NCBI GenBank assembly: GCA_020073545.1
Contig: JAIQEZ010000029.1
Location: forward strand, 1 to 42,164
Length of the DNA stretch: 42,164 nt
Direction of reading: 5' to 3'
From: Terriglobia bacterium
GTDB lineage: Bacteria; Acidobacteriota; Terriglobia; UBA7540
Positions 1 through 42,164 of this stretch are shown here, in pieces. Positions within the stretch are counted from its first letter, which is position 1; each line of letters opens with the position of its first letter. A program made the position numbers and the translations under genes. The notes beneath the pieces are model-generated. The model searched no databases, had not been told where the DNA came from, and saw only the letters and a list, made by a program, of their open reading frames with translations.

Positions 1-1
1 C

Positions 2-121
2 TTCGGAAAGGGCGGAGGATACGTCTTCAACACGACGCATAACGTGCAGGCGGGCGTCCCGATTGAAAACGTCCTGGCGATGTACGAGACGGTGCGTGAC
101 GGCGGACGGTATGGAGTGTGA
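2..121 (+). CDS. C-terminal end of a uroporphyrinogen decarboxylase (UroD)-family protein, partial
   Basis: Only the last 39 codons lie in the window; the reading frame enters from the left edge and stops with TGA at 119-121. The peptide contains GGGYVFNTTHNVQAGVP followed by ENVLAMYETV. This matches the usual end of UroD/MtaA-type TIM barrels, where a glycine-rich strand is followed by N-x-x-x-x-x-x-V-P and a final helix. Such proteins are either haem-pathway decarboxylases or corrinoid methyltransferases (MtaA/CmuA group). The C-terminal fragment cannot tell these apart, although the wording resembles the methyltransferase-like UroD proteins common in anaerobes and Acidobacteria. The next gene starts about 106 bp downstream on the same strand. 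Confidence 0.7.
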   Translation, partial: FGKGGGYVFNTTHNVQAGVPIENVLAMYETVRDGGRYGV

Positions 122-227
122 GCACCACGCTGCCGCAGGCGCGCCGGAGGTACTCAAGCCCGCGACGACTGACGGGCAGGTGGCCACCCGCTAACCGAGC
201 TGATAACGCGCTCGCAGGACATGTGCC

Positions 228-1196
228 ATGCAAGGCAAGGCGCGCGTTGAAAATCGAACCTTCGAACCTGCCTACCTCCAACTCCATCGTAGCGGCGAAC
301 TCCTGCGTCGCGTCGAGCGCGCCTTGGAGCTCCTACGAACCTGCCGAGCCTGCCCGCGTCATTGCCGCGTCAACCGGCTCGATGACAAGTTCGCGGTCTG
401 CCGGACGGGTCGCTACGTCACGGTCGCAAGTTATTCCCCTCATCACGGTGAGGAAGACTGCCTGCGCGGCTGGCGAGGGTCGGGAACGATTTTCCTTTCC
501 GGCTGCAATCTGCGCTGCGTGTTCTGCCAGAACTTCGACATTAGTTGGCAAGGGCGCGGCTCGCCGGCCCCGCCTCGCAAACTCGCGGCAATGATGCTGG
601 AACTTCAGGCGTGCGGGTGCCACAACATCAATTTCGTGACTCCCGAACACGTAGTCCCGCAGATTATTGAAGCACTGCCTTTCGCGATCGAGGGGGGATT
701 GCGCCTGCCCATCGTCTACAACACCAGCGGCTACGATTCGATGGAGAGTCTGGAACTCCTCGATGGCGTCGTAGATATCTACATGCCGGACTTCAAGTAT
801 TGGGACTCCGAGATGGCGCGCAAGTATTCTCGCGCTCCCGATTATCCGCAGGTGGCGCGGTGCGTCCTCAAGGAGATGTACCGACAGGTCGGAGACCTCG
901 TGATGGACGAAGACGGCTTGGCGAAACGCGGACTGCTGATTCGCCACTTGGTGATGCCCGGGGACATCGCGGGAACAGGGGAGATTATGCGTTGGATCGC
1001 CCAGGAGCTTTCGCCGACAACTTACGTCAATCTCCTGGCGCAGTACTATCCGGCGGGGAAAGTGACGAGCTCAGAATTCCCGGAGATTAACCGCCGCGTG
1101 ACTGCCGTTGAATACGAGCGTGCCTTGGATGCGGCTTGGCGAGCAGGTCTGAAGCGTTTAGATTCCCGCCGGCGCTCATCCCGTGTGGTTCTCTGA
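228..1196 (+). CDS. PflX-type radical SAM protein (COG1313 family)
   Basis: A 322-residue radical SAM protein. The SAM-cluster cysteines are C93, C97 and C100 in GCNLRCVFCQN. They are preceded by a second cysteine set, C39-x2-C42-x3-C46 and C58, in the CxxCPRxCxVNR block typical of the PflX/COG1313 family. The linking stretch SPHHGEE-x-GSGTIF is also diagnostic. These proteins are annotated as putative pyruvate-formate-lyase activases, but their real substrate is unknown. No glycyl-radical enzyme lies in the window, so a role in activating a microcompartment enzyme is not supported. The ATG at 228 has a modest upstream GCAGGA. The length is normal for the family. Confidence 0.85.
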   Translation: MQGKARVENRTFEPAYLQLHRSGELLRRVERALELLRTCRACPRHCRVNRLDDKFAVCRTGRYVTVASYSPHHGEEDCLRGWRGSGTIFLSGCNLRCVFCQNFDISWQGRGSPAPPRKLAAMMLELQACGCHNINFVTPEHVVPQIIEALPFAIEGGLRLPIVYNTSGYDSMESLELLDGVVDIYMPDFKYWDSEMARKYSRAPDYPQVARCVLKEMYRQVGDLVMDEDGLAKRGLLIRHLVMPGDIAGTGEIMRWIAQELSPTTYVNLLAQYYPAGKVTSSEFPEINRRVTAVEYERALDAAWRAGLKRLDSRRRSSRVVL

Positions 1197-1276
1197 CACG
1201 TGGCCGCAGGACCGGGGCCGGCGGTTCATCTTACGCACTCTTGAGGAACCGTTCCAAGTTTGAAAGGCGCGCCTGA

Positions 1277-1894
1277 ATGATTACCGCCCTACCCGTTCAC
1301 GTTACACGAGCAGAACGATCGTTGTCAGTTGGACTGTCTTTCTACGCCCTTTTTGCCGTATGCACGCTGCTACTGTTTCCTTTCCACGAGTCCGCCCATT
1401 ACCTTACCTATCGAATTTTGGGCATTCATCTTCACATGACGTTGAATACGGCATCACCGAACGACCAGTCTCAACGAATGCCGATTGCAGAACTAGCCGG
1501 GCCAATGCTGAATCTGGCCGTCGCAAGCGTGGCTGCATTGGCCTACCAGACTTTTCAACGCCAACGCCGATTGTGGGCCGCATTGGCGCTCGCGTCGGCA
1601 ATGATGAGACTAGTCGTTTACGTTCTCGTAGCTGGGGCGGCAATCGCCACGGGTTCTGGCTTAAGCCTCGGGAACGATGAGCCTATAGCTGCTCATCTTT
1701 GGGGATTGCCAAGTCTTACGTTGGTAGGAGTGCTCACGATACCGTTCGTGATTATTGTCTGGAGCATCGTACGAACCTTTCAGGGAAGCCGGATCCGCAC
1801 GATTCTCCATGTGATCGGTCTCGGATTCACGATGCTGTCCCTCGGTATGCTTGTGGGAAATGTCCTCGATCCTCGGTTGTTTCCGAACAGATAG
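1277..1894 (+). CDS. Small polytopic membrane protein with M50-like metallopeptidase motif
   Basis: A 205-residue, very hydrophobic protein with roughly five membrane segments. The first segment ends in FHESAHYLTY, an HExxH zinc motif at residues 37-41. A second conserved-looking block, AELAGPMLNLAV, starts near residue 72 and recalls the GP-x-x-N helix that packs against the active site in site-2 proteases. A later GNDEP near residue 152 could supply the third metal ligand. The canonical NxxPxxPxDG motif of M50 is absent. I infer a minimal M50-like membrane peptidase or an inactive relative; the substrate is unknown. The gene stands alone, about 80 bp after the radical SAM gene. AAAGGCGCG lies upstream of the ATG. 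Confidence 0.55.
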   Translation: MITALPVHVTRAERSLSVGLSFYALFAVCTLLLFPFHESAHYLTYRILGIHLHMTLNTASPNDQSQRMPIAELAGPMLNLAVASVAALAYQTFQRQRRLWAALALASAMMRLVVYVLVAGAAIATGSGLSLGNDEPIAAHLWGLPSLTLVGVLTIPFVIIVWSIVRTFQGSRIRTILHVIGLGFTMLSLGMLVGNVLDPRLFPNR

Positions 1895-2060
1895 GTGAGA
1901 AACTCCAACGATGTCAGAGAGCGGCGCGCTTCTCGCAAGGACCCGTCAAGTAGGCGAAGAAGCGATGGCTCTGCTCAAACTACGCAGCACCGCACTCTCC
2001 AGAGATGCGTCACTGACATCAAATGTCACTACACTGTACGAGGCTCAGCGAGGCCGGCAA

Positions 2061-3302
2061 TCATTCTACGCGAAATAACGCTCCCGCTCCCGGCGCTAGC
2101 CAAATCTGCTCCTCTGAACCTGTTTCCGCACCGGTGTAGGAAGAGATCCAGCGCACTTTTTTCCCCTCCTGTTTCAGGCGAATGCTAAACAGGAAGGACT
2201 GACGCAGGTCCTTATTCACCAGCATGAGATAGGGGCGGCCCTGCGCGTCTTCGAACTCGCCGAGGAGGAAGCGGGGCTCGGTGGGGTGCCGCAAAGAGGG
2301 CGCTGCAACCTGGATCTTCTGCACCAGGCGGCTTTCCGAGAGCGGGTGACCCGCAAGGGGTGCGTCTGGCCAGTGGTAAACACCTGTGCTGTGGAGCCGG
2401 ATCAGGGTCGGCGCCAGGGCATGGATCTGGTGGTTGATGCGGCGCAACATATCCCAGGTCGGCGTACGGTTTCCGAATTGATCGATGGGACCCAGGCGTT
2501 GGTTTCCGTCCGTTCCGGTGAAATAAGTGAAGTACTCAATGCCCCGGCCACCGTAGGCCAGGGTGCTGTAGACCTGGAGGTTGAAGGTGGCGTCAGAAGC
2601 CTCCATGTAGTTGTAATGGGCCGTGGCGAGGATGCAGTTCCAAAAAGGGATCTTGGCTTCCAGGCCCACACGGCGCACCAATTCGAGATTGGTGTAAAAC
2701 ACATCCCGCATCTCACCTTCCACCAGCGCGTAGTCGTCGTAACTGATGAAGGGGGGATGGACGGCCTCCACAAATTGCCGCAGATAGGTATCGTAGTCGT
2801 CGGTGCCTGTGTAAGCACGGCCTCCGTAAACCGCAAAAAGGTTGACGTAAGGCCACGTACCGGGCAGGGTCCCTACCAATATGCTTGCCACGCGTCCCAG
2901 CCCCGGCAACATAGAAACGTGCGGTTCATCGCGAAGGTAGAAGCCAAGAACGGCAGGATTGCCCGCGAACTCGTGAACAGCCGCCGCAATATTCTTTCGC
3001 AGGTCTGGGTCTTGCGGCAGCTTCTGCCAATCGTACCCGCTCACCCGATCGTCCCTGACGAAACACGCCAGGCCCGCGGCCCGCACGCGCTCCACATCCT
3101 CCGGGGCACAGAATCCGGAGATGTTGAGGCCGGCCTCCTTCATCAGCCGCAACTGCTCCGGGTCGGAAGGTGAGCTGTCCCACGCCATCACGGCGAATTC
3201 GCGCGGACTCGCCAGGCGTGGAGGTGCGACTGCCAACGTACTCGCCATCAATCCCAGCAGCGCCAGCAGCAACGACCCTCGAACTGCTTTCCTGCCCAAC
3301 AT
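2061..3302 (-). CDS. Secreted glycosidase-like protein (TIM-barrel fold, unassigned family)
   Basis: A 413-residue exported protein. The ATG at 3302 is chosen because AAGGAG lies eight bases upstream and the first residues (MLGRK, then a long Leu/Ala stretch ending in AVA) form a standard signal peptide. The body reads as a glycoside-hydrolase clan A type barrel: repeated beta-strand/helix units, LRDEPH near residue 125 with a candidate acidic catalytic residue, and aromatic-rich NYMEAS and YFTYFTG segments. A small beta-sandwich-like C-terminal region follows (LVNKDL, RWISSYTG, GAGALFRVE). I cannot assign a numbered family or substrate. Its position next to a deoxysugar-type microcompartment locus makes fucose- or rhamnose-containing polysaccharide an attractive but unproven substrate. 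Confidence 0.55.
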   Translation of the reverse strand: MLGRKAVRGSLLLALLGLMASTLAVAPPRLASPREFAVMAWDSSPSDPEQLRLMKEAGLNISGFCAPEDVERVRAAGLACFVRDDRVSGYDWQKLPQDPDLRKNIAAAVHEFAGNPAVLGFYLRDEPHVSMLPGLGRVASILVGTLPGTWPYVNLFAVYGGRAYTGTDDYDTYLRQFVEAVHPPFISYDDYALVEGEMRDVFYTNLELVRRVGLEAKIPFWNCILATAHYNYMEASDATFNLQVYSTLAYGGRGIEYFTYFTGTDGNQRLGPIDQFGNRTPTWDMLRRINHQIHALAPTLIRLHSTGVYHWPDAPLAGHPLSESRLVQKIQVAAPSLRHPTEPRFLLGEFEDAQGRPYLMLVNKDLRQSFLFSIRLKQEGKKVRWISSYTGAETGSEEQIWLAPGAGALFRVE

Positions 3303-3663
3303 GTTTGTTTCTCCTTGCGCGATGGACCTACTCACAACTCCGGCTGAAACTGCCCGCACAGTCTGACTCTGCCCATCTACCTCCCCACGCTTCGAATGTA
3401 GCGATTTTCTTGCGATTCAGAACTGACTGTCAAGGAAATCGCGCGAACCTTGTGAGTGTGGATTCGACACCTCTAGGCATGCCGGCTGCCCTCTGCAGGG
3501 CAAGCTGGGTTCCCGCGGGAGCCTGCCCCGATTGCGTCGGGGCGGGAACTTGTTCCGATGTTCTGCGTCGGAATGACCGCCCACGGCCAAGCCCGCCCCG
3601 GCTCTTCCCACCGGGAACGGGCCGGGGATAGCCGTGCTACGACGCGCGCGCGCCGGGTCGGCC
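3303..3663. other. Intergenic region without a supported gene
   Basis: Lies between the ends or starts of two minus-strand genes. It must hold the promoter of the glycosidase-like gene near 3303-3420 and the 3' end of the acyl-kinase transcript. A hairpin GCCCCGA-TTGCG-TCGGGGC is present at 3525-3543, but no T run follows it on either strand, so I do not call it a terminator. Short frames here have no family resemblance. Confidence 0.6.
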
Positions 3664-4869
3664 TCACGCGGCTGGCGCGGCCGCCAGGACCTTCGCGGTC
3701 TCTCGCGCCACCATCAGCTCCTCATTCGTGTAAACCACCAAAACTGTCACGGCGGAGCCGGGCGTCGAGATGATTCGATCGCCGTGGGCGGGCCGTCGGT
3801 TCGCTTCCGAGTCCAGGTGAAGTCCCAGAAACTCCAGGCCGGTGCACACCTGCTCGCGGATGCGCCAGGAGTTCTCGCCGATGCCTCCCCCGAAGGCCAC
3901 AACGTCGAGACCGCCCAGGGCAGCAGCGTAGGCACCCAGGTGCTTCTTCACTTCATAGACGAACACCTCGAGCGCGAGCGCGGCGCGGGCGTGTCCTTCG
4001 GCGGCGGCTTTGTCGAGATCTCGGACGTCATTGCTGAGGCCGGAGATGCCTAGCAGGCCGCTCTTCTTGCACAGAAGGTGCCCCACCTCGTGCGGGGCGA
4101 GCTTCTCCTTTACCATGACCTGCAAAATGACGAACGGGTCCAGATCTCCCGAACGCGAGGATTGCTCGAGTCCCGACTGGGGCGAGAAACCCATGCTCGT
4201 ATCCACCGACTTGCCGTTGTGAATGGCACAGAGCGAAGAGCTTCCGCCCAGATGGCAAGATACCAAGCGTAGGCCATCGGACGGGCGGTGGAGCACCTCC
4301 GGAACGCGCTGGGCAATGTAGCGATGCGACGAACCGTGAAACCCGTAGCGGCGGACGCCGTACTTCTCCCGCCACTCCCCAGGGACGCCGTAAACGTAAG
4401 CGCGTTCCGGAAGCGTCGAGTGGAAGCCGGTCTCAAAGACCGCTACCATAGGGATGCCCGGGAGGACTTCGCGGAAAATCTCCATCGCTTGAATGTAAAC
4501 CGGATTGTGGACCGGTGCGACCGGAACAAAATCCTGCATGGCGGCGAGCAGGTCGTCATTGACGAGAAAACTCCCACAGTAGTGGGGGCCTCCATGGACT
4601 GCCTTGAAGCCGACGGCAGCAATACCGCCGTTCGGCTTGCTACCGGGGCGAGCGAGGCGGTCGACGAGAATTCTGATGGCGGCGCGGTGATCGGGAACGT
4701 GGGCGACAGCGCGCGACTCCTGCCCGCTCTTCGCCTCCCAGGAGATGATCTGCGACTCGGGGCCGCCAATGCGGTCGATCTTTCCGCGTGCCAGCACTTC
4801 TTCATTCTGGCTCTCGATGAGTTGGTATTTCAACGACGTCGAGCCGAGGTTCGGAATTAGGACTCTCAA
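3664..4869 (-). CDS. Divergent acetate/acyl kinase associated with the BMC locus
   Basis: A 401-residue member of the acetate kinase (ASKHA) family that makes ATP from an acyl phosphate, the last step after PduL. Family landmarks are clear: IPNLGSTSLKYQLI at the N-terminus, AVHGG, APVHNP, YGFHGSSHRY, SVDTSMGF, SRSGDLDP, FGGGIGENS and TNEEL. The start is the TTG at 4869 because AAGGAGG sits six bases upstream and the protein then begins as acetate kinases do. Several active-site positions differ from classical AckA: the Arg before VHGG is Lys, VFDTAFH is VFETGFH (Asp to Glu), and HLGNG is HLGGS. This suggests a changed acyl-phosphate substrate, for example lactyl-phosphate. It is transcribed divergently from pduS. 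Confidence 0.88.
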   Translation of the reverse strand: MRVLIPNLGSTSLKYQLIESQNEEVLARGKIDRIGGPESQIISWEAKSGQESRAVAHVPDHRAAIRILVDRLARPGSKPNGGIAAVGFKAVHGGPHYCGSFLVNDDLLAAMQDFVPVAPVHNPVYIQAMEIFREVLPGIPMVAVFETGFHSTLPERAYVYGVPGEWREKYGVRRYGFHGSSHRYIAQRVPEVLHRPSDGLRLVSCHLGGSSSLCAIHNGKSVDTSMGFSPQSGLEQSSRSGDLDPFVILQVMVKEKLAPHEVGHLLCKKSGLLGISGLSNDVRDLDKAAAEGHARAALALEVFVYEVKKHLGAYAAALGGLDVVAFGGGIGENSWRIREQVCTGLEFLGLHLDSEANRRPAHGDRIISTPGSAVTVLVVYTNEELMVARETAKVLAAAPAA

Positions 4870-5356
4870 GGTGGTCCTCCTTAGCAAGCCCGTGCGGGAT
4901 TCGACCCCGATCCCGAAGTTGGCCTTGCCCGCGCGTTGATCTTGAAAGAGAAAGCGTTCGTCCGGACCCTTCAGGTCCGGGATCGGGATTCAACAGACCC
5001 CTTATGCGCCACCCGAGCAGGATGATTGCCAGGACCTTACCGATTGGGAGGGCAACAGGTCCTCCCGACGCGCCGCGGGGCGGCGCATTGCGGGTTCTCC
5101 TTGTTCCCGCCCGAGCGGAACGATAACGAAATCATCAGCGGCGGTCAAGCTGCCGGATGAGGTGCCAAGACAACGGCAAAATGCTCCCTCAGCATACGCG
5201 GCGCGGATTTGAGCCGTGTCCTTTGGGCACCCAGAACCGGCTGCCAAGGATGCCTGTGGATTCCGGCTTGCGCGTGAATGATGGGGATGACGGTTTCCAT
5301 TTGCAGCGTCCTGGCAAACAGATTGCTGTTAGATTAACCCAAGCCGCCTGAAGCAG
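4870..5356. promoter_or_regulatory. Divergent control region between acyl kinase and pduS
   Basis: This 487-bp region has no convincing gene on either strand and separates two divergently read BMC genes, so it should hold both promoters. A hairpin CCGGACC-CTTCA-GGTCCGG lies at 4962-4980 in the presumed leader of the kinase transcript, and GATCCCGAA / GATCGGGATT sequences surround it. I see no cobalamin or other riboswitch signature. Promoter boxes cannot be placed with confidence. Confidence 0.35.
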
Positions 5357-6700
5357 GTGAAGCTACGCAAGGCGGGGCACCCAGACGAGAGAAGAAACGA
5401 GAATCCCTTGAGTGATTCCATCGAGCAAAACGGGGTAGTGGGCGCGGGAGGAGCGGGATTCCCCACCGCGGTGAAGCTGCGAAGGCAAGCCGAAACCTAC
5501 ATTGTGAATGCCGCGGAGTGCGAACCGCTGCTGCACAAAGATAAAGAACTCCTGCTCCACTACGGCGCGGAGATGCTCACCGGCCTGCGCACTGTCATGG
5601 AGCGCGTTGGCGCGCGGCGCGGTATCCTTGGCATCAAGGAAAAATACCACGACGTCATTCGGACCCTTGCGCCTCTGGTGCCGGACGACATGGAAATCCG
5701 CCCCCTGCGTGACGTCTATCCTGCGGGTGACGAGTTCATCCTGGTTTATGATGTGACCGGCCGGGTAGTCCCGCCCGGGGGCCTGCCGCTGGATGTGGGC
5801 GTGGTCGTCTCAAATGTGGAGACGCTGATCAACGTGGCGCGGAACCGCCCCGTCACGCACAAGTATCTGACGGTGGCGGGCGCGGTGGCTGATCCGGTGA
5901 CGTTGCACGTGCCCGTGGGGATGGCGATCGGAGAAGTGATTGCCGCTGCGGGCGGCGCGACGGCAAGCCCCTTTGAAGTGCTGGTCGGCGGCGCCATGAT
6001 GGCGCACCTCGCTCGCGGGCTGGAGGAGCCGGTCACCAAGACCACCGGCGGTTTACTCGTGCTGCCGCGCGAGCACGCCCTGATCCACCGCTATCTACGT
6101 TCGTGGCCCGCTCAAGACCGCATCGGCAAGTCGGCGTGCGATCAATGCTCGTTCTGCACCGAACTGTGCCCGCGCTATCTGCTTGGCCACCCTATCGAAC
6201 CTCACAAGGCCATGCGCGCCCTGTGCTTTGCCCCTGACAAAGACCGGCTCATGATGGGCACGCTCTACTGCTGTGAGTGCAACCTGTGCAGCCTGTTCTC
6301 CTGCCCGAAGGATCTGGACCCCAAGGACGTCTGCGCCCATGACAAGAAGCTTGCCCGTGAGCGCGGCTTGGGATGGCAAGGCAGGCCTGAAGACCTCCGG
6401 CCGCATCCACTATCGGACCAGCGCCGCATCCCCACCCACCGGCTGATGGCCAAGCTCGGTCTCACGGGCTTCCGCAACGTGGGGCCGCTGGAAGACCGGT
6501 CGCTCGCGCCCCGGCGCGTGGTGGCGCCGCTGCAACAGCACGTGGGCGTACCCTGCGTGCCCACAGTTCGTCCCGGAGAATCCGTCCGCGCCGGCGACCT
6601 CATCGCTACGCCGCCGGCCGGGAAACTGGGCGCCAATATTCACGCCAGCATTTCAGGAAGGGTACGGGAAATCGACGGAGCCGTGGTCATCGAAGCATGA
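5357..6700 (+). CDS. pduS: PduS-like BMC-associated flavin/Fe-S electron-transfer protein (RnfC family)
   Basis: A 447-residue RnfC-family protein, the normal length for PduS. It opens with NGVVGAGGAGFPTAVKL, the glycine-rich nucleotide/flavin segment. Two ferredoxin-type cysteine sets follow, CDQCSFCTELCPR (C261, C264, C267, C271) and CCECNLCSLFSCP (residues 305-316), and then a C-terminal barrel-sandwich region. In Pdu compartments PduS is an NADH-linked cobalamin reductase or electron conduit that docks to the Fe-S shell protein PduT; the next gene here is PduT-like. No cobalamin-dependent dehydratase is present, so a role in NAD+ recycling is more likely. The GTG at 5357 is the longest start; a TTG at 5408 just before SDSIEQNGVVGAGG is a realistic alternative. 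Confidence 0.88.
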   Translation: MKLRKAGHPDERRNENPLSDSIEQNGVVGAGGAGFPTAVKLRRQAETYIVNAAECEPLLHKDKELLLHYGAEMLTGLRTVMERVGARRGILGIKEKYHDVIRTLAPLVPDDMEIRPLRDVYPAGDEFILVYDVTGRVVPPGGLPLDVGVVVSNVETLINVARNRPVTHKYLTVAGAVADPVTLHVPVGMAIGEVIAAAGGATASPFEVLVGGAMMAHLARGLEEPVTKTTGGLLVLPREHALIHRYLRSWPAQDRIGKSACDQCSFCTELCPRYLLGHPIEPHKAMRALCFAPDKDRLMMGTLYCCECNLCSLFSCPKDLDPKDVCAHDKKLARERGLGWQGRPEDLRPHPLSDQRRIPTHRLMAKLGLTGFRNVGPLEDRSLAPRRVVAPLQQHVGVPCVPTVRPGESVRAGDLIATPPAGKLGANIHASISGRVREIDGAVVIEA

Positions 6701-6730
6701 CCCTAAGCCTCAGGAAGGACGGAAACGCAC

Positions 6731-7291
6731 GTGGCTGAAATCGACACCATAGGGCTCGTGGAAGTCACCAGCATTGGCATTGGCTACAGGGCTCAGGACG
6801 CCATGCTCAAGGCTGCTTCCGTGGAATTGCTGTTGGCGCGCACCATCTGCTCCGGCAAGTACCTGATTGCGGTCAGCGGCGACGTGGCCTCCGTCGAATC
6901 GAGCGTGGAAACCGGAGCGGCCGTGGCAGAAGGCGCCTTGATCGAGAGGCGAGTCATCTCCCGCTTGCACCCCTCAGTCTTTTCCGCGATTTCCATGGCG
7001 GTCGAGTTGCCTGCCGAGCAATTCGAAGCCCTGGGCATCATCGAGACGTTTTCCGCGTCCACGGTCATTGAGGTCGCTGACGCCGCCGCCAAGGCTGCAA
7101 ATATCAAGCTCTTCCGCATTCACCTGGCCATGGCCATTGGCGGTAAAGGGTTTGTGCTCCTCACGGGCGACATTCCGAGTGTCGAGGCAGCCGTCGCCGC
7201 CGCCGCGCCCGTCGCGGGAGCCGAGGGCATGCTGGTGAGTTCCGTGGTCATCCCCGCCCCGCGCCGGGAATTGTTCCGCGAGTATATTTAG
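6731..7291 (+). CDS. pduT: Tandem-domain BMC-T shell protein, PduT-like
   Basis: A 186-residue shell protein with two BMC folds, residues about 5-88 and 100-183. Each has an Ile-Glu or Val-Glu opening (GLVEVTS, GIIETFS) and a GDV/GDI strand. It forms pseudohexameric trimers. The first domain carries ARTICSGKYLIAVSGDV with C40 at the position where PduT has the cysteine that holds a pore [4Fe-4S] cluster. This supports an electron-conducting facet paired with PduS, encoded 30 bp upstream. The GTG start follows AGGAAGGACGG. No second BMC-T is visible in the window. Confidence 0.9.
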   Translation: MAEIDTIGLVEVTSIGIGYRAQDAMLKAASVELLLARTICSGKYLIAVSGDVASVESSVETGAAVAEGALIERRVISRLHPSVFSAISMAVELPAEQFEALGIIETFSASTVIEVADAAAKAANIKLFRIHLAMAIGGKGFVLLTGDIPSVEAAVAAAAPVAGAEGMLVSSVVIPAPRRELFREYI

Positions 7292-7441
7292 TGTCTGTCC
7301 CGCGCAGTTGTTTTCAGATCGGGATGCTTACGACGACGGACCAGACCCCCTCACCCCCGGCCCCTCTTGGACAATTGTATTCAGTGCTCGACAGGTGTAT
7401 GTAAATGACAGGTTGGGAATCAAACAAGGAAGTCCCAGCTT

Positions 7442-8083
7442 ATGGCAGATTCGCTCTCCATCACAATTTCTGTTCTAGCCCTATCAGTCTCAGCAATCAC
7501 TGCGTGGTTGACGCTCTTCCGCCGCGGCACTGTCAAAATGACACAGCCAACGGTCATATTCTTCGGGCCAGACTCTTCGCATTTGCGCGATGAGCCGGCT
7601 TTACCAAAGGTCTATCTACGCACGCTCCTGTTTGCGACATCTAAACGTGGTCGAGTTGTCGAAAGTATGCATGTTGCGCTCTCAAGAAATGAGACGCACC
7701 AGAATTTCAACATTTGGGTCTACGGCGAAGACAGACTCGTACGTGGGAGCGGATTGTTTGTGGGCGAAACGGGCATCGCGGCAAATCACCACTTTCTCAC
7801 TCCAAAAGATGGGAGCTCCTTCCGTTTCACGGAGGGCTACTATCGCCTGGACGTGTTTGCCAAGTTGCTTGGGGAACGAAGCGCAGCCCTGCTCTTCTCA
7901 CAGACTCTTGAGATCTCCCGAGAAATTGCCGCGATGCTTGAAGGGCCGGATGCTGGGTTGTACTTCGACTGGGGACCAGACTCGTTACGTTACCTGCCGC
8001 ACGTCGATAAGCGACCGCCTTCGCCCGAGCGGGAAGATTTCCTTAAACTCCTCGGTGTGCCCCAGCGTCCCACAGCAAGATAG
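7442..8083 (+). CDS. Hypothetical protein with N-terminal membrane helix
   Basis: A 213-residue protein of unknown function. Residues 4-26 form one hydrophobic segment (SLSITISVLALSVSAITAWL), so it is probably membrane-anchored with a cytosolic or periplasmic domain. The rest is soluble and mixed alpha/beta with no motif I recognise. A good AAGGAAG lies before the ATG at 7442. Together with the toxin-antitoxin pair that follows, it interrupts the BMC locus between pduT and the deoR/pduL block. Its composition and lack of shell or enzyme features argue that it is cargo of an insertion, not a compartment gene. Confidence 0.6.
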   Translation: MADSLSITISVLALSVSAITAWLTLFRRGTVKMTQPTVIFFGPDSSHLRDEPALPKVYLRTLLFATSKRGRVVESMHVALSRNETHQNFNIWVYGEDRLVRGSGLFVGETGIAANHHFLTPKDGSSFRFTEGYYRLDVFAKLLGERSAALLFSQTLEISREIAAMLEGPDAGLYFDWGPDSLRYLPHVDKRPPSPEREDFLKLLGVPQRPTAR

Positions 8084-8209
8084 AGCAGAGTCCCGTATCT
8101 CAGAAACTCTCTGCTTGCTAACCCTGATCTGCCCTGGCGGTGACGATCTGGCGGGGGGCCGGTCTGTGAGCCCGATCTCTGCGGCGCGAGAGATGAGAGG
8201 GGGCGTTAT

Positions 8210-8620
8210 TTACTGATTCCAGTCCTCGACCCGGGCGCCGGTGTCCTGGAAGTGCTTGACGTTGCCGGTAACGATCACGGCGCCGTACTCGAGGGCATGC
8301 GTCGTGATGAGGACATCAGCATCCTGGTGGGAGCGGCCCCGTGATCGCAGGGCCGCCCAGAGACTCGATGCTCGTTCCCAGATTGCCGCGTTGAACTCTT
8401 TCCAAACCATCGCTTCGGCCAGCTTCTCGAAAGCTGTGAGTTGCGCCACCGCGTTCTTAATCACCAACTCCCGCCGGATTTCATAAAATACCACCGGGCA
8501 CATGATGAAGAGCGAGTTCCGCCTGATCTCCTTGCGGAAACGGTCGAGGACGCGCTGATTCCCTGGATGTTTCTTGAGAAGCTTGGTGACCGTATCGGTG
8601 TCGAGCGAGTAACTCGTCAT
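8210..8620 (-). CDS. vapC: PIN-domain ribonuclease toxin (VapC-like)
   Basis: A 136-residue PIN-domain protein. Acidic residues occur in the expected places: D7 in YSLDTDTV, the Glu in FYEIRREL, the DAD of HQDADVLITTHALEYGAVI, and the end motif VTGNVKHF. VapC toxins cut tRNA or rRNA and are neutralised by a small partner. The gene's ATG overlaps the stop of the upstream 72-codon gene by four bases, the usual antitoxin-toxin arrangement. The pair lies on the minus strand inside the BMC locus. Confidence 0.87.
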   Translation of the reverse strand: MTSYSLDTDTVTKLLKKHPGNQRVLDRFRKEIRRNSLFIMCPVVFYEIRRELVIKNAVAQLTAFEKLAEAMVWKEFNAAIWERASSLWAALRSRGRSHQDADVLITTHALEYGAVIVTGNVKHFQDTGARVEDWNQ

Positions 8621-8835
8621 CCCGTTTGGGGAGGCCTGAATGTGGAGCGATGGTTCCGGAGGTCGTCCTCAAATCCGTTCCACCACTTCTCACCACGATC
8701 ATCGGGTGTGGCAAGCCAGGAATCGAGCCATTTGAGCAGCTTCCGATTCTGCGGGCGCAGACGGGCATCCGGCCGGCCGGCACCAGATGCCGTCGACTTG
8801 GACGGCCGCTTACGCAGGGTTGTTGCGCTTGCCAT
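8617..8835 (-). CDS. vapB: Putative antitoxin partner of the PIN-domain toxin
   Basis: A 72-residue basic protein directly upstream of, and overlapping by ATGA, the PIN-domain gene. It has no clear AbrB, MetJ/Arc or Phd fold that I can read by eye. The N-terminus is rich in Lys, Arg, Ser and Ala; the rest has LLKWLDSWLATPDDRGEKWW and WNGFEDDLRNHR, aromatic and acidic segments of the kind that wrap a PIN toxin. The antitoxin call therefore rests on size, order and overlap more than on sequence. Confidence 0.65.
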   Translation of the reverse strand: MASATTLRKRPSKSTASGAGRPDARLRPQNRKLLKWLDSWLATPDDRGEKWWNGFEDDLRNHRSTFRPPQTG

Positions 8836-8916
8836 GAACTTCCCTCAGTTCAAATGATAGCACACTCCAGCTTTGACATCGCGAGACATCGCGCCAAGCG
8901 TGGCGCGCCCGCACCC

Positions 8917-9672
8917 TCAAGCCACCACCAATTCCACTCCGCACTTTTCCAGCAGCTTCTCGAACCTGGGCGGTAACTCCTGGTCGGTGACGATCACGTC
9001 TACACTCTCAAGTGGTGTCAGGTGCGCCATCGCCTGCCGGCCAAACTTCGAGTTATCGGCCACTACGATCACTCGCCGCGAGACTTCGATCATCCTGTGT
9101 TCCGAGCCCACCACCAGGGTGTTCGTGTTGCTCAGGCCTGCCTCCGTGATGCCTCCCGTCCCCATGACGAGAACGTCCGCAGCCACGCGGGTCAGCATCT
9201 CTTCACAGATGGGGCCGAGCAGCACACCCAGGCGCGGGTAGAGATACCCGCCCGTGAGTGTCAATTCCACGCTCTTCGAATCATAAAAAATCTGCGCGAT
9301 GAGGATGGAATTGGTGATGACCTGCAGCGAATGGCCCAGGATTTGGCGCGCCACTTCCGCCACGGTCGAACCGCCGTCCATGATGAGGGTCTGACCTTCT
9401 TCGAGCAAGGCCGCAGCCGCTTTGCCAATGCGCTGCTTCTCCTCCCGGGCTCGGTTTGCCGCCCACCCCAAGCCGCAGGACTCTCCCTGAACCTGCAGCG
9501 AAACGGCGCCTCCCCGGACCCTGCGTAGCGAGCCCTGCCGCTCGAGTTCAATGAGGTCGCGACGAACACTGGATTCCGAAACCCCCAGCTTAGACGCCAA
9601 GACTGCGGCGTCGATGAACTCCTGAGTGCGAACAAAGTTCTGGATTTTGATTTGGCGTTCGGCAGCTCTCAT
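8917..9672 (-). CDS. DeoR-family transcriptional regulator of the BMC locus
   Basis: A 251-residue DeoR-type repressor. An N-terminal winged helix (residues about 5-58: RQIKIQNFVRTQEFIDAAVL, SKLGVSESSVRRDL) is followed by RVRGGAV. The DeoR sugar-phosphate sensor domain then carries EGQTLIMDGGSTVAEVARQI, VITNS, LTGG, GTGGI and VVADNSKFG. These proteins usually sense a phosphorylated sugar intermediate, which fits a sugar-phosphate aldolase pathway. The ATG at 9672 is preferred over a TTG three codons earlier. It is divergent from pduL across a 51-bp gap, so it probably controls that operon and itself. DeoR regulators also accompany PVM-type BMC loci. Confidence 0.9.
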   Translation of the reverse strand: MRAAERQIKIQNFVRTQEFIDAAVLASKLGVSESSVRRDLIELERQGSLRRVRGGAVSLQVQGESCGLGWAANRAREEKQRIGKAAAALLEEGQTLIMDGGSTVAEVARQILGHSLQVITNSILIAQIFYDSKSVELTLTGGYLYPRLGVLLGPICEEMLTRVAADVLVMGTGGITEAGLSNTNTLVVGSEHRMIEVSRRVIVVADNSKFGRQAMAHLTPLESVDVIVTDQELPPRFEKLLEKCGVELVVA

Positions 9673-9723
9673 GGGACGCAAGATAGCACAGATCGGACGA
9701 AAAGAGGAGATATTTGAATATAA
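9673..9723. promoter_or_regulatory. Compact divergent deoR-pduL promoter/operator
   Basis: Only 51 bp separate the DeoR gene from pduL. The segment holds an AT-rich dyad, ATATT-TG-AATAT at 9710-9721, next to TGATCA at 9725-9730. This stands out in GC-rich surroundings and may be the DeoR operator or a -10 element. GAGGAG at 9705-9710 is a rather distant ribosome binding site for the GTG at 9724. Confidence 0.4.
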
Positions 9724-10488
9724 GTGATCATTTGTGAAAAATTACTGGAAGAAACATTGCACAATCACCCAGTACTTGTCAGTTTGGTGCGTCAAATGAC
9801 CCTACAAGTCGGTCGCGCCGTGGTGGAGAGCGTCGTTCGGGAAATTGTCCGCAAACGTCTGGCGACTTGTCCGGGGAAGGACGCGGAAGGTCACCCGTCT
9901 CGCCTGCTGGTCAATGCTTCCGCGCGCCACATGCACGTGAGCCAGCAAGACCTGGAGGCCTTGTTTGGGCCTGGCCACCAACTTAAACCCATCCATCCCC
10001 TCTATCAACATGGCACCTTCGCCGCGGAGGAAACCGTGGTGCTCATCGGGCCGCGCGGCCGGCTGATCTCCAATCTGCGCATTCTGGGGCCCGTCCGTTC
10101 CACATCGCAGATTGAGCTCGCCTTCACGGATGCCATCATGCTGGGGATCGAGAATCTGCCCGTCCGCCTTTCGGGCGACATCGAGGGAACGCCGGGAGCT
10201 TTCGTCATGGGTCCGCAGGGCGTGGTGGAACTCAAAAAAGGTCTAATCCGGGCGGCGATGCATGTACACATGAGCCCGGCGGATGCGGAGTTTTACGGGG
10301 CTCGGCACCGCGACGTCATGAAGCTGCGGGTGGGGGACGGTACAGGAGTTACGTTCAATCAGGTGCACGTGCGCGTCGATCCCACTTTCCGGCTGGAAGT
10401 CCACATGGACACGGATGAGGCCAATGCTTGCGCGCTGCATCTGGCCAAAGAGGTCGAACTGCTGAAGCAGGAAAAGGTCACTTCATGA
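9724..10488 (+). CDS. pduL: PduL phosphotransacylase with N-terminal encapsulation helix
   Basis: A 254-residue PduL-family phosphate acyltransferase that converts acyl-CoA to acyl-phosphate and recycles CoA inside the compartment. The two PduL repeats each carry a zinc-binding His-x-His: ARHMHVS (H69, H71) and MHVHMS (H180, H182). The N-terminal ~55 residues extend beyond the catalytic core and include VVESVVREIVRKRL, an amphipathic helix of the encapsulation-peptide type. The GTG at 9724 is the first start after an in-frame stop. The gene leads the shell-protein operon and is divergent from deoR. Confidence 0.93.
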   Translation: MIICEKLLEETLHNHPVLVSLVRQMTLQVGRAVVESVVREIVRKRLATCPGKDAEGHPSRLLVNASARHMHVSQQDLEALFGPGHQLKPIHPLYQHGTFAAEETVVLIGPRGRLISNLRILGPVRSTSQIELAFTDAIMLGIENLPVRLSGDIEGTPGAFVMGPQGVVELKKGLIRAAMHVHMSPADAEFYGARHRDVMKLRVGDGTGVTFNQVHVRVDPTFRLEVHMDTDEANACALHLAKEVELLKQEKVTS

Positions 10489-10526
10489 GGTCCGCACTCA
10501 AAAGTCAACGCTTAGGAGAATAAGCC

Positions 10527-10817
10527 ATGAACCAAGCCTTGGGAATGATTGAGACGAGAGGGCTGGCAGCCCTGATCGAAGCCACCGACGCCATGCTGAA
10601 AGCGGCCAACGTCACCTTTGCTCGCTGGGAGCCGGTGGGTTCAGGGCTCGTCACGGCTTTCGTGGAAGGCGACGTCGCGGCCGTCAAGGCGGCTACCGAC
10701 GCCGGGGCGGAAGCCGCCGCGCGCCTGGGCGAAGTGGTCAGCGTGCAGGTGATTGCGCACCCGCACGAGGAACTGAGCGTCTTCACGGCGCCACCCACGA
10801 AGACGGCGAAGAAGTAG
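10527..10817 (+). CDS. BMC-H hexameric shell protein, copy 1
   Basis: A 96-residue single-domain BMC (PduA/CsoS1-type) protein. It opens with [13 protein letters not shown], has DAMLKAANV, the pore loop [24 protein letters not shown] and VIAHPHEEL, and ends in a short Lys/Pro tail. The GSG pore loop resembles PduA, which passes small polar metabolites. AGGAGAATAAGCC precedes the ATG. It is the first of three BMC-H genes in a row and is probably one of the main shell facets. Confidence 0.95.
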
Positions 10818-10861
10818 GAAACGGCCGGAGAAACCAGCAAGAGGCCAGCGAGGAGAGGGTC

Positions 10862-11131
10862 ATGAATCAAGCACTGGGACTGCTCGAAACCAAGGGACTG
10901 GTGGGACTCGTGGACGCCAGTGATGCCATGTGCAAGGCGGCCAACGTCCAACTGGTCAAAATGATTCAGATTGGCGGCGGCTACGTGACCACCATTGTGC
11001 GCGGCGACGTCGGCAGCGTGCGGGCGGCGATTGACGCCGGGGCCGCGGCTGCCAAGGCCCTGGGCGAACTGGTGGCGGCCCACGTGATTCCCCGCGCGCA
11101 TGAAGGGGTCTCCGAAGGCTACCTGAAGTAG
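10862..11131 (+). CDS. BMC-H hexameric shell protein, copy 2
   Basis: An 89-residue BMC-H protein, 44 bp after copy 1, with GAGGAGAGGGTC before the ATG. It keeps the fold landmarks ([39 protein letters not shown]), but its pore loop is [11 protein letters not shown], with GGG and a neighbouring tyrosine. It has a cysteine before KAANV where the sister proteins have leucine. The pore difference suggests a different permeability from copies 1 and 3. Confidence 0.95.
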
Positions 11132-11261
11132 GGCGGCGCGCGCGGACGCGCAACCCCTACCAGCGACGACCAGATTCCGCGCCGGTGTGGAGTCCGCTGC
11201 TTTACCGGGCTGCGGGATGGAAGGCCCGGAAATTGGGAAGATTCCAGTCGAGGAGAATCGC

Positions 11262-11534
11262 ATGGCACAGCAAGCAATCGGCATGATCGAGACCCGTGGA
11301 CTGGTGGCACTGGTGCAGGCCAGCGACGCCATGTTGAAGGCGGCCAACGTGCAGTTCAAGGGGTGGAGAAAAGTCGGCGCGGGGCTTTGCACGGTTTTCG
11401 TCACTGGCGACGTCGCCGCGGTAAAAGCCGCAGTTGACGCCGGCGCCGTCGCGGCCAAGAACGTTGGCCAGGTAGTGAGCGTCCAAGTGATCCCGCGCCC
11501 GCATGACGAATTGGGCACGATTCTACCTGAATAG
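11262..11534 (+). CDS. BMC-H hexameric shell protein, copy 3
   Basis: A 90-residue BMC-H protein. The ATG at 11262 is chosen because GAGGAGAATCGC precedes it and [14 protein letters not shown] then matches the N-termini of the two sister genes; an upstream in-frame start at 11187 would add 25 unrelated residues. The pore loop is [10 protein letters not shown] (GAG). It ends [15 protein letters not shown]. The three BMC-H genes differ mainly at the pore and tail, as expected for a mixed shell. Confidence 0.95.
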
Positions 11535-11560
11535 AGCAACGCTCGACGGAAGGTGCGGCC

Positions 11561-11857
11561 ATGTTCCTGGCCAAAGTGATTGGCAACGTCGTTTCGACTC
11601 AGAAGAATGCCCGCTTCCAGGGTATGAAGCTGTTGTTGATCCAGCCTTACATCACGCGCGATGGGAAGCTCGTTGAATCCGGCAGCTCCGTGGTAGCGGT
11701 CGATAGTGTGGGCGCCGGGGAAGGCGAGTTCGTGATGTTCACCCACGGAAGTTCCGCGCGCCTGACCGAGATGACGAAAGATTCTCCCGTAGATACCGTC
11801 ATCATCGGCATTGTGGACACCGTGGAAGTGGCGGGACGCCGGCTGGCGAAGCCCTAG
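11561..11857 (+). CDS. BMC-P pentameric vertex protein (EutN/CcmL family), copy 1
   Basis: A 98-residue EutN/CcmL-family protein that caps the vertices of the polyhedral shell. It has the N-terminal AKVIGNVVSTQKNARFQGMKLLLIQP, the central VAVDSVGAGEGEFVMFTHGSSAR and the end VDTVIIGIVDTVEV, all standard. It directly precedes the aldehyde dehydrogenase. Three such proteins are encoded in the locus, as in PVM-type compartments. Confidence 0.95.
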   Translation: MFLAKVIGNVVSTQKNARFQGMKLLLIQPYITRDGKLVESGSSVVAVDSVGAGEGEFVMFTHGSSARLTEMTKDSPVDTVIIGIVDTVEVAGRRLAKP

Positions 11858-11913
11858 ATGGCACGCGTGCCGCAAGGGGCAGGACCATTTGAGACTCGGC
11901 AGAGGCAAGGCGT

Positions 11914-13353
11914 ATGAGCACAACCACTGATCCGATGATTGCCGCAATTGTCGAAGAAGTTCTCGATCGGCTGCGGCCGCACCTCGCGGCCCAAGCCCCC
12001 GTGCGGGCGGGAGCGGCGGGTGACTGCGGAGTGTTCTCCACGGTGGACGAGGCTGTGAAGGCAGCCCACGCCGCGCAGAAGCTCCTGGCCGTGCGGAGCC
12101 TGGCGGAACGTGCCGAGGTCGTCGCTGTCATCCGTCGTCTCTGCGTGGAGCGCGCGGAAGAACTCGGCAAAATGGAGTTTGAGGAATCACGTCTGGGGCG
12201 GCTCGACCACAAGATAGAAAAGGTGCGACTGGTCGAGAAGGTGTTGGGCGTGGAAGCCCTGAAGACCGAAGCTCGCAGCGATACAACGGGAATCTGCCTG
12301 ATCGAGTACGCGCCCTTCGGCGTGATCGCCATGGTTCTGCCCAGCACGCACGGCGTACCCACTATGGGCAGCAACGCCATCAGTGCTATCGCGGGCGGAA
12401 ACACCGCGGTTTTCAGTTCCCACCCGGCGACGGCGCGGAGCGTGGCTTATACCGTCCGGCTGTTCAATCGGGAAATCGAAAAGCAAACCGGCTTGCGTGA
12501 CCTGCTTTGCACGGTGGAGTCGCCTTCGATCGAATCGGTAAATGAGCTGCTCCGTCACCGGGACATTGCGCTGATTTGCGTGACGGGAGGCGGAGCGGTG
12601 GTGAGCGCCGCCATGCAGGCAGGGAAGCGCGTCGTGGCGGCAGGCCCGGGCAATCCTCCCGTGCTGGTTGATGAGACGGCCGATCTCCAGAAGGCTGCGG
12701 AGGCCATTATTGCCGGGGCCTCGTTTGATAACAACTTACTTTGTATAAGTGAAAAGGAAGTGTTTGTCGTGGCCAACGTTGCCGACGAATTCATAGCCGC
12801 GATGAAGCGCGCCGGCGCTGTCGAGCTCAACCACCCGCAGGTGGAGAAACTCACGCAAACGGTATTTGACTTTGAGGACGGAAGAGGCAGCAGGCGTGGC
12901 CGGGCTCGCGTGAAGCACGAGTTTGTTGGGAAAGACCCCGCGGTGCTGGCCGACGCTATCGGCATGCGTGTGCGCTTGGAAACACCCTTACTGTTTGGCG
13001 AAACGGATGAGAACCATCCTTTCGTCGAGACAGAGCAACTCATGCCCTTTCTGCCGGTGGTGCGCGTGACGTGCGTGGACGACGGCATTCGGGCCGCCGC
13101 GCAGGCGGAGCACGGCTATCGCCACACCGCAATCATCCATTCCCGCAACGCGGAGAACGTGACCAAGATGGCGCGCACGTTGGACACCACGATATTTGTC
13201 CAGAACGCGCCTTGCTTTGCCAGCCTGGGGTCCGGCGGCCCGGGTTACCTGAGTTACAGCGTTGCCACACCAACCGGCGAGGGCGTCACTACGCCCTTGA
13301 CGTTTACACGCCAGCGCTCGATCACCATCGCCGGGGCGCTGCGCATCATCTAG
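11914..13353 (+). CDS. pduP: CoA-acylating aldehyde dehydrogenase (PduP-like) with encapsulation peptide
   Basis: A 479-residue PduP/EutE-type aldehyde dehydrogenase that oxidises an aldehyde with NAD+ and CoA to acyl-CoA in the compartment lumen. The catalytic cysteine is C277 in FDNNLLCISEKEVFVV. The cofactor and substrate segments PFGVIAMVLPSTHGVPTMGSN, VTGGGAVVSAAM and GPGNPPVLVDETAD are present. Residues 6-25 (DPMIAAIVEEVLDRLRPHLA) form an amphipathic helix, the expected encapsulation peptide, followed by an Ala/Pro linker. The substrate is inferred as lactaldehyde (from the aldolase) or a related short aldehyde. It sits between BMC-P copies 1 and 2, 9 bp before the latter. Confidence 0.95.
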   Translation: MSTTTDPMIAAIVEEVLDRLRPHLAAQAPVRAGAAGDCGVFSTVDEAVKAAHAAQKLLAVRSLAERAEVVAVIRRLCVERAEELGKMEFEESRLGRLDHKIEKVRLVEKVLGVEALKTEARSDTTGICLIEYAPFGVIAMVLPSTHGVPTMGSNAISAIAGGNTAVFSSHPATARSVAYTVRLFNREIEKQTGLRDLLCTVESPSIESVNELLRHRDIALICVTGGGAVVSAAMQAGKRVVAAGPGNPPVLVDETADLQKAAEAIIAGASFDNNLLCISEKEVFVVANVADEFIAAMKRAGAVELNHPQVEKLTQTVFDFEDGRGSRRGRARVKHEFVGKDPAVLADAIGMRVRLETPLLFGETDENHPFVETEQLMPFLPVVRVTCVDDGIRAAAQAEHGYRHTAIIHSRNAENVTKMARTLDTTIFVQNAPCFASLGSGGPGYLSYSVATPTGEGVTTPLTFTRQRSITIAGALRII

Positions 13354-13362
13354 GTTGCGCCG

Positions 13363-13683
13363 ATGTTTATCGCTCGGATCGACGGATCGATTACCTCCAC
13401 GGTCAAGCACAAGAGCTTGCGGGGCTTTCGCCTGCTGATCGGCCAGCGGCTGGAGGCGAATGGCGCGGAGGTGGGAGAACCCCTGGTGCTGGTGGACGAT
13501 CTGGGCGCGGGTCTCGGCTCGCACGTGCTAGTTACCACCGACGGTGATTTGGCGAGGCAGATGTTGGCGGATAACACCACGCCCTCGCGCATGATCGTGG
13601 TCGGCATCATCGACCGCGCGAGCGGAGCAGGCGCACGCGAGGGTGGGCGAGCGGATCAGAGCAAGGGACTGGGCAGGGTCTGA
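13363..13683 (+). CDS. BMC-P pentameric vertex protein, copy 2
   Basis: A 106-residue EutN/CcmL protein: MFIARIDGSITSTVKHKSLRGF, then LVLVDDLGAGLGSHVLVTTDG and MIVVGIIDRA. It has a longer, charged Gly/Arg-rich tail (GARE-GGRADQSKG). It starts nine bases after the aldehyde dehydrogenase stop, which indicates one transcript. Its identity to copy 1 is low outside the core strands, so the three paralogues are old and probably not interchangeable. Confidence 0.93.
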   Translation: MFIARIDGSITSTVKHKSLRGFRLLIGQRLEANGAEVGEPLVLVDDLGAGLGSHVLVTTDGDLARQMLADNTTPSRMIVVGIIDRASGAGAREGGRADQSKGLGRV

Positions 13684-13687
13684 AAAC

Positions 13688-14023
13688 ATGCGCCTGGGAA
13701 TTGTTCGCGGAAACGTCGTCTTGAGCTTGTCCGATCCGAGTCTCGTCGCCACGCGATTCTTGATTGTCGAACCCGTTACCGCTCAGGCACTCGCGGCTCA
13801 GGATGGAACGGGCGGCGGGAAACAACTCATTGTCGCCGACCATCTGGCCCCGGCCGAAGGGCAGATGATCGCCTTCGTTGAAGGACGGGAAGCTGCCAAC
13901 CCTTACTGGCCGGGCCGCGCGCCGCTGGACGCTTACTGCAGCCTCCTGGTCGATACTGTGGACTACCACCCTCCTGGCGCCAGGGGCAAGAGCGAGAAGC
14001 GCACAACGCCGGGCAAAGGCTGA
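13688..14023 (+). CDS. BMC-P pentameric vertex protein, copy 3 (divergent)
   Basis: A 111-residue EutN/CcmL-family protein. The ATG at 13688 lies four bases after the previous stop and gives MRLGIVRGNVVLSLSDPSL, the family's normal beginning. The middle is longer than in the sisters (AQALAAQDGTGGGKQLIVAD), and EGREAANPYWPGRAPLDAYC replaces the usual serine-rich pore segment before LLVDTVDY. It ends in a basic tail. Domain order and position make it a vertex protein; the altered loop facing the pentamer pore is unusual. Confidence 0.9.
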   Translation: MRLGIVRGNVVLSLSDPSLVATRFLIVEPVTAQALAAQDGTGGGKQLIVADHLAPAEGQMIAFVEGREAANPYWPGRAPLDAYCSLLVDTVDYHPPGARGKSEKRTTPGKG

Positions 14024-14127
14024 CTTGAGGAGCCGGCGTTGGGGCACGGCAGACAGGGCTTTGCGCGGCATGACAACGCCAAGGAGTGTGTGGCGGGTGC
14101 AACGGCAAGCGAAGGCGGAGTTTCACT

Positions 14128-15249
14128 ATGAAGAGGGTTGACTTGCAGAGTTACAAGCTGCTGACCGGCAAAAACCTGGAAGCAGCCGTGTCGGCGGGTG
14201 CCCGTGAAGTAGTTGTCTCGGACGGCGTGGTCTTGACGCCCACGGCTCGGGACGTCATTCGCCGTGCGGGGTTGACGATCGTCGGCAACCATGCCACCGG
14301 GACAACCGCGCAACCCGCTCGCGACAGCGCAAGCGCGCGAGCAGTGCAACTCGCGCCGCCTGCCAGCAGCCCCAATCTCTCCAAGTCCTCGCGCTCGGAT
14401 GAAGCCATTCTGAATTCGCCTGAGGCGTTGGTCATCAAGGAAGAAATGGTCAGGGTGGGCAAGAAGCTTTGGGACCGGCAGTACGTGGACGGGAATGGCG
14501 GCAACATTACCTACCGCATCACGGAAGACCGGGTGATTTGCACGCCCACCTTGCTGAGCAAGGCTGACCTGACCGTCGAGGATTTTTGCCTGGTCGACTT
14601 GGAGGGAAACCAACTGGCGGGAAGGGGCAAGCGCACCAGCGAAGTCTATCTGCACCTGCAGGTCTACAAAACGGTTCCCGAAGCGCGGGCGGCGGTGCAC
14701 GCGCATCCGCCCCACGCCACGGCTTACGCCATCTCCGGGCGCGTACCTCCCACCTGTGTTATTCCCGAACAGGACGTTTTTGTGGGATCTGTCGCTATCT
14801 CACCGTACGAGACTCCGGGCACGCGCGAGTTCGCCAAAACGATTATTCCTTATGTGAAAGATCACAACACCATCTTGCTGGCCAATCACGGCATCATCTG
14901 CTGGGCGGACACTGTCACGCACGCCGAGTGGTACGTCGAGGTCGTAGACACTTACTGCCGCACGCTGCTGCTGGCGGCACAACTGGGCGCCGGGGTGACG
15001 CGCATTCCCCCTGCCAAGCAAGCCGTGCTGCTGGAGATCAAAAAGCGCCTGGGGCTGCCGGATGCAAAGTTTGGGCTTGAGGAGTGCCAGCTCTGCGACC
15101 AGCCGGAATCCGCCGGCGGCATCACCGTGTGCCCCACCGCCTGCCCACACAATGCCCCCGGCGGGTGCAGCCAGAAAAGTCAGGATCTCGAAACCCTCGT
15201 CAAGACCATTACCGACGAAGTCATGGCCGCTCTTCAGGAGACAGTGTAG
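14128..15249 (+). CDS. BMC-targeted class II sugar-phosphate aldolase (FucA/RhaD-like) with extra N- and C-terminal domains
   Basis: A 373-residue protein. The central class II aldolase domain (about 105-300) has GNGGNITYRI, the catalytic Glu E172 in RTSEVYLH, and zinc ligands H191 and H193 in VHAHPPH and H254 in ANHGII. It should cleave fuculose-1-phosphate- or rhamnulose-1-phosphate-type substrates to DHAP and lactaldehyde. Residues 10-52 form a separate small domain (TGKNLEAAVSAGAREVVVSD, LTPTARDVIRRAGLTIV) of a kind seen fused to several BMC proteins. The C-terminus has a cysteine-rich segment (C320, C323 and more cysteines near 335-346), then an amphipathic helix DLETLVKTITDEVMAAL, a likely encapsulation peptide. 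The ATG at 14128 follows AAGGCGGAG. Confidence 0.9.
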   Translation: MKRVDLQSYKLLTGKNLEAAVSAGAREVVVSDGVVLTPTARDVIRRAGLTIVGNHATGTTAQPARDSASARAVQLAPPASSPNLSKSSRSDEAILNSPEALVIKEEMVRVGKKLWDRQYVDGNGGNITYRITEDRVICTPTLLSKADLTVEDFCLVDLEGNQLAGRGKRTSEVYLHLQVYKTVPEARAAVHAHPPHATAYAISGRVPPTCVIPEQDVFVGSVAISPYETPGTREFAKTIIPYVKDHNTILLANHGIICWADTVTHAEWYVEVVDTYCRTLLLAAQLGAGVTRIPPAKQAVLLEIKKRLGLPDAKFGLEECQLCDQPESAGGITVCPTACPHNAPGGCSQKSQDLETLVKTITDEVMAALQETV

Positions 15250-15317
15250 CGCAGGGCCCGCCATGAAGATCCGTGGACCTTCGGCTTTTCCAGCGGCGTG
15301 GGTCTTGGCCCCACCGC

Positions 15318-15340
15318 AAAAAGCCCACGGCATGTGGGCC
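15318..15340 (-). terminator. Rho-independent terminator of ligA
   Basis: Read on the minus strand, the stem GCCCAC / GTGGGC (15323-15339, five-base loop) is followed by TTTTT and lies immediately after the ligA stop at 15349. It also separates ligA from the convergent BMC operon. Confidence 0.75.
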
Positions 15341-15348
15341 ACTCCATC

Positions 15349-17630
<2,282 letters not shown>

Positions 17631-18143
17631 TCCTTGGCTAATTCAATAACTTATGAAATCGGATTTGCCCCGAGAGCACTTGGGCAAATTTCAAGGGGTC
17701 GAAGTCCAATCCCCGCGGTCCCCCACAGCGTAACTCGTTGCGAACTGATACCCCCAGTTTCATCGCGGTGTGAGTGGCGTTCTCGTACCCATTCTGTACC
17801 AATTCACGCTGCCGCGCCCGCGGCGCCGCCCGCTGTCATCCTGAGGAGTCCCGCCCTTCGGAACGAGGAAGGATCTCTGCATTACGTTTGTCCCAGCGGC
17901 GCAGATTTCCACTCCCTGGTGATGGTCCACCGTGAACGAGTATTGCGGAAGAGGGCGGCGCAACCCATGCGCCGCTGGGGGTTAACGATTGCCAGTTTGC
18001 CCTTGGATTCGAAAGCGCGAATCTGAGGAAGAGCCGCCCCGATGCATCGGGGCGCTACGCTTGCTGCACCATAAACGCGATGCACCCGTCCGACGCGTCG
18101 GGATGCGCCACCCGCATTACTCCGACGGCGCAAGAGGATGTGT
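17631..18143. repeat. Intergenic region with dispersed repeat and palindromes downstream of tRNA-Arg
   Basis: No gene is supported in these 513 bp. A TGTCATCCTGAGGAG...GAAGGATCTCTGC segment at 17834-17880 resembles a dispersed non-coding repeat seen in many environmental bacterial genomes. GCCCCGATGCATCGGGGC at 18036-18053 is a perfect 18-bp palindrome, and CCGACGCGTCGG at 18090-18101 is a perfect 12-bp one. Both lie within 70 bp and just beyond the end of the ATPase gene, so they may form transcript-end hairpins or REP-type sites. No T run follows. Confidence 0.5.
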
Positions 18144-21100
18144 CTACCGCCTGAGATCGATCCTGCGAAAGCCCTTAGGACCGAGAAAGTCGAACTTCCG
18201 TTGGAAGAGAGTTGCGATTTTGTCGCTCGCCGTGGCGAAAAATATCTGCCTCCGGCCCGTCAACGCAACCTCGCGCAGGTAATCAAGGAAGGACAACGAG
18301 TTCAGGTCGTCCACGTGAGCTATGGGGTCGTCCATCAGAACGACGTGCGGCGCCTCCGTGAGCTGAGCATTTTGCGCCAGAAAAATCGAGAGCGCAAAGG
18401 CCGCCCGCTGTCCACTGCTGATCTCACTAAGCTTGGCCTCGCTGCCGTCGACCTTGCGAACGAGCGTCGTCCAACTCAAGCCGAGTCCGCGAAACTCCGC
18501 TGGGGAATGAATACGTGAGAAGATCGCCTCGATGCCTGCACGATTCTGCTGTAGCGCGTCTTCCATCGCGCCTTTCAGGGAATGATCCCTTTGTAGGTTT
18601 TCGAGAGTGGATTGTGCCTTAGCAAAGCGCTCTATCCGTGGACGTAGTTCGTCAAGCTGTCGTCCGAGATGCTCTTTCCGCACGATCGACTCAGTGTAAG
18701 TCGCACGCGCTTGTTTTTCTCTACTTAGAGCTGTCTGCAGCTCGGCGGCGACCTTACGGATCGACCCGGCTTCGACCGCAAGCTCGGCAAGAGGCCCTCC
18801 ACCGGACCAGGGAAAGGACGAGGAGAAGTTGCCTAGCTTCGCTCGAAGGCTCTCCGTCGCGGCTAGCCTTTCTTTGAGTCGCGATAACGCGCCTCTAAGG
18901 TCCTGAACGTCGCGCTCTGCTGAACCCAGGGTTGCTTCAAGCGTCCGTCCCAGTTCGTCAGCGCGCTTTCTATCGCCTTCTAGAGTGCGGGACGAGGATT
19001 CCAAATCCTGATTGATGGTCCGGAGCAGTCGGTCAACAGCCGCGTGCGAGGATTCTGAGAGGGGATAGCTCAGCTCGTCCAATTGGGTCAATATTTCCGC
19101 GAGTTTCGCCTCCGAAAGCCCCTGCGAGTCTTGTGCGAGAACTTCGGCGTTCAGCACCTCGAGGCGGGCTCGATCCTCTGCTACCGCTCGCGTTGCATTT
19201 TCCACTTCGGCTAATGCAGAACGGACCGGGATGTCAGCGGGAAGACTTGCCTTTTCACAAAACTTCTTAAGCCAAGCCGATGCGGTTTCGACAGCAGTGG
19301 CGTCGCGTAGCGTGCCCTCTCGTTCCCGTAACTGGGTCAGGAGCGTCTGGCCGACCGCTTCGAGGTGCTCGTCGACACCCGCAGCAATGTGCTTTGCCAG
19401 TTCGCCCGGTCCAAACCGAGTGTGGCAAAGCGGGCACTCGTCCGGCTTGGCACTGCTCCGAAGAATTCTGCCGGCGACTTGGCGAAGTTCCTGCGCAAGA
19501 TTGAGCGATTGATCCCGTAGCTTGCTGTAGTCTGCGTATTCACGCTTTGCGGTTGCCAGCAACTCCTGAGCGGCGGTCCGCTTTGAAACAGCGGCCTCAT
19601 GACACACGGCGAGAGCCATGCTGAGATCAGCGGACGAAAGCGCACCCAAGGCACTCGCGTCGAAGCCAACCAGTCTGCCGGAATGGATGGCCAAAGTCCT
19701 CTGCAGTTTGTTCCGTTCGGCGAGGCGCTGAGGCACGCCCGCATCGATCAAGCGCTTAGCCTGCTCTACGAGATCCAGTGCTTCCCGACCGCGCTTGATC
19801 GCGTCTGCAAGAGCTTTCTGATTCTTTCGCAGGAGCTCCAGTTGAGCAATGCCCGGGGCAGCTCTTTCGCTGCTAATCCTTGCCTCATGGCAATAGCTGG
19901 CAAGCCCATCGATCGACACAGGCGACTCCGTCCAATCAAGCGCCGCCGCTTGCTCTGCTAACGAAACCAGCTCGGAAAGCGACTCCACAAGCTTACCCGC
20001 TGATACTGCCTGGTCGCCCTGGGCAACGCTCCATCCAACGCGGTGGATCATTTCCTCAAGACGAACCCGAATCGAGTCTGACTCCTGCTGTATGCCACTG
20101 GCATCCTGGAGCCGCTTATCCAGAACAGTGAGTTCCTCCTTGGTCTGTGCTTCGAGCGGGTGAAGCTCACGCAGTTTCGATGACACGGCATCGCACACCC
20201 TTTCGATGTCGCGCCAAGTCTTGGAAGCGTCAGGACCCACCAGGAGCTTGGAGAGGTTTTCCTCAATGTGCAGGGTTGGGTCGCTATTTGCCGCGAGGGC
20301 CACCGCCGCATCGGTGTCAAGGAAATTGAACCGAGCAAAGCTTAAATAGAGATTGTTGGTCTTCGCCTCTGACTGCCCATACCACGCCAAATTAAGGTCT
20401 CGAAATTGCTGCGGCTTGCGACTGGCTGTCACCGTCTCGGGCTGGCCACCGTTGAAGGCTACAGCCAGCTCGTACTGCGGCGACGCGTCTGGGTTGCGCT
20501 TGTTCCGACCGCAATAGAACAGCTCGATCGCTTCAAATAGGCACGTCTTACCCGTACCATTCGCCCCGAAGATGAGATTCACCGTGCCGAACTCGAAGTG
20601 CCGTTGAAGGGGGAAGTCCCGAAACTTCTTCAGATCCAGCAAGCGGATGAACGGCGCAGCTTTAACTTGCACTTTGCGCCTTTGCGCTTTCGGCTTGGTT
20701 GTGGGCTCGACCGATGACGACTCGATCATTGCTAGCCGAGCGGGAAGGCCTTCATCGCTCAGGACGGCCTTGTCGATTCCCGCTTCCAGGAGACGCTCCT
20801 TCCAAATGGAAAGGACGTTAGCGCGAGGAGTCGCTCCCGCAGGTGCGACTATGTGTGGTGCGAGCACCGAATCAAGCTCTTTTTCGGAGATGACAAACTT
20901 GCGCGCATACCTCCGGTCGCGTTCAATGAACTCTTTGGCGTGCAGTACGTCACTGTTCGCTAGGCGGTCCTCGCTAGTAATGAAGTAGAGATAGTTGCTC
21001 CATTGAAGGCTTTGCCTGTCTTCGAAGTAGTGCCTGCCTATCACTCGATCGAGATATTTCGTCAGTTTCTCTTCAGTTTCTGGCAGGTCTTGCGCGAGAT

Positions 21101-21230
21101 CAAGGTAATAGACGGCGAAGGGGATCTCACCTGCCTTCCTTGTGAAGCGGATCGTCGAATCGTCCACCTGCTCAGTGTCGGAGAACTGCTTGGCCACGCG
21201 CTCGCAAAGTTGAGAGATGTTGAGGGTCAT
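18144..21230 (-). CDS. Rad50/SMC-like ATPase with zinc-hook motif, probable defence-system sensor
   Basis: A 1028-residue ATPase. Residues 1-195 are a separate N-terminal domain (FAVYYLDL, ERDRRYARKFVI). The ABC/SMC head then starts, with Walker A FGANGTGKT near 220. Long Leu/Glu/Arg/Ala-rich coiled coils flank CPLCHTRFG near residue 597, a CxxC of the Rad50 zinc-hook type at the coil apex. The ABC signature EISSGQRAAFALSIF (near 940) and Walker B HVVLMDDPIAHVDD (near 963) complete the head. The usual DEP of SMC proteins is DDP here. The gene overlaps the upstream nitrilase-like gene by ATGA, so the two are translated together. It resembles the SMC component of Lamassu and related ABC-ATPase defence systems. 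I cannot assign a named system. Confidence 0.85.
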   Translation of the reverse strand: MTLNISQLCERVAKQFSDTEQVDDSTIRFTRKAGEIPFAVYYLDLAQDLPETEEKLTKYLDRVIGRHYFEDRQSLQWSNYLYFITSEDRLANSDVLHAKEFIERDRRYARKFVISEKELDSVLAPHIVAPAGATPRANVLSIWKERLLEAGIDKAVLSDEGLPARLAMIESSSVEPTTKPKAQRRKVQVKAAPFIRLLDLKKFRDFPLQRHFEFGTVNLIFGANGTGKTCLFEAIELFYCGRNKRNPDASPQYELAVAFNGGQPETVTASRKPQQFRDLNLAWYGQSEAKTNNLYLSFARFNFLDTDAAVALAANSDPTLHIEENLSKLLVGPDASKTWRDIERVCDAVSSKLRELHPLEAQTKEELTVLDKRLQDASGIQQESDSIRVRLEEMIHRVGWSVAQGDQAVSAGKLVESLSELVSLAEQAAALDWTESPVSIDGLASYCHEARISSERAAPGIAQLELLRKNQKALADAIKRGREALDLVEQAKRLIDAGVPQRLAERNKLQRTLAIHSGRLVGFDASALGALSSADLSMALAVCHEAAVSKRTAAQELLATAKREYADYSKLRDQSLNLAQELRQVAGRILRSSAKPDECPLCHTRFGPGELAKHIAAGVDEHLEAVGQTLLTQLREREGTLRDATAVETASAWLKKFCEKASLPADIPVRSALAEVENATRAVAEDRARLEVLNAEVLAQDSQGLSEAKLAEILTQLDELSYPLSESSHAAVDRLLRTINQDLESSSRTLEGDRKRADELGRTLEATLGSAERDVQDLRGALSRLKERLAATESLRAKLGNFSSSFPWSGGGPLAELAVEAGSIRKVAAELQTALSREKQARATYTESIVRKEHLGRQLDELRPRIERFAKAQSTLENLQRDHSLKGAMEDALQQNRAGIEAIFSRIHSPAEFRGLGLSWTTLVRKVDGSEAKLSEISSGQRAAFALSIFLAQNAQLTEAPHVVLMDDPIAHVDDLNSLSFLDYLREVALTGRRQIFFATASDKIATLFQRKFDFLGPKGFRRIDLRR

Positions 21231-23044
21231 GTCTCCCTACCTACGTCGACCTCGGAGGTGTCGCCTGTCTGATCAATCATAACGTAGCGGTAAGGTTCGT
21301 GAAGCACAAGCTCGCCATTTTCGCGAGACCAGACAGCCAGGCGCTGTTTTGCCAACAGGCTGGCGTGGGCACCAGCGGATTTCCTGTGAAGGTACTCGGC
21401 GGCCTTCCTTCTGACCTCGTCGATCTGTGTGGCGCTGGCTTCCTCGCCCATGTAAATCACAGTCGCGCGTCGTCCATCGGCCGATATCGCATTTTGGTGT
21501 GGGAAATCCGGGGACCAATCGAAGCGAAAGCCTTTCTTGAGATCCGCGAGCGCTTCCGGCCACGGTCCGGTCGTTTTAAGGATGTGAAACAGGTTCCCGC
21601 ACCGCTTGAGCCGCTTTACACGGAAATCGCATGCAACTTGGTGGGTATCTTGGCAAAATGTAAGTCGAAGAATGACCTCGGAGCTATCGATGACGCACGA
21701 GTCTAGTTGCTGAACCATGTGCCAGTCGCCACCTTGCACGATCTTGCCGGCACACAGCGCAAGGACGCGTTCTGCCTCGAGAGGATTATTGTTGGCGATG
21801 CGCTGGATCTCGTCTTTGGCCTCACCGCTCTCCCCGACGACAACGGAGAAGCCGTCATCCGCGGCGACTTGCTCGACCCACGCCATAACCGAGTCGTCCC
21901 AAATGTAGCTCTTAGTGAGCTGCGGCCCCCGGCGCCTAGAAATGGCGGCTGGGACGGTAATATGCGCGACCTTGGTGGCTACAAGCAGATAGGTCGCAGG
22001 TTCAAAGTTGAAGAACAGAGCGTGTACACGGAGCGGCTGAAGCCAGGTGTAATAGAGACCCCTTCGATGGTTGGCGCACAGCGTTGCGTCTCTGTCGTCG
22101 AACTCGTCGGGTCTCAAGTACCAGGCCGAGCCCGCAATGTTGTGCCAGGGCTTCGACTGCTCGCGACACCACTCTTGAGCATCTTTAGCCCAATTTAAAC
22201 AGATGAGTTCTGTCGCATCGCCTTTATATCGCAGAAGGCGATCTCTGTATTGACGGTATTGGTCCTGCCGGGGCTTCGGGGTCAGCTGAATGTGGATGAC
22301 CAATGCGCGGTCGCTAATTTCCTTGGCGTGAGCATCCTCGAATGCGAGGGCGTCCGAACAGATCAACGAGACGAGTTTTAGGTTCTTACCAATGCCACCG
22401 AATTGGTAAACGCGAGTCCCCCTTTGCAATCCGTTAATCTCAAAATGGTCGGGGTCGCCCATTGGGAACGTCTTGAACTGTACCAACACCACAGTTCTTG
22501 CGGTGCCGTTATGGTTGGCCGGCGCTGCAAGGAATACGTAAGCAAGCGGGTCGATGAATCGCCCAGGATCGGGCACGAGCGTTTCATAGAGCAACGTTGC
22601 AGATGGAGCAAGCCCCTGCTTCAACGCTTCGAGTTCGCTCAACTTGATGCTCTCACACCCGAGTGCCCAGAGTTTCCCCTCTGCGGGGACTCTACCTTCC
22701 TTGATCGCAGAGACGAGACTTTCCCAGGGCATGGAATACTCTGGCGTTATCACTAAGTCGGCTTGGGTCTCTCGTGCGTCATCCAAGAACTTTCCATACT
22801 GCTGGTGGGAAAGACATCGGTCACGATTGCGAACACCTGCGACGCTGGCCTCTATCTCCCCATGCGGTTGCATGAGGAGAGCTGTGTAGTTGCTTTCGTT
22901 CGGAACCAACACGTTGAGCACCGGCGCGCCAAGGCCTGTGGGAGCGAGCACTTCGGCAACTTGTTTGATGTCCATAGCGTCACTTCGCCACTGTTTGGCG
23001 ACGGTCGCATTGACTGATCGCAGCTTCCACTCGGTTGGAAGCAT
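21227..23044 (-). CDS. Nitrilase-fold (carbon-nitrogen hydrolase) protein paired with the SMC-like ATPase
   Basis: A 605-residue protein with an N-terminal carbon-nitrogen hydrolase-like domain. Counting from the ATG at 23044, the candidate triad is E102 in VITPEYSMPW, K191 in VLVQFKTFPM and C229 in VSLICSDALAFE, in the family's order and spacing. The last ~300 residues have no family I recognise (WDDSVMAWVEQV, GKIVQGGDWHMVQQ, RFDWSPDFP). Nitrilases cut amides or nitriles; in a defence setting the domain could be a toxic effector acting on a metabolite such as NAD or on a protein amide. Starts at 23092 (GTG) and 22975 (ATG) are also possible, as no strong ribosome binding site settles the matter. 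It is the first gene of the two-gene operon. Confidence 0.75.
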   Translation of the reverse strand: MLPTEWKLRSVNATVAKQWRSDAMDIKQVAEVLAPTGLGAPVLNVLVPNESNYTALLMQPHGEIEASVAGVRNRDRCLSHQQYGKFLDDARETQADLVITPEYSMPWESLVSAIKEGRVPAEGKLWALGCESIKLSELEALKQGLAPSATLLYETLVPDPGRFIDPLAYVFLAAPANHNGTARTVVLVQFKTFPMGDPDHFEINGLQRGTRVYQFGGIGKNLKLVSLICSDALAFEDAHAKEISDRALVIHIQLTPKPRQDQYRQYRDRLLRYKGDATELICLNWAKDAQEWCREQSKPWHNIAGSAWYLRPDEFDDRDATLCANHRRGLYYTWLQPLRVHALFFNFEPATYLLVATKVAHITVPAAISRRRGPQLTKSYIWDDSVMAWVEQVAADDGFSVVVGESGEAKDEIQRIANNNPLEAERVLALCAGKIVQGGDWHMVQQLDSCVIDSSEVILRLTFCQDTHQVACDFRVKRLKRCGNLFHILKTTGPWPEALADLKKGFRFDWSPDFPHQNAISADGRRATVIYMGEEASATQIDEVRRKAAEYLHRKSAGAHASLLAKQRLAVWSRENGELVLHEPYRYVMIDQTGDTSEVDVGRET

Positions 23045-23347
23045 CGGTCCGCGGGTGGCGCATGCCGACGAAGGGCGTCGGGACAAGTACACGCCCCGTT
23101 GGGCATGTGTGCAGTCCGATAAAGGTCAAAGCGTACACCGACGACACGGTCTTGACCAGGGCGTTACCTGCAACTTATACGCCCGCTAAATTAACAAGGC
23201 AAGGGGAAAAGACGAGCCCGAGGTCCGGGGTCGGAAGTGCAGAGACTAATGTCCCGTCCCACGCCATTGTTGGCCGTAAGCCCCGGGTCCGGACCTTTTT
23301 GGAAGAAGAAGCAGAACAAGAAACGAGCCCCGGCAGGGGCGACAGAA

Positions 23348-23506
23348 ATGGCTCACACCTACACGAATCTCCTAACTCATGCCCTGTTTAGCACGAAGGA
23401 TCGCCGACCGCTTGTCCGCCCCGAGATCAAGTCCGACCTCTACGCGTACATGGGTGGCATCATCGCCAACCTGAGGGGCAAGCCCTCGCGGTCAACCGGC
23501 AAGTAG
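23348..23506 (+). pseudogene. Truncated IS200/REP-associated Y1 transposase
   Basis: The frame starting at 23348 reads MAHTYTNLLTHALFSTKDRR, then [11 protein letters not shown]. This is the well-known N-terminus of REP-associated tyrosine transposases of the IS200/IS605 superfamily. Similarity ends after about 45 residues, before the HxH metal motif and catalytic tyrosine, where the sequence switches to an unrelated gene fragment. It is a dead remnant. Confidence 0.8.
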
Positions 23507-23592
23507 GTGACGCGGTAGCCCTCTTTCTCATGTGCCGTGCAATAATTCAGCACTGAGGAATGTTCCACCTGGGACGTGATGATGTGGCGCTC
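23484..23592 (-). pseudogene. Cysteine desulfurase (NifS/IscS-like) fragment
   Basis: On the minus strand this reads [20 protein letters not shown] followed by [15 protein letters not shown]. This corresponds to the internal ITS-x-x-EH-x-x-VL...GY-x-V-x-x-L-x-V-x-x-x-G segment of NifS/IscS enzymes. Only about 36 codons survive, joined head-to-head with the transposase remnant. It marks recombination at the edge of the defence region. Confidence 0.65.
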
Positions 23593-23600
23593 TGGCAAAG

Positions 23601-23690
23601 AGTTCACAGTCCACAGTTTACTGTTCACAGTAAGAATCGAGAACGCCTTCACTGTTAACTCTCGACTGTCAACTGTAAACCTCTACCACC
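23601..23690. repeat. Degenerate ACTGTTCACAGT-type short repeats
   Basis: A cluster of imperfect units of about 12 bases, such as GTTCACAGTCCACAG, TTACTGTTCACAGTAAG, TTCACTGTTAACTC and CTGTCAACTGTAAAC, which together give several small inverted repeats. AT-richer than the surroundings and without coding potential; it lies beside gene remnants. Confidence 0.55.
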
Positions 23691-23692
23691 TC

Positions 23693-24226
23693 AGTCGCGC
23701 ACGAGGTGAAGATGACATCCCTCCCGTGGGCCGCATCGTGAGCCAATGGTGCAGGGTGGGGATGAGGCCTGATTCGTGCGGTAGCCTTCAGCAAACTCCT
23801 GTCCGTGTTTTTGGCATTCGCGGCCCGGCTTGCGGAAAGGCGGAAGAAGCCCAGCCGGCAACTAATCACTTTTCAGTTGTCCCAGAGAGTGTTATCCTGC
23901 CGTCACTTCTAGCGGTGAACCCGCCCGTTTACGCGTGAGGTGCAGAGAATGCCGCGCGGATACCAACGCATTTGCCAACGGAAACTCCTCCAACTCCTGG
24001 CCGGGCAGGTGGGGCCGATTGGCGTAGGCTTGCGGGGGGCTGAGTGGAAAGACTTGGTGGCAAGGGTTAGGAAATGCCCCCGCGGAGCGGAAACCGCGCC
24101 AGGAAACGTCGCGGCCTACAAGCTCTATCCTCGAAGCGTTACCCACAAACAGGAGGGGAGTGAATCAACCCTGCAGCTTGGTGACTCAGCTCAGATCGAC
24201 GTAACAGTTTGAGCAGGAGGCGAACC
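23693..24226. other. Gene-poor stretch before the hydrogenase region
   Basis: About 530 bp with no supported gene; the short frames lack family features. It should contain the promoter of the cyclic-nucleotide-binding protein at 24227. I looked for a sigma-54 -24/-12 element and did not find one with correct spacing. Confidence 0.5.
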
Positions 24227-24682
24227 ATGGAGATTGCGGCGTTAGAGAAGATTCTGGACGAACACCCGTTCTTTCGAAGCATGAAGGAGCACCAGCTCCG
24301 GATCATCGTCGAAAGCGCGACCGTCGTGCGCTTCGAACCCCAACAGGTGATTTTTAGCGAGGGCGAACCAGCTGAGCGTTTTTATCTCATTCGAACGGGC
24401 AAAGTGGCATTGCAGCTCGTGTCCTATCGCATCGAACCCATTACTCTCCTGACCCTCGGGGAAGGCGACATCATCGGCTGGTCGTGGCTCTTTCCACCTT
24501 ACCGCTGGAAATTGACTGCCAAATCGCTCGATGTTACACGGGCCATCTCCTTGGACGGAAGGAGCCTTCGTCAAAGGTGTGAAGAAGACCACGACCTTGG
24601 CTACGAATTCATGAAACGATTTGCCCAGATTATCGACAACCGCGTCGAGGCACTTTCAGCGCACTTCGTCGAGGCGGGGTAG
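24227..24682 (+). CDS. Cyclic-nucleotide-binding-domain protein without DNA-binding domain, copy 1
   Basis: A 151-residue single-domain cNMP-binding protein (CRP/FNR sensor fold). It has the beta-roll landmarks VIFSEGEPAERFYLIRTGKV and TLGEGDIIGWSWLFPPYRW and a C-terminal helix. There is no helix-turn-helix, so it cannot act as a classical CRP repressor or activator. The ATG at 24227 has AGGAGGCGAACC in front. A close paralogue stands at 39887-40345 at the other end of the hydrogenase cluster. Similar stand-alone domains are often found beside HydB/HydG-type hydrogenase genes; the role there (redox or ligand sensing, or assembly) is unknown. Confidence 0.9.
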   Translation: MEIAALEKILDEHPFFRSMKEHQLRIIVESATVVRFEPQQVIFSEGEPAERFYLIRTGKVALQLVSYRIEPITLLTLGEGDIIGWSWLFPPYRWKLTAKSLDVTRAISLDGRSLRQRCEEDHDLGYEFMKRFAQIIDNRVEALSAHFVEAG

Positions 24683-25294
24683 AAGCGCGTTCAGATAACA
24701 AACTGCTGCGGAGTGTGACTTGCTCTCTGGGGTTATTTCACGTGCCAGGATAGTCCCTGGGCCCTGATCTGTCCCCTTTTTCTCGATCAAGGTTGAGGTG
24801 GGTTTCCAATTTCCTTGCAGGCTGGTCAGCTCGCCGCGAAACGACCAGCGAGTCCGCTCGGCGCGAAGGCACGGCGGCGGAGGTCGTCAACTGAGCTCGA
24901 ACGGTGCGCAGTCCTTACGGTGGCGTCATCGAGCCGATTTCCCCTGAAGGCACGTTGCCGATTCGGGGGTCCCTTCGCGTGAAGCTCTTTGAGGAGTCGT
25001 CGGACGTGGCGATTGGCGCAGGGTCACGGGATGGGGCGACCGCTTCGAGATCTCCTCTGCAAAACAGCGCTAGCTTAGCGTGTTACCCTTCCTGGGGTTG
25101 GGGGTTTTCACTCAACCAAGCCCCTTATTCACAGCAGTTAGCAGTGACAGTTGAAATCCTCGGCGAAAACGGTGAGGGGGCTTGGACAACTAGTTCCTTT
25201 CCTGCGCTGCGTCCATTGCTCCTCGCCGACTCTTTGGTAACCGTGTTGCCGTGCCTTCACCAGATACCATCTCCTGAGCGGGGGTGCTATCACC
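24683..25294. other. 612-bp region without a supported gene
   Basis: It probably carries the promoter of the hydrogenase operon. A plus-strand frame of 147 codons at 24904-25347 has no recognisable motif and a composition I do not trust. The sequence near 24766 (CTGATCTGTCCCCTTTTT) resembles transposase-associated repeat debris. Confidence 0.5.
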
Positions 25295-25543
25295 ATGTCA
25301 GCGGTGGAATGCCCCAGGGTCTATCAGACCGTGGGCGATACTCCTGACTCCCCCCTTAGTGCGGCCGCGACGTTCCGGTCGGCACCTAAGGTAATCCCTG
25401 AGAACCTACCCGTAGAGCAGGCCCAGGAGGAGGCGCGCTGCGGCGTACTACTAAGCTTGCCACCCCCGGGACATCCGAGAGCTATCGACTACCTTTTAAG
25501 CCATTGTCAGCCCCAAAATGGCTACTTTGGGGAGGGGGCCTGA
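25295..25543 (+). CDS. Possible small protein upstream of the FdhF-like gene
   Basis: An 82-codon frame starting ATG at 25295 (GGGGGTGCTATCACC upstream). It ends at TGA 25541-25543, one base before the GTG start of the molybdopterin-type gene, so translation could be coupled. The peptide includes ENLPVEQAQEEARCGVLLSL and AIDYLLSHCQPQNGYF and matches nothing I know. Gene status is uncertain. Confidence 0.4.
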   Translation: MSAVECPRVYQTVGDTPDSPLSAAATFRSAPKVIPENLPVEQAQEEARCGVLLSLPPPGHPRAIDYLLSHCQPQNGYFGEGA

Positions 25544-25544
25544 C

Positions 25545-27458
25545 GTGTCAACCGTCCCAACCACGTGTCCTTTTTGCGCTTGCGGCTGCGGGTTTTACTT
25601 GTTGGCCAATAAAGGGGAACTGGTTGGCGTGGCGCCGAGCGAAACCCATCCGGTATCCTTGGGAAGGCTCTGCGCCAGGGGTTGGGGCGCCCATGAGGCT
25701 GCCCTGTGGGGCGACCGGTTGAGACAACCGCTGATTAACCGTCACGGGAACCTAGAGACTGCTTCCTGGGTCGAGGCGCTTGATGACGTTACAAGGCGTT
25801 TCAGGGATTTGATCGCGGCCGGCAAGTCCGTCGGAGTACTTGGTTCTCCTCGGGCAAGCAATGAGGAGAACTATCTGGCTGGCAAGCTTGCTAGGGCTGG
25901 ATTCCAGACCAACAATGTCGACTTTTGCTTCCATTCCATCTGTCGCCCGCTATTTGCAGGTCTGGAGGATGTATGCGGCGATTACGCTCCTTCCATCAGT
26001 CTGAATGACATTGAAGCAAGCGAAACGATCTTGCTGATTGAGGGTGACCTGGCCCAGACACATCCGCGGGCTGCTTTTTCTGTGATGAAAGCGGTGGAAG
26101 CAGGAGCCCACCTTGTAACCATAGGCTACAGCAGGACGCAGATGGCACGCCTGTCATCCCTCCACCTGCAGACAACCCCTGGAAATGAGGGTGAAGTGAT
26201 CGATGGTCTTCTGGCCGCTGTCCTTCGTCCCGGTGGGGGAGATCGGACATCCCTTGCGATCCCTTGCGAAGGATATGACGCATTGCTGCGCAACGTAGAG
26301 GCTGTCAAGATCACCGAAGAGATGCGCCAGGCAGCAGACTGGATCGCGCACGCCACGCGGGCGACGTTCTTGATGGCCCCGACGAGTGGGTATGGCGATC
26401 AAACTCGAAATGCCGCCGCTGCCCTTGCCACGCTGGCCGCTGTCACGGGACATCTGGACAGGCCGGATTCCGGACTCTTGCCGCTTCTGGCGCGGAGCAA
26501 CGTGCGAGGGGCCTGCGATATGGGAGTCGCACCGGATCGCCTGCCCGGTCACCAACCACTCTGCGACCAGCGAGCTCAGCAGCGATTACAGGACCTTTGG
26601 GGCAAGAAACTGCCCTCGACTCGCGGATTGGAGGCAGAAAGTCTGCTGCAATCCGTGAGCGGATTGATTGTCTTGGCGGACGATCCCTCTGCGGTGCTCC
26701 CGATGGGAGGACGGGCATTGGCGGCTCTGGGGAAAATCGAGTTTTTGGTGGTGTTGGATGCCTTTGTAACGCCCCCCTCGCGGATCGCCCATGCGGTACT
26801 GCCGATTGCCTGCTTTGCTGAGACTGAAGGAACACTCACCAACATGGAAGGCAGAGTCCAAAGTCTTCAGGTGGCAACCCAGCCGCCTGGGGAAGCAAGA
26901 CCTGGGTGGCAGGTGCTTGCTGAGCTTTGTGCGAGATTCGACGCTGGCGTTTCATACAATTCAACTACGGATGTCCTCAGAGAGATAGCACAAGCGGCGC
27001 CACGATACGCTCGGATGGAGCAGCGGGCGTCGGACGACGAATGGGGCGGCCGATGGGTTAAGGATCCTGACAGGGGGAAGTTCAAGCTCTATGCCACGGG
27101 AGCGGCAGCGCTGACATCTGCCGAGCGCCCGCATGTGCTGGTACGTGATGGAGCTTTTGACTGGGGTCGCGACCCACTCGTTTCGTTTTCGCCAACCTTA
27201 AGTCGCGACTCTCAATCGCAGCAAAAGCTCTTTCCGAATGGCTTCGTCGAAATCTGTAAGCAAGATGCCGACGGGCTCGGCGTTCCCGTGGGACGGCAGG
27301 TAAAGTTGACCTCAGTCCATGGAAATGCGGTCGTTCCCATTCGGTTAAGAGCGGATCTCAAGCCCGGCGTGCTGCTTGTACCTTACGCGTTCCGCGACCA
27401 TGTCGCCAACGTGTTGGGCACAGACAGTGTAACGGCCGTAAAAGTAGAACAGGCATAA
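25545..27458 (+). CDS. FdhF-like molybdopterin oxidoreductase lacking the formate catalytic residues
   Basis: A 637-residue member of the molybdopterin oxidoreductase family, closest in wording to formate dehydrogenase H. The N-terminal [4Fe-4S] site is C8, C11, C15 and C43 (CPFCACGCGF, RLCARGW). Gapless comparison with FdhF around NNVDFCFHSICRPLFAGL puts Ile132 at the selenocysteine/cysteine position and Cys133 at the active-site His. In LLPLLARSNVRGACDMG, Leu315 replaces the formate-binding Arg. The pterin-binding and C-terminal segments are kept. I infer an electron-transfer or structural subunit, or a different activity, not formate oxidation. The GTG at 25545 follows GGGGAGGGGG; an ATG at 25518 is possible. 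It leads the hydrogenase operon. Confidence 0.85.
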   Translation: MSTVPTTCPFCACGCGFYLLANKGELVGVAPSETHPVSLGRLCARGWGAHEAALWGDRLRQPLINRHGNLETASWVEALDDVTRRFRDLIAAGKSVGVLGSPRASNEENYLAGKLARAGFQTNNVDFCFHSICRPLFAGLEDVCGDYAPSISLNDIEASETILLIEGDLAQTHPRAAFSVMKAVEAGAHLVTIGYSRTQMARLSSLHLQTTPGNEGEVIDGLLAAVLRPGGGDRTSLAIPCEGYDALLRNVEAVKITEEMRQAADWIAHATRATFLMAPTSGYGDQTRNAAAALATLAAVTGHLDRPDSGLLPLLARSNVRGACDMGVAPDRLPGHQPLCDQRAQQRLQDLWGKKLPSTRGLEAESLLQSVSGLIVLADDPSAVLPMGGRALAALGKIEFLVVLDAFVTPPSRIAHAVLPIACFAETEGTLTNMEGRVQSLQVATQPPGEARPGWQVLAELCARFDAGVSYNSTTDVLREIAQAAPRYARMEQRASDDEWGGRWVKDPDRGKFKLYATGAAALTSAERPHVLVRDGAFDWGRDPLVSFSPTLSRDSQSQQKLFPNGFVEICKQDADGLGVPVGRQVKLTSVHGNAVVPIRLRADLKPGVLLVPYAFRDHVANVLGTDSVTAVKVEQA

Positions 27459-27468
27459 GGGGTCGTTG

Positions 27469-28509
27469 ATGGTCTTCGCGATACAAAGACCCGGTATGGC
27501 GAAATGGCTTGAGAAGCTACTCGAGGGTGGAGAGGTCATCGCTCCAGTTCGCGGCCCTTGCGGTGATGTCGTCTTCTCAACCATCCGTTCCCCAGCGCAG
27601 GTAATATGGGACTTCGGCAATCCGCTTCACCCACCAAAACGGTTCGTGCTGCCCCAAACCGACCCACTTGTCACGATCAAGCGCAACGGTCATCGCCACG
27701 AGGTTGAGCCGATTTACGATGATGCCCGCCGCATCCTCTTCAACGTACGCAGTTGCGATGTCAAAGGAATTGCCTTCTTGACTCGAATGCACGAGATGGA
27801 ACCGGCAGATGCTTCGTACCTTCGCCGTGCCAATCGCCTCACGGTCATCAGCCTGGCCTGCACCACTCCCTGCCCACCCGGTTTCTGTGTATGTACTGAC
27901 TCGGGTCCCTTTTTGAGCGACGGTTATGACATTCAATTGACGGATGTGGGTAAGAGCTACCTGGTAGAGGTTGGTAGTGAAAAGGGTGAAGCCGCGATAT
28001 CGGTTGTGCCAAGCCTCTTCCGGAAAGCTACGGAAAGTGAACTATTAAAGCGAAAAAAACTCGAGACAGCGGCGAGAAGCCATTTTGGGCAAGAGACCTG
28101 CCATTTTGCTTCTGCCATGAGGCGCATTTCGACCGGGCGTGTGCAAGACTCGCTGTGGGACAAGATGAGCGACTGGTGCCTGGAATGCGGCGGATGCAAC
28201 CTGATTTGCCCCACCTGTTACTGCTTCAGCGTGAAGGATCTCCGTCGTGATGGAACGTGGATTCGCTGCCGGATGTGGGATTCCTGCCAGTACGCTGCCT
28301 TCACGCTTGAAGCTTCCGGACATAACCCCCGCGAGCATCGAAAGGAGCGGATGAAGCGCCGTTTCTTCCATAAAGTGAGTGCGCAGTACTACACGCGCGA
28401 CAGTACGGTCGGGTGCGTTGGCTGCGGGCGATGCATCAAGGTGTGTCTAGGCACAACGGACATGCCTGCGGTTGTAGCTGCGATCAGGAAGGGGAAATGG
28501 CATGAATGA
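27469..28509 (+). CDS. hydB: HydB/AsrA-like 4Fe-4S electron-transfer subunit
   Basis: A 346-residue iron-sulfur protein of the sulfhydrogenase beta / anaerobic sulfite reductase A family. Features are the VRSCDVKGI segment, a short cysteine cluster TTPCPPGFCVC, and two C-terminal ferredoxin-type sets: CLECGGCNLICPTCYCF and CVGCGRCIKVC. In the family it relays electrons between the FAD subunit (HydG/AsrB) and the hydrogenase. AAGGGG lies before the ATG at 27469, ten bases after the previous stop, and the next gene overlaps it by eight bases. The pairing with a Hyf-type membrane hydrogenase instead of HydDA is unusual. Confidence 0.88.
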   Translation: MVFAIQRPGMAKWLEKLLEGGEVIAPVRGPCGDVVFSTIRSPAQVIWDFGNPLHPPKRFVLPQTDPLVTIKRNGHRHEVEPIYDDARRILFNVRSCDVKGIAFLTRMHEMEPADASYLRRANRLTVISLACTTPCPPGFCVCTDSGPFLSDGYDIQLTDVGKSYLVEVGSEKGEAAISVVPSLFRKATESELLKRKKLETAARSHFGQETCHFASAMRRISTGRVQDSLWDKMSDWCLECGGCNLICPTCYCFSVKDLRRDGTWIRCRMWDSCQYAAFTLEASGHNPREHRKERMKRRFFHKVSAQYYTRDSTVGCVGCGRCIKVCLGTTDMPAVVAAIRKGKWHE

Positions 28510-29323
28510 TGTGTTCCTTCCAGATATTGCCACCCTCGTAAAGGCCTGGGACGAGACGCCCGATACCAAGACGTTTGCCTGGCGCTTCCGCGATTTGAAG
28601 GGTGGGAAGGATTTCCATTTCCTTCCTGGACAATTCCTGGAGTTGTCCGTGTTCGGGTACGGAGAGGCTCCGTTTTGCATCGCCTCAAGCCCGACTCGGC
28701 CCGACGCGTTAGAAACCACGGTCCGCCGCACCGGGCAGTTGACCGATGCGTTGCACAGGCTTGGCAATGGCGACGAGGTGGGCATACGCGGTCCCTTCGG
28801 CAACGGATTTGATGCGGAAGCGGCCCGCGGCAAGGATTTGCTTTTTGTGGGCGGCGGCATTGGACTGGCACCGCTGCGCAGCTTGATTTGGAACGCCCTT
28901 GACGAGCGTGACCGTTTCGGCAAAGTGACCATCCTTTACGGCGCCCGGACCCCCTCTGACTTGGTTTACAGGCATGAACTCAAAGAGTGGGAAGAACGCT
29001 CGGATGTGGAACTCCTCATTACCGTGGACTGGGCTGCGCCCGGTTGGACTGGAAATGTGGGGGTGGTCCCAGTTCTGTTCGAAAAGGTCACCCTTCACCC
29101 GGAGTCTACTCTGGCCTATGTCTGTGGCCCGCCGATCATGATCAGGTTCGTTGTCCGAGATCTTCTCGCGCGCGGGTTCAAAGAAGAGGCGGTCATATCC
29201 ACCTTGGAACGCATGATGCAGTGTGGTATTGGGAAATGCAATCACTGCGCCATTGGCCATCGCTACGTATGCCGCGATGGGCCGGTTTTCAACTATAGCC
29301 AGATTCGGGAGTTGGTAGAGTAG
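28502..29323 (+). CDS. hydG: HydG/AsrB-like FAD/NAD(P)-binding subunit
   Basis: A 273-residue ferredoxin-NADP reductase-type protein. FAD site: PGQFLELSVFGYGEAPFCIAS. NAD(P) site: LLFVGGGIGLAPLRSL and YGARTPSDLVYRHEL. Then AYVCGPPIM, and a C-terminal [2Fe-2S] ligand set C241, C246, C249, C257 (CGIGKCNHCAIGHRYVC). It belongs with sulfhydrogenase gamma (HydG), AsrB and dihydroorotate dehydrogenase electron-transfer subunits, and oxidises or reduces NAD(P)H. The start overlaps hydB, so the two are a unit. It gives the hydrogenase complex a nicotinamide port. Confidence 0.9.
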   Translation: MNDVFLPDIATLVKAWDETPDTKTFAWRFRDLKGGKDFHFLPGQFLELSVFGYGEAPFCIASSPTRPDALETTVRRTGQLTDALHRLGNGDEVGIRGPFGNGFDAEAARGKDLLFVGGGIGLAPLRSLIWNALDERDRFGKVTILYGARTPSDLVYRHELKEWEERSDVELLITVDWAAPGWTGNVGVVPVLFEKVTLHPESTLAYVCGPPIMIRFVVRDLLARGFKEEAVISTLERMMQCGIGKCNHCAIGHRYVCRDGPVFNYSQIRELVE

Positions 29324-29333
29324 AGAGACTCTG

Positions 29334-29459
29334 ATGCACTCATCCCCCGGCCTGTTCCCTATCGCGAATACCGGGCCAAGTTATTCGGGGACAGGAGTGC
29401 GTCCGCGTACGGAGGAGATCTGGGGTCAACACTCGTTTTCAAGACAGTCGGCAGCATGA
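29334..29459 (+). CDS. Candidate 41-residue small protein between hydG and the maturation protease
   Basis: ATG at 29334, eleven bases after the hydG stop; TGA at 29457-29459 overlaps the ATG of the next gene (ATGA). The peptide (MHSSPGLFPIANTG, then RPRTEEIWGQHSF) has no known motif. GGAGGAG at 29422 is too far from the next start to serve it, so coupled translation would explain how the protease gene is initiated. It could equally be a chance frame in repeat-like sequence (GGGGACAGGAG). Confidence 0.3.
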   Translation: MHSSPGLFPIANTGPSYSGTGVRPRTEEIWGQHSFSRQSAA

Positions 29460-29980
29460 ATCTACACGCACAGCTTGCCACGAAGATTCGAGGCAACGTG
29501 GTAGTCATGGGCATTGGTAATCCCTGCCGTGGCGACGACGCAGCCGGGAGCCTCGTGGCCCGGCAGATCCACGATGCACCCAGTGTGCGCGTGATCGACG
29601 CCCAAGATGTTCCGGAAGACTACCTAACCCAAGTGGTGAATCAGGGGCCTGACACCGTCGTGCTGATTGACTCTGTTGATCTGAGCTCCGCACCTGGCTC
29701 CGTTGCGCTTTTGGACAAGGATCAATTAACTGTCTACTGGCCGAGCACACACCGCGTGCCCATCAGCCTGCTGATGAACTACCTCGAGCAAGAGACCCAT
29801 GCCCGCGTGTTGCTGATTGCCATTCAGCCGCGTCAAACGGCTTTCTTGGAACCTATGAGCGGAGAGGTGCGTGCGAGTGTTGCAGGCATGGTCGACGTGT
29901 TGAAAAGTGTTCTCGAAAGGCCGCGGGTATCTGCTGATGTCGAAATCACCGACCCATTGAGAAGAAAGGCAGTCGCTTGA
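29456..29980 (+). CDS. hycI: [NiFe]-hydrogenase maturation endopeptidase (HycI-like)
   Basis: A 174-residue member of the HycI/HybD peptidase family, which trims the C-terminus of the large subunit after nickel insertion. The signature MGIGNPCRGDDAAG holds the first nickel-sensing acid; D48 or D49 near RVIDAQDVPED and the segment LIDSVDLSSAPGSV are typical. STHRVPISLLMNYL carries the conserved His. Its target should be the large subunit at 33450, which keeps a C-terminal extension. The stop overlaps the TTG start of the next gene. Confidence 0.93.
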   Translation: MNLHAQLATKIRGNVVVMGIGNPCRGDDAAGSLVARQIHDAPSVRVIDAQDVPEDYLTQVVNQGPDTVVLIDSVDLSSAPGSVALLDKDQLTVYWPSTHRVPISLLMNYLEQETHARVLLIAIQPRQTAFLEPMSGEVRASVAGMVDVLKSVLERPRVSADVEITDPLRRKAVA

Positions 29981-31437
29981 TTACCTCAGTTGCAGTCCTC
30001 ATGCTGATCCTGCCCGCGGCCGGAGCCCTTTTGTGTGTGGCTCTGAAGAAAAGTCCTCGCCCCGTGGCCACACTCATTGCCGCCATTGCCACCGGCCTGG
30101 CTGTGTCGCTTACATTGTCCACCTACGGCGCCTCTTACACCAGAATGTTCGGGTATCTTCCATGGTTGCAGGGCATCGTCGATGCGCCTATTTTGGGGAT
30201 TTTTGTGGATCCCTTGGCTTCTTTGATGCTGCTGGTCGCGCTGCCGATCGGGTTGCTCACCGTCCTCTATTCGACCTCCTACCTTACCGACAAGAACCGA
30301 GAGCACCCGGTAAGCCGCGAGCATTACGGCCGGTACTATTTCTGGCTCCTGTTGTTCATCACCAGCATGGTGGGGGTGGCGATCTCGCCCAATTTCCTCC
30401 AGTTCTTCCTCTTTTGGGAACTGACTACTTTGTGTTCCTGGGCGCTCATATCGTTTCACCAGACCGAGCGAAGCCTGCGAGCCGGATTCAAGGCCCTCTT
30501 GATGACCGAAGTCGGCAGTGCCTTCCTGCTGCTGGCCATCCTTATTCTTTTTGTTCGTACCAGCTCCTTTGAGTTTTCAGCTCTCGGCATGCTGCCGGAA
30601 GGTTTGCGATCATGGGTTTTCCTCTTTCTCATGATTGCCGCCTGGGCGAAGGCGGCGCAGGTTCCCCTCCTAACGTGGCTGCCGGATGCCATGGAAGCTC
30701 CGACTCCTATCAGCGCTTACCTCCACGCAGCAGCGATGGTCAAAGCCGGGGTCTACCTGATGGCCAGGGCGGTGAGCAGCGGGTGGGGAATTCCCCCGAA
30801 GATTTCCTTGCTCATGGCCGGTATGGCGCTGCTCACGATTTTCGTCGCTCTCTCGTTATATTTCGTTCAGGATGACCTGAAGCGGCTGCTAGCCTATTCG
30901 ACTATCGCTCATCTCGGCTATATACTGCTCGGCATCGCTATAGGAGGTCTTGGCTCAACCCTGGGTTTCCGCGGCGCTGCGTTGCACATAATCTGCCACG
31001 CCTACAGCAAGGCGACCCTATTCTTTTGCGCGGGCGCCATCGCCTATGTGACCGGGACTCGCAGCATATCGGCACTGCGCGGCCTGGGAAGAAGCATGCC
31101 GCTCACCGCGGTGGCCTTTTTCATCGGGCTCCTGAGTGTCACCGGAGTGCCACCGCTGGCCTGCTTCTGGAGCAAGTTCATGATCCTTTCGGGCGCCATG
31201 CGTCTTCATGGTGCAATAGGGCCGACCATCCTCATTCTCATCCTTGGCGAGACCCTGGTCTCCTTCGGTTGGATGCTCTACGTCGCACAAAGAATCTTTC
31301 TGGGCCCTGTCTCGTTGGCGGCCCAAGTCCACAGCGACCCGCCTTGGGAAATGAGCGCCACCTTAGTCATCCTGATGATCGGCTGCGTAGCAGCCCCGTT
31401 TGTTGGCATGCCCTTAGTGCAGTTGATGGGAAAATAG
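29977..31437 (+). CDS. hyfD: HyfD/NuoM-like proton-channel membrane subunit
   Basis: A 486-residue protein with about 14 membrane helices, of the proton-conducting antiporter-like family (NuoL/M/N, MrpA/D). Landmarks are FFLFWELTTLCSWALI, with the helix-5 glutamate, KAAQVPLLTWLPDAMEAPTPISAYLHAA around the key lysine, QDDLKRLLAYSTIAHLGYI, and ICHAYSKATLFF. Length fits E. coli HyfD. It should couple electron flow to proton or sodium translocation. It begins with a TTG overlapping the preceding stop. Confidence 0.9.
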   Translation: MITSVAVLMLILPAAGALLCVALKKSPRPVATLIAAIATGLAVSLTLSTYGASYTRMFGYLPWLQGIVDAPILGIFVDPLASLMLLVALPIGLLTVLYSTSYLTDKNREHPVSREHYGRYYFWLLLFITSMVGVAISPNFLQFFLFWELTTLCSWALISFHQTERSLRAGFKALLMTEVGSAFLLLAILILFVRTSSFEFSALGMLPEGLRSWVFLFLMIAAWAKAAQVPLLTWLPDAMEAPTPISAYLHAAAMVKAGVYLMARAVSSGWGIPPKISLLMAGMALLTIFVALSLYFVQDDLKRLLAYSTIAHLGYILLGIAIGGLGSTLGFRGAALHIICHAYSKATLFFCAGAIAYVTGTRSISALRGLGRSMPLTAVAFFIGLLSVTGVPPLACFWSKFMILSGAMRLHGAIGPTILILILGETLVSFGWMLYVAQRIFLGPVSLAAQVHSDPPWEMSATLVILMIGCVAAPFVGMPLVQLMGK

Positions 31438-31438
31438 A

Positions 31439-33439
31439 ATGATCAATGTGGTTCGCCAAGTCGAAACCAGCATCGTGATCCTAATCGTTGGGTCATTCGT
31501 AAGCCTGCTCCTGGCGCGCCGGCGGAGGCTGTGTGGGTGGGTTAGTTTCGCGATCGTATGCGTGTCCTCCGTGAGCATCTGGCTGGCTGTAGTGGGAGCC
31601 GTCACAGGGCCGTCGCACGAACACGCGATCCTTTCCGTGCCACAACTGGGCTCCCGTCTGGCGCTGCGGGTGGACCCCTTGAGCGCGATCTTCCTGGCCA
31701 TTGTTGCACTGATTGCCCTCCTGAGCACCCTGTACTCCATCCGGTACATGGACCATTACGTGCGCGACAACGTCGCGAAGTTCTTCCCGGTCCTTCTCCT
31801 CTGCGTGGCCAGCATGATCGGCGTTCTGGTGACCACCGACTTCTTGTTCTTCCTCATCTTCTGGGAGTCCATGACGCTGACGTCATACTTCCTGGTGACG
31901 TTTGAGAGTGAGAACGCCGCGAGCCAGCGGGCGGGCCTGAAGTATTTCATCATCACCCACGGCGCAACGCTGTGCATGGTGGCTGCTGCACTGTTACTTT
32001 GGAGGACGTCAGGCTCGTTTTCTTTCGAGGCTATCAGACAAACTCTGTCCGAGTTGCTAAACACCCGACCGTTCCTAGCTCATTCCATCATCTTCCTCTT
32101 CTTCTTGGGGTTTGCCACCAAAGCGGGAATCCTACCCATGGGCGATTGGCTTCCCGATGCACACCCTGTTGCGCCCTCCGGCATGAGCGCCACGCTCTCC
32201 GGTGCACTGGTCAAGCTGGGAATATATGGGCTGGTTCGCCTCTTCTTCTCCTTTCTGGTTGCCTCACCATCGCTGAGCATCTGGGGGATTATCCTGGCTC
32301 TAGCAGGCACAGGGTCGCTTTTCGCTGGAACATTAACCGCACTGCGGCAGATCGACACCAAGCGGCTTATGGCCTTTCACACCATCGGGCAGATCGGCTA
32401 CATCTGCCTCGGGCTCGGTACGGGCGCCTACTGCCTGCCGAGGTACCCGGCGCTGGCCTCGATCGCTCTCGCGGGTGCGATATTCCATGCTGTAAACCAC
32501 GCCTGCTTCAAGTCGTGCCTCTTCCTCGGCGCGGGGTCGGTGCTTTACCGGACGGGCAAGCGCGACATGGATAAGCTGGGCGGCCTCGCTGGTCCTATGC
32601 CGTACACAGCCGGCACAACAACAATCGCCTCATTGAGTATCGCGGGGGTGCCGCCCTTCAACGGGTTCGCCAGCAAATGGCTTATCGTTGCCGGCTGCAT
32701 ATTGGCAGGAATGCGATTCCCGTTGTTCCTGGTGCTGGGTCTTGTAGCCCTATTCATTTCGCTCGTTACGCTCGCTTCCTTCCTGAAGGTACTCGGAGCG
32801 GTCTTTCTCGGCAAGGCCGATGAGAACTTCAGACCCGAGGAAGTGCCGATATCCATGATTGTGCCCCAAGTGGTGCTTGCCGCCCTCTGCATCCTACTGG
32901 GCATCTTTCCACAGCCCGTCTTGCGTTTCGTCGGTTCTGCCATCCAGGGGGTTACGGGCATCCCCGTATCGGGGGTGGACGCGAGCAGGATTTGGGGCGG
33001 CCTGTCACTGACGGATGGATCGCCGGTCGCATTCTGGTCACCCCTCGCCATTTTGGCAGCCTTGGCCATCCTGGCATTGATCTCCTATGCCCTTCAGCGC
33101 GTGGGCGGAGCCCGAGTGAGGTCAGTACCGGTCTGGTACTGCGGTGAAGAACACGCCCCGGCCACGGTCCGTTACCCCGCCAGCAGTTTTTACCTGCCAT
33201 TCAAACACGCCTTCCAGGGAGTCTATCCAACTGGAAAGGTGCACGTGCCGAAATTCCCAGCTCTACTTCGCCGCGTGCTCGATTTTGACCAATGGCTGTA
33301 TGCGCCGACCGTCAAGATTATTGACAGGGCCGCAGACCGAGTCAGCAGAACGCACGTCGGAACCCCTCAAATCTACCTTCTGTGGATAGTGATTGGCGCC
33401 ATCGTTGTGACTGGAATCTTGCTGTGGGTGAATGGCTGA
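31439..33439 (+). CDS. hyfB: HyfB/NuoL-like proton-channel membrane subunit
   Basis: A 666-residue antiporter-like subunit, the length of HyfB (about 670). The antiporter core (about 50-450) carries FLIFWESMTLTSYFLVTFE, GFATKAGILPMGDWLPDAHP, QIDTKRLMAFHTIGQIGYI and AVNHACFKSCLF. The C-terminal part has further helices and a soluble VPVWYCGEEH-type segment typical of HyfB/HycC. It starts one base after the hyfD stop. With hyfD and hyfF it makes three pumping modules in one complex. Confidence 0.9.
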   Translation: MINVVRQVETSIVILIVGSFVSLLLARRRRLCGWVSFAIVCVSSVSIWLAVVGAVTGPSHEHAILSVPQLGSRLALRVDPLSAIFLAIVALIALLSTLYSIRYMDHYVRDNVAKFFPVLLLCVASMIGVLVTTDFLFFLIFWESMTLTSYFLVTFESENAASQRAGLKYFIITHGATLCMVAAALLLWRTSGSFSFEAIRQTLSELLNTRPFLAHSIIFLFFLGFATKAGILPMGDWLPDAHPVAPSGMSATLSGALVKLGIYGLVRLFFSFLVASPSLSIWGIILALAGTGSLFAGTLTALRQIDTKRLMAFHTIGQIGYICLGLGTGAYCLPRYPALASIALAGAIFHAVNHACFKSCLFLGAGSVLYRTGKRDMDKLGGLAGPMPYTAGTTTIASLSIAGVPPFNGFASKWLIVAGCILAGMRFPLFLVLGLVALFISLVTLASFLKVLGAVFLGKADENFRPEEVPISMIVPQVVLAALCILLGIFPQPVLRFVGSAIQGVTGIPVSGVDASRIWGGLSLTDGSPVAFWSPLAILAALAILALISYALQRVGGARVRSVPVWYCGEEHAPATVRYPASSFYLPFKHAFQGVYPTGKVHVPKFPALLRRVLDFDQWLYAPTVKIIDRAADRVSRTHVGTPQIYLLWIVIGAIVVTGILLWVNG

Positions 33440-33449
33440 GGAGATGGCC

Positions 33450-35156
33450 ATGGATGTCATAGATCAGAGGACCATCACGACGGTTAAGGAAGCAGTCGCC
33501 GCGCGCAGCGACGGTGCTCTCCTGTCAGTGACGCAACCTCACCCCGATACCCTCTATTTCGCGATCGATAAGAGGGCGATGCCAGCCGTGGTGGATGGCC
33601 TAGTCAACGAGATGCGAGCGCGCTTCATGATTTCGGTGGGAACTGATAAAAGACCGGTCACCGGCGAATTCGCGATCCTGCATCTGTTTTCGCTCGACCG
33701 TGAGCATCTCTACATTCTGCTCGAATCTCCCGTCGCCGAAGAAGACCTGCGGATTGCATCGATCACGGGCGTCGTCCCGGGGGCAAATTGGGCAGAGCGT
33801 GAGTACCGCGATGCCATTGGAGTGCATCCCGAAGGGCATCCGGATCCACGCCGCCTGCTCTTGGCAGACGACTGGCCGGAAGGCGTCTATCCACTGCGCC
33901 GAGATTTCCCTTACAACTACCAGCCTCCGCCTGCTGAAAATGTGCGCCCGCAACTGCGTGAACCCCCCGCCGGCGCAAGCGTGTTACCCATGGGGCCATT
34001 CTTCCCTGTTTTGGAGGAACCTGCTTATTGGCGCTTGTTCGTCGAAGGCGAGACGATCGTGGGATGCGATACTCGCATCTTCTACAACCACCGGGGAATT
34101 GAAAAGCTGGGTGAAAGCGTTTTGACCTACAACGAGATCCCGTACTTGGCCGAGAGGATATGCGGGATCTGCGGATTCATTCATTCGACCTGTTATTGCC
34201 AGGCCGTCGAGAAGGCGGCCGGCATCGAGGCGCCGCGTAGGGCCCGATACATCCGAACGATCATGCTGGAGCTGGAACGCATCCATTCGCATCTGCTCTG
34301 GCTGGGCATTGCGGGGCACATCATCGGTTTCGACACGGTCCTCATGCAGACTTGGCGGATTCGTGAGCCGGTGATGTGGCTTTGTGAAGAGATCTCTGGA
34401 AACCGCAAGACATACGGAATGAATACGGTCGGCGGGCTCCGGCGCGATCTCCCCAATCAAATCAAGCCCAAGCTCATGGAGACGCTCGCGGAGGTGGAAA
34501 AGGAGGCCATAGCAGTTCGCGATGCGGTCGTGGGGGACACCACGTTGCATGCAAGGACCAAGGGAGTTGGCGTATTAACGAACGAATGGGCGAAGAAGAT
34601 CTGTACCGTGGGCCCGCCGGCGAGGGCATCCGGGGTGGCTATCGATGCGCGGATCGATCACCCCTATGCGGCGTACGACGAAGTGCCCCCGCAGATTGCC
34701 ACGCAAGAGGCGGGTGATACATGGGCGCGCGTGCTCGTGCGAGTCGGCGAGTTGCTGGAGTCAATTCGGCTTGTACGCGAGGCGCTGTCGGCAATTCCTG
34801 AGGGTCCGATTTGCGCGGAGATCAAGGAGGAAATACCGCCAGGGAAAGTGGGTGTCTCCGTGGTAGAGGCACCGAGGGGCGAGGCAGTCCATTTTGTGCT
34901 GACGGGTGGTGATAACCGGCCGTACCGGTGGAGAGTGCGTGCCCCAACCTATCCGAACCTTCAGGCTCTGCCGGCTATGATCTTAAATGAAACCATAGCG
35001 GACGTGCCCATTACCCTCGGGAGTCTCGACCCCTGCTTCTCATGTACGGAGCGCCTCGAGACGATCGATAGAAGGACAAAGGAAGTTAGGATTTACTCCC
35101 GCGCTGACCTCCTTGAAATGTCCAGAGGGAAGGCCCGCCGCAGAGGTGCACCATGA
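33450..35156 (+). CDS. hyfG: Group 4 [NiFe]-hydrogenase large subunit, NuoC-NuoD fusion (HyfG-like)
   Basis: A 568-residue catalytic subunit. Residues 1-170 are a NuoC-like domain (FAILHLFSLDREHLYILLES, WAEREYRDAIGVHPEGHPDP); the rest is the NuoD-like large subunit. Nickel ligands are C238 and C241 in ERICGICGFIHSTC and C529 and C532 in DPCFSCTER. About 36 residues follow CTER, the extension a HycI-type protease should remove after that Arg. GAGGAG lies six bases before the ATG at 33450; an in-frame ATG at 33432 is possible. It makes or oxidises H2 at the membrane. It overlaps hyfC by four bases. Confidence 0.94.
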   Translation: MDVIDQRTITTVKEAVAARSDGALLSVTQPHPDTLYFAIDKRAMPAVVDGLVNEMRARFMISVGTDKRPVTGEFAILHLFSLDREHLYILLESPVAEEDLRIASITGVVPGANWAEREYRDAIGVHPEGHPDPRRLLLADDWPEGVYPLRRDFPYNYQPPPAENVRPQLREPPAGASVLPMGPFFPVLEEPAYWRLFVEGETIVGCDTRIFYNHRGIEKLGESVLTYNEIPYLAERICGICGFIHSTCYCQAVEKAAGIEAPRRARYIRTIMLELERIHSHLLWLGIAGHIIGFDTVLMQTWRIREPVMWLCEEISGNRKTYGMNTVGGLRRDLPNQIKPKLMETLAEVEKEAIAVRDAVVGDTTLHARTKGVGVLTNEWAKKICTVGPPARASGVAIDARIDHPYAAYDEVPPQIATQEAGDTWARVLVRVGELLESIRLVREALSAIPEGPICAEIKEEIPPGKVGVSVVEAPRGEAVHFVLTGGDNRPYRWRVRAPTYPNLQALPAMILNETIADVPITLGSLDPCFSCTERLETIDRRTKEVRIYSRADLLEMSRGKARRRGAP

Positions 35157-36070
35157 CGGCTTCGTTTGTTACGGTATTCCTGCCGTGCTTGCTGAACGTG
35201 GTGCTGGCTCTGTTCTTATCGCCGCTTTGCGAAGGCATCATGCGCAAGCTCCGAGCCGCGATCCACTCTCGCCTTGGGCCCCCGATCACGCAACCCTATT
35301 GGGATCTCTTGAAGCTCTTGGGCAAGGAAGACCTCCGGAGCACGGGCGGAGTCGTATATGCGAGCCTGCCGGCTCTCACGCTAGGTTCGCTGCTGCTTCT
35401 CGCGACGCTGGTTCCGATGGGAACTGCCGCACCGCTCGCCTTTGCCGGGGATATGATCGTGGTGCTCTATGTCGCGACCATGAGCGGTGTACTGATCATG
35501 TTGGCGGGGTTTGCTAGCGCCAGCCCTTATGCTTCCATCGGGAGCTCGCGCGAAATGATGATGCTTTTGTCTGTCGAACCCATTCTGGCCATTGCTCTTT
35601 CCGTGGGTGCGTTCAAGGCAAAGACCCTGGCGTTGGGCGGCATTGTCAACTGGCAGGTGCAGAATGGGCCCAGCATCAGTATGGCGATAGGGGGCGTGGC
35701 ATTTTTCCTCGCCCTGCAGGCACTGGCGGGAAAATTGCCATTCGACATTGCCGAGGCTGATCAGGAAATCATGGGGGGCTCGCTGGTGGAGCAAAGCGGT
35801 CCGAGACTTGCGCTTTTCCGCTGGGCCATTTGGACGAAGCAGCTCGTCTTCGCTTTCTTGCTGGTTGAGGTGTTCTTTCCTTGGCCGCGCGTTGGAATTC
35901 CTCTGCTTGATCTGACCATAACGATGCTGAAAGTGCTCGTGGTGCTGATGCTTGTGGCGGTTATTGATGTCGTCAATCCGAGACTCCGTATCGATCAGGC
36001 CATGGGTTATTTCATGCGGGTCGCGGTTTCGTCCCTGGCGGCCCTGGCATTTGCGGTGATTGGGAAGTAG
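35153..36070 (+). CDS. hyfC: HyfC/NuoH-like membrane anchor subunit
   Basis: A 305-residue, eight-helix protein of the NuoH/HycD family. RLGPPITQPYWDLLKLLGKE is the cytosolic loop that meets the small subunit; ASIGSSREMMMLLSVEPILA and LPFDIAEADQEIMGGSLVEQSG carry the acidic residues of the quinone/E-channel region. It anchors the soluble arm to the pump modules. It overlaps hyfG by ATGA. Confidence 0.93.
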   Translation: MTASFVTVFLPCLLNVVLALFLSPLCEGIMRKLRAAIHSRLGPPITQPYWDLLKLLGKEDLRSTGGVVYASLPALTLGSLLLLATLVPMGTAAPLAFAGDMIVVLYVATMSGVLIMLAGFASASPYASIGSSREMMMLLSVEPILAIALSVGAFKAKTLALGGIVNWQVQNGPSISMAIGGVAFFLALQALAGKLPFDIAEADQEIMGGSLVEQSGPRLALFRWAIWTKQLVFAFLLVEVFFPWPRVGIPLLDLTITMLKVLVVLMLVAVIDVVNPRLRIDQAMGYFMRVAVSSLAALAFAVIGK

Positions 36071-36082
36071 CCGGAGGTCAAG

Positions 36083-36535
36083 GTGTTCCTGAGCAAGCTG
36101 CGAGAAGCGCTGATTTGCTTGAAAGCAGGGCGCGTGACCCTCGGATACCCGTTCACGCCCCACGAGCCAAAACCCGGGTTCCGTGGGAAGGTCACGGTGG
36201 ATACCGATCTGTGCTTCGGATGCGGTGGCTGCGCAAACGTCTGCCCGGCCGGCGTGATCGTGGTGTCTGACCAGGAACCGCGCCAGAGGGTGCTCGAATT
36301 CTACTGGGCCAGGTGCACGTATTGCGGCAAGTGCGAAGAAGTCTGCCCCGAGAAAGCGATCCGCCTCAGCCAACAATTCGAAACCGCCACGGACACGCCC
36401 CAGGACATGTACATGCGACTGGAGGTTCTCATGGGGCCCTGTCAAAGGTGCGGCAGGTGTTTCCCACCCCCAACGGTGCTTGACCGGATGATGAAAACCG
36501 GTTTCCGGAATAGTTCAGAGGGAGGGAGGGCGTGA
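36083..36535 (+). CDS. hyfH: HyfH/HycF-like polyferredoxin subunit
   Basis: A 150-residue NuoI-type protein with two [4Fe-4S] motifs, CFGCGGCANVCP and CTYCGKCEEVCP, and a third incomplete set, CQRCGRCF, near the C-terminus, as in HycF relatives. It passes electrons towards the small subunit. Somewhat shorter than E. coli HyfH (181). GTG start, twelve bases after the hyfC stop. Confidence 0.92.
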   Translation: MFLSKLREALICLKAGRVTLGYPFTPHEPKPGFRGKVTVDTDLCFGCGGCANVCPAGVIVVSDQEPRQRVLEFYWARCTYCGKCEEVCPEKAIRLSQQFETATDTPQDMYMRLEVLMGPCQRCGRCFPPPTVLDRMMKTGFRNSSEGGRA

Positions 36536-36690
36536 AGCACGTGTACCAGTTTACTGATCCGCCGAGGGGCTTCATCAATCCTCGGGGCGCCGATCCAGGG
36601 GACAGGAAAATGCACTCGACCGTGATTCGTCGACGACTGCGCTTGCCGACTTCTATGCCCCCTGTTCTCGTAACTGAGGTTTCGCCATGA
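36532..36690 (+). CDS. Candidate 52-residue small protein between hyfH and hyfE
   Basis: GTG at 36532 overlaps the hyfH stop (GTGA, with GGAGGGAGGGC just before it), and TGA at 36688-36690 overlaps the hyfE ATG. It thus tiles the whole gap in frame. The peptide is basic and Pro-rich (MKHVYQFTDPPRGFINPRG, then VIRRRLRLPTSMPPVLVTEV). No family is recognised. The double overlap and the strong ribosome binding site favour translation; the composition is less convincing. Confidence 0.4.
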   Translation: MKHVYQFTDPPRGFINPRGADPGDRKMHSTVIRRRLRLPTSMPPVLVTEVSP

Positions 36691-37361
36691 TCCCGGGAGC
36701 AATGCACACCAGTTTGATCGAGACCCTGAGCTTGACCCTGCTGATTACGTCGGTGGCTGCGGTTGAGATGCGGCGGCTCAAATTTTCGGCTGTCGCCTAC
36801 CTCTGTCAGGCACTCCTGATCGTGGGGCTGCTTCTGAGTTTTGCTCCTGTCAACAGGGCGCTGTACTGGTGGGCTGCCACCGCCCTGGTTACCAAGGTGA
36901 TTCTCACACCCTGGTTCCTTTTCCGGTCGATCCGCGGTGTGGATGACCGGGAATTGAAGCCGGTGATTGGCTTTGGCCCGTCGGCCATAATCGCCGCCTT
37001 ACTGATGCTAAGTTTCTTCCGACTCACCCACGGCCGTGTCGCGCTTCTAGCACCCACGGAGTTGGGGCAACTCGGGGTGTTCAGAACGAATTTGGCGGTA
37101 GCGTCCACGGTTTTTGCACTTGGCCTCTATGCTGTGCTGACCCGTCGGGATGCAATCAAAACTGTGATCGGGCTCTGCCTGCTTGAGAACGGAGTACACC
37201 TGAGTTTGGTGAGCTTGGCTCCCGGGTTGCCGGAAACCGCGCTCTTCGGCATGGCAACGGAAGTTGTTGTGACCGTTTTCCTTCTCCTGTACGTGATCGG
37301 GGGAGTACGGCAGGCGTTCGGATCCACGGACACGTTTAGGTTGAGGGAATTAAGGTGGTAG
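36687..37361 (+). CDS. hyfE: HyfE/NuoK-like membrane subunit
   Basis: A 224-residue hydrophobic protein matching HyfE in length (216) and layout. The N-terminal helices are LIETLSLTLLITSVAAV and LKFSAVAYLCQALLIVGLLL. The NuoK-like C-terminal part has AIKTVIGLCLLENGVHLSLV with the conserved Glu and MATEVVVTVFLLLYVI. It forms part of the proton path between the NuoH-like subunit and the pump modules. GAGG lies before the ATG; an ATG five codons later is possible. Confidence 0.88.
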   Translation: MIPGAMHTSLIETLSLTLLITSVAAVEMRRLKFSAVAYLCQALLIVGLLLSFAPVNRALYWWAATALVTKVILTPWFLFRSIRGVDDRELKPVIGFGPSAIIAALLMLSFFRLTHGRVALLAPTELGQLGVFRTNLAVASTVFALGLYAVLTRRDAIKTVIGLCLLENGVHLSLVSLAPGLPETALFGMATEVVVTVFLLLYVIGGVRQAFGSTDTFRLRELRW

Positions 37362-37395
37362 ATGCGGCCAAACGGCTAGTGCGGGGGATGTACTT

Positions 37396-38907
37396 ATGGC
37401 TGGAAAGGTGCTGACGGAGACATCACTCCTACCCGCAGTTGTGCTCCTGTTGCCGATTTTGGCGGGCGCCATCGTGTTCTCGGCAACGCGCCTGGGTCGC
37501 GCTTTTCAACAAGGGTTGTGCGTTTTGACCGCGGCACTTGTCACCGGGGTGGGCACGTGGATGGCCTACCGGACCCTGCAGGGAGTAGTGCTTACGACCT
37601 GGAGCAATGAGCTCCGCGTCGATGCCTTGAGTGCCTTGATGGTCGTCATTATCGGAGGTATCGGACTGCTCGCATCAGTTTACTCCGTACGATACCTCGC
37701 TGAAAGCACCACTGAGCACCCTGCGGCTCGCCGCATGGGCACATTCTATGGCCTTCTGATGTGGTTTCTCGGGACCATGTTGTGGGGGTGCGTTACCAAC
37801 AACGTGATCATGCTCTACGTCGCAATTGAGGCTACCACACTCACCTCGGGCCTCCTTGTCGCCTTTTATTGGGATCGGCGCGCACTGGAAGCGGGTTACA
37901 AGTACCTGATGCTGCTAACCATTGGGATTACTTTCGCTCTGTTCGGCTGCGTATTACTTTACGCGGGTGCAGCAGCGACGAATAAGCTCGCTGGAGCAAG
38001 TGCCCTGCTTATCAGTGACATCCGGAGCGTGGTTCAATACCTGCCGAGCGGCACGGCGGCGATTACGATTGCGTTCCTGGTGATCGGATTCGGGACCAAA
38101 GCCGGGATTGCGCCGTTCCATCCCTGGCTCCCTGATGCGCACGCGGAAGCCCCGACACCGATTAGCGTGCTGTTGTCGGGTGTGATGATAAAAATGGCGC
38201 TTTATGCCCTGGCTCGTACGGTGAGCATATTCTACCCAACTTGGCCTCAGGTCACGATCTTCATCGTGGCGCTGGGCGCTTTCACGATGCTGCTCGGCAT
38301 CATCTTGGCTTTGACCCAGAACGATCTCAAGCGCTTGCTGGCTTATTCATCCGTAAGTCAGATGGGCTATGTACTGGTGGGAATCGGACTCGGGACCTAC
38401 CTGGGATGTTATGGCGGCCTTTTTCACTTGCTGAACCACGCCCTCTACAAATCATTGTTGTTCATGTGCGTGGGTGCGGTAATCTATGCCACTGGCGCTC
38501 GGCGAATAACCGATCTCGGCGGCCTGAGAAATCAAATGCCGATCACGAGCGCCTGTTTCTTTCTAGGGGCTCTGGCCATAGCGGGCTTCCCGCCGCTGAA
38601 TGGATTCTGGAGTAAGCTGACCATATACTTGGCCCTGGCAAGAGCCGGGCTGTGGTGGGCAGCCGTCATCGCCATCCTGACGAGTATATTAACCATCGCC
38701 GTCATGGTCCGCGCGGGGTACAGAGTGTTTTGGGGAGACCGGCACTTGGGCAGCGCCTCCGTGTTAAGTGTGAGGGAAGTACCAGCGGGCATGTGGGTCC
38801 CCATGGTGGTTTTGGCGGTAGCATGCGGATTGCTTGGAATCTACCCTCAACTACCATACCCGCTGCTGGATCGCGCCGCGACCGTTTTGGCAACCCTGGG
38901 AAGGTAA
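37396..38907 (+). CDS. hyfF: HyfF/NuoN-like proton-channel membrane subunit
   Basis: A 503-residue antiporter-like subunit, about 14 helices: MLYVAIEATTLTSGLLVAFY, GFGTKAGIAPFHPWLPDAHA, EAPTPISVLLSGVMIKMALY, TQNDLKRLLAYSSVSQMGYV and LLNHALYKSLLFMCVGAVI. Length agrees with HyfF (526). It is the third pump module in the operon. It begins 34 bases after hyfE. Confidence 0.92.
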   Translation: MAGKVLTETSLLPAVVLLLPILAGAIVFSATRLGRAFQQGLCVLTAALVTGVGTWMAYRTLQGVVLTTWSNELRVDALSALMVVIIGGIGLLASVYSVRYLAESTTEHPAARRMGTFYGLLMWFLGTMLWGCVTNNVIMLYVAIEATTLTSGLLVAFYWDRRALEAGYKYLMLLTIGITFALFGCVLLYAGAAATNKLAGASALLISDIRSVVQYLPSGTAAITIAFLVIGFGTKAGIAPFHPWLPDAHAEAPTPISVLLSGVMIKMALYALARTVSIFYPTWPQVTIFIVALGAFTMLLGIILALTQNDLKRLLAYSSVSQMGYVLVGIGLGTYLGCYGGLFHLLNHALYKSLLFMCVGAVIYATGARRITDLGGLRNQMPITSACFFLGALAIAGFPPLNGFWSKLTIYLALARAGLWWAAVIAILTSILTIAVMVRAGYRVFWGDRHLGSASVLSVREVPAGMWVPMVVLAVACGLLGIYPQLPYPLLDRAATVLATLGR

Positions 38908-38916
38908 CTCGATTCC

Positions 38917-39096
38917 ATGCATCACTCGTTCTTTATGGAGTACCTGATGCTCGAGGCAAAAGACCATTATCCGACGGGCGCAGAGATCTTCGGTCCAGGG
39001 GAGTCTCCCTCTTTCACTCTGTCGTGGACCTCCAGCATTTGTTTGTCCGTCAGCCGATCGTGGTTGATCTATTTGGCCGAGGTGCCAGTATGCTAA
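38917..39096 (+). CDS. Candidate 59-residue small protein between hyfF and hyfI
   Basis: ATG at 38917, nine bases after the hyfF stop with GGAAGG upstream; TAA at 39094-39096 lies inside the first codons of hyfI (ATGCTAA). The acidic N-terminal part (MEYLMLEAKDHYPTGAEIFG) is followed by a moderately hydrophobic end (ICLSVSRSWLIYLAEVPV). It matches nothing I know. It fills the gap in the same way as the other small frames of this operon. Confidence 0.35.
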   Translation: MHHSFFMEYLMLEAKDHYPTGAEIFGPGESPSFTLSWTSSICLSVSRSWLIYLAEVPVC

Positions 39097-39590
39097 AAGG
39101 TCTTTGCAGAAAGGCGCTTGGCAAAGCACTTTGGGTGTACCACGCCAATACCGGAGCATGCAACGGATGCGATATTGAAGTCATCAATGTCCTCACTCCT
39201 TATTATGATGCTGAGCGTTTCGGGATCAAGCTTGTGGGGTCTCCTCGGCACGCCGATGTCCTCTTGATTTGCGGCCCTGTCACACGGCAAGTGGCGCCGG
39301 CACTCAGGAGATTAGCGGAAGCTGTTCCAAATCCGAAGCTCACCTTCGCTGTCGGTTCCTGTGCGACGGGAGGAGGTTGCTGGTTCGACAGCTACAACGT
39401 GTTGGGAGGCGCAAACAAGGCAGTTCCGGTGGATTTTTACATCCCGGGTTGCCCTCCACGACCCGAAGCCATCCTCTACGGAGTGGCTTTTGCATTGGGC
39501 TTGGTTCCGAAGAAAATAGCCGAGGAAAGGCTGAATCAAGAGACGCTCGAGGAGTTGGCCCAGGGAAAATCAATCCTCACTGGGAAGTGA
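39090..39590 (+). CDS. hyfI: Hydrogenase small subunit (HyfI/HycG/NuoB-like)
   Basis: A 166-residue NuoB-type protein that holds the [4Fe-4S] cluster next to the NiFe site. Cluster ligands are C24 and C27 (TGACNGCDIE), C91 (GSCATGGG) and C121 (IPGCPPRPEA). The ATG at 39090 has GAGGTGCCAGT upstream; longer in-frame starts would add residues that belong to the preceding gene region in another frame. It is shorter than E. coli HyfI (252), which has a long C-terminal extension; 166 is normal for other group 4 enzymes. Last gene of the hyf set. Confidence 0.93.
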   Translation: MLKGLCRKALGKALWVYHANTGACNGCDIEVINVLTPYYDAERFGIKLVGSPRHADVLLICGPVTRQVAPALRRLAEAVPNPKLTFAVGSCATGGGCWFDSYNVLGGANKAVPVDFYIPGCPPRPEAILYGVAFALGLVPKKIAEERLNQETLEELAQGKSILTGK

Positions 39591-39886
39591 TTCGACAAAA
39601 AACCTCGCTGATACAGTACGCCCACGTAAGGTACTGTCATTGTACCGCGCCGAGGTCTGTCAGAATGGGCAAATGTGCAGCTCCGACAGGGTCAGTTAGG
39701 TTCCAAAGCCGTGTGGAATGATTTCGGAGAAAGGCAACGCCGAGAAAAGATGGGCTACGCAAGCTCTGTTGAGGGGGATCTTCTCGGGGTTCTTCTGTCT
39801 CCGCTGATCAGGCCGAAATTTCAGGTGAACTCAGGCTGTCAAAAGACCGTAACCGGGATTATTCTTAATTGCGGAGGAGTATGGGC
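39591..39886. other. Intergenic region with a dyad downstream of hyfI
   Basis: No gene is seen. An inverted repeat ACAGTAC-N11-GTACTGT lies at 39613-39637; without a T run it looks more like a protein site or a weak hairpin than a terminator. The second cyclic-nucleotide-binding protein starts at the right end. Confidence 0.4.
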
Positions 39887-40345
39887 ATGGAAACCCTTCA
39901 GCGCATTCTGAAAGAGCATACGTTTTTCGTGGACCTGCCACCGCGTCACCTCGAACTCGTGGTTGGATGTGCCGCCAATGCCCGCTTTCAGGGTGGGGAG
40001 TTCATTTTCCACGAGGGTGAAGAGGCTGAGAAGTTCTATCTCATCCGCGAGGGGAAAGTGGCGCTCTCGATAAGCTCTGAACGCCGTGGCCCTCTCAACA
40101 TCCTCACCCTTGGGGAAGGCGATATTCTGGGCTGGTCGTGGCTGTTTCCTCCTTATCGATGGAAGTTCTCCGCGAAAGCCATCGAGCCTACGCGTGCTTT
40201 TGCCATGGACGGTCATTGCCTTCGCGACAAAGCTGAACTGGACCACGAGCTCGGTTACGAACTTCTGAGCCGATTCGCGCGCATTGTCGAAACCCGCCTC
40301 GAGACCATGCGGTTACAACTTGTGAATGTCTACCAGGACAAATGA
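39887..40345 (+). CDS. Cyclic-nucleotide-binding-domain protein without DNA-binding domain, copy 2
   Basis: A 152-residue paralogue of the protein at 24227, with the same length and the shared core TLGEGDILGWSWLFPPYRWK; FIFHEGEEAEKFYLIREGKV is its first beta-roll motif. No helix-turn-helix. The ATG at 39887 is chosen because GGAGGAG lies eight bases upstream and METLQRIL then aligns with MEIAALEKIL of copy 1. It closes the hydrogenase cluster on the right as copy 1 opens it on the left. Function inferred only as a ligand- or redox-sensing accessory. Confidence 0.9.
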   Translation: METLQRILKEHTFFVDLPPRHLELVVGCAANARFQGGEFIFHEGEEAEKFYLIREGKVALSISSERRGPLNILTLGEGDILGWSWLFPPYRWKFSAKAIEPTRAFAMDGHCLRDKAELDHELGYELLSRFARIVETRLETMRLQLVNVYQDK

Positions 40346-41015
40346 ATCTCATCGTGCATCTAACTCGGGTTTTCCAGCATGGGGCGGGACGGACTGGGAA
40401 AGTTGGGCTCGTTGCGCTTTGAACGGGCAGAAACCGTTGAGGCGGTACTGATTGCGCTTCGCCAGAACGCGGTTTGGTGGGTTTGGCTGAAAAACGGCAA
40501 TTAGTTTGGGGGTGTGACTGTCGGGCGTAGTCCTGCGCCGGTTCCCTAACTCCGGTCCTCCGCCTAGTGAAAGTCCCGCTCGAGTTGACATTATTGGTTT
40601 TGTCGCTCCCACGGATAGACTTCCTCCTTTCCAGGCGCAACCTACATCTTTTTCTGTTTGCCCTCTTTTGTTCCTGGTTCCAACGCCGCCTGCAACCCCA
40701 GGCGGCGGTCGTCGCCTTGCACCACCCGGTCACAGTCCTTCGACGGTCTCACTGACCCGAGTTTCTCACCACGGAGGGGAAGGGCGGGGTTTTGACCCCC
40801 CGTTACGCGATCTTCCTAACTGTTTCCACGCCGCGCACCACGCGCCGCTTGGGGGAACGATCTGCGCGCGGCGCGAGGAGAAGGGCAGGGGGTGAGCCCG
40901 GTTACGTCTTAGCGTGATGGGATCCCAAATACAACGGTCACACGAACTGCCGTTGGAATAATGATAGCGAGGCAGCCATCGCTGGATTAAATTGGTTGAT
41001 CGGAGACGTCCTCTT
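40346..41015. other. 670-bp intergenic region upstream of the alcohol dehydrogenase
   Basis: No gene is supported. It contains the left copy of the 43-bp inverted repeat (40836-40878). Closer to the gene is a dyad CAACGG-N12-CCGTTG at 40932-40955, followed by the AT-rich GAATAATGATAG at 40956-40967, a plausible operator and promoter. Confidence 0.45.
40836..40878 (+). repeat. 43-bp inverted repeat flanking the alcohol dehydrogenase, left copy
   Basis: It begins CACCACGCGCCGCTTGGGGG and continues through GAACGATCTGCGCG to GCGCGAGG. The reverse complement at the window's right edge matches 42 of 43 bases. Confidence 0.85.
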
Positions 41016-42017
41016 ATGAAAGCTTGCCTGCTCTACTCCCCTTCGAAGGTCGAATCTAATCCGCTGCACTTTGCTGATGCGCCTGACCCCTTGCCCACTG
41101 GAGAGGAAGTGTTGGTGCGGGTCGCCGATTGTGGGGTCTGCCGAACAGACTTGCACGTGGTGGAAGGTGAGCTTCCACCGCGCAAGTCTCCCGTCATCCC
41201 CGGGCACCAGGTTGTAGGCCGGGTCGAGAAGGTGGGTTCAAAAGTAAGTCGATTCCACGTTGGCGACCGCGTCGGGATCCCTTGGCTGCACCATACCTGT
41301 GGGGTCTGCGAGTATTGTCGCGCCGGCAAGGAGAACCTCTGCGACAACGCCACCTTCACAGGCTACGTCGTCGACGGGGGATTTGCAGAGTACGCGCTCG
41401 CCCCGGAGCCATTTGCGTACCGAATTCCTGAGCAGGTCTCCGACGAGCAAGCGGCGCCGCTTCTGTGTGCGGGGATTATCGGCTTCCGCGCGCTCCGCCT
41501 CTCAGGAATTCAGCCCGGTGGCAAGCTGGGTTTCTACGGCTTCGGGGCAGCAGCGCACGTGGCGATTCAGGTCGCGCGTTACTGGAACGTCGATGTCTAC
41601 GCCATGACTCGAGATGAGCGTCACCAGCGACTGGCACGTGAGCTGGGTGCGGTGTGGGTGGGCGGAACGATCGCCGATCCGCCGGAAAAGCTTGATGCCG
41701 CCATCATCTTTGCACCGGCCGGTGAGATCGTCCCAGCGTCGTTGCGGGCGCTAAAGAAAGGCGGCACCGTGGCCCTGGCCGGCATCCACATGTCGACCAT
41801 CCCGCCGCTCGATTACAGCCTGCTCTACCACGAACGAGTCCTGCGCAGCGTGGCCAATAACACTCGTAAGGACGGGGAGGAATTCCTCCGACTTGCCGCC
41901 GAAATCCCCGTCCGTACGGAGGTCGAGGTCTTCCCGTTTCACGATGCCAATCGCGCGTTGAACCAATTGAAGAACGATGCAATCCGCGGGGCCGCCGTGC
42001 TGCAGATCCACAAATGA
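41016..42017 (+). CDS. Zinc-dependent alcohol dehydrogenase (MDR superfamily)
   Basis: A 333-residue medium-chain dehydrogenase. Catalytic zinc residues lie in [17 protein letters not shown] and [10 protein letters not shown]; the structural zinc lobe is [15 protein letters not shown]. The Rossmann segment is [19 protein letters not shown]. It resembles the AdhP/YahK-like group that interconverts primary alcohols and aldehydes with NAD(P)H. The ATG at 41016 follows CGGAGACGTCCTCTT and gives the family's normal MKACLLY start. It stands alone between inverted repeats and is far from the BMC locus, so a direct link to compartment aldehydes is not shown. Confidence 0.9.
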
Positions 42018-42121
42018 TCGAATCGTCCTTACACACGCTCCCTAACGCAAACCTCTCGCCGCGCTCTGCGGCTTTTCGTCGGGAGCTCGGGCCGCAGGAG
42101 CGGGTTACAGCTTGCTGCTCG

Positions 42122-42164
42122 CCTCGCGCCCCGCGCAGATCGTTCCCCCAAGCGGCGCGTGGTG
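42122..42164 (-). repeat. 43-bp inverted repeat, right copy (reaches the window edge)
   Basis: Reverse complement of 40836-40878 with one mismatch (CTGCGCGCGGC versus CTGCGCGGGGC on the same sense). The match runs to the last base, so the repeat may continue beyond the window. 42018-42121 holds no gene. Confidence 0.85.

Follow-up and report, generated by a model that had tools for sequence, protein, structure and literature searches.

The component parts of the locus described here are already known, and so is a related type of locus from Saganbacteria. The Saganbacteria RX5A locus was reported to have asrA and asrB together with a group-4 hydrogenase and a molybdopterin protein that could not be classified, and it was called enigmatic (PMC6349859). 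For group 4g hydrogenases, HydDB gives the function as unknown (PMC5037454). Moreover, a literature search brought up no formate dehydrogenase (FDH)-like subunits of group-4a hydrogenases from Acidobacteria. The DNA analyzed here (the window) is a stretch of 42,164 nucleotides from a Terriglobia bacterium (contig JAIQEZ010000029.1), taken from a draft assembly of 261 contigs, and it carries an operon on the + strand in which an FdhF-like gene stands at the head of a group-4 hydrogenase gene set.

The first gene of the operon (25545-27458, +) encodes an FdhF-like subunit without the FDH active site and with one predicted [4Fe-4S] cluster. It is followed on the same strand by a HydB/AsrA-like Fe-S subunit of the sulfhydrogenase beta type (27469-28509; PF17179; NF040829, below its cut-off), which matches the sulfhydrogenase 1 beta subunit of P. 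furiosus (9nez_B, E 1.4e-40) with its cluster cysteines conserved, and by a HydG/AsrB-like FAD/NAD(P)H and [2Fe-2S] subunit of the sulfhydrogenase gamma type (28502-29323; PF00175, PF10418; 9nez_C, E 5.9e-60), in which C241, C246, C249 and C257 are invariant in 12 loci. The genes that come next, all on the + strand, encode a HycI-like hydrogenase maturation protease (29456-29980; PF01750; TIGR00072 above cut-off), a HyfD-like antiporter-type membrane subunit (29977-31437; NF005097, hydrogenase 4 subunit D, 510 bits against a cut-off of 430), and a HyfB-like antiporter-type membrane subunit (31439-33439; NF005086, 456 bits, below the cut-off of 667). The HycE-like [NiFe] large subunit (33432-35156), with NuoC and NuoD domains fused, has subunit 5 of the E. 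coli formate hydrogenlyase as its closest solved relative (7z0s_E, E 3.9e-126), and carries both Ni-binding motifs, RICGICGFIH and DPCFSC. The set is completed by a HycD/NuoH-like membrane subunit (35153-36070; PF00146), a HycF/HyfH/NuoI-like 2x[4Fe-4S] subunit (36083-36535; NF006076, hydrogenase 4 subunit H, below cut-off), a HyfE-like membrane subunit (36687-37361), named by its operon position and co-conserved at the same place in other loci, a HyfF-like antiporter-type membrane subunit (37396-38907), similar to HyfB and HyfD and likewise co-conserved in position, and a HycG/NuoB-like small Fe-S subunit (39090-39590; PF01058; NF005012 above cut-off), the start of which is inferred. With the CxxC...H and DPCxxC Ni motifs, HycD, HycF, HycG and the antiporter-type partners all present, the hydrogenase belongs to group 4 of the [NiFe] enzymes. 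The operon does not encode a formate hydrogenlyase, which combines a catalytic FDH with HycB: the active-site residues are absent, and there is no HycB gene in the operon.

Upstream of the operon lies a gene for a Crp-like protein with a cyclic-nucleotide-binding domain (24209-24682, +; PF00027). A homologue of it (51%) is also found upstream of the FdhF-like gene in locus L001, and the protein is a possible regulator of the operon. The window's genome contains HypA, and no other FDH alpha subunit was found in it except one NuoG-type frame. Two further features were observed elsewhere in the window. Positions 5357-15249 hold a bacterial microcompartment locus with a PduS-like RnfC/51K protein, several BMC shell proteins, three EutN/CcmL vertex proteins, a PTAC phosphotransacylase, an aldehyde dehydrogenase and a class II aldolase, suggesting a compartment of the fucose/rhamnose type. 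In addition, an SMC-like ATPase of 1028 aa, for which PADLOC gave LmuB-like matches, overlaps by 4 bases a 621-aa protein without a family match (18144-23092, -), a possible unclassified defence pair.

The open frame of the FdhF-like gene spans 25518-27458 (+). Translation from the GTG at 25545 yields a protein of 637 aa, and translation from the ATG at 25518 one of 646 aa, nine residues longer. The GTG is the better start, because GGGGAGGGGG is located 7 bases 5' of it, with nothing alike 5' of the ATG, and because alignments of homologues begin at about residue 9-10 of the 646-aa form; the start chosen in the first-pass annotation was thus borne out. No internal TGA readable as selenocysteine (Sec) occurs within the gene, and such a codon is present in several active homologues.

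We then compared the FdhF-like protein with known families. Pfam recognized all three FDH domains (PF04879, PF00384 and PF01568), and the AlphaFold2 model (pLDDT 86.5) adopts the FDH fold, its best PDB matches in Foldseek being formate dehydrogenases, with a TM-score of 0.82 to FdhF (1aa6). The Fe4S4, molybdopterin and dinucleotide-binding domains, in the order found in FDHs, together with the fold, place the protein in the DMSO-reductase superfamily (MopB fold). Membership in the FDH alpha family itself is another matter, as the score against TIGR01591 was 335 bits, below the curated cut-off of 666, and the protein keeps the N-terminal [4Fe-4S] cysteines but not Sec/Cys140, His141 and Arg333. 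NuoG was considered as an alternative identity and rejected: TIGR01973 scored 127 bits against a cut-off of 470, and the FdhF-type cluster motif stands at the start of the protein, with no N-terminal [2Fe-2S]/[4Fe-4S] domains before it.

When the protein was aligned with the E. coli FdhF sequence of NC_000913, the proposed gapless match of NNVDCCARVUHGPSVAGL to NNVDFCFHSICRPLFAGL was confirmed, and with it the substitution of all three formate-handling residues: Ile132, Cys133 and Leu315 (Ile141, Cys142 and Leu324 in the 646-aa numbering) stand at the positions of Sec140, His141 and Arg333. The [4Fe-4S] cysteines C17, C20, C24 and C52 (646-aa numbering) are retained. A contig scan together with searches of genome sets yielded a clade of 13 distinct proteins of almost full length, the window's included, from Acidobacteriota (Terriglobia, Bryobacteraceae and Thermoanaerobaculaceae) and Gemmatimonadota; the other members are 38-73% identical to the window protein. 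None of the 13 has the Cys/Sec140-His141 pair, and none has Arg333. Position 140 is occupied by Thr in four members, Ile and Gly in two each, and Gln, Ser, Ala, Cys and Glu in one each; position 141 by Tyr (7), Cys (3), Trp, Leu and Phe (1 each); and position 333 by Pro (10) or Leu (3). Locus L070 encodes the only member with Cys at 140, and His141 and Arg333 are absent there.

These counts bear on two of the explanations that had been considered for the window protein. The Cys located one residue from the Sec position might have served as a shifted metal ligand, either itself or through another displaced residue, but only 3 of the 13 members have Cys at this position, the others having Tyr, Trp, Leu or Phe, so that the idea is refuted for Cys133 and has next to nothing left in its favour in any form. 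Nor does an artefact account for the residues. A local sequencing error, a frameshift or a pseudogene might be suspected in a draft assembly; however, the frame is open, 12 other genomes lack the same residues, and dN/dS values of about 0.25-0.32 (0.28 against L001, 0.25 for L003-L004 and 0.32 for L018-L082) show purifying selection on the gene. We accordingly rejected this explanation, which has a negligible chance of being correct. The absence of the formate-site residues holds throughout the clade, and the residues at the positions of Ile132, Cys133 and Leu315 vary.

The loss extends to the cofactor site. Of 82 positions that are near-invariant across 26 active FDHs, the clade retains 30 and loses 39. 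Particularly telling are those common to FdhF and NapA, as these two enzymes act on different substrates with the same cofactor: K44, G174, N176 and Q335 (FdhF numbering) are replaced by Arg, Glu, Asp and Arg, respectively, in all 13 members, and most or all members have lost each of G298, R460, D478, R581, N662 and the C-terminal K679. Of these changes, K44R and N176D recur in NuoG and in a second inactive clade described below. In E. coli FdhF, the K44R variant kept its [4Fe-4S] cluster (4.5% lost) and 7% of its activity, and simulation showed a loosened Mo cofactor (PMC12176258). The earlier statement that the Fe-S and pterin segments remain therefore held in full for the four cysteines, but for the pterin segments only as far as domains and fold go, most of the cofactor-site residues shared by FdhF and NapA being lost. 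Since these common positions are lost, binding of a Mo/W-bis-MGD cofactor is unlikely, and we strongly infer from the sequences that the FdhF-like subunit has neither formate activity nor this cofactor. For the same reason, it is unlikely that the protein acts on another substrate, as had also been suggested. The predicted FDH fold and the three recognizable FDH domains would be in line with a protein that still binds Mo/W-bis-MGD and feeds or drains the hydrogenase by a different reaction; yet, with the common positions lost, a shorter C-terminal segment, no conserved candidate metal ligand at position 140 (I/Q/T/S/G/A/C/E) and an active-site helix without an invariant residue, we regard this as improbable.

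Constraint has left catalysis and the active-site helix and now rests on the Fe-S domain. All clade members carry the four [4Fe-4S] cysteines, and the Fe-S domain is the best-conserved part of these proteins, with a mean majority fraction of 0.73, versus 0.55 in the broader active set. The active-site helix behaves in the opposite way (0.48 in the clade versus 0.73 in active FDHs), and none of its residues is invariant among the 13 members.

The genomic setting is constant as well. HydB and HydG genes are located directly 3' of the FdhF-like gene in all 13 clade loci with flanking sequence, and HycE is present in all 11 with a long enough flank. Wherever the flank reaches, the order is the same, with the FdhF-like gene first, followed by HydB, HydG, HycI and the hydrogenase-4-like set. 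Moreover, a second clade from Acidobacteriota (13 loci, L048-L051 and L094-L102) combines an FdhF-like protein without Cys/Sec with HydB, HydG and a group-4 hydrogenase. In a quick tree, a branch sets each of three groups apart from all other sequences, namely the active FDHs (support 99), the window clade (100) and the second inactive clade (97), and one change is enough to separate active from inactive forms; the branch of NuoG is very long and its placement unsure. In two more distant loci, L106 and L108, HydB, HydG and a group-4 hydrogenase are accompanied by a further protein of the molybdopterin fold. These latter proteins (L106:2249-4024 and L108:7171-9018) keep the cluster cysteines and have no Cys/Sec at position 140, and that of L108 has no Molybdop_Fe4S4 match in Pfam. 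A separate observation concerns L011 (9308-15645, from Dethiosulfatarculus), where a NuoG-like protein of 902 aa without the FDH site (Tyr-Trp) adjoins a NuoE-like protein and a fused NuoF/GltD-type flavoprotein, resembling an Stn-type transhydrogenase.

Based on these results, the FdhF-like protein is most likely an iron-sulfur linker or scaffold, and not an enzyme. The first-pass annotation had raised the possibility of an electron wire, as NuoG is, and an electron-transferring subunit is the reading best supported by the active site absent throughout the clade, the invariant ligands, the operon with its hydrogenase and flavin NAD(P)H subunits, and K44R/N176D, although sequence cannot separate a wire on the electron path from a remnant off it. 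We consider it probable that the complex is an NAD(P)H-linked group-4 hydrogenase in which the former FDH subunit works as an on-path Fe-S wire or linker. Electrons would pass from NAD(P)H to the FAD and [2Fe-2S] of HydG, to the [4Fe-4S] clusters of HydB, to the single [4Fe-4S] of the FdhF-like subunit, and then through the HycF-like and NuoB-like subunits to the NiFe site, their transfer being coupled to ion movement via the HyfB/D/F antiporter-type subunits. In this arrangement, the FdhF-like subunit would bridge HydB and the hydrogenase arm, approximately in the place of HycB in formate hydrogenlyase and of NuoG in complex I. At standard potentials the reduction of protons to H2 by NAD(P)H is uphill; therefore, the complex may spend the ion gradient in making H2, or run from H2 to NAD(P)+.

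The same complex could also operate with electrons passing directly from HydB to the HycF-like subunit, the FdhF-like subunit and its cluster, again without catalysis, serving assembly or stability only. In NuoG the same cluster (N7) lies off the path, which counts against a wire. So does the FdhF-type cluster of StnC: its FdhF domain is catalytically inactive, and clusters C1 and C2 lie outside the pathway, with their cysteines required for assembly (PMC10482914). Moreover, among the redox subunits of the clade loci, the FdhF-like protein usually shows the lowest conservation, its dN/dS being 1.4-3 times that of its redox partners (against L001, 0.20 for the neighbouring HydB and 0.10 for HycE), and a looser structural role would also fit this difference. 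Nevertheless, constraint on the protein is strongest at the cluster ligands and in the Fe-S domain; in contrast to StnC and NuoG, it forms a chain of its own, in which the remnant is the only predicted cluster; and it sits where HydB must join the hydrogenase arm, with no HycB homologue at hand. On balance, a purely structural role seems rather unlikely, and the on-path linker is preferred. The wider proposal, namely a widespread, ion-translocating NAD(P)H:H+ hydrogenase akin to complex I, where the FDH of a formate hydrogenlyase has turned into a cofactor-free Fe-S bridge beside HydBG, in parallel to the origin of NuoG, is put forward tentatively, as something a little short of an even prospect.

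If correct, these operons encode energy coupling between H2 and NAD(P)H instead of formate metabolism. Automatic annotation will probably take the proteins for formate dehydrogenases and their operons for formate hydrogenlyases, and would in this way assign formate metabolism to Acidobacteriota and Gemmatimonadota. The clade also offers a parallel, open to testing, with the presumed origin of NuoG from a molybdenum enzyme that lost its cofactor but was retained for electron transfer or assembly. Judging from the literature located, two points are new: the clade-wide loss of active-site and cofactor positions with the cluster ligands retained, and the regular link of such proteins to HydBG-type group-4 hydrogenases in two phyla.

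Among known systems, E. coli formate hydrogenlyase-1/hydrogenase-4 (Hyc/Hyf; 7z0s/7z0t) shares with the window the HycE-like subunit with Ni motifs, HycD, HycF, HycG, the HyfB/D/E/F-like membrane subunits, HycI and an FdhF-fold partner; the window differs in its FdhF-like protein without Sec/Cys, His and Arg, in having no HycB homologue, in its HydB/HydG NAD(P)H module and in the location of the FdhF-like gene inside the operon. The Saganbacteria RX5A locus, unlike the window, has cooF, and its make-up is closer to that of L106; the portion of that account available makes no mention of lost active-site or cofactor positions (PMC6349859). P. furiosus sulfhydrogenase 1 (9nez) provides, in its HydB and HydG, the closest solved relatives of the window's module, but is a soluble group-3b enzyme without FdhF-like or membrane subunits. 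The NAD(P)-type FDHs of L007, L012 and L112 also have an FdhF-type subunit beside HydB and HydG; in contrast to the window protein, they keep the Cys-His-Arg-Lys-Asn site, and no hydrogenase genes occur in the available flank, the contigs of L007 and L012 ending soon after HydG. NuoG and StnC have extra N-terminal domains, and their flavin partners are of the NuoEF or GltD/HydBC type, not HydBG. Nevertheless, both resemble the window protein in an FdhF-type domain without a catalytic Mo site, with the [4Fe-4S] ligands kept and a role in electron transfer or assembly, and NuoG shares K44R and N176D with the clade.
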